Source: Methylocapsa sp. S129
GTDB taxonomy: Bacteria; Pseudomonadota; Alphaproteobacteria; Rhizobiales; Beijerinckiaceae
NCBI RefSeq assembly: GCF_009765995.1
Contig: NZ_LMUI01000008.1
Coordinates: 224,044-283,548 of the forward strand
Length of the DNA stretch: 59,505 bases
Reading direction: 5' to 3'
Each line of letters starts with the position of its first letter. Positions within the stretch are counted from its first letter, which is position 1. A program made the position numbers and the translations under genes. The notes under the pieces were generated by a model, which worked only from the letters and a program-made list of their open reading frames with translations, ran no database searches and was not told the origin of the DNA. This document shows positions 1 through 59,505 of the stretch, piece by piece.

Positions 1-73
1 TACCTACGACAGCGTGGGACGCGGCGCGCGCAAAGCCTATGACGCCATCGCCGCGCCGCGCGCAGCCGAATGA
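1..73 (+). CDS. C-terminal end of an unidentified protein (cut by window edge)
   Basis: An open frame enters from the left edge and ends at a TGA at 71-73, giving 23 residues ending in ARKAYDAIAAPRAAE. It converges on the DUF4167 gene, and a hairpin that could end both transcripts lies between them. Too little is visible to name the protein. It could also be chance open frame, since GC-rich DNA has few stops. Confidence 0.35.
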   Translation, partial: TYDSVGRGARKAYDAIAAPRAAE

Positions 74-105
74 GGCTGCCGCGAATTTACATTTTGCCGC
101 GCCGT

Positions 106-122
106 CCTTTTCTTTGAAAAGG
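106..122. terminator. Candidate bidirectional terminator hairpin
   Basis: CCTTTTC (106-112) and GAAAAGG (116-122) form a perfect 7-bp stem with a 3-base loop. The A/T-rich arm gives a T-rich flank on either strand. It lies between the partial plus-strand gene and the end of the minus-strand DUF4167 gene, where a shared terminator is expected. The stem is short, so this is only a candidate. Confidence 0.4.
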
Positions 123-124
123 CG

Positions 125-1129
125 CTAGTCGCCGGCGGGCGCCTCATCCTTGTGGGGCGGCGGCTCGGGCGAATCGGTGGGCTGGCCTTCCGCTGGACTG
201 TCGAAGCCAAAATTGGGGCGAACGCGACGCCTGCGCCCGCGCGCGGGAAAGCGCGGCTCCGCCTCGCCATTCACAAACGGCGCCGCGTCTATTGACGGCG
301 TCTCCGTTACGGCCTGCGGGGCCTGGTCGGAATGATTGGCGTTGGAGAATTGCGTCTCCTCGATGTCCGGCGTCGCATTGACGCGCGGCGGCGCGGTGAT
401 GAACGAGGGCAGCACGGGCGCGAGCGCCGCCTCGGGCGGATTGGCGATCTCCCGCGGAGGATTCGGGTCGCGATAGGGGCGGAATTCACGTGGCCGATTG
501 TCGCGCGGGAAACGATTATCCCGGGAATCGCGATTGTCGCGCTGCCCGTCCTGGCGATCCTGATACGGCCTGTTGTCGCGCGGTCCGCGATCCTGCGGAC
601 GATTGTTGGAGCGTTCCGGCCGTCCCTGATAGGGCCGGTCGCCCTGCGGCTGCCGGTCGTTCTCGTAGGGCGCCCGGTCCTGATAAGGCTGGCTCTGGGG
701 TTGCGGCTGCGCCTGCTGGACAGGGGGATTAAAGCCGGGCTGGGGCTGGAAGGGCGCCGGCGCCCGCTCGGCCGGCGAGGCGAAGCGATCGGACAGGCCG
801 CCCACATCGTCATCATCGTCCATCTCATCGGCGTCGCCTTCTCCAGGCGGCCGCGCGGTTCCATTCTGCTGCTGCAATTGAGCCGCCTGCGCCGAGGCGA
901 TCAGGCGAAAATAATGTTCAGCGTGCTGGAGATAGTTTTCCGCCGCGACGGGGTCGCTGCTGGTATGAGCGTCGCGCGCCAGTTGCAGATATTTTTCCGC
1001 GACATGGTGGGCGTTGCCCCGAATTTTCACATCCGGCCCGTTCGATTCATAGGATCGCGTCAGCGGATTGGGGCCCCGGCGATTGTTGTTGGGGCGGCCG
1101 CGCATGCGCTTGTTCTGACCAGGTCTCAT
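125..1129 (-). CDS. DUF4167 domain protein
   Basis: A 334-residue protein. The first 80 or so residues form the compact DUF4167 domain: a basic, Asn/Arg-rich start (MRPGQNKRMRGR) followed by a helical segment containing HHVAEKYLQLARDA and AAENYLQHAEHYFRL. The rest is low-complexity and rich in Gln, Pro, Arg, Asp and Asn, with repeats of the DNRPYQDR type, so it is probably disordered. The family is widespread in Alphaproteobacteria and has no established function that I know of; the basic head and RGG-like tail suggest nucleic-acid binding, which is inference. It lies downstream of prmC on the same strand, 406 bases away, so it probably has its own promoter. Confidence 0.85.
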   Translation of the reverse strand: MRPGQNKRMRGRPNNNRRGPNPLTRSYESNGPDVKIRGNAHHVAEKYLQLARDAHTSSDPVAAENYLQHAEHYFRLIASAQAAQLQQQNGTARPPGEGDADEMDDDDDVGGLSDRFASPAERAPAPFQPQPGFNPPVQQAQPQPQSQPYQDRAPYENDRQPQGDRPYQGRPERSNNRPQDRGPRDNRPYQDRQDGQRDNRDSRDNRFPRDNRPREFRPYRDPNPPREIANPPEAALAPVLPSFITAPPRVNATPDIEETQFSNANHSDQAPQAVTETPSIDAAPFVNGEAEPRFPARGRRRRVRPNFGFDSPAEGQPTDSPEPPPHKDEAPAGD

Positions 1130-1535
1130 TTATTGTCCTTAACTTTCGAAGGTTCGGAGCTTCCTGAAGGTTTTGAGCTTTCCGAGGGGTTGGCCGCTAA
1201 AAATATCCGCCCGTTCCGAACATTCGCGGCGGCGCGCCGGCGAAGCCAGGAATTGCGGTTATCCACGAGCGACAGGGATCACGGACGGCTTCCCTGATGC
1301 TCAGGACGTTTGGATGCGTCAGCAAGCCGCCTCTCGTGGCCAAACGAAATATGGCGGCTAAAGTCTCTCCGCTTGCCGTCAATCTGAAACGGTTGATGGT
1401 GCGGCCGAACCTTGGAGCCAAGCTCCGTAGGCGGCTGCGCAACTCTCGCCCGGACAACGACGCGAAGACGATTCTGAAGACGAGTCTAGTCTTTTTTTCA
1501 CTCCGCGCCAAGAGGCATGTTTTGAGGGCCGTTTT
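1130..1535. other. Intergenic region between prmC and the DUF4167 gene
   Basis: I see no convincing gene in these 406 bases. Short open frames exist on both strands but none has recognisable content. The region should hold the promoter of the DUF4167 gene. At 1524-1552 GAGGGCCG and CGGCCCTC form a perfect 8-bp stem with a 13-base loop, and the prmC stop codon lies inside the loop. T residues follow only on the plus strand, so it is not a standard intrinsic terminator for prmC. Confidence 0.5.
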
Positions 1536-2450
1536 TCAATTCGGCGGCCCTCTTTTCGTAATCGGTCCAAAACCGCGAGCGGAAACGCCGCCGCTCACCA
1601 CGCGGGCCACGCCCGCCAGATCGGCATAGCGCGCCAGTTTCGCCAGCCCATGCTCGGCAAGCGCCGCCATGACGTCGTCGGCCTGTCCCGCGCCGACTTC
1701 GAGAAAGAAACGTCCGTCCTCGTAAAGAAGAGGCCCAAGCTGCGGCGCGATCGCCCGATAGGCGTCGAGCCCGTCCGGACCGCCATCGAGGGCGAGAGCG
1801 GGGTCGTGATCCCTCACTTCGCGCTCCAATTCGCCGATCTCATAGCTTGGAATATAGGGCGGGTTCGAGACAATGACGTCGAAGGAACCCAGGATGGCCT
1901 GCCCCCATGAACCGACGATGACGCTTGAACGGCCGGCAAGGCCGCAAGCGGCAAGATTCGCGCGCGCCTGGGCCGCGGCCGGCGCCGAGAGATCGATGGC
2001 GATTCCTGTCGCCGCGCCAAATTCCTTCAGCAGGGCGCATAGAATGGCGCCCGAACCCGCGCCCAGATCAAGAATGCGCAACGGGGCTTCCCATCTCGGC
2101 GCCAATTCGCGCACAACGGCCTCGACAAGGGTTTCCGTGTCGGGGCGAGGATCGAGGACATCGGGCGAGATCGTCAGAGGCAGGCCCCAGAACTCCCGCC
2201 GCGCCAGAATGCGCGACACCGGCTCTCCCGCCGCCCTGCGTTCGGCCATCGGCGCCAGCCGTTGAAGCGCCCCCAGGCTTAAGGCGCGTTCGGGCGCGCG
2301 GATCAAATCGGCGCTGTTGAGGCCGTCGGCCGCGCAAAGCAGGAGGCGCGCATCGACCGCGCCATTGTCAATTCCGGCATCGGCAAACAGCATCCGCAAC
2401 GCCTTGAGCGCCTCGCTCCGCGTAACGGCTAGCTGCAGCGCTTGCGCCAT
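1536..2450 (-). CDS. prmC: Peptide chain release factor N5-glutamine methyltransferase
   Basis: PrmC (HemK) methylates the Gln of the GGQ motif in release factors RF1 and RF2, using SAM, in the cytoplasm. The N-terminal helical domain comes first, then the Rossmann fold with the SAM motif ILDLGAGSGAILCAL and the catalytic motif SNPPYIPSYE that holds the target glutamine. The ATG at 2448-2450 was chosen because it lies 2 bases after the secA stop (2453-2455); an upstream in-frame start at 2501 would overlap secA. This gives 304 residues, slightly longer than usual. The tight spacing implies co-transcription with secA. In many Alphaproteobacteria prmC sits beside prfA instead, so the secA linkage is a local arrangement. 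Confidence 0.93.
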   Translation of the reverse strand: MAQALQLAVTRSEALKALRMLFADAGIDNGAVDARLLLCAADGLNSADLIRAPERALSLGALQRLAPMAERRAAGEPVSRILARREFWGLPLTISPDVLDPRPDTETLVEAVVRELAPRWEAPLRILDLGAGSGAILCALLKEFGAATGIAIDLSAPAAAQARANLAACGLAGRSSVIVGSWGQAILGSFDVIVSNPPYIPSYEIGELEREVRDHDPALALDGGPDGLDAYRAIAPQLGPLLYEDGRFFLEVGAGQADDVMAALAEHGLAKLARYADLAGVARVVSGGVSARGFGPITKRGPPN

Positions 2451-2452
2451 CC

Positions 2453-5272
<2,820 letters not shown>

Positions 5273-5636
5273 ATCAGACCTTTCCGACCGCCGACCGGCG
5301 CCAATCCAAATTTCCGGCCGTTTCCCGGGAAGCAAAAGCCCCACCTCAGCGTGACTCGCATGACCGGGGATGTCTACTCATACGGGACGCCGTCGCGCGA
5401 CAAGGGCGCGGCGCCCGAGCATTCCGTCAATCTTCCGGATATTGCGCCCGCCTGCGTCCGGACTTTTGAAGGCCCAAAACAGGGGCGATCCGTAAACGCG
5501 CACCGGCCTCGACAGGCTAAAACCCGCCTTTGCCGCGCAAGGACAGACGCTCGACGCTGAGATAGGAGGCGGCGCCAGCCTTGTCAATGTGGGGATCGCG
5601 GCGCCAAACGGCCCAAATCGGGCGCGTCGGGCCCGG
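5273..5636. other. secA upstream region
   Basis: These 364 bases between the acid phosphatase stop and the secA start should contain the secA promoter and leader, read on the minus strand. Short open frames on the plus strand, such as 5351-5560, are Arg/Ala-rich with no recognisable domain and are probably spurious. I see no clear regulatory element or RNA structure. Confidence 0.4.
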
Positions 5637-6347
5637 TTATCGCGCCGGCGACAAGGCGCTCCGTATCTCCGCCTTCGCCTCGGCGAACTCCTTTTTGAAC
5701 GCGGGATCGCGGAACATCGCGAAGGCCTCGATGGCGCCGGCGCGCTTCCCCGCCTCGATGTCGCTCGTATAATGGACGCCGCAGATGACGCGATCCTGGG
5801 CATATTGCTGGGCGCGGGCGAGGATGCGCAGCCTCTGCTCGGGCAGCATGCGCGCCAGGATCTGGGCGTAGAGCATGCCGATCGTCGCGTGATTGGACGG
5901 GTAGGAATTGGTCGGCGGCTGATCGACGCAAGGATGAATCCGAGCCGACGTCACGAAGGGGCGCGGGCGGTCCCAATAGGTTTTGGCCGCCGCGCCGACG
6001 AGGCGCTCGTCTCCCGCCACTTCGTCAAAGAAATGCACCGTCAGGGGTAGGCGATCCTTGGCGAAAGAATCGCCCAAAATGACGCCGAAGCGGAACACCG
6101 ACCGGTCCGAGTCGGCCTGGGCGAGCGCTATCATCGCTGGCGTGCGCCGCGCCTGCCAGGCGAGGCTGATGGCCATGTCCTTATTCTGGGCTTTCGAGCC
6201 CAGTTTTGGCGGCGCCGGCAGAATTTTCGTCAGATCGACCTGGCCGGCGCTGAGGAAATGAAGGGAGGCATGACTCTCCTCTTGCGCGGCCGCGGCGGAG
6301 GACAGGGCGGCGCCGACCGCCAGCGTGCAAAAGAACAGGCGAAGCAT
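5637..6347 (-). CDS. Secreted class A acid phosphatase (PAP2 superfamily)
   Basis: A 236-residue phosphomonoesterase predicted to act in the periplasm. A signal peptide opens it (MLRLFFCTLAVGAALSSAAAAQ, cleavage likely near AAAQ). The three-part PAP2 signature is present: KTYWDRPRPF (K-x6-RP type), NSYPSNHA (the PSGH box, with Asn for Gly) and DRVICGVHYTSDIEAG (an SR-x5-H-x3-D type box with Asp in place of Ser). The S-to-D change and PSNH variant occur in class A acid phosphatases of the PhoN/PhoC kind, but could alter rate or substrate range. It is divergent from the cyclopropane synthase gene and is followed on the same strand by secA 364 bases away, so it is probably its own unit. Confidence 0.85.
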   Translation of the reverse strand: MLRLFFCTLAVGAALSSAAAAQEESHASLHFLSAGQVDLTKILPAPPKLGSKAQNKDMAISLAWQARRTPAMIALAQADSDRSVFRFGVILGDSFAKDRLPLTVHFFDEVAGDERLVGAAAKTYWDRPRPFVTSARIHPCVDQPPTNSYPSNHATIGMLYAQILARMLPEQRLRILARAQQYAQDRVICGVHYTSDIEAGKRAGAIEAFAMFRDPAFKKEFAEAKAEIRSALSPAR

Positions 6348-6584
6348 GGATTCTCACAAGAATGGAGAAGAGAAGGGCGGGTTACAAAATAAATTGAACA
6401 GGGCGTTTTTTATCATTTTCCGGGGCGTTTTCGTTCCTAAAGCCGCCTCGACTCGATCAAAAGAGAGTGAATCCTGACAACAACCTTGAATCCGCGTCGC
6501 GACGACCATAGTTTCGACATAAGACTTGTCCGGCTTTCCCGCTTGCGTATCAAGCCTCGGATCGCCATCAGCGGGGGCTGCGTC

Positions 6585-7838
6585 ATGGGAACGCTTTTTC
6601 GAACCTTTCTGTCCACCCTGATCCGGCTTGGACATCTTGAGGTCGAAACCGCCGACGGAATCGTCCAGGTGTTCGGCGACAGAACGGGTCCGAAGCTTGG
6701 AGTCAAGCTGAACGATCGCGCGGCCGAGCGGGAATTGATCTTCGATCCGACCCTCGCCATGGGCGAACTCTATATGGACGGCCGCCTCGTGGTGACGAAG
6801 GGCGATCTCTATGACGTGCTGGCGCTGGGCGCGCGCAATATCGCCGAATTCGGCGGCCCGCGCTGGCTCAAGCTGCTGGAGGACGCGCGCATCGCAACGC
6901 GCCGGTTTCGCCAGCGCAACGACCGGCTGAACGCCAGGAAAAACATCGCCCATCATTACGATCTCAACGTCAAGCTCTACGACCTGTTCCTCGATTCGGA
7001 CCGGCAATATTCCTGCGCCTATTATGAGCATCCGGGGGCGACGCTGGAGGAGGCGCAACTCGCCAAGAAGCGGCATATCGCCGCCAAGCTCCTTGTCGAC
7101 GACGACCATAGCGTCCTCGACATCGGCTGCGGTTTTGGCGGCATGGGATTGTATCTGGCCAAAACCGCCGGCGCCCGCGCGACGGGCGTCACCTTGTCGA
7201 AAGAGCAGCATGCCGTCGCGGTCAAGCGCGCGGTCGACGGCGGCCTCGCCGATCGCGTGAATTTCCAGCTTGAGGATTACCGGGACGTCAACGACCGTTT
7301 CGATCGCATCGTTTCGGTCGGCATGTTCGAACATGTCGGGATCGGCGGCTTCGATGAATATTTTCAGCACGTCCGGCGCCTGTTGAAAGACGACGGCGTG
7401 ATGGTGCTGCATGCGATCGGGCGCAGCGGCAAACCCAACGCCACCAATCCCTGGATCTCGAAATATATTTTCCCCGGTGGCTATATTCCCGCGCTTTCGG
7501 AAGTGTTCGCGTCGATCGAGCGCGCCGGTCTCTACGTGACCGACACTGAAATCCTGCGGCTGCACTATGCCGAAACGCTGAAAGCCTGGCGCGAGCGCTT
7601 CATGGCGAACCGCGAGGAGGCGAAGGCGCTTTATGACGAGCGCTTCTGCCGGATGTGGGAGTTCTACCTCGCCGGTTCGGAATCCTCATTCCGCGTCGAC
7701 GCCAATATGGTGTTTCAAATCCAACTGGCCAAGCGCCAGGATGTCGTGCCGATGACGCGCGACTATGTCGGCGAGCGCGAGGCGCGGTTGCGTGAGCGCG
7801 AAGACCAGAAACCGGCCCTGCAACTGGCGGGCGAATAA
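6585..7838 (+). CDS. cfa: Cyclopropane-fatty-acyl-phospholipid synthase
   Basis: This enzyme adds a methylene bridge from SAM to unsaturated acyl chains of membrane phospholipids. The 417-residue protein has the Cfa N-terminal lipid-binding domain and then the SAM-binding core (VLDIGCGFGGMGLYLAK). The family stretch YSCAYYEHPGATLEEAQ precedes it, and GMFEHVG and HAIGRS follow. The ATG at 6585 is preceded by GCGGGGGCT; an earlier in-frame start at 6486 would add 33 residues outside the family. It is divergent from the acid phosphatase across an AT-rich 237-base gap. An AidB-like acyl-CoA dehydrogenase follows after 36 bases, so the two may share a transcript. Confidence 0.93.
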   Translation: MGTLFRTFLSTLIRLGHLEVETADGIVQVFGDRTGPKLGVKLNDRAAERELIFDPTLAMGELYMDGRLVVTKGDLYDVLALGARNIAEFGGPRWLKLLEDARIATRRFRQRNDRLNARKNIAHHYDLNVKLYDLFLDSDRQYSCAYYEHPGATLEEAQLAKKRHIAAKLLVDDDHSVLDIGCGFGGMGLYLAKTAGARATGVTLSKEQHAVAVKRAVDGGLADRVNFQLEDYRDVNDRFDRIVSVGMFEHVGIGGFDEYFQHVRRLLKDDGVMVLHAIGRSGKPNATNPWISKYIFPGGYIPALSEVFASIERAGLYVTDTEILRLHYAETLKAWRERFMANREEAKALYDERFCRMWEFYLAGSESSFRVDANMVFQIQLAKRQDVVPMTRDYVGEREARLREREDQKPALQLAGE

Positions 7839-7874
7839 AGCGCGGCCTCGTTCGGCCGACGGGCGAGGCGGGCG

Positions 7875-9515
7875 ATGCGCGACGATCCGGTTTTTGTCAT
7901 GGAGGCGGCGCCCAATCAGTCGCCGCCTTTCGCGGGCCGTAATCTATTTCTCGAAGATCGCGCCTTGCAGGATGGAGCGAACGCCGCCGGGGTCGACGCC
8001 GGCCGCGAGGCGCTCGCGGAGTTCGGCGCGGCCTGCGGGAGCGCCGAGGCGATGGAGTTCGGGCGTCTCGCCAATGAATTCTCACCGCGCCTGCGGCTGG
8101 TCGATTCCAGGGGCAACCGGCTCGACCAGATCGAATTTCATCCCGCCTATCACGCGCTGATGGCGCGCGACATGGCGGTGGGCCTGCATGGCTCGATCTG
8201 GGATCACGCCCGCGCGCCGCGGATGGCGGCGTCCGGGCAGGCGGCCAGAGCCGCGCGCCTGTTCATGGCGACGCAAGCCGAGAGCGGCCATATCTGTCCC
8301 CTGACGATGACCAGCGCGAGCGTCGCCGCGCTGCGGCGCGCGCCGGAACTGGCGGAGAAATGGCTGCCGAAAATTCTCGGCCGCGTCTACGATCCCGCGT
8401 TAAAGCCGTGGTGGGAAAAAAGCGCGGTCACCCTCGGCATGGGCATGACCGAGCCGCAGGGCGGCACCGACGTGCGCGCCAATACGACGCGCGCCGAGCC
8501 GGTCGCGGGCGGCTATGAGATCACCGGCGCCAAATGGTTCATGTCGGCGCCGATGTGCGATGCGTTTCTGGTGCTCGCGCAGGCGCCGGGCGGCTTGACG
8601 ACATTCCTGACGCCGCGCTTTCGTCCCGACGGTGGCAAAAATGAGATTTTCTTCCAGCGCCTTAAGGACAAGCTCGGCAATCGATCCAACGCCTCCTCCG
8701 AGGTCGTCTTCAGTTCCGCCTTCGCCGAACGTGTCGGCCCCGAGGGCGAGGGCGTGCGCACGATCATCGAAATGGTGCAGATGACGCGTCTCGACTGCGT
8801 CGTCGCCTCGGCGGGATTGATGCGCTTTGCACTGGCGCAGGCGACCTATCATGTGCGCCATCGCCGCGCGTTCCAGAAGTTCTTGATCGACCAGCCGCTG
8901 ATGCGCGCGGTGCTCGCCGATCTCGCGCTCGAAGTCGAGGGCGCGACGGCGTTGGCGTTCCGGCTTGCGCGCGCGTTCGATCGGGCGGCGGCGGATCCCG
9001 ACGAGGCCGCCTATGCGCGCCTGATCACGCCCGCCGCCAAATTCCTCGTCTGCAAGGCGGCGCCTCATTTCGTCTATGAGGCGATGGAGTGCCTGGGGGG
9101 CAACGGCTATGTCGAGGAATGGCCGATGGCGCGCGCCTATCGCGAGGCGCCGCTGAATGCGATCTGGGAAGGGCCGGGCAATGTGATGGCGCTCGACGTG
9201 CTGCGCGCCGCCGCGCGGGCGCCAGACGCGGCGAAGGATGTGGTCGCCCGGCTCAACGCGGCCTGCGATCTGCCGCCGGAGACGCTCAGCCTCGAAGCCG
9301 ATCTCGTCGCTGGCGCCGAGCGGCTGGCGCGCCGGACCTGCGAGCGCCTCGCCCGCCTCGCCGCCGCCGCCGCGCTCGCCGAGCGGCAGCCGTCGCTGGC
9401 GGAAGCCTATGTCGCGACGCGCCTGACCGGCGAAGCCTATGCGCAGTACGGCGGCGCCGATCTCGTTGGCGCAGAACATGCGCTCCTTGACCGCATCTTG
9501 CCGCCGGAGGATTGA
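7875..9515 (+). CDS. AidB-like acyl-CoA dehydrogenase family flavoprotein
   Basis: A 546-residue member of the acyl-CoA dehydrogenase superfamily, closest in length and motifs to AidB, the alkylation-response protein. Signatures include VTLGMGMTEPQGGTDVR (flavin region) and, in the C-terminal half, ECLGGNGYVEEWPMARAYRE and NAIWEGPGNVMALDVLRA, which are diagnostic of the AidB branch. It has the extra C-terminal helical part absent from 380-residue acyl-CoA dehydrogenases. AidB binds FAD and DNA in E. coli; its natural substrate is uncertain, so an acyl-CoA role here cannot be excluded. The start is the ATG at 7875; a GTG-proximal Met eight residues later is an alternative. It follows cfa closely and leads into an acetyltransferase gene. 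Confidence 0.88.
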   Translation: MRDDPVFVMEAAPNQSPPFAGRNLFLEDRALQDGANAAGVDAGREALAEFGAACGSAEAMEFGRLANEFSPRLRLVDSRGNRLDQIEFHPAYHALMARDMAVGLHGSIWDHARAPRMAASGQAARAARLFMATQAESGHICPLTMTSASVAALRRAPELAEKWLPKILGRVYDPALKPWWEKSAVTLGMGMTEPQGGTDVRANTTRAEPVAGGYEITGAKWFMSAPMCDAFLVLAQAPGGLTTFLTPRFRPDGGKNEIFFQRLKDKLGNRSNASSEVVFSSAFAERVGPEGEGVRTIIEMVQMTRLDCVVASAGLMRFALAQATYHVRHRRAFQKFLIDQPLMRAVLADLALEVEGATALAFRLARAFDRAAADPDEAAYARLITPAAKFLVCKAAPHFVYEAMECLGGNGYVEEWPMARAYREAPLNAIWEGPGNVMALDVLRAAARAPDAAKDVVARLNAACDLPPETLSLEADLVAGAERLARRTCERLARLAAAAALAERQPSLAEAYVATRLTGEAYAQYGGADLVGAEHALLDRILPPED

Positions 9516-9604
9516 ACGCCCGGCCAAAGCCGGCGCTCTTCCGTCATGGCCCGGCTCGCCCTGGCCGTTCGCGCCGGAGTTTCGCTAATGGAAACAGGCC
9601 AGCC

Positions 9605-10132
9605 GTGAACAGCGCCGCAGCGCAAGAGATCGTGTTCCGCCGGGTGGAAGAGCATGACTTTCCGACGCTCGCCGCCTGGCTCGCTGAGCCGCATGTCCGC
9701 AGATTCTATCAGAAAACGCCGGTCACGCTCGCGCAAGTGTTGCAGGAATATGGGCCCTGCGTCCGCGCCGAGGAGCCGTCGATCTGCCACATGGCGACCA
9801 GCGGCGGCGCGCCGTTCGCCTACCTGCAATGCTATCGCAACGCCGACTATCCGGAATGGGCCGATCTCATCGGCGTCAGCGACGGGATCAGCGTGGATCT
9901 CTATATCGGCGAACCGACATACCTCCACAAAGGCTTCGGCCGCGCCGCGCTGAGCGGCTACCTGCGGCGAGTCGCTTTTCCATCCTATGCCGAACAGACG
10001 CGCGCCTATATCGCCCACGAATTGACTAATATTGCCGCGCTGCAATGCTCGATGGCGGTAGGCTTCCTCCCATTACGCAGGTTCTGGGAAGATGGCGTCG
10101 AGACCATGCTGCTTGTGATCGACCGACCGTAG
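9605..10132 (+). CDS. GNAT family N-acetyltransferase (AAC(6')-like)
   Basis: A GNAT-fold acetyltransferase of about 175 residues. It starts with IVFRRVEEHDFPTLAAWL, a standard first strand and helix, and has the acetyl-CoA binding region DLYIGEPTYLHKGFGRAAL, in which the Q/RxxGxG loop reads HKGFGR. This layout is that of the Acetyltransf_8 / aminoglycoside 6'-acetyltransferase group, but the natural substrate cannot be told and resistance should not be assumed. I place the start at the GTG at 9605. A TTG at 9512 overlaps the end of the dehydrogenase gene, but its extra 31 Arg/Pro-rich residues do not fit the family. Confidence 0.75.
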   Translation: MNSAAAQEIVFRRVEEHDFPTLAAWLAEPHVRRFYQKTPVTLAQVLQEYGPCVRAEEPSICHMATSGGAPFAYLQCYRNADYPEWADLIGVSDGISVDLYIGEPTYLHKGFGRAALSGYLRRVAFPSYAEQTRAYIAHELTNIAALQCSMAVGFLPLRRFWEDGVETMLLVIDRP

Positions 10133-10177
10133 GTTGGTCAGGCGGGCATAAGAGCGTCCCACTCGCTCCTATCCCCC

Positions 10178-11338
10178 TCAAAACAGACTCAGCTGCTTCG
10201 GCCCTTTCGCCTCGCCCTCCGGCGGGTGAAACAGGTCGCAACGCAACCGTGTTGGCGTTTCGTTATAGCCGAGCCGCGCAGCGGCGATTTCGAAGCGGCG
10301 GCCGATCATCCAGGCATAGGGCCCCGAGCCCGCCATGCGTTTTCCCCATTGCGAATCGTAATCCTTGCCGCCGCGGGTGGACTGCACGAGCGACATGGTG
10401 TGGCGCAGTTTGTCGGGATAATGAACCAGCAGCCATTCGCGGAAAATATCGCGCAGCTCCAGCGGCAGACGCAGCATGACATAACCGCCCTCGCGTGCGC
10501 CGGCGGCGTGAGCGCGCGTCAGGATCGCCTCGATCTCCGAATCGTTGACGGCGGGGACGATCGGCGCAACCAGCACGCCGACCGGAACGCCTGCTTGCGC
10601 GAGACGTTCGATCGCCTCCAGCCGGCGAGCGGGGATAGGCGCGCGCGGCTCCATTTTGCGGGCTATCTCCTTGTCCAGCGTCGTCACGGAAAGATAGACT
10701 TTGACCAGCCCCTTGGCCGCCATCGGCGCGAGAATGTCGAGATCGCGCAGCACCAGGTTGGATTTTGTCACGATGCCGACGGGGTGGTCGTAACGCGCCA
10801 GCACTTCAAGGACGGAGCGCGTCACGCGATATTGCCGTTCGATCGGCTGATAGGGGTCAGTGTTGGTGCCGAGCGCCATCGTCCGCGGGCGGTAATTGGG
10901 GGCCGCCAGTTCGCGCTCGAGCAGCGCCGCGGCGCCGTCCTTGACGAACAGCTTGCTCTCGAAATCGAGGCCGGGCGAAAGCCCCATATAGGCGTGGGTA
11001 GGCCGCGCAAAGCAGTAGACGCAGCCGTGCTCGCAGCCCCGATAGGGATTGATCGAACGGTCGAAGGAAATGTCGGGCGATTCATTGCGCGAAATGATGG
11101 TGCGCGCACGCTCATGGATCACTTCGGTCTTGAACGGCGCCAACGTCTCGTCCGTATCCCAGCCGTCGTCGAATTCCTCGCGCTTCGTGCGTTCGAATCG
11201 CCCCGTCTCGTTCGATGCCGCGCCACGGCCGCGCCGGCGCTCCGGCGCCACCAACCCGTCGCCAAGCGCCACGCCAAGCTGGCGCGCCACAACGACACGC
11301 TCCGAATAATCCCTCGCCTTGGACTGTTGCGCCTGCAT
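10178..11338 (-). CDS. PA0069 family radical SAM protein
   Basis: A 386-residue radical SAM protein of the PA0069 group, related to spore-photoproduct-lyase-like proteins. The [4Fe-4S] cluster motif is GCEHGCVYCFARPTH (CxxxCxxC). It is preceded by SFDRSINPYRG and followed by ALGTNTDPYQPIE, both family marks, and the C-terminus ends in GPKQLSLF. The reaction of this family is not established. The start is the ATG at 11336-11338 (MQAQQSK); a longer frame to 11398 would begin inside the promoter. A clear sigma-70-like promoter lies at 11370-11398. The gene is convergent with the GNAT gene and stands alone. Confidence 0.9.
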   Translation of the reverse strand: MQAQQSKARDYSERVVVARQLGVALGDGLVAPERRRGRGAASNETGRFERTKREEFDDGWDTDETLAPFKTEVIHERARTIISRNESPDISFDRSINPYRGCEHGCVYCFARPTHAYMGLSPGLDFESKLFVKDGAAALLERELAAPNYRPRTMALGTNTDPYQPIERQYRVTRSVLEVLARYDHPVGIVTKSNLVLRDLDILAPMAAKGLVKVYLSVTTLDKEIARKMEPRAPIPARRLEAIERLAQAGVPVGVLVAPIVPAVNDSEIEAILTRAHAAGAREGGYVMLRLPLELRDIFREWLLVHYPDKLRHTMSLVQSTRGGKDYDSQWGKRMAGSGPYAWMIGRRFEIAAARLGYNETPTRLRCDLFHPPEGEAKGPKQLSLF

Positions 11339-11369
11339 GTTCGGTCTCCAGGAACAAAAAGAGAACAAA

Positions 11370-11398
11370 CATCTAGGCGACGGCGCCGCGGGCGTCAA
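11370..11398 (-). promoter_or_regulatory. Sigma-70-type promoter for the PA0069-type gene
   Basis: On the minus strand TTGACG (complement of 11393-11398) and TAGATG (complement of 11370-11375) are separated by exactly 17 bases. The start codon lies 32 bases further on. The -35 and -10 boxes match the sigma-70 consensus at five and four of six positions. Transcription would begin near 11363, leaving a short leader. Confidence 0.6.
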
Positions 11399-11902
11399 GG
11401 GCGGCCAAGCGAAGGCATCGCTAGCCTGGCGTTGTGAAATATTCTCAGAAATAAAATTTTGATAAATTCAGTTTTTCAGAATATTGTACGACGCTTTTGC
11501 TTCTCCTCTCGTCGGTCGCGCCATGCGGTCGGAGGGTTCGGTGCGGCTTCGCGTCGTCAACAGGGAAGCCGGCGCCGCGAGGCTTGTCGCGCCTGTCTTC
11601 CGCCCTGAAATTTCGATGCGGAAGGTCAAAGGGGGTCAAGTCCTTGATATCGCTCATTTCGCGGATGCTCATGCTCTTCCGCGGGGGCTGGAATCAAAGA
11701 CTTAGCGTGGATTTTGACGCGCCCTGTAGGGTCTTTTAAGCGCCTGGGCTATTCCGGGACTATTCCGCGGCAGCCCATCCGGCCGGCGGATGGGGACGAT
11801 CGTTTTGCACGCCCCGCCTGTCCGCCGCCTTGTGGCGGCGAAGAGCTCTTGGCCCGCAACGGCCGCGATGTCATGAATGAGGGCGCACGCGGGAGGCGTC
11901 AG
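11399..11902. other. AT-rich intergenic region upstream of the hydroxyacid oxidase unit
   Basis: Between the two promoters lies about 500 bases with no recognisable gene. The stretch 11433-11490 is markedly AT-rich for this genome (for example AAATATTCTCAGAAATAAAA at 11437-11456), which suggests a regulatory site or a small insertion. A 75-residue minus-strand open frame (11445-11672) and overlapping plus-strand frames have no family resemblance I can see. Confidence 0.4.
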
Positions 11903-12016
11903 ATGAGCGAAGAGCCGGCGCCATTGTCGGAATCGGCAGCATCGCGATCCGGCTGGCCCGAAGGCCCGACCGGCGATGCGCAGACTGTCGCCGGCGTTTC
12001 AGGCGCAATGCGATGA
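11903..12016 (+). CDS. Possible small ORF coupled to the hydroxyacid oxidase gene
   Basis: A 37-residue frame starts at ATG 11903 behind a good ribosome-binding site (GGGAGG at 11891-11896). It ends in a TGA that overlaps the ATG of the next gene (ATGA at 12013-12016). The peptide (MSEEPAPLSESAASRSG...) matches nothing known. The good Shine-Dalgarno and the stop/start overlap suggest translational coupling, possibly as a leader, but a frame this short can arise by chance. Confidence 0.35.
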   Translation: MSEEPAPLSESAASRSGWPEGPTGDAQTVAGVSGAMR

Positions 12017-13206
12017 GCGTCTCCGTCGAAACCTGGCGACGCAAGGGCTACAGTCTGGCGGCGATGCGCGATCTCGCGCGGCGCGGCTTGCCTCGCCCGG
12101 TGTTCGATTTTGCCGATGGCGGCGCGGAGGACGAAGGCACGTTGCGCCGCAACGCGCGCGCCTTCGAAGACATCGCGCTGGTCCCGCGCCCGCTGAACGG
12201 CGCGGCGGAGCGTGATCTTTCGATCGAATTGTTCGGCCGCCGCTTGTCGATGCCCGTGCTGATCGGGCCGACCGGCCTCAGCGGTCTGTTCTGGCCTGGC
12301 GGCGAAATCGTCGCCGCGCGCGCCGCGACGGCGGCGGGAACGGCATATTGCCTCAGCCACGCCTCCGTCTGCACGATCGAGGAACTGGCGGCCGCGGGCG
12401 CCGCGCCGCGGTGGATGCAGATTTTCATCTATCGCGACCGCGGCTTGACGCGCGAATTCGTGGAGCGCGCCCAGGCGGCGGGCTATGACGGCCTCGTTCT
12501 GACGATCGACAACCAATTGCTCGGCAATCGCGAGCGCGATATCCGCAATGGTTTCACCATCCCGCCGCGCTTTGGCGCGCTGGATCTGGCCGCCATGGCC
12601 GGCAAACTCCCCTGGCTGATGCGCATGCGCCGGGAATTGCCGCGCGTCACCTTCGCCAATTATGTGCGGCCCGGAGAAGCGTCCGACATCGGCGCCATCG
12701 CCGCGCGCATGGGGGCGATGCTCGACCCCGGCATGTCCTGGCGCGATGTCGAATGGCTGCGCGACCTCTGGAAAGGCCCGTTTCTGCTGAAGGGCGTTCT
12801 GCATCCGGGCGAGGCGGCGGAGGCCGCGCGAAGCGGCGTCGACGGCCTGATCGTCTCGAACCATGGCGGGCGTCAGCTCGATGGGGCGCTGGCGACGATT
12901 GAGGCGCTGCCGAGAATCGTCGCCGCCGTCAATGGCGCGATTCCGGTTTTGCTCGACGGCGGCGTTCGCCGCGGCGCCGATGTGGTGAAGGCGCTGGCGC
13001 TCGGCGCCGCCGCCTGCCTGGTCGCCCGGCCGCAACTTTGGGGCCTGGCTGTGGCGGGCGAGCCCGGCGTCGCCCATGTGCTCGACATCCTGCGCCGCGA
13101 GATCGATCGCGTCATGGGTTTGATGGGCGCGGCGCGGATCGGCGACATCGGTCCCGATCAATTGTTTCGCCAATCAAAGGGAAGCCGCGATATCGCTTTG
13201 GGCTAG
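12013..13206 (+). CDS. FMN-dependent alpha-hydroxyacid oxidase/dehydrogenase
   Basis: A 397-residue TIM-barrel flavoenzyme of the glycolate oxidase / L-lactate dehydrogenase / mandelate dehydrogenase family. It oxidises a 2-hydroxyacid to the 2-oxoacid. Conserved parts are MQIFIYRDR (active-site Tyr), LTIDNQLLGNRERD (Asp), LLKGVLHPGEA (Lys) and VSNHGGRQLDG (catalytic His and substrate-binding Arg), then LLDGGVRRGADV and phosphate-binding residues. The position of the first substrate Tyr of glycolate oxidase (Tyr24) is Phe33 here (VFDFADGGAEDE), which may change substrate preference. It is followed by an SDR and an RraA-like protein on the same strand, suggesting a catabolic operon for a hydroxy or sugar acid. 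Confidence 0.9.
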   Translation: MSVSVETWRRKGYSLAAMRDLARRGLPRPVFDFADGGAEDEGTLRRNARAFEDIALVPRPLNGAAERDLSIELFGRRLSMPVLIGPTGLSGLFWPGGEIVAARAATAAGTAYCLSHASVCTIEELAAAGAAPRWMQIFIYRDRGLTREFVERAQAAGYDGLVLTIDNQLLGNRERDIRNGFTIPPRFGALDLAAMAGKLPWLMRMRRELPRVTFANYVRPGEASDIGAIAARMGAMLDPGMSWRDVEWLRDLWKGPFLLKGVLHPGEAAEAARSGVDGLIVSNHGGRQLDGALATIEALPRIVAAVNGAIPVLLDGGVRRGADVVKALALGAAACLVARPQLWGLAVAGEPGVAHVLDILRREIDRVMGLMGAARIGDIGPDQLFRQSKGSRDIALG

Positions 13207-13264
13207 CGCGCAGATTGCTCGCGGTTGCGCGAAGCCAAGAGCCGAAAAATCGAAGGAGGAAGAT

Positions 13265-14014
13265 TTGACGCAATTATCCGGGGTCGTCATCGTAACGGGA
13301 GCAGCGTCGGGCATAGGCAAAGCGGCCGCGCTCCATTTCGCCGATTGCGGAGCGACCGTGGTCGCCGCCGACATCAACGCCGAGGGGCTTGCCGCTCTCG
13401 CCTCGGATCATATTCATGGCGTGGCCGCCGATATTACGAAATCGGCCGAATGCAAAGAAATCGCCGATAAGGCGGCAAGTCTTGGCCGCGTCACGGGATT
13501 GTTCAATTGCGCGGGCCTTGAACTGCACGGCACCGTCGTAAGCATGTCCGAGGACGATTGGGGCCGCGTCGTCGCGGTCAATCTGACGGCGATCTTCCTG
13601 CTCTCGAAACATGTCGTTCCGCATATGGAGGCGGGCGGAGGCGGCGCGATCGTCAATATGTCCTCGGTGCAGGCGCATATCACGCAGGCCGATGTCGTCG
13701 CCTATGCCGCCACCAAAGGCGCGGTCGTCTCGATGACGCGCGCGATGGCGATCGACCACGGACCCCAGAACATTCGCGTCACGGCGATCTGCCCCGGAAC
13801 GATAGAAACGCCGTTGGCCCGATCGGCGGCGCGCCTGTACAATCCGGAAAATCCGGCGGCGAAAATCGCGGAATGGGGCGCCAAGCACACGCTCGGCCGC
13901 ATCGGGCAGCCCATCGAAGTCGCCCGGCTCGCCGCGTTCTTGTTGTCCAGCGACGCCAGCTTCATTACGGGATCCTTCCATCTCGTGGATGGCGGCATGC
14001 TGGCGATGCTTTGA
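13265..14014 (+). CDS. SDR family oxidoreductase
   Basis: A 249-residue classical short-chain dehydrogenase. It has the NAD(P)-binding motif VTGAASGIGKA, the NNAG-equivalent FNCAGLE, a catalytic Ser in NMSSVQA and YAATKGA (YxxxK), and ends in SFHLVDGGMLAML. An acidic residue at the end of the second strand (AADIN) favours NAD over NADP. The start is TTG at 13265: an excellent ribosome-binding site (AAGGAGG at 13253-13259) lies at normal distance and no ATG fits. It sits 58 bases after the hydroxyacid oxidase and 30 before the RraA-like gene. It probably handles a sugar-acid or hydroxyacid intermediate; the exact substrate is unknown. Confidence 0.9.
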   Translation: MTQLSGVVIVTGAASGIGKAAALHFADCGATVVAADINAEGLAALASDHIHGVAADITKSAECKEIADKAASLGRVTGLFNCAGLELHGTVVSMSEDDWGRVVAVNLTAIFLLSKHVVPHMEAGGGGAIVNMSSVQAHITQADVVAYAATKGAVVSMTRAMAIDHGPQNIRVTAICPGTIETPLARSAARLYNPENPAAKIAEWGAKHTLGRIGQPIEVARLAAFLLSSDASFITGSFHLVDGGMLAML

Positions 14015-14044
14015 GCTAAGCTTCAAAACACAGGAAACATAGCC

Positions 14045-14734
14045 ATGATTGTTGATCCGCCCGTCCTGACCATCCGCGCCAAATTTCCGCGCCCCGCCAG
14101 GGAAATCGTCGAGGGCTTCGCCGGCGCTCCGACGGGAAATGTCGTCGACGCCATGGGCGGCGGCGGCGCGCTCGACCATCGCATCAAGCCGCTCCCTCCC
14201 TCCGCCAAAATCATGGTCGGCGTCGCGCTGACCTGCGATTGCGGGCCTAGCGACAATCTTGCACTGTTCGGCGCTCTTTCCGTTGCGCAGCCCGGCGATA
14301 TCCTCGTCGCCGCGGCGCACGGCCATACCGGCGCGGCGGTCACCGGCGATCTGATGCTCGGCATGGCGCGCAATCGCGGCGTCAAGGGATTCGTCACCGA
14401 CGGCATGGTGCGCGACATCGTCGGCATTCTCGATGTCGGCCTGCCCGTCTATTGCGCGGGCGTTACGCCCAATTCGCCGGCGCGCAATGGCCCTGGAACC
14501 GTCGGCCAGCCAGTCGACCTTGGCGGCCTGCGCATCGAATCGGGCGATATATTGATCGGCGATCGCGACGGGATCGTCGTCGTGCCGCGCGACCGCGCGG
14601 CGGCCGTGCTCAAGGCGCTGGCGGAGGTTCGCGCGGCGGAGGCGGCTCTCGAGGCCAAGGTGAAAGGCGGCCTTGAGATTCCCGATTTCGTCGTCGCAAT
14701 TCTTGCCTCCGATCGCGTCCGCAATATTGAATGA
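14045..14734 (+). CDS. RraA-like protein (4-hydroxy-4-methyl-2-oxoglutarate aldolase family)
   Basis: A 229-residue RraA/HMG-aldolase family protein. The metal and substrate loop is present: GNVVDAMGGGGAL near residue 32, GDILVAAAHGHTG, then GVKGFVTDGMVRDIVGI, which matches the family G-x-x-D-G-x-x-R-D motif binding oxalacetate or pyruvate and the divalent metal. Members either cleave 4-hydroxy-2-oxo acids or, in E. coli, inhibit RNase E; the operon with an alpha-hydroxyacid oxidase and an SDR favours an aldolase or decarboxylase role here. This is inference from context. Confidence 0.85.
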   Translation: MIVDPPVLTIRAKFPRPAREIVEGFAGAPTGNVVDAMGGGGALDHRIKPLPPSAKIMVGVALTCDCGPSDNLALFGALSVAQPGDILVAAAHGHTGAAVTGDLMLGMARNRGVKGFVTDGMVRDIVGILDVGLPVYCAGVTPNSPARNGPGTVGQPVDLGGLRIESGDILIGDRDGIVVVPRDRAAAVLKALAEVRAAEAALEAKVKGGLEIPDFVVAILASDRVRNIE

Positions 14735-14793
14735 TCAAGCGGGACTTCATCGCGTCGACGCGCCCGGCATGATTCGATCGACGCCTGGCTCGC

Positions 14794-15789
14794 CTATTCT
14801 TTCATTCTGCTGAGCGCCGAGGCGATATCCTTCTGAAAGGCCTCGGCCAAATTATCGCGATAATGGGTCTGATCGAAGAAATTCTCCGCCAGCAATGTCT
14901 CCGGCCGATCCTCGGCCCAGTCGACGATCGTTGTCCTGGGACGCTGCGCGGCGACGGCCGAAAAGGCGCCGTGACAGGCGCGCATGGTCGCCTCGGCCTC
15001 GCTCCCCCGCTGAGGCAGCGCAGTGATATAGACCGGCGGCCAGGCGAGAACGACGGCGGTCGATGGCGAAAGGGCGGCGAGAACCACTTTCAGCCTGTCG
15101 GCGGCGGGGAAAAGATTGCGCGGGTTGATCGAGGCCGTCGGCCGCTCTTTGGCCAGTTGCTGGCGGAGCACGCCGGGGTCGACGGTGCGCAACTCGTCGT
15201 CGTAATCCCGATAGCCGTCGGCGCGCGCTGGTTTCGCAGAGCCGAACAGCAGGGCGAGCCTGCCGGGAATGCGCTCGAGCGCCGAATAGCGCATCATGCC
15301 GCCGAGATAGGCGAGCGGACTTTTCTCATAGAGCCAGAACGGAAACGGCTCGACGTTGTATAGCGCGTCGAAACACCAGCTCACATCGAGCCCGATGACG
15401 ATTGCCGCGGGACGAGGATGATGCCGCAGGAACCAGTCGATCAGGACAAATTGCTCTTTGGGGTACGTCCCCGGCACGATCATCGAAACGGCATCCAGGC
15501 CGGTCTGCGCGTTGAGCGTCTCGGGCCGAATGAGTTGCATATGCGAATTGCCGAAGATGGCGGAATCGAAGCGGGGGTCGCGCCCGCGGCTGGCGTCGGC
15601 GGTGCGCGGGCCTTGCTCCGGCACGCCGGCGCGCGCCGTCAGCGCGAAGCGGCCGGTGTCAAAAGGATCGACCGCCGCCAACACGCCGGCCAGTGCAGCG
15701 AACAGCAGCACCGCCGTCGCCGCGAACGCCACAGCAAAGCCGCGCCAGCGCCGATCCGCCGCGTCAGAACTGGAAATAGATGAACTCAT
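14794..15789 (-). CDS. Membrane-anchored SGNH-type hydrolase (AlgX/DltD-like), MBOAT partner
   Basis: A 331-residue protein with one N-terminal membrane segment (GFAVAFAATAVLLFAALAGV) and a periplasmic domain. IFGNSHMQLIRPE gives a GxS-type nucleophile block and FFDQTHYRDNLA near the C-terminus supplies the DxxH pair, as in SGNH hydrolases such as DltD, AlgJ and AlgX. Proteins of this kind work with an MBOAT O-acyltransferase to pass acetyl groups to a polysaccharide in the periplasm. Its start overlaps the 3' end of the MBOAT gene by 26 bases, so the two are translated from one message. Confidence 0.8.
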   Translation of the reverse strand: MSSSISSSDAADRRWRGFAVAFAATAVLLFAALAGVLAAVDPFDTGRFALTARAGVPEQGPRTADASRGRDPRFDSAIFGNSHMQLIRPETLNAQTGLDAVSMIVPGTYPKEQFVLIDWFLRHHPRPAAIVIGLDVSWCFDALYNVEPFPFWLYEKSPLAYLGGMMRYSALERIPGRLALLFGSAKPARADGYRDYDDELRTVDPGVLRQQLAKERPTASINPRNLFPAADRLKVVLAALSPSTAVVLAWPPVYITALPQRGSEAEATMRACHGAFSAVAAQRPRTTIVDWAEDRPETLLAENFFDQTHYRDNLAEAFQKDIASALSRMKE

Positions 15790-17143
15790 AGGTCTCGTCG
15801 TTACCCATCTTGAATAGAGTCAGCACGAACAATATCGCGAAAGCCACGGCCGCCCATCGGGAGGGCGTCGCCTTGCGCACGGCGTCCCAGGTCGTTGGAC
15901 CGATCATCGCGACCGCGGCGGCGACCGCGATCGATCGCCATTTCAGGCCGTGGCCGACGGGCGCGAAGCCGATCAGCCCATCATAGATCCGCAGCGCGGC
16001 GTGAAATGTGGGCGCCCGGAACAACACCCAGGCGAGCACGACGAAGGCGAATGTCAAACCCCATCCCAAGAAAGCGGGCATCGGCCGGGCGACGCGTCGC
16101 CACAATACGCCAACGCATAATCCGAAGCCGTGCAGCGCGCCCCAGGCGGCGAAGGTCAGCCCCGCCCCATGCCAGAGCCCGCCAAGGACCATGGTTGCGA
16201 GGAGGGCCAGAAGCTGCATGGGCAGGCCGCGCCTGTTGCCGCCGAGTGGAATATACAAATAGTCGCGCAGGAATCGTGAGAGCGTCATATGCCAGCGCCG
16301 CCAGAAATCGGACAGGCTTGTTGCGCGGTAGGGGATACGGAAATTCTGCGGCAGCACGATGCCGAACATCAAAGCGACGCCCACAGCCATGTCGGTGTAA
16401 CCGGAGAAGTCGCAATAGATCTGGAAGGTAAAACCCAGCGTAGCCTGCCAGGCGTCGACAAGCGAAACGATCTCGCCATTCGCCGCGGCCGCGAAGATCG
16501 GATTGACGTCGGCAGCCAGCGGGTCGCCAAGGAAGACCTTCTTGGCGAGGCCAATCACGACGAGCATCATGCCCCATGCGAAACGCTGCGCGGCGTCGGA
16601 GCGTTCGTAGGGCCGCTCTTCGAACTGGTGCATGATCTCGCTCCAGCGCACCAGGGGGCCCGAAAGAACCTGCGGGAAAAACCCGATGTAAAGAGCGTAG
16701 CGCGTGAGGTCGTAACGCGGCGCCTTCCCAGCCTTGAGATCGCTCAGATACATGACATGGTGGAAGGTGAAGAAAGAGATGCCGAGCGGCAGCGCCGTCC
16801 CCATGCCAAAGATGTCGGCGTTAGGCAGCGACACGCCGGGGAGAAGCGTGGAAAAGAAATTTGCGTATTTGAAATATCCGAGGACGAGAAGATTGACCGC
16901 AATGGCGACTGCGATCAAAAAGCCTTGTCGATTTCTCGCGAAGAATTCCGCGAGCGTCCAATTGATGAGAATGGATAGCGCCAGAAGCGGAATAAAGCGC
17001 CAGTCCCAGTAGCCGTAAAATACGAACGACAAGAACACCAGAAGGTGCAACCGCCAGCCCGGCTGAAAGCGCTCGACCAACCAATGCAGCGACAGGGCGG
17101 AGGGCAGAAACACCAGCAGAAACAAAAATGAATTGAAGAGCAT
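15764..17143 (-). CDS. MBOAT family O-acyltransferase (AlgI-like)
   Basis: A 459-residue polytopic protein of the MBOAT family, which brings acyl groups across the inner membrane for O-acetylation of exopolysaccharide. Family marks are LLFNSFLFLLVFLP at the start, the block SFFTFHHVMYLSDLKAG, FPQVLSGPLVRWSEI, YCDFSGYTDMAVGVALM, and the catalytic-His region LGGLWHGAGLTFAAWGALHG. About ten or more membrane segments are visible. It precedes and overlaps an SGNH partner, a typical acetylation module, at the edge of the surface-glycan region. This suggests the glycan made here carries O-acetyl or similar groups. Confidence 0.92.
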   Translation of the reverse strand: MLFNSFLFLLVFLPSALSLHWLVERFQPGWRLHLLVFLSFVFYGYWDWRFIPLLALSILINWTLAEFFARNRQGFLIAVAIAVNLLVLGYFKYANFFSTLLPGVSLPNADIFGMGTALPLGISFFTFHHVMYLSDLKAGKAPRYDLTRYALYIGFFPQVLSGPLVRWSEIMHQFEERPYERSDAAQRFAWGMMLVVIGLAKKVFLGDPLAADVNPIFAAAANGEIVSLVDAWQATLGFTFQIYCDFSGYTDMAVGVALMFGIVLPQNFRIPYRATSLSDFWRRWHMTLSRFLRDYLYIPLGGNRRGLPMQLLALLATMVLGGLWHGAGLTFAAWGALHGFGLCVGVLWRRVARPMPAFLGWGLTFAFVVLAWVLFRAPTFHAALRIYDGLIGFAPVGHGLKWRSIAVAAAVAMIGPTTWDAVRKATPSRWAAVAFAILFVLTLFKMGNDETYEFIYFQF

Positions 17144-17578
17144 CGCAACTCACGAAAATCGCCGCGGCGGCGGCCGGGAAGGAAGAACGGACTCCCGTTG
17201 GCTGAGATTTCCCGCAAATGAGAAGGCGGGCTCCGCCGGTTTTTTCCTGGTTGCGGGGAGTAGCGGCGAAAAATTCACGCCGCCGCGAAGGCGTCGGATG
17301 GAACTAGGCCTTCTCCGGGGCGCCCCGGTCAAGAGAACAGTGAGGCCTTTCGGCTTAAAGACGCTCGACGAGCGCCTTGTGGCGCCGTGCGCTCTCGCCG
17401 TCCATCCAAACAAAGACAATATTTTCGTGGGCGCCCGGCAAGGCCTCGCTTGCGTGCGGCGAAGCTTCATCCGGTCGTCGCGACGACGCCCTTGCATCGC
17501 GCCGAGATTTCCGGCCATCCTCGCCGATGATTCCGTCGCGATCCAGAACCTCGCCAGTGATCGTCAAAAAGGGCAATC
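17144..17578. other. Divergent intergenic region between the MBOAT and GT4 genes
   Basis: No gene is evident in these 435 bases. A G+C hairpin (GGCGG 17225-17229, CCGCC 17233-17237) followed by a run of T at 17240-17245 reads like an intrinsic terminator on the plus strand, although no plus-strand gene precedes it nearby. It could end an unannotated small RNA or an antisense transcript. Promoters for both flanking genes should lie here, but I could not pick them out. Confidence 0.35.
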
Positions 17579-18733
17579 ATGGTGGATGTTGGAAAACCAA
17601 GACTTGTTATGGTGCTGACGGAGGATTGGTTCTTTTGTTCGCATTTCCTGGAGCGGGCGATCGCCGCCCGGGACGCCGGTTATGAAGTCACCGTGCTGGC
17701 GAACGACAATGGCAAGTCGGCGCAGATTCGCGCGGCCGGCGTCGATTTCATAGCCATCCCGCTGAAACGGCGGGGCCTGAACCCACTCGTCGAGATCAAA
17801 ACCTTGCGCGCGATACGCGCCGCCTACCGAAGGCTTCGTCCCGCCCTGGCGCATCATGTCGGACTAAAGCCGATCCTTTATGGATCGCTCGCGGCCCGCT
17901 CGGCCGGAATCCGGGCCGTGCTCAACGCGCCGATCGGCATGGGGTTCGTCTTCACCTCCCAAAGTCTCCAGTCGCGACTGCTGCGGCCATTGGCGTGGCT
18001 GGCGTTGCGGCTGTTTCTGAATCCGCGCGGCAGCAAGGTCGTGTTCGAGAATGTCGACGACCTGAAAAGCCTTGTCGAAGATCGAGCTGTGCGTGCGCAG
18101 GACGCCGTGTTGATCCGGGGCTCTGGCATCGACGTTGCTTCCTTCGCGCCCGCGGTCGAGACGGATGGCCCGCCGATTGTCTCGCTGGTCAGCCGCATGC
18201 TTTGGGACAAGGGGGTAGGGGAATTCGTTGAGGCGGCGCGAAAATTGCGCGCCGAAGGCGTCGCCGCTCATTTTTGGCTCGTCGGCGCAACCGATCCGCA
18301 GAACCCGGCCGCTATTTCCGAAGGCCAGTTACTCAAATGGCGTGCAGAGGGCGTGGTCGACTGGCTGGGCCAGCGCGACGATATTCCAGCGCTTTTGGCG
18401 CGCAGCCAGATCGCCTGCCTGCCGTCCTATCGCGAGGGTCTGCCACGGAGCCTGCTCGAAGCGATGGCGGCCGGCCTGCCAATCGTGTCCACCGACGTGC
18501 CAGGTTGCCGCGAGGCGGTGCGGCATGGCGAGAATGGTCTATTGGTTCCGGCCCGCGACAGCCTCGCCCTCGCCTCGGCGCTACGCACCCTGATCGAGGA
18601 TCCGGTTCTGCGCCGTCGTTTCGGCGTCGCCGGGCGGCGTCGAGCGGAGCGCGAATTCGCCTCATCCATCGTGATTGCGGAAACGCTCGCTGTCTACGCC
18701 GATCTGCGGCGACCCGCTGCGTCCGCGCGCTAA
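17579..18733 (+). CDS. Family 4 glycosyltransferase
   Basis: A 384-residue GT-B retaining glycosyltransferase (GT4). The N-terminal acceptor half begins KPRLVMVLTEDWFF; the C-terminal donor half has VSRMLWDKGVGEFVEAA, then the nucleotide-sugar E-x7-E type site CLPSYREGLPRSLLEAMAAG, and VSTDVPGCREAV. It acts at the cytoplasmic face of the membrane on a lipid-linked saccharide. It is divergent from the acetylation pair and convergent with the wzt-wzm arm. The N-terminal half resembles glycosyltransferases that transfer a sugar early in O-antigen or capsule assembly; the sugar is unknown. Confidence 0.9.
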   Translation: MVDVGKPRLVMVLTEDWFFCSHFLERAIAARDAGYEVTVLANDNGKSAQIRAAGVDFIAIPLKRRGLNPLVEIKTLRAIRAAYRRLRPALAHHVGLKPILYGSLAARSAGIRAVLNAPIGMGFVFTSQSLQSRLLRPLAWLALRLFLNPRGSKVVFENVDDLKSLVEDRAVRAQDAVLIRGSGIDVASFAPAVETDGPPIVSLVSRMLWDKGVGEFVEAARKLRAEGVAAHFWLVGATDPQNPAAISEGQLLKWRAEGVVDWLGQRDDIPALLARSQIACLPSYREGLPRSLLEAMAAGLPIVSTDVPGCREAVRHGENGLLVPARDSLALASALRTLIEDPVLRRRFGVAGRRRAEREFASSIVIAETLAVYADLRRPAASAR

Positions 18734-18806
18734 CCAGACCGTCGCATAAATGAAAACGGCCCAGCGACAGTCATCCTCGTCGGTCGACACGGATCGCGCT
18801 GGCAAG

Positions 18807-19547
18807 TCAGCCCGCATGGTATGCGCTCAAAACCGACTCCACCTCGCCAAATGCGCCGACCACGCCTTGGTTCAACCAGATCGCCTTGGTGCAGAGACGC
18901 CGAATGATATCGTCCGAATGCGATGAGACGACGAGTATGTTGGCGCGGCTGGCGATCTTCTCGAGCCGGCCTTCCGCCTTCTTCATGAACTCGGCGTCGC
19001 CGACGCCGATGACTTCATCCAGCAGCAGAATTTCCGGCTGCCGCAATGTGGCGATTGCGAAGGATAAGCGCAGCAACATTCCGGCTGAATATGTGCGAAC
19101 GGGAATGTTGAGATAGTCGCCGAGTTCCGTAAAGTCGACGATGTCGTCTATTCCAGCTTCAATTTCCTGTTTGCTCAATCCCCAGAGAGCGCCGCAAATC
19201 TTGATGTTCTCGATTCCCGTCGCATCGACGCTCATCCCTAGCGAGATGTCGAACATGGGAGAGACGCGGCCAACGACATTCACTTCCCCCTTTGTTGGGG
19301 GATAGACGCCCGCAAGCACACGCAGGAGACTGGTTTTGCCCGAACCGTTATGGCCAACCAATCCAATTCGTTCGCCATCATGAATGTCGAGATCAATGCC
19401 AGACAGCGCGGTGATAATGACATTTGAGCCCGATCGCCCGAAACGGCCGCCAACCGCTTTACGCAGAAGCATCGTCTTAAGGGAGTTATTCCCTACCGCA
19501 TAGACCGGAATCTCGACCGACGCATCCCTCAGATTTATATGTGCCAT
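18807..19547 (-). CDS. wzt: Polysaccharide ABC exporter ATP-binding protein (Wzt/KpsT type)
   Basis: The ATPase of an ABC-2-type glycan exporter. Walker A is GLVGHNGSGKTSLLR, the signature region is YSAGMLLRLSFAIAT and Walker B is ILLLDEVIGVGDAEF. At 246 residues it is just the nucleotide-binding domain. It lacks the C-terminal carbohydrate-binding extension (150-200 residues) of Wzt proteins that recognise a terminally capped O-antigen. It therefore resembles KpsT or the short Wzt of uncapped O-antigens, for which chain length is set by coupling synthesis to export. It is 15 bases downstream of the permease gene, at the end of a gmhB-GT2-wzm-wzt unit. Confidence 0.9.
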   Translation of the reverse strand: MAHINLRDASVEIPVYAVGNNSLKTMLLRKAVGGRFGRSGSNVIITALSGIDLDIHDGERIGLVGHNGSGKTSLLRVLAGVYPPTKGEVNVVGRVSPMFDISLGMSVDATGIENIKICGALWGLSKQEIEAGIDDIVDFTELGDYLNIPVRTYSAGMLLRLSFAIATLRQPEILLLDEVIGVGDAEFMKKAEGRLEKIASRANILVVSSHSDDIIRRLCTKAIWLNQGVVGAFGEVESVLSAYHAG

Positions 19548-19562
19548 CGTGAGATTCCGACC

Positions 19563-20417
19563 TCAGAGCCAATATACGATGCGGCGGTTCCCCCGCGACA
19601 ACAACAAGATCGCGATGAGATAACCTACCGCGCACAAGCCAATGACGACCAGCCATGACAAGAGAGGCGGCGCCTCCCCAAGAAGAGGGGAACGGACAAT
19701 TTCAATCAAATGATACAACGGGTTGACCTGTGCGATTATCTGAGCCGTTCCCAGCGAGCTTGCGGGCCACATAATCGGTGTGGCGAACATCGCAATTTGG
19801 ATTGCAGTCGCTATAAGTTGGACGACATCGCGATAGCGAGCGCTGAGAACGGCGACAACAATGCCGACCCACATCTGGTTCGCGAAGAGGAGAATGAGTC
19901 CCGGGAATATCAAAATATCGGCCCAGGAGAATTTCAGTCCAAATATAATTCCTATCGGGATGATAAGGACAATAGTATGAAGAAATATAATAAGGCTGCG
20001 CCAAAGGACACGAAATACGTACACCGTAAATGGTAGGCGAATCTGCTTGATAATGCCGCTGCTATCGACAAAGGCCGAGCAAGATTCGATGGTCGTCCCT
20101 GAGATAAACCCCCAGGTAATAAGCCCTACGGCTATGTAGGGAAGATAGAGCGCGATTTCCATTTTGAAAATGCGACTATAAACCACCCCCAGCAACATGA
20201 CATAAAGCGCCATGCTGAGCGTGATCCAGAACGGCCCTAAAACCGAGCGTCGATAGCGCTGCAGAATGTCGTTCCAGCCTAACATCGTCCATAGACGCCA
20301 GGCCTTCAGGCCGGCGCTCAGATCATCGGCGCCAATGCTGAAAGGGCCCCGGGCTTTCATGTGAGGGTGCGCATTTTGGTCAATATCATCGCCATAGGTT
20401 GCCGACTCTAACTGCAT
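19563..20417 (-). CDS. wzm: Polysaccharide ABC exporter permease (Wzm/KpsM type)
   Basis: A 284-residue ABC-2 permease with six predicted membrane segments after a cytoplasmic N-terminus. The sequence ends in FLLSRGNRRIVYWL-like basic residues typical of Wzm. The cytosolic part contains the conserved AWRLWTMLGWNDILQRYRRS. With the adjacent ATPase it exports a lipid-linked polysaccharide across the inner membrane. The start is the ATG at 20415-20417. The gene lies between the GT2 gene (114 bases upstream) and wzt (15 bases downstream). Confidence 0.9.
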   Translation of the reverse strand: MQLESATYGDDIDQNAHPHMKARGPFSIGADDLSAGLKAWRLWTMLGWNDILQRYRRSVLGPFWITLSMALYVMLLGVVYSRIFKMEIALYLPYIAVGLITWGFISGTTIESCSAFVDSSGIIKQIRLPFTVYVFRVLWRSLIIFLHTIVLIIPIGIIFGLKFSWADILIFPGLILLFANQMWVGIVVAVLSARYRDVVQLIATAIQIAMFATPIMWPASSLGTAQIIAQVNPLYHLIEIVRSPLLGEAPPLLSWLVVIGLCAVGYLIAILLLSRGNRRIVYWL

Positions 20418-20531
20418 GCTTGTGGGATCCCGGAGAGTGCGTGCGGTCTGGCCAAGCCATGGCCGAGATTGCGATCAGGGCGTCATCATCGCCGCTTGCC
20501 AAGAGAGCCGTGGGGTAGACGCCGTGGTCAG

Positions 20532-21584
20532 TCAAGAGAAATTGCTCTGAGGGCTCGAACCGGGCCGCCGCTTGTTCCCGAGCGCAATCCAGCGTCTGAC
20601 GACCGCGGTCTTAAACAAATCCAACAGCCGATAGGGTTTTAAACGCATCGTTAATAGCGCCAAAATCAGCCAGCGAACCGGGCGATAGCCGATCCCGAGA
20701 GACAGGAACCCAAGGAGCCGCTTATCCACGGCCGAGGTCGCTCCCATTTCAAGAAGTAGCGACAAGCGTGGCGGAGACGCTCCCAAAGCCAATCGCGCGA
20801 CTCCAAATCGCCATCGCCGCCGGAAAGCCGCCGCGTACCAAGCAGGAAAGTCGCCGTCCTGTTCGATAAGGACCGGGAGTTCGGTGAGCGCTTTTCGAGC
20901 GCGCTCGATATCCAGCGCGGTTGTTCGAGACAAGCCTTGCGAGAACACATTCCAAACCGCAAACAGCCGCGGTTCGAAATAAAAGCCATGCGTTAAGGCG
21001 ATTTTACGATTCAGCAATCCGTCCGCGAAGGATCCGGCGCGCGCGTCAAATCCGCCTTTTTCCATGACGATATCCCGGCGAAAGACGGCGCTGCCGGTTA
21101 GAAGGAAATTGTCGGCTCTCCGCAAAAGGCGGTGCGCCATCTCAGAAGTCACCTTCCCGCCTCGCAGAATGGGCCACACGGGCGGACGATAGCCGAGCAA
21201 TTCCCCGGTCTCGCCGCTCAGAAGCATGGCTTCCCCACAAACGAGGCCGCAATCCTGGTTGGCGTTGAGAATGTCCAATGCTCTTTCAAAGAAGCCAGGC
21301 AGCACCCAATCGTCGGCAGCGGCAAAATAGACGTAGCGCTGCGATGCCCTCTCCAATCCGCGCTGCAATGCGGCAATAGCGCCGCCGGTGCGCTCGTTCG
21401 CGAGCACGATCAACTGCGGCAATTGTTGGCGATGCCGATCGAGGATCGCCCGGCTGTCGTCGGTGGACCCGTCGTCGACCACGATGATCTCGTCGGCGGG
21501 CCGCCCCTGGGCGGCCAAGGCGTCCAGAGCATGGCTGATAAGATGGCCATGATTGAAGTTTGGCATCACCACCGAGAGAGACAT
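20532..21584 (-). CDS. Family 2 glycosyltransferase
   Basis: A 350-residue GT-A glycosyltransferase. It has SVVMPNFNHGHLISHAL at the N-terminus, VVDDGSTDDSRAIL, and the metal-binding DxD-type site YFAAADDWVLPGF. The chosen start is ATG 21582-21584 (MSLSVVMPNF). An in-frame start at 21818 would add 78 Arg-rich residues that overlap gmhB in another frame, so it is rejected. The C-terminal third is basic and may be membrane-associated. It lies in the gmhB-GT2-wzm-wzt unit and probably adds a sugar to the chain exported by that pair. Confidence 0.9.
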   Translation of the reverse strand: MSLSVVMPNFNHGHLISHALDALAAQGRPADEIIVVDDGSTDDSRAILDRHRQQLPQLIVLANERTGGAIAALQRGLERASQRYVYFAAADDWVLPGFFERALDILNANQDCGLVCGEAMLLSGETGELLGYRPPVWPILRGGKVTSEMAHRLLRRADNFLLTGSAVFRRDIVMEKGGFDARAGSFADGLLNRKIALTHGFYFEPRLFAVWNVFSQGLSRTTALDIERARKALTELPVLIEQDGDFPAWYAAAFRRRWRFGVARLALGASPPRLSLLLEMGATSAVDKRLLGFLSLGIGYRPVRWLILALLTMRLKPYRLLDLFKTAVVRRWIALGNKRRPGSSPQSNFS

Positions 21585-21645
21585 CACGAAATCCTCAAGC
21601 GCTGACAGGCGCGCGCTCTGTAAAGACGACGCAGGGCTTTTGCCA

Positions 21646-22326
21646 TCAGCGCGTCGCCAGCTCGGCCAACCAGGTTTGGATCGCTTGCGCGGCATTGTCG
21701 GCGACGCGCGCCGAAAAGCCTCCCTGCCGCCATCTTTCGCGCGCTTCGGGAAGGCGTTTCCTATCGCGCTCGCCGTAGCCGGTGCGCACGATCGCTCCGT
21801 CCAACAACCCAGCGCCATGGCCAGCTTCGAGATCGGTAAGGCGGTCGCCGATGATCAACGACCTGCGAAGGTCAACGCCGAGCAGCCTATGCGCCTCCTG
21901 AAGCATCCCGGAGGCCGGCTTTCGCCAGGGGTGATCGGCAATCGCCAATGGGCCCTCGCCCTCGCAATGATAACCACATGCGAAAGTCGCATCGACCGTG
22001 GCCGCGATGGATGCGAGTTGATGGTTTATTTCCGCCTGGACTCTGGCGAAGGCCTCCCAGGTCAGCCGGCCGCGCGCGACTCCCGACTGGTTCGTGACCA
22101 CGACAACCGCGATAGAAAGCCGGTTGAGTTCCGCGATCGCTTTTCCCATGCCAAAAGTCAGTTGAACGTCCTCCGGACGGGCCAGAAAATGCACTTCTTC
22201 GACGAGGACGCCGTCCCTGTCGAGGAACACCGCCGGACGATTCTCGAAATTGACGGCGCTCCGTCGTTCAACCCATAATCCGACGCCGTCAATTAAGAAG
22301 GGTTGGATTTCCGCAGCGGCGTCCAT
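21646..22326 (-). CDS. gmhB: HAD-IIIA phosphatase, GmhB-like (heptose bisphosphate phosphatase)
   Basis: A 226-residue HAD phosphatase of the GmhB type, which removes the 7-phosphate from D-glycero-D-manno-heptose 1,7-bisphosphate. Motif I is VFLDRDGVLVEEVHF, motif II VVTNQSGVARG and the zinc-loop region FACGYHCEGEGP; motif IV is LIIGDRLTDLEAG. The zinc loop has Cys-x-x-His-Cys, fewer ligands than the usual CxH-x-CxC, so metal binding may differ. A short N-terminal extension of about 30 residues precedes motif I. It is first in a minus-strand unit and divergent from the epimerase and kinase fusion of the same pathway across 301 bases. Confidence 0.88.
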   Translation of the reverse strand: MDAAAEIQPFLIDGVGLWVERRSAVNFENRPAVFLDRDGVLVEEVHFLARPEDVQLTFGMGKAIAELNRLSIAVVVVTNQSGVARGRLTWEAFARVQAEINHQLASIAATVDATFACGYHCEGEGPLAIADHPWRKPASGMLQEAHRLLGVDLRRSLIIGDRLTDLEAGHGAGLLDGAIVRTGYGERDRKRLPEARERWRQGGFSARVADNAAQAIQTWLAELATR

Positions 22327-22627
22327 CGATATGCTTCCAGCCCGCGCAATAGGCTCTTTTCTTTGTCCCGGCGGCCAAAATTTGGCGGGCGCGGGGCACG
22401 CATAGCGAAAACGAGCGCCAATGTCACTCTTGTCAGGCGGTCGCCATTTTGCGGTCGGTTCGTTCTGCCGAGCCGCCGGTTAGCGTGTGTGGCGGCGTCG
22501 CTGCAAACAGGGCGGCGGCGCGGCGCGGGCGCAGGAACTCGGGGGCCGGCGCCGTTCCCCGCGAGCTTGACTTTGCTAATCTTTATGTGGATGGAGAGGC
22601 CTTGTATCCCCCTAGAGGACCATAATA
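22327..22627. promoter_or_regulatory. Divergent control region of the two glycan operons
   Basis: These 301 bases separate the gmhB arm (minus) from the epimerase arm (plus), so both promoters should lie here. A TTGACT at 22567-22572 is a possible -35 box for the plus arm, but I see no good -10 box at standard spacing. A ribosome-binding site (AGAGGA at 22613-22618) lies 9 bases before the epimerase ATG. Sharing one region could let a single regulator control synthesis and export together. Confidence 0.45.
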
Positions 22628-23650
22628 ATGCTCGATCTCGTCACGGGCGGAGCAGGATTTATCGGAAGTCATCTGGTCGACCAATTGATTGCTTCCGGCC
22701 GCCGCGTGCGCGTTATCGATAATTTCGCCGTGGGTCGCCTCGCCAATCTTGAACAGCATCAGCAAAACGACGCGCTTGAAATCATCGAATGCGATGTTTC
22801 CGATAAGGACAAGGTCGACAAGGCATGCGCAGGCGTGGAGCGCATCTTTCATCTTGCCGCTCGCGCCGACGTTGTGCCCTCCATCCAAGAGCCCGAAGAT
22901 TATTTCAGGGCGAATGTGGATGGGACGTTCGCGATCCTGGAGGCGGCGCGCAAACGGCAAGTCAAGCGTCTGGTCTATGTCGCGTCCTCGTCTTGCTACG
23001 GCATTCCAGACGTCTACCCCACGCCCGAAGACACGCCCGCTGATCCGCAATATCCCTATGCGCTGACCAAATATCTCGGCGAACAATTGGTCATGCACTG
23101 GGCGCAAGTCTATGGATTGCCTGCGGTTTCCGTTCGTTTCTTCAATGTCTACGGACCGCGGGCCCGCACCAGCGGGACATATGGCGCGGTATTTGGCGTG
23201 TTTCTTGCGCAATTATTGGCTGGAAAGCCTCTGACCATTGTTGGCGACGGCGAGCAGACAAGGGACTTTACGTTCGTCAGCGACGTCGTCGACGCTCTGA
23301 TGACTGTCGCCAAGAGCGATCGTGTCGGAGATATCTATAACGTCGGCAGCGGCCGTCCCGTCAGCGTCAACGAGCTGGTTCGCCTTCTTGGCTCGCCCGA
23401 GAGCGTCCATATTCCCAAGCGCCCCGGCGAGCCCGATTGCACTTTTGCCGACATATCCAAGATCGAACGCGATCTCGGCTGGAAACCCAAAGTGCCCTTC
23501 GCCGAAGGCGTCAAGGTGATGCTCGACAACATGAAATATTGGAAAGACGCGCCTGTTTGGACGGTCGATAGCATTAAGGACGCAACGACCGACTGGTTCA
23601 AGTTTCTGGGACCGCAATCTGTTGCAAAAAGCGCGCAGGGAATTCAGTGA
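22628..23650 (+). CDS. NAD-dependent sugar-nucleotide epimerase (extended SDR)
   Basis: A 340-residue extended SDR, related to UDP-glucose/GDP-mannose epimerases and ADP-heptose epimerases. The nucleotide motif is VTGGAGFIGSHLVDQ, with FHLAARADV, the catalytic SSSCYG and YALTKYLGE (YxxxK), and FVSDVVDAL plus YNVGSGRPVSV in the sugar domain. It could invert a centre or convert the activated heptose made by the neighbouring enzymes. The gene opens the main plus-strand operon and its TGA abuts the next ATG directly (23648-23653), so the two are probably translationally coupled. Confidence 0.88.
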   Translation: MLDLVTGGAGFIGSHLVDQLIASGRRVRVIDNFAVGRLANLEQHQQNDALEIIECDVSDKDKVDKACAGVERIFHLAARADVVPSIQEPEDYFRANVDGTFAILEAARKRQVKRLVYVASSSCYGIPDVYPTPEDTPADPQYPYALTKYLGEQLVMHWAQVYGLPAVSVRFFNVYGPRARTSGTYGAVFGVFLAQLLAGKPLTIVGDGEQTRDFTFVSDVVDALMTVAKSDRVGDIYNVGSGRPVSVNELVRLLGSPESVHIPKRPGEPDCTFADISKIERDLGWKPKVPFAEGVKVMLDNMKYWKDAPVWTVDSIKDATTDWFKFLGPQSVAKSAQGIQ

Positions 23651-25225
23651 ATGGCGTCAAATGCTGCGAGTTTTGAAGGCGCCGCGCCGGAGCGTCTGAC
23701 GACGCGTTCGAAAATCCTCACTGTCGCCGAGGTTGGGGAAGCCGTAGAAAAGCGGCGCCGGAAGGGGCTTGTTGTCGTTCAGGCGCACGGCACCTTCGAT
23801 CTTCTCCACCTTGGGCATGTGCGCCATCTGGAGGCCGCCAGAGCGCTCGGCGATGTCCTTGTCGTCACCATCACCGCGGATCGTTTTGTCAACAAGGGTC
23901 CCGGCCGGCCGGTCTTCACCGAAGCCCTGAGAGCCGAAATGCTGGCGGCCCTGCATTTCGTCGATTACGTCGCCATCGCCGAGGCGCCTGATGCGATCAG
24001 CGCCCTGGAGACGATCCGTCCGGCGATCTACGCCAAGGGGCAAGACTATCAAAATCCCGACGGCGACGTGACGGGGAAGATCGCTCTCGAGCGTCAGACC
24101 GTGGAAGCGCATGGCGGCGAAATCCATTTCACCGATGAGGTCACCTTTAGTTCGAGCGAGTTGATCAATCGGCACTTCAATTTGTTCGAGCCTCACGTCC
24201 GCGAGCATCTTTCCGATCTTCGCGACGACGGTGGTCTGGCCACCATTCTGGCGTTGATCGAGAGCATAAAGGACTATCGAGTCGTCCTTGTCGGCGATGC
24301 GATTATCGATGAATACGAATACGTGCTTCCGATGGGAAAACCGCCCAAGGAACACATCATTGCGACTCGCTACCAGGATAGCGAGATTTTCGCTGGCGGC
24401 GTGTTTGCTGCGGCCAATCACGTGGCGTCGTTCTGCGCAGAGGTGGACGTCATCACCTGCATCGGAACGAATAACAGCCACGAAGAACTCATTCGCAAAA
24501 ATCTCAAGCCGAATGTGCGCCTCCATGCGTTCAAGCGACCAAACTCGCCCACGACGCTCAAGCGGCGTTTTGTCGATCCCTCGTCCATAAGAAAACTGTT
24601 TGAAGTTTATCATATGAACGATGAACCGCTGACGGATGATCTTGAGAAGCAACTTAAGGCTTTGGTCGGCCGGCTCTGTCCGAAAGCGGATGTCGTGATC
24701 GCGACGGACTTTGGCCACGGACTCATTGGGCCCAAGATCGTTCAGCAATTGACGGCGCTATCCCCATTTCTCGCGGTTAATACGCAAAGCAACAGCGCAA
24801 ATATGGGTTACAACCTCGTGACCCGCTATCCGCGGGCCGACTACATCTGCATTGATGCGCCGGAGGCGAGGCTGGCGCTTAGCGATCGCCTTTCCACCGT
24901 TGGCGATATCGCCCACCGCCTTGCGGAACGGATCGCCGATTGTCCGAAGTTTATCGTAACTCACGGCAAACATGGGTGCGTCACATTTGAGCGCGGCGGC
25001 GTGGTTCACACGATTCCGGCTGTCGCGCGCAAAATCGTCGACACCGTCGGCGCGGGCGACGCTTTTCTCGCTGTCACCTCTCCTCTGGTCGCCGCGGGAG
25101 CGCCGATGGACATCGTCGGCTTTATCGGCAATGTAGTCGGCGCCCTCAAGGTGGAAATCGTCGGACACCGCTATTCCATTGAAAAAGCCTCTCTCATCAA
25201 GGGCGTCACCGGACTTCTGAAGTAA
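23651..25225 (+). CDS. Nucleotidyltransferase-PfkB kinase fusion (HldE-like, domains in reverse order)
   Basis: A 524-residue bifunctional protein. Residues 40-190 form a RfaE2-type nucleotidyltransferase (HGTFDLLHLGHVRHL, HLGH at 53-56; TADRFVNKGPGRP). Residues 225-524 form a PfkB carbohydrate kinase (RfaE1-like) with VGDAIIDEYEYVLP and the catalytic TVGAGDAFLAV (GAGDAF at 467-472). E. coli HldE has kinase first and nucleotidyltransferase second, so the order here is reversed. The combined activities would phosphorylate a heptose 7-phosphate at C1 and transfer a nucleotide after GmhB action. Whether the nucleotide is ADP cannot be told from sequence. It lies between an epimerase gene and gmhA. 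Confidence 0.88.
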   Translation: MASNAASFEGAAPERLTTRSKILTVAEVGEAVEKRRRKGLVVVQAHGTFDLLHLGHVRHLEAARALGDVLVVTITADRFVNKGPGRPVFTEALRAEMLAALHFVDYVAIAEAPDAISALETIRPAIYAKGQDYQNPDGDVTGKIALERQTVEAHGGEIHFTDEVTFSSSELINRHFNLFEPHVREHLSDLRDDGGLATILALIESIKDYRVVLVGDAIIDEYEYVLPMGKPPKEHIIATRYQDSEIFAGGVFAAANHVASFCAEVDVITCIGTNNSHEELIRKNLKPNVRLHAFKRPNSPTTLKRRFVDPSSIRKLFEVYHMNDEPLTDDLEKQLKALVGRLCPKADVVIATDFGHGLIGPKIVQQLTALSPFLAVNTQSNSANMGYNLVTRYPRADYICIDAPEARLALSDRLSTVGDIAHRLAERIADCPKFIVTHGKHGCVTFERGGVVHTIPAVARKIVDTVGAGDAFLAVTSPLVAAGAPMDIVGFIGNVVGALKVEIVGHRYSIEKASLIKGVTGLLK

Positions 25226-25240
25226 ATAGAGGCAAGCGCA

Positions 25241-25822
25241 GTGCGCGATAGAATCACGGCCTATTTCGATACCCTGGACCGCGTGACGCGAAACGCTGAA
25301 TGCACGACGGCGAACGGCGAGACGCTTTCGCTCGGCGAAGCGTTCGAGCGCGTGCGCGACATGGCGCATGCGACGCATGATCGCGGCGACAAAATCATGT
25401 TCATCGGCAATGGCGGCAGCGCCGCCATCAGCAGCCATATGGCGACTGATTTTTCCAAAAACGGAGGCCTGCGGTCGATGACCTTCAACGAAGGCTCGGC
25501 GCTCACCTGCCTGGGAAACGACCTCGGTTATGAAAATGTCTTCGCCAAGCAAATCGAGTGGCATGGACGGCCGGGCGATCTGGTGATCGCGATCAGCAGT
25601 TCGGGACGTTCGCCCAATATCATCAAGGGCGTGGAGGCTGCGCGGGCGCAAAGCTGCAGCATCATAACGTTGTCAGGCTTCAGCCAGGACAATCCGCTGC
25701 GCAACAAGGGCGCCGTGAATTTTTATGTGCGTTCGCCCGAATACGGATTCGTCGAACTCGCACACCAAGCCCTGATTCACGCGATCCTTGACCTCGACAG
25801 GGGCTGGCGCCCGGAACATTAA
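25241..25822 (+). CDS. gmhA: SIS-domain sedoheptulose 7-phosphate isomerase-like protein
   Basis: A 193-residue SIS protein of the GmhA type, converting sedoheptulose 7-phosphate to D-glycero-D-manno-heptose 7-phosphate. Substrate and metal motifs are FIGNGGSAAISSHMATDF, AISSSGRSPNII, ITLSGF and the His-rich end FVELAHQALIHAIL. The start is GTG 25241 with a ribosome-binding AGAGG at 25228-25232. It is co-directional with the kinase fusion (15 bases apart) and with the SDR downstream (31 bases), so it is in the same operon. The substrate could be a different phosphorylated ketose; a dedicated transketolase encoded downstream fits supply of a C7 ketose. Confidence 0.88.
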   Translation: MRDRITAYFDTLDRVTRNAECTTANGETLSLGEAFERVRDMAHATHDRGDKIMFIGNGGSAAISSHMATDFSKNGGLRSMTFNEGSALTCLGNDLGYENVFAKQIEWHGRPGDLVIAISSSGRSPNIIKGVEAARAQSCSIITLSGFSQDNPLRNKGAVNFYVRSPEYGFVELAHQALIHAILDLDRGWRPEH

Positions 25823-25853
25823 AGATTCGACCTCTTTGCGACAGGTGGGAAAA

Positions 25854-26852
25854 GTGGAAAATCGTTTCAAGCGCGTGATGGTGACCGGCGGCGCCGGCTA
25901 TGTCGGATCGAGCCTCATTCCGAAGTTGCTTGCCGCGGGATATGAAGTCTCGAATCTGGATCTCTATCTTTACGGCGACATATTCGCGCACCTTGCCGAT
26001 AATCCGGCTCTCACGCAGACCAAGGGGGATCTTCGCAATCCAGCGGATGTGAAGCGCGCGCTCGCAGGCTGCGACGCGGTCATTCATCTTGCGTGCATTT
26101 CGAATGATCCATCCTTCGATCTTGATCCGAATCTCGGCAAATCGATCAATTTCGATTGCTTCCGGCCGTTGGTCAAAGCCAGCAAGGATGCGGGGGTCAA
26201 GCGATTCATTTATGCATCGTCGTCCTCGGTCTATGGCATCAAGAACGATCCTGAGGTCACGGAAGAATTGGCGCTGCTGCCGCTCACGGATTATTCGAAA
26301 TTCAAGGCGATGTGCGAGGATGTTCTCGAACAGGAGCGCGAACCAGGTTTTGTGGCCGTTACGATTCGCCCGGCGACCGTCTGCGGCTATGCGCCCCGGC
26401 TTCGCCTCGACCTGACCGTCAATATTCTCACAAATCTGGCGATCAACAACGGCCGCATCACGGTTTTTGGCGGCGAGCAGCTTCGACCGAACATTCACGT
26501 CGAAGACATGACGGATCTCTACCTCCTCCTCTTGCAGACTGAGAATTCCCAGATCGATGGCAAGATATGGAACGCCGGCTACCATAATCTAAAAGTTCGT
26601 GCGATCGCTGAGATGGTGCGCGAGCGGGTTGGGCCTGCCGTCGAGATCGTCGTGACGCCGACCGACGATCATCGCTCGTACCATGTTTCATCCGAGAAGA
26701 TTCATCGCGAGCTTGGCTTTGTCGCCAAGCGAACCGTTAGCGACGCGATTGTCGATCTGAAAGACGCATTTGCCGCCGGGAAAGTGCCGAACTCGATGAC
26801 CGATGACCGCTATTACAATATCAAGCGCATGCAGTCGGTTCACCTGCGTTAA
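25854..26852 (+). CDS. NAD-dependent sugar-nucleotide epimerase/dehydratase (extended SDR)
   Basis: A 332-residue extended SDR. It has VMVTGGAGYVGSSLIP at the start, VIHLACISNDPSF, the Ser/Thr-rich catalytic SSSSVYGIKND, and TDYSKFKAMCED, which contains Tyr and Lys in a YxxxK spacing, then FGGEQLRPNIHVEDM. The GTG at 25854 was chosen because GGTGGGA lies just upstream and the Rossmann motif starts nine residues in; a TTG at 25788 lies inside gmhA. The VCGYAPRLRLDL stretch occurs in heptose-modifying epimerases of capsular clusters. It probably works on the nucleotide heptose; the product cannot be assigned. Confidence 0.85.
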   Translation: MENRFKRVMVTGGAGYVGSSLIPKLLAAGYEVSNLDLYLYGDIFAHLADNPALTQTKGDLRNPADVKRALAGCDAVIHLACISNDPSFDLDPNLGKSINFDCFRPLVKASKDAGVKRFIYASSSSVYGIKNDPEVTEELALLPLTDYSKFKAMCEDVLEQEREPGFVAVTIRPATVCGYAPRLRLDLTVNILTNLAINNGRITVFGGEQLRPNIHVEDMTDLYLLLLQTENSQIDGKIWNAGYHNLKVRAIAEMVRERVGPAVEIVVTPTDDHRSYHVSSEKIHRELGFVAKRTVSDAIVDLKDAFAAGKVPNSMTDDRYYNIKRMQSVHLR

Positions 26853-26910
26853 TGCCGCGGACGTAGCGCTTAGACGCCAAGATTTGAGCGTTGAGGACGA
26901 TGCCGTTGTC

Positions 26911-28782
26911 ATGCGCCCGCCAATAAGCGCCGTCCGCATTCTCCTGCCGGTCTGGGGAAAGGAATATGTCGAGCAGTTTCTCGATTTCTGCCTGCCGACT
27001 CTCCTGGCCGATGGAAACCTACCGTCGCTGTGCCGTCGCACCGCCTGCACCTTCGTGCTTTTCGCACGCACGGACGATGTCGAAGCGATCCGGGGCAATC
27101 CGGGTTGGCGCGCGCTTGAGGACATGTGTGCGGTCGAAATCGCCACGATCGATCATCTCATAAGCGCTAGCCATTCCACCACCATAACCCTCGCCTATGT
27201 CAGCGGCATCAGGTCTTGCAAGAGCGACTTGCTGGATACGTGTTTCATTTTTCTCGTGTCTGACTACGTTCTCGCCGACGGCGCCTTGAGCAATGTGCTG
27301 GCGCGCGTTGTCGCGGGCGCGAGCGGCGTTCTCGCAGGCAATTTTCAGATTGTCGGCGAAGGGGCGGCGCCGGTTCTGGCGCAGGCGCGCGCCGGCGGGC
27401 CTTATCTGTCGATTCAGCCACGCGACCTTATTCGTTTAGCGCTGGATCATCTCCATCCCGCGACGATCGCGAATTTCGCGGATTCGCCGGTTCGTCACGA
27501 CGCCGCGAGCAATCGTCTCTTCTGGCGCGTGGATGATTCCACCATTCTCGGGCGGTTTTACCTGATGCATATGATCGCGATCCGCCCCGAAACAGCGGAG
27601 TTTATCATTGCCGCGCCGTCCGACTATTCGCTGATTCCCGAATTATGCCCGTCGGGCGCCGTGGCGACGATCGAGGATTCTGACGAATATTGCGTCGTCG
27701 AACTGCAGTCGCGACGGCAAGGTCAGACAAATCTGCGCCTCGGCCCGCTGACGCCTGCGGCAGTGGCGACCTCGCTGAGCAATTGGGCGACCGGTCAGCA
27801 TCGGGAAAATGCTGGTCACGCGATCGTCTTTCATTCCGACAAAATCAAATCCGAGGTGGCTGAAACGATTGCCGCGTCGAAACGGTTCATAAGCGAGGTC
27901 GAGCGGCATTTGCCGTCTGCTCCGCAACCTTTTCGCTATCATCCCTATTGGTGCGGCGCGATCGATCATCATGAAAGAACTTCGCCGACCCCTGTCGATT
28001 TTCCCGCTTTGAGCAAGATTCTCGGCGATCCGAATTTCGCGATCGCGGTGAAGTCTGCGCGTGCGATCCGGCTGCGCGCCATGCTTTTGGGTCGTGCGCC
28101 GGATTTTCGTCCATGGCATCCGCGATGGCTGGATGTTCAAAGATTCTGGATCGCGCTCAAGCAAACGGCTGGTGGCGCATCGATCATCATTGTCGGCGAT
28201 ATTCCAGCGCTGCTTCGCCGGCCTATCGAATTGCGGGCGCAGGCTTATGGCGCGCGGCGCGTCGACCATGCAGACCTGCGGGAAATCAGAGATTTGACAG
28301 GTCGAAGCGCCGCAAATCCAGGGGAGCGATTTGACGTTTGCGTTTTGATATTATCCCCAAGGAGCCTTGAGGCTCACGCGGCAATCGTGGAGCAATTTGT
28401 TCCAATTATTCAACCTGCCGGGCGCATTTTGCTTGTCATCGGCGATCTTTTTGAAGAAGCCTCGCGCTCCTTCGGTCCTGACCGACTGACGCTGTTGCCG
28501 ATTTCCGCGACTTCGGGTCTACAAGTGGAAGAATTCAGAGTCGTAGGGGCGAGCCCGGGAAGATTATTGATACAATCGACGATGATGGCGCTCGCCCGTT
28601 CGTCTTTTGGCGGCGGCTTGCGTAGCTTACTGAGAATAGCTGGCGCCGGGATGCTTGCAATCGTCAGTGGGGGTTTGAATGTTGGCGCGCTCTTGCGGTC
28701 CCAAGCGTCCGAACAGTCGCAATGTTCAAGCGTCGCACTGACGCTGCGGCTGAGATCGCCCGAAGGTCACAATGACTGTTAA
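26911..28782 (+). CDS. Large protein of unknown function, paralogue 1 of a tandem pair
   Basis: A 623-residue protein I cannot assign. Its N-terminal 300 residues share many blocks with the next gene: LLPVWGKEYVEQFLDF near the start, ASHSTTITLAYVSG, CFIFLVSDYVLADG, LDHLHPATIANF, NRLFWRVDDST, GRFYLMHMIAIRPE and IEDSDEYCVVELQ. The Asp-rich SDY..AD and WRVDD pieces recall metal-binding sites of GT-A glycosyltransferases, which is inference. The C-terminal part has a Rossmann-like stretch (FDVCVLILSPRSL, IQPAGRILLVIGD) and a hydrophobic segment near the end. ATG 26911 gives the same MRPP-x-LLPxWG opening as the paralogue's MRGPP start. It follows an epimerase gene by 58 bases in the heptose operon. 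Confidence 0.75.
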   Translation: MRPPISAVRILLPVWGKEYVEQFLDFCLPTLLADGNLPSLCRRTACTFVLFARTDDVEAIRGNPGWRALEDMCAVEIATIDHLISASHSTTITLAYVSGIRSCKSDLLDTCFIFLVSDYVLADGALSNVLARVVAGASGVLAGNFQIVGEGAAPVLAQARAGGPYLSIQPRDLIRLALDHLHPATIANFADSPVRHDAASNRLFWRVDDSTILGRFYLMHMIAIRPETAEFIIAAPSDYSLIPELCPSGAVATIEDSDEYCVVELQSRRQGQTNLRLGPLTPAAVATSLSNWATGQHRENAGHAIVFHSDKIKSEVAETIAASKRFISEVERHLPSAPQPFRYHPYWCGAIDHHERTSPTPVDFPALSKILGDPNFAIAVKSARAIRLRAMLLGRAPDFRPWHPRWLDVQRFWIALKQTAGGASIIIVGDIPALLRRPIELRAQAYGARRVDHADLREIRDLTGRSAANPGERFDVCVLILSPRSLEAHAAIVEQFVPIIQPAGRILLVIGDLFEEASRSFGPDRLTLLPISATSGLQVEEFRVVGASPGRLLIQSTMMALARSSFGGGLRSLLRIAGAGMLAIVSGGLNVGALLRSQASEQSQCSSVALTLRLRSPEGHNDC

Positions 28783-29001
28783 TGACTGTTCTTGAGCCGA
28801 GCGACGCGTCGGCGCCCATATCCTGATTCAGGGCGGGAGCGGCGACGACGTTGGATGATGCGTGGCGCCTTCTTTGCCAGCCGCGTCGCCACATGTCAGA
28901 ATCCCGCCCAATCCCATACTTCGTGACATCGAGAAATTCGCCGCTTGGACCGACCTCATTTTCCCCCCGATCGTCTCGTCGATGCGCCGACGCCAAGCAG
29001 C
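28783..29001. other. Spacer between the two paralogues
   Basis: A 219-base gap separates the first paralogue from the chosen start of the second. The second frame extends upstream to a TTG at 28945, which would add 19 Pro/Asp-rich residues not shared with paralogue 1. Duplicated TGACTGT (28770s-28790s: AATGACTGTTAATGACTGTT) sits at the end of the first gene and is a short direct repeat that may mark the duplication junction. Confidence 0.4.
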
Positions 29002-31053
29002 ATGCGCGGGCCGCCAAAATATGTGCGCTGTCTCTTGCCGATTTGGGGGGATCGCTACGTCCGACAGTTTCTCGACGTAGGTTTGCCAACCTGGCTCGCC
29101 GAAGGAAATTTGCCGGCATTGGCCAGGACTCTTCCAACGAATTTTGTCCTCCTCACCACGAGAGAGGATGAAGGCGTCATCCAGCGTCATCCGATGTTCG
29201 AGCGGTTGAAGACACTGTGCTCTGTTGTGGTGCATCACATCGACCATCTCATTACGAATTTTGGTCACTCGACGACAATTACCTTGGCGTATGCCGAAGC
29301 CGTTCGCTCCGTCGGTCCGCAAATGCTCGACACCTGCTTCTTTTTTCTGGTGTCCGACTACATCGTGGCCGATCGTTCGTTTTCGAATGTACTCAAGCAA
29401 ATGATGAGCGGATGCAGCGGCGTTCAAGTCGGCAATTTCCAGGTTGTCCAGGAGGACGCGACCCCTTGGCTATCGGCTAAACGAGACAATGTATCGGGCG
29501 TCATCAGCTTTTCGTCTCGTGAGTTGATGGGTTGGGGCTTGTCGCATCTTCATCCGGCAACCGTCGCGAACATCGTCAATGACCCGTCGAATCACAACGA
29601 TCACACCAATCGACTGTTTTGGCGCGTCGACGATCTGACGTTGATCGGGCGTTTCTATCTCATGCATATGATCTGCATCAGGCCGGAGAGAACCGACTTC
29701 GTCATAGGGTCCTCTTGCGACTATTCCTTCATTCCTGAGATGTGTCCGAGCGACAACGTCGCCATCATCGACGATTCGGACGAATACCTTGTGGTCGAAA
29801 TGCAGCCCCGCGCCCATGAGGCCGCGATGCTGCGAGCGGGGCCGCAAACGATCGCGAGACTTGCGCGGACGTTGTCGAAATGGACGACGGCGCGACATCG
29901 CAAGAATGCCGACACGACCGTGGTTTTTCACGCCGGTGAAATTTCATCAAATTTGCCGGACGCTGAAGAGGAGGCAAGCCGCTTCATTGCTTCGGTTCGC
30001 AAACGACTGGGCCAGCCCAGTCCCTTCCGCGATCACCCCTACTGGCTGGGCGCAATCGCATCGTTCAAGGAAGCCAAAGGCCTGCGTCTGACTCGCCGCG
30101 AAATGCGCTACGTCATCGGCCTGGAACATCCCGATTTCAGTCGAGGACATATCAGGGCATGGCTGTCTGCGGCGGTGCACTTTGGCCTCTTGGGCGCCGG
30201 TCTCAAATTGCGCCCATGGCACCCGAGATGGCCCGACCATGAACTCGTCTTGGAATCGATTTCCTCCTCTCTCCAAAACAAAGACGAAAGGCGCCTGTTC
30301 GTTGCGGACCGTCCCACCGTGTTCACAACGTCGATGCCCGACGACGGACGGCGCAATTTTCGAGCCCAGCGAAATATATTCATGCGGCAATCCCCAGATG
30401 CTTTTGGGGCGGCGCACGGAACGTTCGACGCCTGTCTCATCGAGATGGAGGAAAGCGATATGCCGAGCGGCGACGAATTGATCGATCGCATCGCGCCGCT
30501 GATGAAAGATGGCGCGACGGTTATCGTGTCGGTCTACAATCGAAGGAAAAAGTCCAACGCCATTGATTTTGCGAAAATGATGGGCGCCGAGAGCGCCAAG
30601 CTGTTGAGGCCAGCGGTAAGATCCAGCAAGTTCTACTTTGTTCGGTCGCCAAAGCTGCAATGGCGCTCTTTCGACGTAGCGACGCGAATGGCGCGGTTTG
30701 CCCGCAGACGGCCGATCGTCGGTTTACCTCTTCTCGCCTTGGCCGGATTGCCGCTGGCCCTTTGCATCCTCGTGAGTAACAGATTCAGCAGCGTTATCAA
30801 GGATCAAACCCCCGTTGCCGTCGTTTCCAGTTTTCTGATGGTTATGCATATCGGGTCAAATGCGAATCTCGACATACGCGCCGATTCATCGGACCGCCTC
30901 GATCAAAACAGCCGACGATTGCGCGATCGGCTCGGCGACGATAAGACAACGGCTTCTAATCCGGACGTCTGGTTCACTCCCGATCTCGCTTCCATCGTCG
31001 GCGAGACCCGATCGTCAGCCGACGCCGCTACGAGCCCAGAGGCCCTATCGTGA
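29002..31053 (+). CDS. Large protein of unknown function, paralogue 2 of a tandem pair
   Basis: A 683-residue paralogue of the preceding protein. It repeats the same order of blocks: CLLPIWGDRYVRQFLDV, GHSTTITLAYAEA, CFFFLVSDYIVAD, LSHLHPATVANIV, NRLFWRVDDLT, GRFYLMHMICIRPE and IIDDSDEYLVVEMQ. The C-terminal half also keeps KLRPWHPRWPDHE (paralogue 1 has FRPWHPRWLDVQ) and a Rossmann-like FDACLIEMEES..IAPLMKDGATVIVSVY. A hydrophobic segment (GLPLLALAGLPLALCILV) near residue 600 suggests membrane attachment. The start is ATG 29002, by analogy with the other copy. Its TGA overlaps the GTG of the methyltransferase gene. Function unknown; the context is synthesis or modification of a heptose glycan. 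Confidence 0.75.
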   Translation: MRGPPKYVRCLLPIWGDRYVRQFLDVGLPTWLAEGNLPALARTLPTNFVLLTTREDEGVIQRHPMFERLKTLCSVVVHHIDHLITNFGHSTTITLAYAEAVRSVGPQMLDTCFFFLVSDYIVADRSFSNVLKQMMSGCSGVQVGNFQVVQEDATPWLSAKRDNVSGVISFSSRELMGWGLSHLHPATVANIVNDPSNHNDHTNRLFWRVDDLTLIGRFYLMHMICIRPERTDFVIGSSCDYSFIPEMCPSDNVAIIDDSDEYLVVEMQPRAHEAAMLRAGPQTIARLARTLSKWTTARHRKNADTTVVFHAGEISSNLPDAEEEASRFIASVRKRLGQPSPFRDHPYWLGAIASFKEAKGLRLTRREMRYVIGLEHPDFSRGHIRAWLSAAVHFGLLGAGLKLRPWHPRWPDHELVLESISSSLQNKDERRLFVADRPTVFTTSMPDDGRRNFRAQRNIFMRQSPDAFGAAHGTFDACLIEMEESDMPSGDELIDRIAPLMKDGATVIVSVYNRRKKSNAIDFAKMMGAESAKLLRPAVRSSKFYFVRSPKLQWRSFDVATRMARFARRRPIVGLPLLALAGLPLALCILVSNRFSSVIKDQTPVAVVSSFLMVMHIGSNANLDIRADSSDRLDQNSRRLRDRLGDDKTTASNPDVWFTPDLASIVGETRSSADAATSPEALS

Positions 31054-31778
31054 CTCAAATATCTGCGAGCGCCGCGGCGATAACCCCTCCCCGGGAGGAC
31101 GGCACCCGGGAGCCTCAATACAACAATTGTCTCGAAATTCGCGACGCCGAGGGACTTACCCCGCTCGGGCTCATGACCAACCAGGTGTGGCATGACGACC
31201 CGCGTCGCCTGACATTCCTGCTCGCCCGCTACAAATTTGTTTCAAAGATGCTCGGCGGCAAAAAATTCGTCGGCGAGCTTGGCTGCGGCGACGCCTTTGG
31301 CACGCGTATCGTGCAACAGGAAGTCGGCAAGGTCGTCGCCTATGATTTCGATCCGGTTTTCATTGAAGATATAAAACAACGTCAGTCGAAAAAATGGCCG
31401 ATCGAAGCTCATTTCCACGACATCGTGGAAGCGCCGCTGCCCCACAAACACGACGGCGTTTACAGTCTCGATGTGATCGAACATATCAGCGTAAGCAATG
31501 AAGACGCCTATCTCGCCAATCTGCGCCGTTCGCTGACGGATGACGGCGTCCTGATCATCGGCACGCCGTCGCTGGAATCGCAAGAATACGCCTCTCCTCC
31601 GAGCAAGGCGGGCCATATTAACTGTAAAAGCGGCGCTCAATTGAAAGCGCTGCTTGGCAAGTATTTCCATAACGTTTTCTTGTTCTCGATGAATGATGAA
31701 GTTGTACATACCGGGTTCTATCCGATGGCGCATTACCTGTTTGCGGTTTGCTGCCAGAAGAAGAACGACCAAGCGTAA
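31050..31778 (+). CDS. SAM-dependent class I methyltransferase
   Basis: A 242-residue Rossmann-fold methyltransferase. The SAM motif is FVGELGCGDAFGTRIV, then YDFDPVFIEDI, the acidic motif YSLDVIEHIS, and LTDDGVLIIGTPS. It starts with GTG at 31050, overlapping the end of paralogue 2 (GTGA), so translation is coupled. The family includes methyltransferases that act on nucleotide sugars, glycan ends and isoprenoids; its place in a heptose operon favours O-methylation of a sugar or a glycan end. No further assignment is possible. Confidence 0.82.
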   Translation: MTQISASAAAITPPREDGTREPQYNNCLEIRDAEGLTPLGLMTNQVWHDDPRRLTFLLARYKFVSKMLGGKKFVGELGCGDAFGTRIVQQEVGKVVAYDFDPVFIEDIKQRQSKKWPIEAHFHDIVEAPLPHKHDGVYSLDVIEHISVSNEDAYLANLRRSLTDDGVLIIGTPSLESQEYASPPSKAGHINCKSGAQLKALLGKYFHNVFLFSMNDEVVHTGFYPMAHYLFAVCCQKKNDQA

Positions 31779-31780
31779 AT

Positions 31781-32395
31781 ATGCGACGCATTGGTCTCGA
31801 CTTCGACAACACCATCATTTGCTATGACGACGTATTTTTGTCCGCCGCGAAGGAGCGTGGGCTATTGCCAGCCGATTTCCACGGCGGCAAGCAGCTTGTG
31901 CGGGACGCCATTCGGTTGTTGCCCCACGGCGAGGTGGCCTGGCAAAAGCTGCAAGGCTTCGTCTACGGTCGGGGGATTGGCGGCGCGCAGGCTTTCGAAG
32001 GGCTCGGCTCCTTCTTGAAGCGCACCCAGGCAGAGGGAGATACGCTCTTCGTCGTCAGCCATAAAACTGAATATGGACATTTCGATCCCGACAGGATCAA
32101 TTTGCGCGTCGCGGCGCTTAATTGGATGAAAGCGCGAGGCTTTTTCGACGCCAGCGGTTACGGTGTCGCGGTCGAGAACGTCTTTTTTGAAAGCACGCGC
32201 GACGAAAAGCTTCGCCGGATAGCGGCAACCGGCTGCAACGTGTTTATCGATGACCTGGAGGAGGTTTTCGCCGATCCGAATTTCCCGCCGGGCGTCGAGC
32301 GCATCCTGTTTTCAGACAGGCCCGCCGTCGCCGCGGCCGTCCAATTCAAGGTCTGCGCGAACTGGCCCTTGATAGAGGAAGCCGTTTTCGCATGA
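31781..32395 (+). CDS. HAD superfamily phosphatase
   Basis: A 204-residue HAD protein. Motif I is IGLDFDNTIICYDD (DxD nucleophile pair), with LFVVSHKTEYG as the motif II Ser region and NVFIDDLEEVFADP as the acidic motif IV. No Cys-rich zinc loop is seen, so it is not a second GmhB. Its start is ATG 31781, directly after the preceding stop (TAAATATG); the longer frame to 31748 is a shadow. The 3' end overlaps the kinase gene by 4 bases (ATGA). A HAD phosphatase and kinase pair following a GmhA-like isomerase suggests one more phosphate step in making the activated sugar. Confidence 0.82.
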   Translation: MRRIGLDFDNTIICYDDVFLSAAKERGLLPADFHGGKQLVRDAIRLLPHGEVAWQKLQGFVYGRGIGGAQAFEGLGSFLKRTQAEGDTLFVVSHKTEYGHFDPDRINLRVAALNWMKARGFFDASGYGVAVENVFFESTRDEKLRRIAATGCNVFIDDLEEVFADPNFPPGVERILFSDRPAVAAAVQFKVCANWPLIEEAVFA

Positions 32396-33399
32396 TCCAT
32401 TCCGACGCTGCGGTTTCTCCAGAAGACGTTGCGCGCGGACTGGTCGGAGGTCCCGTCGAGCAATTGCGCCATGTCGGGGGCGGACGCAACAGTCGCGTCT
32501 ATCGCGTCGACGCGCATTCCGGGACTTTCGCTCTCAAGCAATATCCGTCCCGCGAGGATGATGCGCGCGACCGGCTTGGCGCCGAGGTCGCCGCCCTCGA
32601 TCTGATGGCGAGACACGGTTTTGCGATGGTTCCCCGTGTCGTCGCCGTGGATCGAAAACGGAATTTCGTTCTTCTGAGCTGGGTCGAAGGCGAACTCGTT
32701 CGCGCCGTCAGCACGGAAGACATCGACCAATCCGTCGCTTTCCTGTCCCGATTGCACGAGTTGCGGCATACATCGGCGATCCCAGCCTCTCATTTGGCGG
32801 CGGAGGCCTGTCTGTCGGGGCTGGAGATCGAGCGCCAGGTCAGGGCTCGCCTCACCGACCTGCGCGCCATCCAGGACGAATCCGCCCTGGAGGAATTTAT
32901 GCAATCGGCGTTTTCGCCTGCGCTGGAGCGGCTGGCGGCGAGAGCCCGCCGGACGCTCTTTGAAGGCGGTTTGTCGTTCGAGCAAGAGCTCGCCCAGGAG
33001 CGCCGCAGTCTCGTGCCCTCGGATTTCGGCTTCCACAATGCCCTTCGCCATCGTGACGGGCGGCTGACTTTCATCGATTTCGAGTATTTTGGCTGGGACG
33101 ATCCGGTCAAGCTGTCCGCGGATATATTGCTTCATCCAGGGACGCCGGTCTCTGAGGATTTGCGGGCCCATTTTCGCCGTGGCGCGCAACAGCTCTATGG
33201 CTCGGACGGGACCTTTGCACACCGTCTGGATGCATTTTATCCGCTGTTCGGGTTGCGGTGGGTGTTGATCCTGTTAAATGAGTTTCATCCTGAGCGCTGG
33301 CGTCGCCGTATTTTGGCGGGCGCCGTCGAAGATTGGAGCGACGCGAAGGCGCGGCAGTTGCAGGCAGCGCGAGATTTGCTATCGCAGCTGGCGATCTAG
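32392..33399 (+). CDS. APH-like phosphotransferase
   Basis: A 335-residue protein of the aminoglycoside phosphotransferase/choline-kinase fold. It has a nucleotide-loop region GGRNSRVYRVDA, the Lys strand TFALKQYP, the catalytic Brenner-type loop VPSDFGFHNALRH (usually HxDxxxxN; here S replaces the first His) and the metal site FIDFEYFGWDDPV. The likely role is phosphorylation of a sugar, not antibiotic resistance, given its neighbours. The first His of the HxD motif is replaced by Ser, so catalysis may be altered. It overlaps the HAD gene start-stop (ATGA) and leads into the transketolase genes. Confidence 0.8.
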   Translation: MIHSDAAVSPEDVARGLVGGPVEQLRHVGGGRNSRVYRVDAHSGTFALKQYPSREDDARDRLGAEVAALDLMARHGFAMVPRVVAVDRKRNFVLLSWVEGELVRAVSTEDIDQSVAFLSRLHELRHTSAIPASHLAAEACLSGLEIERQVRARLTDLRAIQDESALEEFMQSAFSPALERLAARARRTLFEGGLSFEQELAQERRSLVPSDFGFHNALRHRDGRLTFIDFEYFGWDDPVKLSADILLHPGTPVSEDLRAHFRRGAQQLYGSDGTFAHRLDAFYPLFGLRWVLILLNEFHPERWRRRILAGAVEDWSDAKARQLQAARDLLSQLAI

Positions 33400-33410
33400 T
33401 GGAGAATTTC

Positions 33411-34250
33411 ATGGCGTCGATGCTGAAGGCGGTGAATCAAGTTTCTCCGCCGTTGGATGAGCGATCCAAATATCTGCGTCGCCTGATCGTGAGAGCTTTG
33501 GACAAAGGCGAGCGGGGACATATCGGCTCGTCGATGTCGCTCGTTGAAATATTGCGCGCCCTCTACGACGACGTCCTGCGTTTTCGCCCGGTGGAGCCAA
33601 AATGGCCTGACCGCGATCGCATGATCCTGAGCAAGGGTCATGGCTGCATCACATTATACGTCATGCTGGCCGACAAGGGCTTCATTCCTGTGGAAACGCT
33701 CGACACGTTCTGCCATCGGGATTCGATCCTTGGCGGTCATCCCGAATCCAATAAGATTCCGGGCGTGGAGGCGTCGACCGGCGCGCTCGGCCACGGCCTG
33801 TCCATCGGCGTTGGGATGGCGCTGGCCGCCAGGATGCAGAAACGCGACAGCCGCGTTTTCGTCGTGATGGGAGACGGGGAAATCAATGAAGGTTCGGTTT
33901 GGGAAGCCGCGCTGAGCGCCGGTAAGCACAAGCTCTCCAACCTCATCGCGATCGTCGACTATAACAAAATTCAATCGGCTGGACCGACCCGCGAGATCCA
34001 GGATCTGGAGCCCCTCCTCGACAAATGGCGCGCTTTTGGGTTCGCGGCGATTGATGTCGACGGTCACGATCTTCCGCAGCTTCGCGCGGCGCTCCAGAGC
34101 GCGCCGCTGGAGCGGGATCGTCCGACGGCGATCATCTGCCATACGGTCAAGGGGAAGGGCATTCCCTTCGCCGAACACGATCCCAACTGGCATCACAAGG
34201 CCAAGGTGGCCCCGGATGTCATCGCCAAAATGTACGCGGCTTTGGAGTAG
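33411..34250 (+). CDS. Transketolase, N-terminal (thiamine-binding) subunit
   Basis: The first half of a split transketolase, 279 residues. It binds thiamine diphosphate and a divalent metal through GDGEINEGSVWEAAL and VDYNKIQ, and has GHIGSSMSLVEIL and SKGHGCITLYVMLADKG. The C-terminal subunit is the next gene. Such heterodimeric transketolases have two-gene architecture in many bacteria. The start is ATG 33411, with GGAG at 33401-33404. It lies in the heptose operon, so it may supply sedoheptulose 7-phosphate or extend a sugar by two carbons. It follows the kinase gene after 11 bases. Confidence 0.9.
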   Translation: MASMLKAVNQVSPPLDERSKYLRRLIVRALDKGERGHIGSSMSLVEILRALYDDVLRFRPVEPKWPDRDRMILSKGHGCITLYVMLADKGFIPVETLDTFCHRDSILGGHPESNKIPGVEASTGALGHGLSIGVGMALAARMQKRDSRVFVVMGDGEINEGSVWEAALSAGKHKLSNLIAIVDYNKIQSAGPTREIQDLEPLLDKWRAFGFAAIDVDGHDLPQLRAALQSAPLERDRPTAIICHTVKGKGIPFAEHDPNWHHKAKVAPDVIAKMYAALE

Positions 34251-34253
34251 GAC

Positions 34254-35204
34254 ATGCGCAAGACTTGTCTCGATTGCGTCTACAAGCTTGCCAAGGAAGA
34301 TCCGCGGATCGTCTTTATCGGATCGGACCTGAGCCCGGGCCTCCTTAGCGGAATGCAGAAGGAGATGCCGGAGCGCTGGTACATGGAAGGGATCATGGAG
34401 CAGAACGTGGTCGGTATGGCCGCGGGAATGGCGCTGGAAGGGTTCATTCCCTACGCGAACACGATCGCGACGTTTTTCACCCGGCGCAGCTATGAACAGG
34501 TCGCGATCGACCTCTGTCTGCACAATCTGCCCGTGCGGCTGATTTCCAACGGGGGGGGCCTCGTCTATGCGCCGCTTGGTCCGACTCATCTCGCCATTGA
34601 GGATTTAGCGACCATGCGCGCATTGCCCAACATGACGGTGGTGGCGGTGTGCGACGCCGATGAAATGACGCGTTTCATGGACGTGTCCGTCGACTGGCCC
34701 GGTCCGATTTACATCAGGCTGGCGAAGGGCGGCGATCCGATCGTCAGCAAGGCGGAGAATGGCTTTGCTATCGGCAAGGCCATCGTTATGCGGCGCGCCG
34801 GCGCGCATCGTCCGGTCGTTTTCATGACCACAGGCGTCATGACGACCAACGCGTTGAAAGCCGCCGATGCGCTCAAGAGCGATGGCGTCGATAGTTCAGT
34901 CGTCCATTTCCATACCGTCAAGCCGCTCGACAAGAGCGCGATCCTTGAGCACGCGAAAGACGCCAGGCTGGTTGTTACGGTCGAGGAAGGAATCGCCATT
35001 GGCGGGTTCGGAAGCGCCGTGACGGATATCCTGGTTGAGGAAATGGGTCCGGCTATGCCGAGGATGAAGAGGATTGCTCTGCCCGACGCCTTTTCCAAGA
35101 ATTACGGCGTGCAAAACGATCTCTTCGACGTCTATGGTCTGACGCCGCGCCAGATCGCGGCGACCGTTCACAATACGCTTGATCAGTATAAACTTGTCGC
35201 CTGA
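34254..35204 (+). CDS. Transketolase, C-terminal subunit
   Basis: The second half of the split transketolase, 316 residues. The pyrimidine-binding domain has the catalytic Glu in MEGIMEQNVVGMAAGMA, then ANTIATFFTRRSYEQ, GPTHLAIEDLATMR and the C-terminal domain with EEGIAIGGFGSAV. It acts as a partner of the upstream subunit, spaced 3 bases. Related two-subunit enzymes include 1-deoxyxylulose-5-phosphate-synthase-like and pyruvate dehydrogenase E1 proteins, but GIMEQN and the His/Pro-rich loop are transketolase-like. In this operon it may provide a C7 ketose or a C2 unit for an unusual sugar. Confidence 0.9.
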   Translation: MRKTCLDCVYKLAKEDPRIVFIGSDLSPGLLSGMQKEMPERWYMEGIMEQNVVGMAAGMALEGFIPYANTIATFFTRRSYEQVAIDLCLHNLPVRLISNGGGLVYAPLGPTHLAIEDLATMRALPNMTVVAVCDADEMTRFMDVSVDWPGPIYIRLAKGGDPIVSKAENGFAIGKAIVMRRAGAHRPVVFMTTGVMTTNALKAADALKSDGVDSSVVHFHTVKPLDKSAILEHAKDARLVVTVEEGIAIGGFGSAVTDILVEEMGPAMPRMKRIALPDAFSKNYGVQNDLFDVYGLTPRQIAATVHNTLDQYKLVA

Positions 35205-35278
35205 AGGTCGGGAAAAGCCAGTCGGCGGGACCGAACCGTCTCGTTGAGAGTGGAATTGCGCGAATTCAGGCCATTGTC

Positions 35279-36142
35279 ATGTTTCTCCTTATCGGCGGCA
35301 ATTCTGAAATCGGCGCCGCCACGGCTCGCCGCCTGAGAGAGCAGGGTCAGCCGGTCGTAACAACGACGCGTCGCGCGGCCGATCTGGGCGAGGATGAATT
35401 GTTCCTCGATCTCGAACAGCTATCGGATGATTGGCGGCCTCCCGAAGGAGTCGAGGCGGCCTGTATTTTTGCGGCAATAGCCCGGCTCGCGGCTTGCGAA
35501 GCCGATTGGGCGGGCTCCTATCGCGTCAATGTCGCGCAGACATTAGCTTTGGCCGAGAAGCTGGTGGCGAAGGGTATATACACTTTGTTTTTGTCGACCA
35601 ATCAGGTCTTTGACGGAACGCGCGCCCAGGTCCCTTCGGATGCGCCGCTGTCGCCGGTCAGCGCCTATGGTCGCCAGAAGGCCGCGACGGAGACCGTCTT
35701 CAAGACGTGGATTGCGGCAGGCGCCCCGGCTGGCATTCTGAGGCTTGCGAAAGTGGTCTCACCGGATATGGCGCTTGTTCACGGCTGGCGGCGCAGCCTC
35801 TCGATGGGGGAGCCAATCAGGGCGTTCCACGACATGACGATGGCGCCGACGCCAACCGGACTCGTCGCGCAGGCGATTAGTCGCCTGATCGAGGATCGGG
35901 AGCCGATCACGGCCCAACTGACAGGACCCGAAGATGTCAGCTACGCCGCCGTGGCGCGCTTTATCGCGAACGCAATCGGCGCTGACGATGATCTCGTCAA
36001 GCCTGTCTCGGCGCTCGACAACGGCATGCCCGCGAGCGCCGTTCCTCTCAATACGACACTGGACAGCTCGTATCTCGCCAAGCGTTATGGCCTCATCGCG
36101 CCTGACCCATGGACAGCGCTCAGGGCTGTTCTCGACGCTTGA
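35279..36142 (+). CDS. RmlD-like sugar-nucleotide-binding protein
   Basis: A 287-residue extended SDR of the RmlD (dTDP-4-dehydrorhamnose reductase) type. The Rossmann motif is FLLIGGNSEIGAATARRL, then IFAAIARLAACEADW, the Tyr and Lys of VSAYGRQKAATE (YxxxK), and LSTNQVFDGTRAQVPS. The usual GxxGxxG is replaced by GGNSEIG. It probably reduces a 4-keto or 3-keto sugar nucleotide. It begins 74 bases after the transketolase stop. Confidence 0.82.
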   Translation: MFLLIGGNSEIGAATARRLREQGQPVVTTTRRAADLGEDELFLDLEQLSDDWRPPEGVEAACIFAAIARLAACEADWAGSYRVNVAQTLALAEKLVAKGIYTLFLSTNQVFDGTRAQVPSDAPLSPVSAYGRQKAATETVFKTWIAAGAPAGILRLAKVVSPDMALVHGWRRSLSMGEPIRAFHDMTMAPTPTGLVAQAISRLIEDREPITAQLTGPEDVSYAAVARFIANAIGADDDLVKPVSALDNGMPASAVPLNTTLDSSYLAKRYGLIAPDPWTALRAVLDA

Positions 36143-36299
36143 AGTTCAAGCTCCGGCCGAGCGACACCGTATTGGCTCGCGAGCGCGCCGTTGAGAATGG
36201 TCGATGGGGGAATAAGGCGCCGGGTTGACTGAACCCCAATTTCCGGATGGAAGATGGGTTGCGACGGATCGCGCAGGCGTGACGGGGAGGCTCTCAGGA

Positions 36300-37367
36300 A
36301 TGGAGCTGGACGATTTAAAATCCCGCGCCGCGTCCTTGGCGAGCGACCAGCGCGGATCGGCAAGCTTGGGACCCGAAGGCAAAACGCCACGATCCGGCGT
36401 CTGGGTCATGCTATTGAAGTTGGCGATTTCTGCGTCGGCTATCGCTTTCGTGGTCTATAGATTGAACCTGTCGGCGGTTATAGACCGAACAGCGCATCAG
36501 AATCTCGGCGACCTCGGCGCGGCCGCTGCGGTGATGCTGGCGCAACTGGCGTTAGGCGCCCTGCGTTGGCACGTCATCCGCCTCAAGATCGGCATTCGGT
36601 CGAGTTTCCTCGATACCTTCCGAATCTACTATATCGGCTCTTTTTTCGCGAGCTACGTTTGGAGCGGGATCAGCGGCGACATTGTCAGGGTCTGGCTGTC
36701 CTGGAGATATGGCGCGAGCCGTGGCGCGGCTCTTTACTCCACCATTCTCGACCGCGTGGCTCTGATCGCGGGTATCGCCGTGCTGATAATCTTGACGTCG
36801 CCGTGGTTCTTCGTGCGTTTCGGCTTCAGCGTTGAAGGTTGGCTGCCGTTTCTCGCCGCTGTGACGCTCCTCGTGGGGATTGTTGGCTTAGCGCAGTTCG
36901 ATCGTCTGCCGATCACGTGGCGACAATGGTTGCCGCTTCGCCTGCTCGGATCGCTCGGCGGAGCAGCGCGCGAGGTTTTCCTTCGTCCTAGGACTGTGCT
37001 GCCGGCCATCGGGACCGCAATGATTGGGCAAGCGGCGCTCGGGCTCGCCACCTATATTCTGGCTCAGAGTCTCGGAATCAATGTGATGCTGACCGATTGC
37101 ATTGTGGTGATGCAGATCGTTGCGTTGCTGACCGCGGTGCCGATATCGATCGGCGGGTGGGGGGTGCGGGAGATGAGCATGGTGGGTCTGTTCGGCCTCG
37201 TTGACATTCCAGCAAGTTCTGCTTTGGTTCTATCTGTGCAACTCGGGCTAATCGGGCTTGCCCTGAATCTGCCCGGTGGAATTTTTTGGCTGATTGCGCG
37301 CCCGCAGGCCCGATCCGCCGGCGATTTCTCGCTCTCGGCGCTTTATGGACGATCGGCGCAGCCGTGA
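36300..37367 (+). CDS. UPF0104 / lysylphosphatidylglycerol synthase TM-type flippase-like protein
   Basis: A 355-residue polytopic protein with about eight membrane segments. The conserved stretch IYYIGSFFASYVWSGISGDIVRVWLSWRYG is typical of this family, as is ILDRVALIAG and the C-terminal VPISIGGWGVREMSMVGLFGL. Some members are lipid-linked sugar or phospholipid flippases, others of unknown function. The start chosen is ATG 36300, behind a strong ribosome-binding site (GGGGAGG 36284-36290); a TTG at 36225 is an alternative that adds 25 non-family residues. It could move lipid-linked intermediates or be a glycan tailoring factor. It follows the RmlD-like gene by 157 bases. Confidence 0.82.
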   Translation: MELDDLKSRAASLASDQRGSASLGPEGKTPRSGVWVMLLKLAISASAIAFVVYRLNLSAVIDRTAHQNLGDLGAAAAVMLAQLALGALRWHVIRLKIGIRSSFLDTFRIYYIGSFFASYVWSGISGDIVRVWLSWRYGASRGAALYSTILDRVALIAGIAVLIILTSPWFFVRFGFSVEGWLPFLAAVTLLVGIVGLAQFDRLPITWRQWLPLRLLGSLGGAAREVFLRPRTVLPAIGTAMIGQAALGLATYILAQSLGINVMLTDCIVVMQIVALLTAVPISIGGWGVREMSMVGLFGLVDIPASSALVLSVQLGLIGLALNLPGGIFWLIARPQARSAGDFSLSALYGRSAQP

Positions 37368-37434
37368 GCGAGCGTCGACCGGCCCTTGCGGGCTCTGCGA
37401 GTCCAGATAAGCTTGTTCTTCCTCGAATGGTCGC

Positions 37435-38205
37435 GTGAGGTTCTCTTTGACAGTCTCCAAGCAGCCAACGAGCAAACCCGACCAATATTGGGAGCGCGCT
37501 GGCGAGGTGAGCTATGCCCAGCACATGTTTTCCAGCGCGCTCGTGGAAGAGCATGTGAACCGACGGCTCTGGAATGTCGCGCTCGCTATTGCCGACGAGC
37601 TTGGCGCGCCTGCTTCCGGCCACGTTCTCGATCTGGGCTGCGGCGATGGCGCTTTCGCAATTCAGGCGCTTGCGGGGCGCTATCGGCAGATCGATGGCTA
37701 TGACAAAGCCGAGGCGGCGATCGAGCGGGCCAACAATGCGGTTTCGGGGCCGACCTTGCATTTTGCGGCGGCCGATCTGGTGAAGATGGACTATTCCACC
37801 CTCCCTCGCTACGACGCAGTGTTCATGATCGGTTTCCTCCACCATGTGAAGGCCGCGACACCCGACATCGTGAAGAAGATCGCAGGCGTCACCGACCGCG
37901 TCATCGTTTTGGAGCCGAACGGCAATCACCTGTTGCGCAAAACCCTCGAGTTGACGCCCACGTACCGCAGCGCCGGCGAGGATAGTTTCAAAACCGACGA
38001 GATGAAGCAGATTTTCGCAGCGGCCGGTTTCAAGACGGCGGTGTGGCGGCGCATGAACCTTTTCCCGAACTTCACCCCGGGGTTCCTCTATCGCCTCCTC
38101 GCCCCACTGGAGACGAAGGTCGAGTCGAATAATGTGCTCAAAGCCCTGTGTACGGTGAACATGTTCGGCTTCGATAAGGCTGCGTCGGCGCAGGCCCGCG
38201 GCTGA
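37435..38205 (+). CDS. SAM-dependent class I methyltransferase
   Basis: A 256-residue methyltransferase. SAM motif I is GHVLDLGCGDGAFAIQ, the acidic loop GYDKAEAAIERA follows, and the motif IV region is YDAVFMIGFLHHV. The C-terminal VVWRRMNLFPNF-like stretch is variable. The start is GTG 37435 (an in-frame TTG at 37447 is possible). It follows the flippase-like gene by 67 bases and its TGA overlaps the ATG of the TylF-type gene by one base, so it is in one operon with two more methyltransferase or glycosyltransferase genes. The probable substrate is a sugar or a lipid-linked glycan. Confidence 0.85.
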   Translation: MRFSLTVSKQPTSKPDQYWERAGEVSYAQHMFSSALVEEHVNRRLWNVALAIADELGAPASGHVLDLGCGDGAFAIQALAGRYRQIDGYDKAEAAIERANNAVSGPTLHFAAADLVKMDYSTLPRYDAVFMIGFLHHVKAATPDIVKKIAGVTDRVIVLEPNGNHLLRKTLELTPTYRSAGEDSFKTDEMKQIFAAAGFKTAVWRRMNLFPNFTPGFLYRLLAPLETKVESNNVLKALCTVNMFGFDKAASAQARG

Positions 38206-38924
38206 TGCTCGTCACCAATTTCAAGCTCAAGTATTTTCTCTATAAGCTGATCGGCGGCTTTTATCAGGTCGCTGATGTCGGCCGCGTCCATCCGATGCGC
38301 GAGCGCTCGCTGCGCGCGTTGCAGCGAACGGTTGATTACGTCGAAAAGGTCATGCCGGATGCGCTGGGCCTCGAAAGCCAGCGGGAGCTGATCGAATATT
38401 CGCTGCGCGCGATCGGGAAGGACGGCCATTGTCTGGAGTTCGGCGTCTTTACCGGCGGCACGATCCGGTTCATGGCCAAGCGCGTCGGCGGCCGCCTTAT
38501 TCACGGCTTCGACAGTTTTGAGGGTCTGCCGGAGGCCTGGAGCGGTTTCAGCCTTGGCGGGCGCGCCTTCGACGTCGGCGGTCGACTCCCGCGCGTTCCG
38601 GCCAACGTGCGCCTCTATCGCGGCTGGTTCGACCAAAGCCTACCGAAATGGCTCGCCGAAAATCCAGGACCGGCCGCGTTCATTCATGTCGATTGCGACT
38701 TGTACAGCTCGACGAAGACCATCTTCGCGCTGTTGGGCGATCGGATCGCGCCCGGAACGGTGATTCTGTTCGACGAATATTTCAACTATCCGAATTGGGA
38801 GCGTCACGAGTTTCTGGCGTGGCAGGAATTCGTCAAAGAGCGAGGCATCGCCTATACTTACCTGGGCTACGCGCGTCAGCAAGTCGCCGTGCGCGTGGAC
38901 GCTGTGGGGGAGACGCGCCCATGA
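38205..38924 (+). CDS. TylF/MycF-type O-methyltransferase
   Basis: A 239-residue methyltransferase of the macrocin O-methyltransferase (TylF) family, which methylates sugar hydroxyls in a metal-dependent way. Diagnostic blocks are CLEFGVFTGGTIRFMA, HGFDSFEGLPEAW, VRLYRGWFDQSLPKWL, FIHVDCDLYSSTKTIFALL (metal-binding Asp) and VILFDEYFNYPNWE. The start is ATG 38205 (TGATG overlap) and the stop overlaps the next ATG (ATGA at 38921). It lies between two further glycan-tailoring genes. In polysaccharide clusters such enzymes make O-methylated deoxyhexoses or heptoses. Confidence 0.88.
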   Translation: MLVTNFKLKYFLYKLIGGFYQVADVGRVHPMRERSLRALQRTVDYVEKVMPDALGLESQRELIEYSLRAIGKDGHCLEFGVFTGGTIRFMAKRVGGRLIHGFDSFEGLPEAWSGFSLGGRAFDVGGRLPRVPANVRLYRGWFDQSLPKWLAENPGPAAFIHVDCDLYSSTKTIFALLGDRIAPGTVILFDEYFNYPNWERHEFLAWQEFVKERGIAYTYLGYARQQVAVRVDAVGETRP

Positions 38925-39793
38925 CTGCGGGGCTCGAGCTAGCCAATGACGCGCCGACGACCGCATCGCCGCGCGTCGTCGGCGATGTCGTGATGACGCC
39001 GAGCGCGGCGAAGCTGCACGATGCGCAGGCGATCGCCAACCCCGGCCAATTGGCGGCGCTGGATCTGACAATTTTCGTGTCCTGCTACAATGAGGAAGCG
39101 TTTATCGTCGGCACGCTGGAGACGATCCGTGATTCGCTCGCGCTCGTTGGGCGATTGAGTTACGAAATCATCGTCATCGACGACCGTTCGACCGACAGCT
39201 CGGCGACGCTTGTTGAATCCTTTATTTCCGCGCATCCCGAGGAGCGCATTCTACTTCGGCGCAATCGAGTCAATCGGGGCCTTGCCCAGAACTATCTGGA
39301 TTGCGCCTTTATCGGCAAGGGGAAATATTACCGGCTGATCTGCGGTGACAACGCCGAGCCGCAGGATACGATGATCGCGGTTTTCAGCGAGGTCGGCCAA
39401 GCGGACATGCTCATTCCCTATTATGTGAGCGCCGAGGGCAAGAGCCTGTTTCGCCGCTCGTTATCGAACGCCTATTCGCTGCTGCTGAACTTCATTACGC
39501 GATACCGGCTGCATTATTACAACGGTCTGGCGGTCCACCTCCGTTACAACGTCATGCGCTGGCACCCCAACACGCGCGGCTTCGGATTCCAGGCCGATAT
39601 CATTTGCATGCTGCTGGACGAAGGCTTCACCTATAGGGAAGTGCCGGTCCGGACGATTGAACGCAAGAAGGGGGATTCCAAGGCTCTCACCTTCAAGAAC
39701 ATGCTCTCGGTGACCCATACGATCCTCGACATCGTCATCCGGCGCATCTCGAACAGGGTTTATCGGCCTGCCCCGTCTGGCGCAAACAGGTAG
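38921..39793 (+). CDS. Family 2 glycosyltransferase
   Basis: A 290-residue GT-A transferase with TIFVSCYNEEAFIVGTL, VIDDRSTDSSATL and LICGDNAEPQD (the position of the metal-binding DxD; here GDN). The first 50 residues are an extra, probably flexible N-terminus. The start is ATG 38921, chosen because it overlaps the preceding stop (ATGA); an in-frame start further upstream lies inside the methyltransferase gene. It ends in a hydrophobic helix (TILDIVIRRI) that may attach to the membrane. The sugar transferred is unknown. Confidence 0.87.
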   Translation: MTAGLELANDAPTTASPRVVGDVVMTPSAAKLHDAQAIANPGQLAALDLTIFVSCYNEEAFIVGTLETIRDSLALVGRLSYEIIVIDDRSTDSSATLVESFISAHPEERILLRRNRVNRGLAQNYLDCAFIGKGKYYRLICGDNAEPQDTMIAVFSEVGQADMLIPYYVSAEGKSLFRRSLSNAYSLLLNFITRYRLHYYNGLAVHLRYNVMRWHPNTRGFGFQADIICMLLDEGFTYREVPVRTIERKKGDSKALTFKNMLSVTHTILDIVIRRISNRVYRPAPSGANR

Positions 39794-39976
39794 GGCGGCG
39801 CGGCGTCGTCAACTATCATTTCTGATCTTGCGCGCGGGGATCCGTCGCGCAATCCGGAGCAATCGGATATGTCGGTCGAACCGGCAGATCGCTGTGTGGC
39901 GATTGCCAGCCAGAACGCTGCGCCGATCGGCCCGCTCGCAGCGTCTGTAAACGCCCAATCTCGATGAGACCCTGAC

Positions 39977-42900
39977 GTGAAAGTCCAAGAGACGCGAAGC
40001 CAGCCAATGAATGTCGATGACGCCAAGATCGATCGTGCGGCCCAAACCTCCGTGATGCGGACGGCCCGCGCAAGCCTCTCGCCTGCGATATTCTCAATCT
40101 GCTTGTTCGGCTGCGTTGTGCTTTGGTTTATCGTGGTCGATGTCTATCACCGCCACTTTTTCGAGGCCGGGGCGATCGGCGTCGTCGACAATGCCGTTCG
40201 CGTGGCATTCGTGATCATTCTTTTGTGGTTGATCTATGCGCCAGGAGCCGCCCTAGTCGCGATCGTTTCGCCGGAACGGAGCCGATCGGCGCTGCCCCTT
40301 GCCGAACGCCTCGTGTGCGGATTCGGCGCCGGGGTCGGCCTTTGGCATGCCGTCATGTTAGTCCTCGGTCTACTCGGCCTCTACTACTGGGCTTTGGTGA
40401 CGAGCTTATGCCTGGTCGTGCTGCTCGCCTCGGCGGCGCATCTCGGCACGATCCTATCCGAGGCGCGGCGTCACGCAGCGAGCAGGCTAGCGGAACTGCG
40501 CCGCGGGAGATCGATTGCACAGACAATTGGCGCGGCGCTCGTTGCGGTCGCGTTATTCTGGCTGCTGATCATGCGTGGGCTCTATCCAGGTGGCGGCGGC
40601 GACTATTACACTCACTACTTTTACTATTATCTCGCGGTGCTGAAAAACCACAGCCTGGCGCCGAATGACGTCTGGTATCACTATTACTACTCTAAGGGCG
40701 CTGGCCTCGCCTTTCTGAGCATGCTGCTGACCGATCCCGAAGGGCCCGCGTTGGCGACCTATTGTTGCGTGGCTGCAGCTGCGATGGGAATTCTGACGCT
40801 GTCGAGGCGGATGGCGCCGAAGTCGTTCTGGCCTGTCTTGGGCACGCTTCTCTACGTGTTCGTGAACGTCATGAGTGTCCATGCGAACCAGGGCGGCGAG
40901 TTCCAAAAGGACCATGAGGAGGCGACGGCGCTGATCGTTCTTGTCGGCTGGGCGCTATGCATGCAACCCATTTTGGGTCGGCGCGCATCGCTCATAATCG
41001 CCGCCTCATGCTCGGTCGCCGCCGCGATAATCACTCAAGCGATCGGCCTCGTTCTCGCCGCCTTCTTCGCCGTTCTGCTTGTCTGGTCTTTCATGCGCCG
41101 GGATTGGCGCGGCGTGGCGATGTATGGAACAGCGGCCACCGCGTCGGGCGCCGTAGCGCTTGCCATGCTTTTGATCAGCTTTCTCGTGACCGGCCTCGCC
41201 ACGGACCAGGCGCTTGAGACGATGCTGCGCTTTGCGAACTTCTCGCGCCTCGATCAATGGGGTGTGATTCCCCAATTGCCTATTGTCGCCTGGATTCGCG
41301 ACAATTATGGCGCGGTAGCTGATCCCTATGGCTGGAACACGGTCAACCAGGTCGCCGGATTCATGCGGCTGGATATCCTTGGGGTTTACGTCGCGGGCGT
41401 ATTAATCGCGTTGAGCGGCGTTGCGATCCTCGCCGCCGCGCCGTGGCGCTGGGACTTGCCCGCGCGGCGAACCCTAGTGGTCCAGGGCGCGCTCGTCGCG
41501 ATCATTTTTGCTGTGTCGATCTTTACTTTGCGCACACACGTCGCCTTCATCAACGAAACTGCGATCTTCGTCGTTCCGTCGCTCGCGATTGTCGGACTTG
41601 CCTGCTGCGTCGCGCAGCCGGGGCTGAGCCGATATCGCGCGCTCAATTGGGCGTTCCGCTTTGCGCTTGGGCTCCTGCTTGTCGGCGGCGTACTCGCCTC
41701 GTGGCGGATAAAGCATGATTGGCTGCGCCGCCTGCTGTGGAATATTGCGAGCGGCGAACGAGGCGATCTCGGTGTGATCACGGCTGCAGGCGTCTTGCTT
41801 GGGGTCGGCGGCTTCGCCACGCTCGCCGTCATCTCATCGCGGCGAGGCGCAAGGGACGGCGGAGCAACGCGGTCGCCAGCCGGTTCGGCCGCGCTACAGA
41901 CATTGAGTATCCTGGGCGCATTAACCGCTATGCTGATTGTGATTTCGGCTTTTGCCGGTCACGTTCAGAGCACTTCTTTCGAGCGGTTGAGCACCTTCTT
42001 CGTTCCCCTGCTGGTGCTGCTAGGGGTGGCTTGTTGCGGCTGGCTGCTCACTTGGCCTAACCCGCGCTGGTTCGATCGGTCTCTGCGCTTCGCCCTGCCG
42101 GTCCTGCTCTTCGGCGGCGTGCTGCTCGCATGGGAGAGCGCGGATGGTTGGGGCGGACGCGTATCATCGGCAACCGCAAACGCCGTTCGCTTTCTCGACG
42201 GCCGGTATAGTCTAGCCGACGCCTATGTCCACATGGTCGATAGTGTATTTCCCTTCGGGGCGATTAATCCCGGCGCATTGGCCGCTTCACGCCAGGTGCC
42301 CCCGGGGACGCCGATCTGGAGCACCAATGTCGATTCATATTGCATGGCGCCCGGCTGCCTCATCGAAAGCGTCGCATCCTTCACACTGTCGCCGCGGCTG
42401 GACGAAATTCTGACTGGCGCCCCCGACCTTGCCAAGACGCTGCTCACCGAAGCCGGAGTCAATTATTTCCTGTTCATGCGCGACAGTCGGATGATCGATA
42501 TTCTTGTGCATAGTCGCCTGTTTGCGCCCGGCGTCATCGACCAGTATCTCGGCGTCAAATGGACCGACGGGTCAACGTATCTGCTCACCTGGCGCGGACC
42601 AGACACGGCCGAACTCGATCCCGCGTTTCTTGACGCCTATGCAAGCCGCCTCGCCGAGCCCGAACATCCTCTCTGGTTTCGATTTGGAGGCCTCGTTCCA
42701 TATATGGCCGCCGCGACCGCCCGACTCAGGTCGAGCGTCGGGGGGATGGCCGTGAGTTTCCCGTGGCGGGAGCGCGCAGCGGGCGACGTCGATGTTCTCA
42801 GCGCAACCTATGGCGGAAACTGCCGCGAGGCCGAGAACGACGCATTTGCCGCGCACCCGTTCGGCGACGGCAATGTGACGTCGATCGTGCAGCACGCTTG

Positions 42901-43075
42901 CAGAACCGGATCGACCTGCGCCTTGGACCTTGACCCGGCCCTATGGGGGCGCTTGGCGCCACGTTGCGCGAAGACTCTGTCCGTTGATTATCGTTGCGCC
43001 CGGGAGGATTTCCGCCGGACTTTGAGGGTCGAAGCGGAAGCCGAGGGCAAGCGGATCGATTTCGGGTGTCCCTAA
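39977..43075 (+). CDS. Very large polytopic membrane protein, GT-C-like
   Basis: A 1032-residue protein with about 13-15 predicted membrane segments in the first 700 residues and a soluble C-terminus of some 250 residues that is Cys-rich (CREAEND, HACRTGSTC, RCAKTLSVDYRC) and so probably periplasmic. A loop after the fourth segment carries GGGGDYYTHYFYYYL and WYHYYYSKGAG, resembling the acidic/aromatic first loop of GT-C glycosyltransferases. I infer a polyprenyl-sugar-using glycosyltransferase, but no family is recognised. The start is GTG 39977; ATG 40007 is an alternative. A 183-base gap precedes it. Confidence 0.7.
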   Translation: MKVQETRSQPMNVDDAKIDRAAQTSVMRTARASLSPAIFSICLFGCVVLWFIVVDVYHRHFFEAGAIGVVDNAVRVAFVIILLWLIYAPGAALVAIVSPERSRSALPLAERLVCGFGAGVGLWHAVMLVLGLLGLYYWALVTSLCLVVLLASAAHLGTILSEARRHAASRLAELRRGRSIAQTIGAALVAVALFWLLIMRGLYPGGGGDYYTHYFYYYLAVLKNHSLAPNDVWYHYYYSKGAGLAFLSMLLTDPEGPALATYCCVAAAAMGILTLSRRMAPKSFWPVLGTLLYVFVNVMSVHANQGGEFQKDHEEATALIVLVGWALCMQPILGRRASLIIAASCSVAAAIITQAIGLVLAAFFAVLLVWSFMRRDWRGVAMYGTAATASGAVALAMLLISFLVTGLATDQALETMLRFANFSRLDQWGVIPQLPIVAWIRDNYGAVADPYGWNTVNQVAGFMRLDILGVYVAGVLIALSGVAILAAAPWRWDLPARRTLVVQGALVAIIFAVSIFTLRTHVAFINETAIFVVPSLAIVGLACCVAQPGLSRYRALNWAFRFALGLLLVGGVLASWRIKHDWLRRLLWNIASGERGDLGVITAAGVLLGVGGFATLAVISSRRGARDGGATRSPAGSAALQTLSILGALTAMLIVISAFAGHVQSTSFERLSTFFVPLLVLLGVACCGWLLTWPNPRWFDRSLRFALPVLLFGGVLLAWESADGWGGRVSSATANAVRFLDGRYSLADAYVHMVDSVFPFGAINPGALAASRQVPPGTPIWSTNVDSYCMAPGCLIESVASFTLSPRLDEILTGAPDLAKTLLTEAGVNYFLFMRDSRMIDILVHSRLFAPGVIDQYLGVKWTDGSTYLLTWRGPDTAELDPAFLDAYASRLAEPEHPLWFRFGGLVPYMAAATARLRSSVGGMAVSFPWRERAAGDVDVLSATYGGNCREAENDAFAAHPFGDGNVTSIVQHACRTGSTCALDLDPALWGRLAPRCAKTLSVDYRCAREDFRRTLRVEAEAEGKRIDFGCP

Positions 43076-43095
43076 GCCGTCGTGCGTAACGTATC

Positions 43096-45531
43096 TTGAA
43101 CGCCATTGTTCTGTGGGCGGTCGCAAAGTTTGGCAAATATTTGCTTTTCAAGGATGTCCGGCCGACCGACCTGCGGATAGCGCGTTTTGCACCCAGCCGA
43201 GCAAGGGATTGGCTCAACAAACATGCCGGAAAGATGGCTCTGGTGCGAGAATTCATTGCCGCGATCTCGGTTCCAAGTTATCGACCCGGGGCGCCGATGC
43301 GTCGGATACGGTCAATTGGTCTGGATTGGGTTGTGTTGATGGGCGCCGTTGATCTCCGAGATTCCCGGTCAACAATCATGTCGCGGGCGGCTGCGTGGAC
43401 CCGGACAAAGGTCGGTCTGCTGGCGAATGTTGTCACTTTTTGTCTATGCACAGGGATTGCGTTCCGACGGCATATGTGGGCCCTTTTTTTCCACTATGAC
43501 GGTGCATATGCGCTCCTCCTCGCGCAGAATCAGAACCTGCACCCGAATAGATTATTGGAATTTCCCAATGATTTTTTGCAGGGGATCGGCGGCGTCGCAT
43601 TCCTCATAAATTATCGAATGCTTCCCTTCTTCTGGCCAATCAGGTTCATTTCCGATCCACTCGGAGCAAAACTTGCTGTCTATGTAGTAATTGCAGCAGC
43701 GATTTTTATGTTTGCCTACGGGTTGACTCGTTTATTGTCGCCAAGTCGTCCGGCCGCGATCGTCGCGGGCTGGTTGTTGGGACTCATTGCGACACCCGTT
43801 AGTCCGTGGCTGCCGATTTTCTATCCGATCCTCTACTCCGCGCCTGTATTCGTCCTCGTGGTGGTCTGGCCGCTTCTCGCGTTTTGGCTGATCTGCGCCA
43901 TGGGGCGAGGGAGCATCCGTACCGACGTATTGCTGGGAGGTCTGCTTGCAGGGTGGTTGTTGTATTTGCTCGGCACGTGCCCATTCCTCGTACCAATCGT
44001 GGCCATAGGGACGCTTCCGTACCTCGCTCTGAGTTTGGCTCTCGCTCGAAGCGGCGTCGAACTACGACGCAAGGTGGCCGTGTTGACGGGAGTTCTCTCG
44101 ATATCTCTTGCCCTCCGTTGGCCATGGTACGTAATCGGCTTGTTCCGCTACACCGCGCCCTCTATGTTTCCGGACGACTTCAACATTGTATACACGAGCG
44201 CCGAGTATGTTTCGATTATGTTCCAGCGGCAGCTTTTTGGCTGGACTGGACCTTTGCTTGTTGCTGCATCCGTCGCCGGCGCTGTTCTATCCATCCGCGC
44301 CGGAGCTGGGGGGCTACGCGCGGCGGCATGGACGCTGCTGATCACTATCGGAGCGTTCTTGTGCTTGGGAGTTATTGTACCAAACGTACGATGGATATTG
44401 CCGCCGCCGATCTACGTGGAAGTTGCGCTCTGGCCGCTCTATGCGATGTTTGCCGGATTAGCGCTCGTTGGCGCCGCCCGCGCGCTTGGCGCGCAGTTCT
44501 CCCGCTTCGCGCGAGCGCCAATCTATAACATCCGGTCGGAGTGGATATTGCCGTTGCCCGCGGCACTGGCGACTTTCATAATCGCGCATCATCCGCCAAC
44601 ACGCTCTGGCTTTCCATACCCTCCGCACAGCGCTGGAATCGTTGACATACTGCGCAAGAACGTTGCGCTCGGACCGGAAGCGGAGTTTCGCGGCCGCGTC
44701 GCCACAATTCTGCCGGTAGATTCGCAGGGCGGAGACCCCTGGACCCAACAGCAAACGCAGGCCGCTGAAGTCGCCACGGCGACCGGCAACGATTACTTGT
44801 CGATCGGCCTTTGGTATTATCTCGTGCCGACTCTCTTCGAGTACAATCAATTCATTTCGCCCGGATTCCACGCACTCATTAAACGCGCGCTACAAATCCC
44901 CCCTCTGCTGCATCAGCGAAACATCACAGTGATTACGACCCCGAATTTGCGCGTCATGGAGCTACTGGGGGTGCGATACATTATCGCGCCTGCGGCGGGG
45001 AATTCATTGGGCGCGATACGACAGGTCGATTCGGTAGTCGGGAAATCTTTGCAGCTTTCTGAACTACCCCGACCCAACCTCGCCAGCTACTCTCCGACCA
45101 CCGTTGTGATACGGCACGATTTGAAATCCGCGCTGGACATTGTTGCGGACGACGACGTCGATCTTGCCGAGACGGCTGTGGTCTATGACGATGTCCCAGG
45201 CCCGCTCGTTCGGGCAAATTCAACATCGCTGTCCATGGTCGACGGCGACCTGCACTTAGCTGCGACAAGCACGGGTCGATCGCTCATCGTCGTGCCGGTC
45301 GAATATAGTCATTGCCTGGAATTGAGCCCCGCGCGAGGCGATGAGCCAGGAACAGGCGTGAGTCTAAAGCGAGTGCAAGGCGTCCTTACGGGCGTGGCGT
45401 TTGAGCATCAACTCGACGTCGTCTTGGCATTCCGGATGGGCCCATTGCACAATCCGCTGTGCCTCTTTGAGGATTATCAAGACTTCAAGATGCTGTCGCC
45501 ATCGGCGCCTTCGGCGGGATCGCGCCAATAG
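43096..45531 (+). CDS. Large polytopic membrane protein, possible GT-C glycosyltransferase
   Basis: An open frame of 811 residues with about 10-12 membrane segments and a long C-terminal soluble part. After the first membrane segment comes FHYDGAYALLLAQNQNLHPN, an acidic-aromatic loop as seen in GT-C enzymes, then LEFPNDFLQGIGG. Motifs in the tail (GNDYLSIGLWYYLVP, LGVRYIIAPAAG) resemble tails of large bacterial glycosyltransferase-like or YfhO-type proteins. Start uncertain: TTG 43096 is the longest; ATG 43378 (MSRAAAWTRTKVG), 94 residues further in, begins right before the first membrane segment and is perhaps more likely. It follows the 1032-residue protein by 20 bases and is the last gene of the plus-strand run. 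Confidence 0.65.
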   Translation: MNAIVLWAVAKFGKYLLFKDVRPTDLRIARFAPSRARDWLNKHAGKMALVREFIAAISVPSYRPGAPMRRIRSIGLDWVVLMGAVDLRDSRSTIMSRAAAWTRTKVGLLANVVTFCLCTGIAFRRHMWALFFHYDGAYALLLAQNQNLHPNRLLEFPNDFLQGIGGVAFLINYRMLPFFWPIRFISDPLGAKLAVYVVIAAAIFMFAYGLTRLLSPSRPAAIVAGWLLGLIATPVSPWLPIFYPILYSAPVFVLVVVWPLLAFWLICAMGRGSIRTDVLLGGLLAGWLLYLLGTCPFLVPIVAIGTLPYLALSLALARSGVELRRKVAVLTGVLSISLALRWPWYVIGLFRYTAPSMFPDDFNIVYTSAEYVSIMFQRQLFGWTGPLLVAASVAGAVLSIRAGAGGLRAAAWTLLITIGAFLCLGVIVPNVRWILPPPIYVEVALWPLYAMFAGLALVGAARALGAQFSRFARAPIYNIRSEWILPLPAALATFIIAHHPPTRSGFPYPPHSAGIVDILRKNVALGPEAEFRGRVATILPVDSQGGDPWTQQQTQAAEVATATGNDYLSIGLWYYLVPTLFEYNQFISPGFHALIKRALQIPPLLHQRNITVITTPNLRVMELLGVRYIIAPAAGNSLGAIRQVDSVVGKSLQLSELPRPNLASYSPTTVVIRHDLKSALDIVADDDVDLAETAVVYDDVPGPLVRANSTSLSMVDGDLHLAATSTGRSLIVVPVEYSHCLELSPARGDEPGTGVSLKRVQGVLTGVAFEHQLDVVLAFRMGPLHNPLCLFEDYQDFKMLSPSAPSAGSRQ

Positions 45532-45632
45532 CTAAACTATATGGGGGCTCGTGATGACGAAATCGTCAAGAGGCTTCGAGCGCTTCGTCACACGCAACGC
45601 TTTTGCGATCCGTGACGAAAGCCATCAATGGG

Positions 45633-47579
45633 TCATTTGCGACGCGTCGCAAGGCTCGGATTGCGGACTGTCAGAACGCCGTCATTCGTCTCAAAGCTTC
45701 CCAGCGCAGTCTCGAATCGGCTGTTGGGAGCGAAGTCGAAGACAAGCTCCCATCCGCCTTGCAGGAAAAGGCGGCGCAGTTCGGCATGCACTTCGGCGCC
45801 ATGCGTGCCAATGTGGATCCGGCGCACCTTCGTCTTCAGGAAGTCGATCGCGGGCGGGAAAACCAGAATCTCGGATTGCTGGATGTCCGACTCGATATAA
45901 TCGACGATATCGAACGGCGCGACGATGTCCCGCAGGGTGACGCAACTGACGAGCTTGATCTCGGCGGGCAGGTCATGGCCGGACACAAGATTTGTGATGA
46001 GGCCGGTGGTGTTGTGGAGAAGCAGACTCCGAAGGGCCGGCTTGCTTCGCCCCCATTGCGTAAGCTCCCGCGCATAGTTCTCGCGGGCGGCCTTCTCATT
46101 GGTGGCGAAGCTGTTCTGCGATCCGCTCCCCGGCGAGCCGATCGGGAAAAGCACCGGCTCGCTATTGCCGCCGATCGCCGAGCTCACGAGCCAATGGTCG
46201 GCAGGATTGACGCCATTGTCGCGCATATGCTGTTGCGTCCACGCGAGATTCTCGGGCACGGGTTCAACGGCGACGAGTTTGCAAGGCATGGGGTTCAGAG
46301 CGCGCAAAGCCATGCAAGCGCCGACCGCCTGGGCGCCGTAATTGGCCCCGAGCGTGATCATCACGAAGCGATCCCGGGCGTCTCTTGCGGCTTCCACCCA
46401 GTTCGCGGCTTCAAACCAAAGCTCGCCATCCTCGATTCGGGGAAGACGCGTGCGCACATCGCGTTCGATCTTGTCTTCAGGGGGGAAATTCGTCAGCGGC
46501 AAAAACTTGTGGTCGGTTTTTATCCCAAGGAAATCCGCGGAATAGCCGCCTGCCAGGCGGCCCGACCAAGGCGCGATGCCCGAAAAGACGTCGGCATATT
46601 CCACCAGCAGCGTTGGCTTTAGATCGGCGCTAGCGGTCTCTTCATGGCGAAAGCCGACAAACGTGCGATCGCTTTCGGGCCGCTTGATCACCAGACCCTG
46701 GCCGGTCGGCAGCTCCAGCACGGTATAGCCGCGCTTGGCGAAGAACGCATCTTCGGCGTCCTTCTGTCCGCGCAACACCAGCCAACCGTAGTCGTCGAGG
46801 ATCACGGCGCCCGAAGGCACGACGCGGTCGAACAGGACCCCCAGCGTCTCCACCTCGGGTATTGCCGCATTGAGATCGATGTGAAGCCAGGCAATCTTTT
46901 CCGGCGTCCGTCCCTGCAACGCCTCAGGGAGAAAGCCTTTATGGACCGAGACTTCGGGCATTGAGGCGAACCGATCGCGCACCGATTCATAAAGCCCGGG
47001 ACGCTGATAATGGACATTCGATTCAGCAATATAATTCGAACTCCGGCCGTATTCGCCATCAGCGGCGCGCGCCGGATCAATGCCGTCGAATGAATCGAAG
47101 AGATGCATGCGGCGACCGGAGCCTGCGATTCCGGCGGCCTGGTAAACCACGAACGACATATCGCCCTGGAAGACGCCACATTCCACGAAATCGCCCTCGG
47201 GGAGTTGCAAGGCCTGGCGGGCGGCCCAAACCAGCGTGTGCATACGCCATGCGATCGACTGGCGATTGTCGTATTGATCGTATTCATGCGCGCCGCGAAC
47301 GCTTTCCCAAGCCTTGGCGAAAGCGGGGTCTTCGAAGAAGCCCATCGCCTTATCGATCGTGAGCAGGCGATCGCCCCAAAAAATGCTATGATGGTCATGC
47401 GCCAGGATTTCGCGGACAAAGAAATCAGTAAACGCGGCGCGCGTCTTGGGATCGGCCAAACGCTCAAGGAAAACGCGCTTCTTCTTGTCGTCGAAGGGAA
47501 GCGCAAACGGGTTGACCGCCGTTCGATTGAAAACAGCGGTAGCGCGATTGGCGGCGCGTGCGAAGAGTGATCTCGTCAT
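45633..47579 (-). CDS. Fusion of a TylF-type methyltransferase and an FkbM-like methyltransferase
   Basis: A 648-residue protein with two methyltransferase modules. The N-terminal 300 residues are TylF-like: FVECGVFQGDMSFVVYQA, MHLFDSFDGIDPA, KIAWLHIDLNAAIPEVETL and VILDDYGWLV. The C-terminal half from about residue 325 is FkbM-like: [45 protein letters not shown], and RIHIGTHGAEVH. The latter half matches the C-terminal part of the protein at 49678-50907. The two modules may methylate two hydroxyls of the same sugar. It is the last gene of a minus-strand group of tailoring genes. Confidence 0.88.
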   Translation of the reverse strand: MTRSLFARAANRATAVFNRTAVNPFALPFDDKKKRVFLERLADPKTRAAFTDFFVREILAHDHHSIFWGDRLLTIDKAMGFFEDPAFAKAWESVRGAHEYDQYDNRQSIAWRMHTLVWAARQALQLPEGDFVECGVFQGDMSFVVYQAAGIAGSGRRMHLFDSFDGIDPARAADGEYGRSSNYIAESNVHYQRPGLYESVRDRFASMPEVSVHKGFLPEALQGRTPEKIAWLHIDLNAAIPEVETLGVLFDRVVPSGAVILDDYGWLVLRGQKDAEDAFFAKRGYTVLELPTGQGLVIKRPESDRTFVGFRHEETASADLKPTLLVEYADVFSGIAPWSGRLAGGYSADFLGIKTDHKFLPLTNFPPEDKIERDVRTRLPRIEDGELWFEAANWVEAARDARDRFVMITLGANYGAQAVGACMALRALNPMPCKLVAVEPVPENLAWTQQHMRDNGVNPADHWLVSSAIGGNSEPVLFPIGSPGSGSQNSFATNEKAARENYARELTQWGRSKPALRSLLLHNTTGLITNLVSGHDLPAEIKLVSCVTLRDIVAPFDIVDYIESDIQQSEILVFPPAIDFLKTKVRRIHIGTHGAEVHAELRRLFLQGGWELVFDFAPNSRFETALGSFETNDGVLTVRNPSLATRRK

Positions 47580-47672
47580 CGGCTATGTTCAAATCCCACG
47601 GCTAACCATCACGGCTGGATCATGCCTTCTGCACGCCATCCATCGTCGCACTGCGATTGCCGCATGCTGCAA

Positions 47673-48716
47673 TCACGAAATATTCAGAAGAATTCGCCCC
47701 GACTTTCCGCTCCGCATCAATTCCAGCGCGTCGTTGATCTTCTCAAGCGGAAATTCGTCAGTGATGATGCCGTCGTAGTTGATTTTCCCGGCTTCCGCGA
47801 GGCGCACCAGGCGGGGAATGTCGCGAGCGGGCTGGCACTGGCCGCCCTCCGATCCCTTCAGCACTTTGTCGAAATGCAGCGGCAAGGTATAGATTTCAAC
47901 CTTCTCGCGCGGCACGCCGACGAGAATGCAGCGGCCCTTCTTGGCGGTGAGGTCGTAGCCAAGTTCAATCGGGCCTTTGACGCCAGTGGTCTCGATGACT
48001 TTGTCGACGCCGTCCGCTCCGACGAGCGCGCGGATTTTGCCGGCGACGTCGGCCTCCATCTCCGAATTGATGATATGCGTCGCGCCGAAGCGCTGGGCCA
48101 TCGCGAGCTTGTTGTCGAGCCGATCTACGGCGATGATCGGATAAGCGCCGACCATCGCCGCGAACTGCACGACGTTCAGGCCGACGCCGCCGACGCCAAA
48201 GACGACCACGGATTCGCCCACGCCCACTTGCGCGTCATTGTTGATGACGCCGAGCGCCGTTGTGACCGCGCAGCCGAGTAGCGGCGCACTCCGTTTATCG
48301 ATCGAGGCCGGCACTGGCGTGACGCGGTTTTCGGAAACAACGGCATATTCGTTGAATGTCGTCACCCAGCCCGCATTCACCTTGCGCCCGTTCCAGGAAT
48401 AGGCCGGCGGCGTCGACTGCATGCCTTTGCCCGGCCGCCAGTGCATGATGACCAGATCGTCGCGCTTGCAACTGGTGACGCCTGGTCCCGTGTCGATCAC
48501 GGTGGCGAGCGCTTCGTGCCCCAACAGGTGCGGCAGAAACTTGTCCGTCCCCTTGACGGCGTCGATCTCGTTGATCTGCGCGCCGCAAATGCTGGATGTG
48601 TGCACTTTGACCAGCACTTGCAGGAATGACAGCGCGTCGGGCAGCGCGATCTCGTCGACAACGAGAGGCTTGCGCGATTCGACGAGAATCGCGGCTTTGG
48701 CGGTTTTCACATCCAT
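47673..48716 (-). CDS. Zinc-binding alcohol dehydrogenase family protein without structural-zinc cysteines
   Basis: A 347-residue medium-chain dehydrogenase. The catalytic zinc ligands are visible: Cys in SSICGAQINE, His in LLGHEALATV and Cys in LLGCAVTTALG. The nucleotide motif is VFGVGGVGLNVVQFA, with an acidic VDRLDNK end favouring NAD. The usual four-Cys structural zinc lobe between GHE and the coenzyme domain is absent; instead there is MHWRPGKGMQSTPP. It probably oxidises or reduces a sugar-nucleotide hydroxyl or an aldehyde. It sits between methyltransferase genes in the same minus-strand group, so a role in sugar tailoring is likely but unproven. Confidence 0.85.
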   Translation of the reverse strand: MDVKTAKAAILVESRKPLVVDEIALPDALSFLQVLVKVHTSSICGAQINEIDAVKGTDKFLPHLLGHEALATVIDTGPGVTSCKRDDLVIMHWRPGKGMQSTPPAYSWNGRKVNAGWVTTFNEYAVVSENRVTPVPASIDKRSAPLLGCAVTTALGVINNDAQVGVGESVVVFGVGGVGLNVVQFAAMVGAYPIIAVDRLDNKLAMAQRFGATHIINSEMEADVAGKIRALVGADGVDKVIETTGVKGPIELGYDLTAKKGRCILVGVPREKVEIYTLPLHFDKVLKGSEGGQCQPARDIPRLVRLAEAGKINYDGIITDEFPLEKINDALELMRSGKSGRILLNIS

Positions 48717-48729
48717 GGGTTTGTCCAGA

Positions 48730-49395
48730 TCACTCGAAGTAAATGAATTCGTAGTCGCCGGTAAATCCGAACATATTGTAGAGCCATATCCACTCGGATG
48801 TGTGGAGAATGGATTCGGCGGTCAACGCCCAGCACTCAAGATTGTGCATCTCGGCGACATTACGGTAGCCTTCGACCATGATGTATTTGTTCTTGCCGAC
48901 GCGCTCGATTTCCTGGACGGCGGTTTCAAGCTCGAACAGCCGCAGGTTGTGCAGCGTGCCTAACGAGATGACGAGATCGAAATTGTCGTCGCCATAGGGA
49001 TAGGGGTCCTGAGCGCGGTAGGTATAAAGATAGGGTTTGACCTTTTCGTGCGCGTTCTTGAGGCCGTGCTGCGAAACGTCGAAACCGGTCACCTTCAGCC
49101 CCGGCAGTATTTTCTGCATTTCATAGAGCAGGAAGCCCTTGCCGCAGCCCACGTCCAGCACGCTGGAGCCGTCTTTCAGGCCATAGGTCTCGATCAGCGC
49201 CTTGGCGACGGGCGCCCAGCGTCCCTCGATGAACCGGTAACCGCCATAGCCGAAACGGCGATCGCCGTCCCAATAGTCGGCCTCGTATTCGCGCGCCTTG
49301 AGCGAACAGGCGATCTTGTCGTCGTTCATGCGCGCCATATAGTCGCGCTTCGTCGCCGTATGCAGTGGCGTGACAATTTCAAGCAAACGTCCCAT
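48730..49395 (-). CDS. SAM-dependent class I methyltransferase
   Basis: A 221-residue methyltransferase with SAM motif I SVLDVGCGKGFLLYEMQ, acidic motif VTGFDVSQHGLKNA, and FDLVISLGTLHNLR. The C-terminus ends in FGFTGDYEFIYFE. It is 13 bases from the following alcohol dehydrogenase gene on the same strand, so co-transcribed. Methyltransferases of this type methylate nucleotide sugars or a sugar ring. The start is ATG 49393-49395 (MGRLLEIV). Confidence 0.87.
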   Translation of the reverse strand: MGRLLEIVTPLHTATKRDYMARMNDDKIACSLKAREYEADYWDGDRRFGYGGYRFIEGRWAPVAKALIETYGLKDGSSVLDVGCGKGFLLYEMQKILPGLKVTGFDVSQHGLKNAHEKVKPYLYTYRAQDPYPYGDDNFDLVISLGTLHNLRLFELETAVQEIERVGKNKYIMVEGYRNVAEMHNLECWALTAESILHTSEWIWLYNMFGFTGDYEFIYFE

Positions 49396-49677
49396 TGAAA
49401 TCCTCGATTGGAATGATCATCCGCGTCAAAAGCGAACGGCGCGGCGTATCGCTTGAGATTGGCGATGGCGCGAGCTGCGCCCGTTCAGGCGCGATCCCAC
49501 CCCATAGCCAAGCCGCGAGCCTTCTAGGTGATCGAAGCGTGCTTGGCAAACCCGCTTATTTCGGAGGCTCGCCGCTCGGTTCAGTGAACGGACCATGCGG
49601 CGCTTGATGCCGGGCGACTGGAATAAAGCGGTTTGATCAGTGGAAAAAGGATACGCTTTCCATTGCAGGGGGTGAGC
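49396..49677. other. Intergenic region upstream of the methyltransferase-ADH-TylF/FkbM group
   Basis: About 280 bases with no recognisable gene or RNA. It separates the FkbM-like gene from the three-gene group and could hold a second promoter read on the minus strand. No promoter match was obvious. Confidence 0.4.
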
Positions 49678-50907
49678 TCATAAATCCGGGTTGCGGACAG
49701 TCAGGACGCCGTCGTTCATCGAGAAATTGCCATAGGGGGTCTCAAAATCTGTGTTTGGCGCATAGGTGAAAATGATGTCCCAGCCTTCACGCCGGAACAA
49801 GTTTAAGAGCTTGCTATGCACGTCCTTGCCATGCGTTCCCAGATGGATGCGGCGGACCTTCCTCTTCAGGAGATTCATGAAAGGCGGAATGACGATGATT
49901 TCCGATTGCTGAATGTCGACCTCGAGATAGTCGACAAGATCGAAGGGACTGAGAATGTCGTCGAGCGTCACGGCGCTGACGAGTTTGATTTCGGCATTGA
50001 ATTTGCCATCGCCTGTCAAGTTCTTCATCAACCCGGTGCTGTTCGAGAGCAGGAGGTTCTTGAGCGCTTCATCGCGCTGACGACTTGAGCTCAAAGCTTT
50101 GACGTAATTCTCGCGGGCTGCGGGCTCGTTGGTGGAAAAGGAGTTCTGCGCGCCTGTTCCCGGCGCCCCCACGGGAAAGAAAACCGGCTGGCGCGTGTCG
50201 CTGATCGCCGAGCCGACGATCCAGTGATCGTCCGGGTTGATTCCGTTGTCGAGGAAATGTTGCCTGACCCATTTCAGATTATCAGGTTCGGGTTCGACCG
50301 CGACGAGCTTGCATGGCATAGGATTGAGTTGTTGCAACACGCGATAGCTCCCCACGGCTTGCGCGCCATAACAGGCCCCGAGCGTAACCATGACGAACCG
50401 GCCGTTCGCCTCGCGCGCCGCTTCGACAGAATCGATGGATTCGAACCAGCCCTCCCCATCCGCCATCGTGGGAAGCCGCGTCTCGATGTGTTTGCCGCCG
50501 ACTTCGTCACGCTTCATTCCGGTCCATTCCCGGAACATGGCGTCTGTCATCGCGCCCGTCCAGTCGGGATAGAAACCTTGTTTCGGCACGCCCGAATAGG
50601 GCGTCAGGCCATCGAAAGCATGGACATAGCTTGCCAGATCATTCACCTCTTCTATTTTCCGGCGCTGGTAGAGCGGCGTTCCGCTCTTGGCGCTCGATGG
50701 CCCCAAAGGCTCAGTCGGAATAGGTCTTCGGACGAGCGCGTCTGCGTTGTGGGCGGCAATGCTTGAGGGCTCAGCAGCGCTCCCATGCTTCAATCTCCGA
50801 TCGATCACCGCTGCGAGATTGCCGATTTCATCGCGGATTTCGCCCAGCATATGAGTGGATTGGTCGAAACTCGCAAAAAAACGCTTCAGCACCGCGATGG
50901 GATTCAT
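49678..50907 (-). CDS. FkbM-like methyltransferase
   Basis: A 409-residue protein. The first 100 residues form a short helical or coiled-coil region ([16 protein letters not shown]) and a linker, and then the FkbM-type methyltransferase follows: [60 protein letters not shown]. This second part is paralogous to the C-terminal half of the 45633-47579 fusion. The start is ATG 50905-50907 ([11 protein letters not shown]), with AGGACAGGG upstream; a longer frame to 50964 carries Cys-rich residues that are not conserved. FkbM enzymes are O-methyltransferases; the target is unknown. Confidence 0.85.
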
Positions 50908-50971
50908 ATCGCCCTGTCCTTCAGAATCTTTTGGCGAGCAACAACATGCGGGCGCACCCGTCAAGTTGGAC

Positions 50972-51061
50972 TGGCGGAGGGGGCGGGATTCGAACCCGCG
51001 ATACGGTTTCCCGCATACACACTTTCCAGGCGTGCGCCTTCAGCCGCTCGGCCACCCCTCC
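50972..51061 (-). tRNA. tRNA-Ser (anticodon GGA)
   Basis: Read on the minus strand, the 90-base sequence starts GGAGGGGTGGCCGAGCGGC and ends GGTTCGAATCCCGCCC plus CCTCCGCCA. The acceptor stem pairs GGAGGGG with CCCCTCC, the D arm carries GCCGAGCGGC, the anticodon loop is CTGGAAA (anticodon GGA), a long variable arm follows as expected for class II tRNA, the T arm is GCGGGTTCGAATCCCGC and the CCA is encoded. It lies between the FkbM-like gene and the XRE regulator. Confidence 0.95.
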
Positions 51062-51249
51062 GCATTGCGCTTTTTGACGCAAGCAGCGCGCATATCACCG
51101 CGCCCGGTCGCAGCGCAAGTCGACAAAGGCGTTGGCGCGGGCAATCGGGGGACAGATCAACGCTTTGTTAGGTTGAATCGGCAGCCGAAAGTCGCCTGCC
51201 GGCGGCAATTGCTCGATTGGTCCGCATTGGAGCGCTCATTGCGCGCATC

Positions 51250-51342
51250 ATGAGCGTAGACTACGATTCCATCGGCGCTCCAAAGCCGACGCCGCGTCAA
51301 GGCGAGATTCTGGAATATTCTGTCGATGAAGAAAATTCCTAA
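51250..51342 (+). CDS. Possible 30-residue leader peptide overlapping the XRE gene
   Basis: An ATG at 51250 opens a 30-residue frame (MSVDYDSIGAPKPT...) that stops at TAA 51340-51342, 17 bases inside the XRE gene in another frame. It has no strong ribosome-binding site and no known relative. It might be a small leader that couples to the regulator, or it may be chance. Confidence 0.25.
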   Translation: MSVDYDSIGAPKPTPRQGEILEYSVDEENS

Positions 51343-51757
51343 TCCGATCGACAGACATGTTGGCGCCCGTTTGCGAATGCGGCGCATGCTGATGGGCCTG
51401 AGTCAGGAAAAGCTTGGAGTCGCCCTCAGCATCACGTTTCAGCAGATCCAGAAATATGAAAAAGGCGCCAACCGCATCGGCGCGAGCCGATTGCAGGAGC
51501 TCGCCCGGATCCTGCAGGTTCCTCCAGCTTTTTTCTTTGAAGGCGCGCCGTCGGGAGATGCGCCAGCAGCCGGCTTTGCCGAGCCGGAGGCCAGTTCTTA
51601 CGTCGTCGACTTCCTTTTGACCTCGGAAGGGTTGCAGTTGAATAGAGCTTTCGCGCTTATCCGCGACCCCAAGGTGCGTCGGAGGATTCTCGATCTGGTG
51701 ACCTCGCTCGCCCAGGATTCCGAAGAGCCGGCCAAGGGCGGTCCCGCCAAATCCTAG
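51326..51757 (+). CDS. XRE family transcriptional regulator
   Basis: A 143-residue protein with a helix-turn-helix of the Cro/CI (XRE) type in its first 70 residues: HVGARLRMRRMLMGLSQEKLG, ITFQQIQKYEKGANRIGASRLQELARIL. The C-terminal half (FFFEGAP, VVDFLLTSEGLQLNRAFALIRDPKVRRRILDLVTSLA) is shared with short alphaproteobacterial regulators usually found upstream of metK. It probably binds DNA as a dimer. A promoter-like palindrome (AGAACATATTCT at 51785-51796) just downstream of its stop could be an operator for itself or metK, which is inference. Confidence 0.88.
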   Translation: MKKIPNPIDRHVGARLRMRRMLMGLSQEKLGVALSITFQQIQKYEKGANRIGASRLQELARILQVPPAFFFEGAPSGDAPAAGFAEPEASSYVVDFLLTSEGLQLNRAFALIRDPKVRRRILDLVTSLAQDSEEPAKGGPAKS

Positions 51758-51784
51758 CAACCATGGGCAGGGCGTTCGTTATAA

Positions 51785-51921
51785 AGAACATATTCTATAG
51801 AATCGCTTGACCTGACGAACGACGCCTGTCAGAAACACGCCCTCTTTGGGCGCCTGCCGCGAACCCAACGCGTGAAATCTGACGCGTTGAGGTGGACCTG
51901 TTGCGCTTCAAGCCGACGCAA
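51785..51921 (+). promoter_or_regulatory. metK leader with palindrome and two hairpins
   Basis: Between the XRE gene and metK lie 178 bases that contain AGAACATATTCT (arms AGAA/TTCT, 51785-51796), and two inverted repeats. The first is AACGCGT (51867-51873) with ACGCGTT (51882-51888), loop 8 bases. The second is TTGCG (51901-51905) with CGCAA (51917-51921), loop 11 bases, ending 2 bases before the ribosome-binding GGAGA (51924-51928). A hairpin this close to the start codon could control initiation. It does not match the conserved SAM-II or SAM/SAH sequences I know. Confidence 0.4.
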
Positions 51922-51935
51922 TTGGAGACCTTTCG

Positions 51936-53126
51936 GTGACCCGCAAGAACTTTCAATTTACCAGTGAATCCGTTTCTGAAGGCCATCCCGACAAGGTCTG
52001 CGACCGGATATCGGATGAAATCGTCGATCTCTACTTTCGCGAAGGCGTGAAGGCCGGCATCGATCCCTACCAGATCCGCGTCGCCTGCGAGACGCTGGCG
52101 ACCACCAACCGTATCGTGATCGCAGGCGAGGTTCGCGGCCCTAACCTAGGCGCCGGGGCTGTCGAAGACGCCGCGCGCGCGGCGGTCAAAGACATTGGCT
52201 ACGAACAGGACGGCTTTCACTGGCGCAACGCCAATGTTGAAATCCTGCTGCACGCCCAATCGGCCGATATCGCGCAGGGCGTCGACGCCTTGGGCAATAA
52301 GGACGAGGGCGCAGGCGACCAGGGCATCATGTTCGGCTACGCCTGCAACGAGACGCCCGAACTGATGCCGGCGCCGCTCTATTATGCGCATAAAATCTTG
52401 AAGAATCTCTCGGACGCTCGCCGCTCGGGCGCCGAAAAACACCTCGGGCCCGACGCCAAGAGCCAGGTGACGGTGCGCTACGAAAACGGCAAGCCGGTCG
52501 AAGCGACGCAGATCGTCGTCTCGCACCAGCATACCGACGAATCCCTGTCGTCAGACGACGTCAGCCGCATCGTGCGTCCCTACGTCGAGAAGGCGCTGCC
52601 GGCCGGCTGGATCACGCCCAAGACCGTCTGGCACATCAATCCGACCGGCAAATTCTTCATCGGCGGCCCCGACGGCGATTGCGGCCTTACCGGGCGCAAG
52701 ATCATCGTTGACACCTACGGCGGCGCCGCGCCGCATGGCGGGGGCGCGTTTTCGGGCAAGGATCCCACCAAGGTCGATCGCTCGGCCGCCTATGCCGCCC
52801 GCTATCTCGCCAAAAACGTTGTCGCCGCGGGTTTTGCCGAGCGCTGCACGATCCAATTGTCCTATGCGATCGGCGTCGCCCGGCCGCTGTCGATATATGC
52901 CGATCTGCACGGCACGGGGCATATCGACGAGGGCAAGCTCGAGACGGCGCTGATGGACGTCATGAACCTCTCGCAACGCGGCATCCGCGAACATCTCGGC
53001 TTGAACAAGCCGATCTATGCGCGCACCTCCGCCTATGGCCATTTCGGCCGACAGCCCGACGCCGACGGCGGCTTCTCATGGGAAAAGACCGATCTGGCGA
53101 GCCAGTTGCGCGGCCTCGTCTCCTGA
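51936..53126 (+). CDS. metK: S-adenosylmethionine synthase
   Basis: MetK joins methionine and ATP to make SAM. The 396 residues carry the three-domain MAT pattern: [19 protein letters not shown] at the N-terminus, [16 protein letters not shown] (ATP-binding hexapeptide region), [21 protein letters not shown] (P-loop-like) and the C-terminal [19 protein letters not shown]. The start is GTG 51936 with GGAGA upstream. It overlaps trmB by 49 bases at its end, so the genes are translationally coupled. SAM demand is high in this window because it holds at least six methyltransferase genes and a radical SAM protein. Confidence 0.97.
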
Positions 53127-53818
53127 CGGGCTTTGACGCGGACGAAGCGCCGCGGCGCGCGCTCTATGGGCGCAGCCGCGGCAAGACGCTGCGCACCTAT
53201 CACGCGTCGCTGATCGCCGAGCGCCTGCCGAAGCTCGAGATCGATCCGGCGACGCTCGGCGACGGCGCCGGGCTCTTTCCCTTTACGCCCAAAGAGATCT
53301 GGCTTGAGATCGGTTTTGGCGGCGGCGAGCATCTGCTGGCCCAGGCCAAAGCCCATCGCGATGTCGGCTTCATCGGCTGCGAGCCTTTCATCAACGGCGT
53401 CGCCAAGGCGCTGGCCGGCGTCGAGGAGGAGCGGCTCGACAATATCAGGCTGCGCGCGGGCGACGCGGGCGCGCTGATCGCCCATTTGCCGGCGGCTTCC
53501 CTGTCCCGCGCCTTCATCCTCTACCCCGACCCTTGGCCCAAGCGCCGGCAGAACAAGCGCCGGCTGATCTCAGAGCCTATGATCGGCGAACTCGCCCGGG
53601 TGCTGCGTCCCGGGGCCGAATTGCGCTTCGCCACCGATATCGACGATTACGCGGGCTGGACGCTGCGGCGCTTCCTCGCGTCGCCGGATTTTGTCTGGCG
53701 CGCCGGCGAGGCCGACGATTGGCGCCGAACATGGCCCGATTGGGAGGGTACGCGCTATGAAGCCAAAGCGCTGCGCGAGGGGCGCCGGCCGGTTTATCTG
53801 ACCTTTTCGCGTATCTGA
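53078..53818 (+). CDS. trmB: tRNA (guanine-N7-)-methyltransferase
   Basis: TrmB methylates G46 of tRNA with SAM. The 246 residues include SAM motif [32 protein letters not shown], and the catalytic and tRNA-binding [15 protein letters not shown], then [12 protein letters not shown]. It starts inside the metK 3' end (49-base overlap) and ends overlapping the convergent TetR gene by 25 bases. The metK-trmB order is common in Rhizobiales. Confidence 0.95.
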
Positions 53819-54456
53819 TCGCGCAGCGCCTTGTCGATCAGCGCGGCGATGCTTTCGCCCAGAATCGCTTTGGGATCGGAATCCTCCGCGGAATTAGCGA
53901 AATGGCCGGAATGGACCAGGCTCGCCACGCCATGCGCGACCGCCCAGATCTGCGCGCCGAGCCGGCGCCCGTCGGCGTCCGAAGCGCCGGCGCCGCCAAG
54001 CACCGCCGCGGCGGCGGCGCGCAGCGCGCCGAGCGCGGCCAGGCTTGAAGCCAGCGCCGAGGGATCGCCGAGCACGCGCGCATCGCCGAACATCGCGGCG
54101 TAATAGCCGGGCTCGTCCCGCGCAAAATCGAGATAGGCCTCGCCCATGCGCCATAAAGCTGCGACCGGGCCGGGCAGTCCGCCGCCCCAGGCCTGGTTGA
54201 GGCGCGCGCCGAAAGCGTCGAAGCCGCGCCGCGCCAGTTCGCTGAGCAAAGCGTTGCGGTCGGTGAAATGCCGATAGGGCGCCGCCGGCGTGACGCCGGC
54301 GAGCTTGGCCGCTTCGGCGAGGGTGAAGCCCGCGGCGCCGCGTTCGGCGATCAGCGCGCGCGCGGCCTCGACCAGCGTGTCCTTCAGGCTGCCATGATGA
54401 TAGCCGCGCCGCGCCGCCGCGGCGGCGAAAAAGGGGTCGCGGAAGCGATGACTCAT
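53794..54456 (-). CDS. TetR/AcrR family regulator
   Basis: A 220-residue TetR repressor. The N-terminal helix-turn-helix is TLVEAARALIAERGAAGFTLAEAAKLAGVTPAAPYRHFTDR. The ligand domain (TetR_C-like WHG-type) contains WAVAHGVASLVHSGHF. Start at ATG 54454-54456. It is convergent with trmB (overlap 25 bases) and divergent from a second TetR gene, from which it is separated by 197 bases that contain an 11-bp inverted repeat. Which genes it controls is unknown. Confidence 0.88.
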   Translation of the reverse strand: MSHRFRDPFFAAAAARRGYHHGSLKDTLVEAARALIAERGAAGFTLAEAAKLAGVTPAAPYRHFTDRNALLSELARRGFDAFGARLNQAWGGGLPGPVAALWRMGEAYLDFARDEPGYYAAMFGDARVLGDPSALASSLAALGALRAAAAAVLGGAGASDADGRRLGAQIWAVAHGVASLVHSGHFANSAEDSDPKAILGESIAALIDKALRDQIREKVR

Positions 54457-54489
54457 ATCCGGTAGATTACAGATTCTTGCATGGCTCGC

Positions 54490-54540
54490 GAGTAAATTGG
54501 CGCAAGACCGCGCGCCGATCCAGTTTACTCCCGCGAATCG
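54490..54540. promoter_or_regulatory. Inverted repeat between divergent TetR genes
   Basis: GAGTAAATTGG (54490-54500) and CCAGTTTACTC (54530-54540) are 11-base arms that match at 10 of 11 positions when one is reversed, 29 bases apart. This spacing suggests two half-sites or two operators. It lies 34 bases upstream of the minus-strand TetR start codon and so is a candidate operator for that gene. Confidence 0.5.
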
Positions 54541-54619
54541 CGATTTATCAAAGGTTTACGAGGCGGTTTAGTTTCGCGCGCCGCGGAATGCGCGGTCTCA
54601 ACGCGCGCGAATCGCTGAA

Positions 54620-54653
54620 TTGACATATTGAACGAATTTCGTATGGTTCGTTC
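54620..54653 (+). promoter_or_regulatory. Promoter and operator abutting the second TetR start (probable leaderless mRNA)
   Basis: TTGACA (54620-54625) and TATGGT (54642-54647) are spaced by 16 bases. A perfect 7-base inverted repeat GAACGAA (54630-54636) / TTCGTTC (54647-54653) with a 10-base spacer covers the promoter and ends right before ATG 54654. Transcription from this promoter would begin within a few bases of the ATG, so the mRNA would be nearly or fully leaderless. A TetR dimer on the palindrome would block RNA polymerase, implying autorepression. Confidence 0.65.
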
Positions 54654-55262
54654 ATGTCCAATTCGCCCTCACGTCCCGAGACTGACGAAAACGCCCGGCT
54701 CAAGCGCATCATCCGCGCCGCCGAGGAGGCGTTCAAGCGGTTCGGCTTCCGCGCCGTCACGATGGAGCTGGTGGCGCGCGAGGCCAGCGTCGCCAAGGCG
54801 ACCCTCTACAGTCATTTCGAGAACAAGGATGCGCTTTATCTCGCGGTCTGCGCGCGTATGGCGCGCCTGCTGCGCTGCGCGGTCGAGCGGGCGCTGGCGC
54901 AACCCGAGACGCCGCTCGATGCGCGCCTCGCGCAAAGCGTGATCGCCAAGCACCGGATGGTGTTCGCGCTCGTGCGCGGCTCGGCGCATGCCGCCGAGCT
55001 CTTTTCCGCCAAGGACGCGATGGCCGGCGACATTTTCGCCGCGCTCGACGAAGCGATCCTCAAGGCGCTGGCCGATGCGATGGCCGCCGACGCCGCGCTT
55101 GCGCCGAGCGCCGCGCGGCTCGCGCGCGCGCTTTATCTGGGCGGCGCGGAGCTGGCGAGCCGCAGCGCCAGCGCCGCCGAAATGGAGAACGAACTTGCCG
55201 CCTTCGCCGCCGTGCATCTGGCCGGCGCGCGGACCCTTGCAGGAAAGGAAAGCCAGATATGA
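54654..55262 (+). CDS. TetR/AcrR family regulator
   Basis: A 202-residue TetR repressor. The helix-turn-helix is IIRAAEEAFKRFGFRAVTMELVAREASVAKATLYSHFENK, then a C-terminal domain of the AefR/TetR_C type (ARLLRCAVERAL, RALYLGGAEL). ATG 54654 lies directly after a 7-base inverted repeat, and there is no Shine-Dalgarno. It is followed by an NTF2-like gene that overlaps its stop (ATGA at 55259), so the two are co-transcribed and the repressor probably controls both. Confidence 0.9.
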   Translation: MSNSPSRPETDENARLKRIIRAAEEAFKRFGFRAVTMELVAREASVAKATLYSHFENKDALYLAVCARMARLLRCAVERALAQPETPLDARLAQSVIAKHRMVFALVRGSAHAAELFSAKDAMAGDIFAALDEAILKALADAMAADAALAPSAARLARALYLGGAELASRSASAAEMENELAAFAAVHLAGARTLAGKESQI

Positions 55263-55672
55263 CCGAACCCACCTTCGCCTCCAACCGCGCGCGCCTCGAG
55301 CATGTCTTCGCGCAAACCGCCAAGGGCGACGGCCGTCCCTTCCTCGACGCCTTGGCCGAAGACGCGAACTGGACGATCAGGGGGACGACCGGCTGGTCGA
55401 AAACCTATCGCGGCAAGGCCGCGATCCTCAACGATCTGATCGCGCCGCTGCGCCGCGTCCTGGCGCAGCCGATGAAGACCCATGCGCGGCGCTTCATCGC
55501 CGAAGGCGACATTGTCGTGGTGGAGGGGCGCGGCCAGAACGTCACCCGCGACGGCCGGCCCTATGAGAACGATTATTGCTGGCTGTTCGAATTCCGCAAC
55601 GGCCAGGTCGCCGCGCTCACCGAATATGCCGATACAGAGCTGTTCCGCTCCGCGCTTGGCGAGCCGGGGTGA
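55259..55672 (+). CDS. NTF2-like / SnoaL-type protein
   Basis: A 137-residue NTF2-like protein with the usual alpha-beta cone pattern: RLEHVFAQTAKGDGRPFLDAL (N-terminal helix), ANWTIRGTTGWSKTYRGK, FIAEGDIVVVEGRG and YCWLFEFRNGQVAALTEYAD. Members of this fold include isomerases, hydrolases and ligand-binding proteins, often paired with TetR repressors. The substrate is not predictable. It overlaps the TetR gene by 4 bases (ATGA). Confidence 0.85.
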   Translation: MTEPTFASNRARLEHVFAQTAKGDGRPFLDALAEDANWTIRGTTGWSKTYRGKAAILNDLIAPLRRVLAQPMKTHARRFIAEGDIVVVEGRGQNVTRDGRPYENDYCWLFEFRNGQVAALTEYADTELFRSALGEPG

Positions 55673-55825
55673 GCGTTTGAGCATCGCGAGCCTGCGGCCA
55701 AGTTTGCCGTCACGGATGTCGACTCAATTCCCACTTGCTGGCGGGCTATCGGCATTTCCGTTGAGGCCAAGCTCGATGGCGCCCTTTCGACGGCATGCCA
55801 CAAACTGGTCCTGGAAAGTACGTCG
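55673..55825. other. Spacer downstream of the NTF2-like gene
   Basis: About 150 bases without recognisable features, downstream of the NTF2-like gene and at the 3' end of a convergent small gene. A terminator is expected but none was clear. Confidence 0.3.
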
Positions 55826-56023
55826 TCAAACGAATTGGTGTCTGGTTAAGGAGCCACGCATGGGGCGAATACTGCCGCCCAGCGACAACGCGCAGGTGCA
55901 GCCGATTCCGCCATGGCCATTGCCGGGCGTGAACCCTGCGGCAAGGCATTCCGGATTCATCTCGAACGCGAATGACGGCGTCGAGAGCGCGAGCGCGGAC
56001 ACTATGATGGCAATTTTCAACAT
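55826..56023 (-). CDS. Small putative secreted protein
   Basis: A 65-residue frame whose first 19 residues look like a signal peptide (MLKIAIIVSALALSTPSFA), followed by a short mature part with three Cys (NPECLAAGF, GIGCTCALS). The start is ATG 56021-56023 with a good ribosome-binding GGGGGGTG just upstream. It matches no family I know. If real, it is a small periplasmic or secreted Cys-containing peptide. The upstream 285 bases to the cupin gene hold a repeat. Confidence 0.5.
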   Translation of the reverse strand: MLKIAIIVSALALSTPSFAFEMNPECLAAGFTPGNGHGGIGCTCALSLGGSIRPMRGSLTRHQFV

Positions 56024-56197
56024 CGCACCCCCCAGGTCTCGAACGGCTCAGCCATTGAGAGTTTTAGGCGGCGAGCCGCCAAGCAATAATCCCTTTTCGC
56101 TTTCCATACTCAATGATCTGCCCACGTTTGGCGCGCATCCCAAGTGTCCAGATGGCCGCCATCGCGACGGCATGACGAAGTACGCCGTCATGCTCGT

Positions 56198-56234
56198 CTA
56201 GCAGGCTGTTGAAAAAGGCCCTGGCCACGGGAAC
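56198..56234 (+). repeat. IS-end-like direct repeat, copy 1
   Basis: CTAGCAGGCTGTTGAAAAA followed by GGCCCTGGCCACGGGAAC, 37 bases. The same sequence with 3 substitutions and one extra A recurs at 59293-59330 in the same orientation. The GGCTGTTGAAAAA start is typical of the end of IS1182/IS5-type elements. No transposase follows this copy, so it is a solitary remnant. It marks the left edge of a 3.1 kb cassette. Confidence 0.75.
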
Positions 56235-56308
56235 GGGTCGCGGAGCCATCCGACCCCGGCAGAGCTTCGTCAGGCGGCTTTCCCAAGTCGGCGGAGCGGT
56301 CTGCCCGC

Positions 56309-56854
56309 TTACGCCTTCACCATTTCGGTCCGGTATTTCGGCAGCAGCGTAGCGAGAAGCCGGCCCTTCTCTGCTTGCTCTTCCTTGCTGGGCTTCGGCG
56401 GCGGCGACGTCCGGCTGTCGACGGGGAAGCCGACCGCTAGGAAGAACTCCTCTTGCCCAGCCGGCGTGCACATGCAGAGCATATGCGCCATCTTACCGGA
56501 CTTGTTTTTGAACACATGCGGAGCGTTCGCTGGGACATTGACGGTAGACCCAGCGCGGACGGTTTGTGTCTCGCTGCGGAAGGTGAACTCCAACTCGCCC
56601 TCCAGCAGAGTGAACATTTCCTCGAAATCGTGGCGGTGCGGCGGTGGGCCGCCGCCGTCGGGAACGAGCATGTCGATGAGGCAATAACGCCCGGCTGTCT
56701 GAGCGCCCGATACCAGAATCGTGTAGTTGTTGCCGACGACTGAGATGCGCGGCATTCCGACCCCGTCCGGATCGGCGACGGTCAATCGACGCTTTGGGTC
56801 GTCGGGCGGAATTGTGGGGATCGGTTGCGAAGTCGTGTTTGGGGTGTCAGTCAT
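56309..56854 (-). CDS. Cupin domain protein
   Basis: A 181-residue protein with one cupin barrel. The first cupin motif is GGGPPPHRHDFEEMFTLLEGELEF (G-x5-H-x-H-x3-4-E-x6-G) and the second is PANAPHVFKNKSG (G-x5-P-x-G-x2-H-x3-N-like). The metal site would be His, His, Glu and His. The start is ATG 56852-56854, with AAGGAGA upstream. Such stand-alone cupins are dioxygenases, isomerases or sensors. It is on the same strand as the isochorismatase-like gene 178 bases upstream, in the IS-flanked cassette. Confidence 0.85.
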   Translation of the reverse strand: MTDTPNTTSQPIPTIPPDDPKRRLTVADPDGVGMPRISVVGNNYTILVSGAQTAGRYCLIDMLVPDGGGPPPHRHDFEEMFTLLEGELEFTFRSETQTVRAGSTVNVPANAPHVFKNKSGKMAHMLCMCTPAGQEEFFLAVGFPVDSRTSPPPKPSKEEQAEKGRLLATLLPKYRTEMVKA

Positions 56855-57032
56855 TTCGCGTCTCCTTGCTCGGCTCACAGGTCAGGAGCCTCTCCGGGCG
56901 GTCAGAATGACGGGTCGGCCATTTGGGGTCGCCGCCAGTCCGATAATGAAGTCGAACGCTGTCGAACGCGACGGTCTGCCTCCGAAAACCGGAAATCGCT
57001 CCGTGCGCGCGCGGCGATCATCCGATCGGTCC

Positions 57033-57632
57033 TCAATCGACCGGAAGCATCGGCGGATTGGCGGCGATCAAAGGAACGAGCTTCATGCCTTGTGGCGTGG
57101 CCCAATTATGTACCAGTTCCGCGACCATCGTGTTGGTCGACGTCAACCAGACGCCGGCCCGCTCCATCCTCCGCCGTGACGTTTCTTCGCCGATCTCGAA
57201 ACTCGAACCGCTCGCATCGAGCACAGCCTGGACCTCAAAGCCCGCTTCGACCGCGCTGATCGCTGGAAAGACAAGGCAGATATCGGTGGTGACCGCGGCC
57301 ATTATCAACTGACGCCGGCCGGTCGCCTCGACCGCTTTCTTGAAGTTAGGGTCGTCCCAAGCATTGACTATGCCAGTCCGTTTGATTCGCGCGGCATAGG
57401 CGTCGGACAGCGCGCGCTGGAGGGACTGATGGAGTGGCCCTTGCATATGATCTTCCATGCTTGATGTCATGACGATCGGCATCTCAAAGGCGAGCGCGGC
57501 CTTGCCGAGCACGACGGCATTGCGAATCGACTGATCGGAAGTGATATTCTTGATCAATTGTATCGTTCCAACCTGATGATCGATCAGCACGAGGGCGCAG
57601 GTATCCGGCTTGAAATGCGGTGAGCTCGTCAT
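57033..57632 (-). CDS. Isochorismatase-like cysteine hydrolase (YcaC type)
   Basis: A 199-residue member of the isochorismatase superfamily. Typical parts are ALVLIDHQVGTIQLIKN (catalytic Asp), IVMTSSMEDHMQGP, and AAVTTDICLVFPAISAVEAG, in which the Cys is the nucleophile. The sequence is closest in pattern to YcaC-related hydrolases of unknown substrate. Start at ATG 57630-57632 (MTSSPHFKPD), with GGAAGGA upstream; a longer frame to 57935 adds 101 non-conserved residues. It lies within the IS-flanked cassette. Confidence 0.88.
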   Translation of the reverse strand: MTSSPHFKPDTCALVLIDHQVGTIQLIKNITSDQSIRNAVVLGKAALAFEMPIVMTSSMEDHMQGPLHQSLQRALSDAYAARIKRTGIVNAWDDPNFKKAVEATGRRQLIMAAVTTDICLVFPAISAVEAGFEVQAVLDASGSSFEIGEETSRRRMERAGVWLTSTNTMVAELVHNWATPQGMKLVPLIAANPPMLPVD

Positions 57633-58232
57633 TGAATATCCTTCCATTTCTCGAACAAACATTGTGCAAGCGAGTAGCGGTCCCCCGGCGCGACTTTTGA
57701 GCGTTAAGCCACAGCGCTCCTTGCGCTGAGGCGCTCCACGCTCAGCGCGTCGACCCGGCAGTCGACCATAGCGACATTTCCTTTGTGGACCGTCACGACA
57801 GGTCATTGGTCCGAGACCGCCGCTCCTGCCTATGGGTATGAGGTTCGTCGGCGATGTTTGTTCGCCATCCGAAAGGTGGGTTGCGCGCTGCGCAGAGCCT
57901 CTCCCGAAACTAGCGGTAGCAGTCTTCTGGCTCACTGACGTTCAAGATTCCGCAAGATGTTCAAAATCAAGGAAGGAATTTGATCGTGCCGCCGGGTTGT
58001 TGCGGATCAGTTCGCGGACACTCCTCGCCAGGAGAGTCAAGCGACTGGGTGATCTGCTATCGTCGCAGCAATAGCGCATCGGCCTCACCCAATTAACGTC
58101 AGAGACCCATTCTTGGGTGATCGAGAATTAGGCATTGCGCTTCCGATATCTCGTCGCATGAATGCGCGAGGCAGCGAGGCGAGGAAGGGGCCGTACTCAA
58201 CGGCAAGCCGATTACACGGACAGGACCCTGGA
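57633..58232. other. 600-base gap in the cassette, with a possible Fis-type helix-turn-helix remnant
   Basis: No complete gene is seen. A plus-strand frame of 80 residues (57832-58074) ends in FDRAAGLLRISSRTLLARRVKRLGD, similar to the Fis-type helix-turn-helix found at the end of response regulators. No receiver domain precedes it, so it may be a decayed fragment. Promoters of the flanking genes (isochorismatase-like and AraC, both minus strand) must include the part just above 57632. Confidence 0.35.
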
Positions 58233-59234
58233 CTAAGATTTCCAGTCCCGCCGATAGGCGCCCGGCGTTGTTCCAAGCTGCTTCTTGAATGCGGTCGCGA
58301 AGTGTTGCGATGAAGAAAACCCACACTCTAATGCGATTTCGCTCATCGCATGCTGGCTCGAAGCCAACAGGCTCTTTGCTCGTTCGAGCCGCCGCAGCAA
58401 CACAAATTGCCATGGAGAGGTTCCGGTGGCGGCGCGAAGGCTCGAAGTAATCTCCGTTGTCGAACAACCGATCGCGCGGCCCAGGTCAACAACGCTGAGA
58501 TCGTCCGCAAGGTGACTTTCGACGTATTCGAATAAACGGTTGAGCTGACGGTTGTTGAGGGCGCGAGGCCCATCCGGCCTTTGGAAATCGGATCGCGACG
58601 CGCGAACCAGAAGAGTCACTAGGGCGATGCTAAGCCCGTCGGCCTCGAGTCTTGTGATTCCTTCGGCGCTTTCTTGCCAAATGCGTTCAACGAGTTGCAT
58701 GACCAACTCGTCTCTCTGGCATTCGGCGTGAAGACGACCCAGATCGCTGCGGTCGCCGAGATGCTCTTTGAACGCGTCGGGCGAGAACTCTAGCGCCAGG
58801 AAGTCGACTTCGGATGAAAGTTCGCAGCTACTGACCAAATTCGCAGGCGCCACGTTGTAATGTCGGTCAAGAGAGCTCCTGATTCGTCCAGCGCCGTAAT
58901 CCACTATCTTGGAGCCATCCCTGCGGGAGCGGTTCATGCGGATCGAGATTCCTTTCACAGGAGGCGTGCTAAAATGGTCAGCCAAGCGGCGAGGCGCGCG
59001 GAAGAGCGCCAGCGACCCTGCCATTCTATGTTCTTGCTGGAACGGGCAAGAACGCCAGAAGTGTTCGGCAAACGTGTCGGGTCCCAGGCGTTCCGTAAGC
59101 GTCGAGTTCGATTGTGCTACCGGCTGTCGCCGCAGCGCCGAATGCTCAAATCCTGAGCTTGAAAGCTTCACGTCTCGGTTCCCCTTGATCGCATGCTGCG
59201 TCGTCGAATGTCTAAAGAGTTTAGATTCTGCCAT
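58233..59234 (-). CDS. AraC family transcriptional regulator
   Basis: A 333-residue AraC-type regulator. The C-terminal double helix-turn-helix is RLFEYVESHLADDLSVVDLGRAIGCS, FVLLRRLERAKSLLASSQHAMSEIALECGFSSSQHFATAFKKQLGTTPGAYRRDW. The N-terminal 200 residues are an effector domain of unknown ligand. The start is ATG 59232-59234 with GAGAGGAAAG upstream (an earlier in-frame start at 59270 is possible). It probably controls the cupin and isochorismatase-like genes, which lie downstream on the same strand. It is inside the IS-flanked cassette. Confidence 0.9.
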   Translation of the reverse strand: MAESKLFRHSTTQHAIKGNRDVKLSSSGFEHSALRRQPVAQSNSTLTERLGPDTFAEHFWRSCPFQQEHRMAGSLALFRAPRRLADHFSTPPVKGISIRMNRSRRDGSKIVDYGAGRIRSSLDRHYNVAPANLVSSCELSSEVDFLALEFSPDAFKEHLGDRSDLGRLHAECQRDELVMQLVERIWQESAEGITRLEADGLSIALVTLLVRASRSDFQRPDGPRALNNRQLNRLFEYVESHLADDLSVVDLGRAIGCSTTEITSSLRAATGTSPWQFVLLRRLERAKSLLASSQHAMSEIALECGFSSSQHFATAFKKQLGTTPGAYRRDWKS

Positions 59235-59292
59235 AGCTTTCCTCTCGAGGTCACGCGCTATTCGGATCAATCTCTCACCCTGGTGACCCTCA

Positions 59293-59330
59293 CTAGCAGG
59301 CTATTCAAAAAAGGCTCTGGCCACGGGAAC
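59293..59330 (+). repeat. IS-end-like direct repeat, copy 2 (left end of the right-edge IS)
   Basis: CTAGCAGGCTATTCAAAAAA followed by GGCTCTGGCCACGGGAAC, 38 bases, the second copy of the repeat at 56198-56234. A transposase-like gene starts 44 bases further on, in the same orientation, so this is the left terminal end of that element. Both copies begin with CTAG. Confidence 0.78.
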
Positions 59331-59374
59331 CGTGGCGTGATTCTGTACGTCCGCGCTGCTGCGGGGACTGAATC

Positions 59375-59505
59375 ATGCGAGGCGGGGACGAACGGTCTGG
59401 ATCTCTCTTCAGTTATGTGATCTCGAATCTCGGGTTGGAAAGAGCCACCCGTTGCGCACGATCTGAGCTATCGTGAACGAGGCCCTTGCGGCGCTGGCGG
59501 GTGAG
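59375..59505 (+). pseudogene. N-terminal piece of a decayed IS1182/IS5-type transposase
   Basis: The reading begins MRGGDERSGSLFSYV at ATG 59375, the standard start of this transposase family. One base is missing near 59419/59420, after which the family sequence (D)LESRVGKSHPLRTI continues in the next frame. A TGA at 59464-59466 then interrupts it where an Arg codon would be expected, and AIVNEALAALAGE follows in frame to the window edge. A frameshift plus a stop means the element is inactive unless it is rescued in trans. The rest lies outside the window. Confidence 0.8.

Follow-up and report, generated by a model that had tools for sequence, protein, structure and literature searches.

Two putative glycosyltransferases with a GT-A-like core, from a family without a Pfam or NCBIfam entry, in a polysaccharide locus of Methylocapsa sp. 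S129

Two consecutive genes of Methylocapsa sp. S129, here called UNK_A and UNK_B, probably encode glycosyltransferases with a GT-A core that belong to a family represented in neither Pfam nor NCBIfam and that serve one ABC-exported polysaccharide. Both lie on the forward strand of the window, the 59,505-nt stretch of DNA that we analysed (contig NZ_LMUI01000008.1, positions 224,044-283,548, forward strand). UNK_A (26911..28782, 623 aa) consists of a GT-A-like core (residues 1-310, 26911..27840 of the forward strand, profile E 2.3e-128), an HPYW/HPRW linker and a methyltransferase-like C-terminal half. UNK_B (29002..31053, 683 aa) has the same layout, with its core at 29002..29931 (+), residues 414-640 of its C-terminal half at 30241..30921 (+) and a predicted hydrophobic helix at residues 571-596. 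Each protein would move a sugar from a nucleotide donor, which the neighbouring genes would provide, to a chain being extended at the inner membrane face, and the finished chain would exit through the ABC exporter encoded upstream. The C-terminal half may be a methyltransferase-like domain that has decayed and carries a hydrophobic stretch, serving most likely to dock the protein at the membrane or to hold the adjacent methyltransferase MT1, which would methylate the product; enzyme activity, donor, linkage, residue roles and docking are what we infer for the two proteins.

An earlier note on this DNA had described two large related proteins of 623 and 683 residues at this place, and both open reading frames were found; they share 40% identity over 519 aa (BLASTP, 380 bits, E 1e-127, with a 702-aa form of UNK_B), a likeness that, judged by sequence, is far above chance. 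Both start codons are uncertain: the frame of UNK_A is open back to 26803 and the start at 26911 agrees with the homologues, while that of UNK_B is open back to 28945 (TTG), 29002 being the start chosen by the earlier reader. The shared blocks named previously (e.g., SDY, WRVDD and HPRW) are present in both proteins and the core is kept by homologues elsewhere. Counted along UNK_B, identity amounts to 52.6% over residues 1-310 and 32% over 311-412, and since it falls to 12% over 413-640, the C-terminal halves are similar in layout and not in sequence. In a tree of 42 of the 43 assembled rows (one row of locus L061, whose domain limits were unset, was excluded), UNK_A groups with L003 (98/82) and UNK_B with L006 and L008 (96/86); the tree tool flagged long branches, and UNK_A, UNK_B, L003, L006, L007 and L008 are not among them. 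As each protein joins other loci, they are not each other's nearest kin, and the tree indicates two separate old lineages with no fresh duplication. A recent local duplication is thereby ruled out, and the term "duplicated" given earlier to the pair does not fit in that sense.

The note had recognised no family, and the searches agree: neither protein reached a Pfam family at E≤1 or a credible NCBIfam family, and Pfam, NCBIfam and PDB sequence searches named no known family for the core. A literature search covering titles and abstract openings found no description of the core family. The case for a GT-A fold comes from a model of the core of a relative in locus L005 (59% identical), with a pTM of 0.67, averages of 75-96 in its first 12 ten-residue blocks and pLDDT below 50 at residues 150-155, 177-223 and 257-316. 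When compared with the PDB by Foldseek, 47 of the 50 matches listed (1,223 in total at E≤10) were glycosyltransferases, LH3 entries counted, with E-values from 1.1e-4 and low TM-scores by query (0.22-0.39 for the 50 listed). A Rossmann-like nucleotide-binding half in GT-A order is thus predicted, at low TM-scores and only within the N-terminal half of the core that was modelled with confidence, and supports with this reserve the GT-A enzymes suggested in the note. Help from profiles was weak. In a set of 38 cores (unique domains with i-E <1e-15 over more than 240 profile positions, truncated cores such as that of L009 excluded), four reached PF00535 at E≤1 (best 6.9e-4) and 12 other families were reached by at most two cores each; the curated cut-off of PF00535 was not attained (14.8 against 23.3 bits in L054). 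With hhalign, a six-row GT2 alignment places its AADD stretch opposite D119 (P 0.017), to be compared with P 0.11 for the GT2 protein of the window alone and P 0.029 for the window GT4, a control of different fold, so that the sequence links of the core to GT2 are weak.

The predicted core fold resembles that of GT2-type GT-A enzymes (PF00535; dolichyl-phosphate mannose synthase 5mm1, ArnC 8vxh): like them, the core has WG after strand 1, T52 (33/38) and D56 (23/38) after strand 2, and the invariant D119, then mostly DG, after strand 4. Unlike them, it has neither a full DxD nor a Pfam match above cut-off, its C-terminal part differs, and it carries an invariant W15-G16 and N36 of its own. Mannosylglycerate synthase 2bo4 and the WrtF fucosyltransferase 9omi are among the listed Foldseek matches, with just 8-18% identity in the structural alignments, which does not indicate membership. 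The remaining three of the 50 listed matches are nucleotidyltransferases of related fold (IspD 4kt7, ADP-Glc pyrophosphorylase 5w5t and GDP-Man pyrophosphorylase 7x8k), and it could be argued that the proteins activate a sugar phosphate for the pathway, all the more as the locus requires activated sugars. We regard such a sugar-nucleotide nucleotidyltransferase as very improbable, given the 47 glycosyltransferases among the same matches, the lack of any nucleotidyltransferase among the 13 Pfam families that the 38 cores matched, and the HldE-like nucleotidyltransferase already encoded in the locus.

Conservation across the 38 cores also bears on whether these putative glycosyltransferases are active. 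W15, G16, N36 and D119 of the SDY block are invariant (38/38), and H184 (37/38), D258 (35/38), W207 (33/38) and D240 (32/38) nearly so. Most GT-A enzymes retain a DxD or variant metal site (PMC7185993); no full DxD is present in UNK_A, which reads FLVSDYVLAD, or in UNK_B, which reads FLVSDYIVAD. Of the two acidic sites proposed in the note, SDYxxAD is half supported, its first acid (D119) being invariant and its second (D124) found in only 25 of 38 cores; WRVDD is rejected as a metal site, and unsupported as a nucleotide-sugar site, by the low conservation of D210 (10/38) and D211 (14/38). D119, where strand 4 ends, may be the sole remaining Asp of a DxD-type site, and H184, D240 and D258 are candidates for additional metal binding or a catalytic base, including the xED base and the C-terminal His, to which a forced hhalign alignment assigned no residue. 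With one Asp left of the DxD and no SAM motif in the C-terminal half, one or both proteins might conversely be catalytically dead GT-A-like scaffolds or chaperones that bind the chain or partner enzymes and transfer nothing. COSMC offers a precedent: related to GT31 but lacking DxD and xED, it works as a chaperone (PMC7185993). Its partner is a GT31 enzyme. We hold a dead scaffold or chaperone to be unlikely, as four invariant residues and several near-invariant acids over 38 divergent cores fit active enzymes better, and so do a stand-alone core copy of 416 aa (L022, 3177-4427) and the loci with at least two cores (L004, L021/L022, L061, L063, L069, L070 and L071), several cores per locus being expected of linkage-specific transferases. 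Moreover, the Pfam-annotated part of the window (about 12-51 kb) holds few other transferases, namely a GT4 at 17579, a GT2 at 20532 and a GT2-like protein at 38648.

The C-terminal half looks like a methyltransferase by predicted fold. All 50 listed Foldseek matches of the whole UNK_B model are of class I methyltransferase fold (E from 8.1e-7), the best being the SAM methyltransferases AtmM (6uvq) and RebM (3bus); UbiG, MitM, GtmA and SpnF are also among them. The superpositions are poor (rmsd 7.7-19.8, TM-scores by query 0.14-0.20 over the 50 listed), and pLDDT block means are 63-89 over residues 401-620. This fits the degenerate methyltransferase fold of the earlier note, and its membrane anchor is matched by a hydrophobic stretch near the C-terminus that is clear in UNK_B (571-596) and borderline in UNK_A (576-594). 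Unlike AtmM and RebM, the tail shows no Gly-rich SAM loop when 13 aligned tails are inspected by eye, and hhalign did not connect it with the methyltransferases of the window; with profile support lacking, the predicted fold alone points to a methyltransferase. The absence of the loop suggests that the tail is probably not catalytic, and the "bifunctional" enzyme imagined at first is not borne out. For the same reasons, and because UNK_A and UNK_B share 53% identity in the core against 12% in the tail and a complete methyltransferase adjoins them, we give the lowest credit of all the alternatives to the idea that the UNK proteins act as methyltransferases, or as enzymes resembling them, with an N-terminal domain that merely selects the substrate, despite the uniform fold of the whole-model matches. 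Under the glycosyltransferase reading, the modifying activity more likely resides in that neighbour, the SAM methyltransferase MT1 (31050..31778, +), which shares its first 4 bases with the end of UNK_B. MT1 is fused to an UNK protein in L005 and L009 and adjacent in the window, L008 and L024; it was found in just 3 of the 17 core-bearing genomes searched (E 1e-10), which rules it out as an obligate partner.

The genes around the pair could supply both donor and export. Pfam annotates an ABC transporter ATPase (18807..19547, -) and an ABC-2 type export permease (19563..20417, -). On the forward strand follow SDR1, a sugar epimerase/dehydratase (22628..23650), an HldE-like gene with the nucleotidyltransferase half before the kinase half (23651..25225; at E 1e-5 the genome has no other match), a GmhA-like SIS isomerase (25241..25822) and SDR2, a second SDR sugar epimerase/dehydratase (25788..26852) directly upstream of UNK_A. 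Downstream, likewise on the forward strand, are HAD2 (31748..32395, no Pfam family above cut-off), presumably HAD-like by its DFDNT motif, an APH-family kinase (32392..33399), the N-terminal (33405..34250) and C-terminal (34254..35204, named from an annotated L004 relative) halves of a split transketolase, and a RmlD-like reductase (35279..36142, Pfam annotation). The "heptose operon" of the note is only a provisional label: the HldE-like and GmhA-like proteins both stay under the NCBIfam equivalog cut-offs (143.5 vs 521 and 83.4 vs 209.45 bits).

In other genomes, core genes frequently have heptose-like, kinase, split-transketolase and ABC-export genes close by. L007 has the same order as the window (SDR1-hldE-gmhA-SDR2-UNK-HAD2-APH-TKN-TKC), and an ABC export pair occurs within the stretch of up to 20 kb around the core in L006, L007, L020, L021/L022 and L023, and also in L065, L068, L069 and L071. 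Homologues away from glycan genes, which the note would have counted against itself, are indicated at 5 of 19 distant loci, where no gene resembling the sugar or export genes of the window was found save weak ABC-ATPase matches in one; the objection applies in part (sorted by eye, core-bearing stretches only). Nor do gmhA and the UNK genes always occur together. Strict co-occurrence of core and HAD2 was not found, only a modest enrichment: of the 23 genomes with HAD2, 5 belong to the 25, out of 385, that carry a core (Fisher p 0.012), or 4 of 22 when the own genome is left out (p 0.040).

Of 385 genomes sampled from the class, 25 carry the core (first 310 residues) by profile search, its own genome counted. 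Among plasmids, one record carries it, Solidesulfovibrio pDCAR1 of another phylum, with three matching places and two proteins identified, the hypothetical proteins WP_129356123.1 and WP_165352188.1 (20-22% identity to UNK_B). Like UNK_B, these bear the core beside relatives of HAD2, the APH kinase, the split transketolase and MT3; unlike UNK_B, they have it C-terminally, behind a longer N-terminal part whose TPR matches lie below cut-off. Viral contigs and phages held no core relative, and a viral link was dropped.

If our reading is right, a glycosyltransferase family present in those 25 genomes goes unannotated together with enzymes of many surface polysaccharides, core-bearing loci gain an assignable transferase, and the UNK proteins exemplify a glycosyltransferase bearing a decayed methyltransferase half. 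It would also flag a recurring cassette of heptose-like genes, HAD, APH kinase and split transketolase, whose product may be a sugar that is uncharacterised and possibly branched. More speculatively, and with rather less than even chances in our eyes, a GT-A core could have captured a methyltransferase domain that decayed into a membrane-docked platform handing the new sugar to MT1, so that a rare sugar from the heptose-like and split-transketolase pathway would be attached and receive its methyl group in a single coupled step ahead of ABC export, and the wider core would form a CAZy family yet to be defined.

Neighbours at the distant loci were picked as longest open frames, some of which may be false, and 101 of 143 chosen ORFs from 13 of the 19 loci were searched against Pfam; radical SAM, methyltransferase, TPR and ABC families are common, and the 25 commonest of 82 families include only one GT family, GT41 (2 ORFs), which speaks against the glycosyltransferase reading. 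Searches with the core family itself gave PF00535 weakly, and TPR, Fasciclin, HAD and methyltransferase domains outside the core.

The two tandem open reading frames singled out by the earlier note, UNK_A (26911-28782, 623 aa) and UNK_B (29002-31053, 683 aa), are real, and each most likely encodes a GT-A glycosyltransferase. Homology of the core, its conserved residues, gene order and fusions are observed, and the folds of both halves are predicted. By sequence the pair has indeed no recognised family: neither protein reaches a Pfam family at E<=1, UNK_B retrieves the PmrR model alone from NCBIfam, far below its cut-off, and PDB sequence searches gave no credible match for UNK_B or for two profiles of the core, the ~310 residues common to its relatives. 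PF00535 is reached by 4/38 cores (best E 6.9e-4), no other family being reached by more than two, and hhalign pairs the core with a six-row GT2 alignment at P 0.017, placing D119 on an ADD stretch; we regard both matches as weak hints toward a glycosyltransferase. Against them count twelve single-protein hhalign comparisons (P 0.029 to 0.71), the lowest value belonging to the window's GT4 protein, whose fold differs from that of GT2; the window's two GT2 proteins gave P 0.11 and 0.26.

Structure prediction points to the GT-A-type enzyme first proposed. The core was modelled on a relative from locus L005 (59% identical to UNK_B over the core) rather than on UNK_B itself, giving a pTM of 0.67 with a confident N-terminal half. 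Among the 50 PDB matches listed, 47 are glycosyltransferases (LH3 entries counted in), including dolichyl-phosphate mannose synthase, COLGALT1, CHSY3, GlfT2, ArnC, LARGE1, mannosylglycerate synthase, xylosyltransferase 1 and WrtF, and the other three belong to the nucleotidyltransferases, whose fold is related; with the back half of the model poor, TM-scores by query reach only 0.22-0.39. By predicted fold the UNK proteins are of a known kind, and by sequence they lie outside Pfam, NCBIfam and PDB matches; the family, set apart by these libraries alone, may already have a home in CAZy or the AlphaFold database.

W15, G16, N36 and D119 (UNK_B numbering) are invariant in 38/38 unique cores, followed by H184 (37/38), D258 (35/38), T52 and W207 (33/38 each) and D240 (32/38). 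Of the acidic sites proposed earlier, the SDYxxAD block keeps D119 throughout but D124 in 25/38 cores, and the WRVDD acids do not hold up (D210 in 10/38, D211 in 14/38). D119 would be the metal-binding Asp, and additional metal ligands and the base might be sought among H184, D240 and D258. A one-Asp site is by itself no argument against activity, because one account describes DxD as kept by most GT-A enzymes but lost in GT14 and prokaryotic GT6, and C-His as replaced by Asp in GT24 (PMC7185993).

The core occurs in several settings among the loci carrying relatives. It stands alone in a 416-aa protein (L022, 3177-4427), follows TPR repeats in L043 (TPR matches in L004, the Solidesulfovibrio plasmid, are below cut-off), and is present twice per chain in L044 and L070; tails in L035 and L038 reach Fasciclin or HAD models. 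The post-core parts of L035 943-2475 and L038 448-2460 exceed the Pfam cut-off for Fasciclin, the latter also carrying a HAD phosphatase domain. L070, whose contig includes L044, encodes two tandem ~1000-residue proteins (920-4156 and 4233-7265); each matches the core twice, one of these four matches being partial, and gmhA- and SDR2-like genes lie ~6 kb away.

In the closest group, window proteins included, a further ~220 residues make up a second half behind the core. AlphaFold modelling of whole UNK_B from seven sequences gave a weak model (pLDDT 58, pTM 0.39), for which all 50 PDB matches listed have a class I methyltransferase fold (best E 8.1e-7), AtmM, RebM, UbiG, MitM, GtmA and SpnF among them; these matches are probably attributable to residues about 410-560. 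A Gly-rich SAM loop is absent by eye from 13/13 aligned C-terminal halves, and hhalign found no link between the tails and the window's methyltransferases. In 10/13 proteins compared, hydrophobicity peaks close to the C-terminus (elsewhere in L008, L023 and L024). We interpret the tail as most likely a methyltransferase-like domain that has decayed, plus a hydrophobic stretch that may serve docking. The degenerate methyltransferase and membrane anchor suggested earlier accord with these fold matches, the missing loop and the hydrophobic stretch, but the structures superpose poorly (rmsd 7.7-19.8; query-based TM 0.14-0.20) and the Kyte-Doolittle value of UNK_A is borderline (1.66, against 2.5 for UNK_B).

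UNK_A and UNK_B are 40% identical across 519 residues, identity falling along UNK_B from 52.6% (1-310) to 32% (311-412) and 12% (413-640). A recent local duplication is rejected: in a tree of 42 cores UNK_A groups with L003 (support 98/82) and UNK_B with L006 and L008 (96/86). As judged from sequence, the two diverged long ago and either came together later or stayed side by side; at least two cores are present in several loci.

Gene order in L007 is that of the window (SDR1-hldE-gmhA-SDR2-UNK-HAD2-APH-TKN-TKC), with one UNK gene instead of two and no methyltransferase MT1 between; identities are 80% for SDR2, 78% for SDR1, 77% for TKN and 71% for HldE. In the window MT1 shares 4 bases with the end of UNK_B; it adjoins an UNK gene in L008 and, on the opposite strand, L024, is fused to an UNK protein in L005 and L009, and is found at another place within the stretch in L007 and L020. 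It was found in 3/17 core-bearing genomes searched, and its frequent partnership is therefore confined to the close group. Tail and MT1 fusions would make the UNK proteins a variant of GT-A glycosyltransferase. An ABC-2 export pair shares the stretch with a core in L006, L007, L020, L021/L022, L023, L065, L068, L069 and L071. We propose that neighbouring genes (HldE-like, GmhA-like, SDR and split transketolase) would supply the sugar donor, with methylation by MT1 and export by the ABC pair.

UNK_A and UNK_B are the sole copies in their genome at E 0.001 (UNK_B query), and matching genomes, own included, number 2/199 (family-level sample), 5/397 (order), 2/398 (phylum, first 8-row profile) and 25/385 (class, broader 16-row profile). 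A contig scan returned five loci (L005-L009), reaching close relatives only because two peptide patterns were used. One plasmid record matched, Solidesulfovibrio carbinolicus pDCAR1, at three places, two being proteins annotated hypothetical; phage records and viral contigs held no core relatives. Near two core proteins this plasmid, from another phylum, encodes relatives of HAD2 (43%), APH (38%), TKN (57%), TKC (52%) and MT3 (60%).

Glycan genes, which the earlier note expected beside homologues, were tallied by eye at 19 distant loci, as raw counts without control stretches: matches to export, heptose-like or transketolase genes are strong at seven (L065, L068, L069, L070, L071, L073, L075), sugar-related matches are weaker at seven (L058, L059, L061, L063, L064, L066, L074), and five show no convincing sugar or export gene (L060, L062, L067, L072, L076). 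Pfam searches of 101 neighbour ORFs from 13 of these loci reached 82 families, the 25 commonest including ABC, radical SAM, methyltransferase and TPR families and a sole glycosyltransferase family, GT41 (2 ORFs); this result is less telling than the gene-relative search. HAD2 occurs in 23/385 class genomes, five of them among the 25 core genomes (Fisher p 0.012; 4/22, p 0.040 minus the own genome). The core family is loosely tied to the pathway encoded here, which is what a single family of transferases acting on a range of glycans would be expected to show.

The genes for the HAD-like protein, the APH-family kinase and the split transketolase form a cassette (31748-35204) with relatives on the Solidesulfovibrio plasmid. 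The genome has five transketolase-N matches, two of which lie in 685- and 711-aa frames, and the split pair is therefore extra. A branched sugar is possible at this locus by analogy, because split-gene transketolases are proposed, not proven, as makers of the branched sugars of miharamycin and amipurimycin (PMC12247030). At E 1e-5 the genome yields one HldE-like match, the protein at 23651-25225; its nucleotidyltransferase (46-136) precedes its kinase (211-512), opposite to the order in the NCBIfam HldE model. Two large proteins of 1032 aa (39977-43075) and 811 aa (43096-45531) lack Pfam or NCBIfam matches at E 0.01 and plasmid matches at E 1e-5; for the latter there is a 30% relative in L068 (2343-4541), with a further core protein and an ABC export pair close by. 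A TylF-FkbM double methyltransferase (45633-47579) and a second FkbM-type protein (49678-50964) have 54-59% relatives in L005, L006 and L008, close to the UNK gene there, and an MBOAT O-acyltransferase (15764-17143), near the ABC exporter, has a 35% relative in L005.
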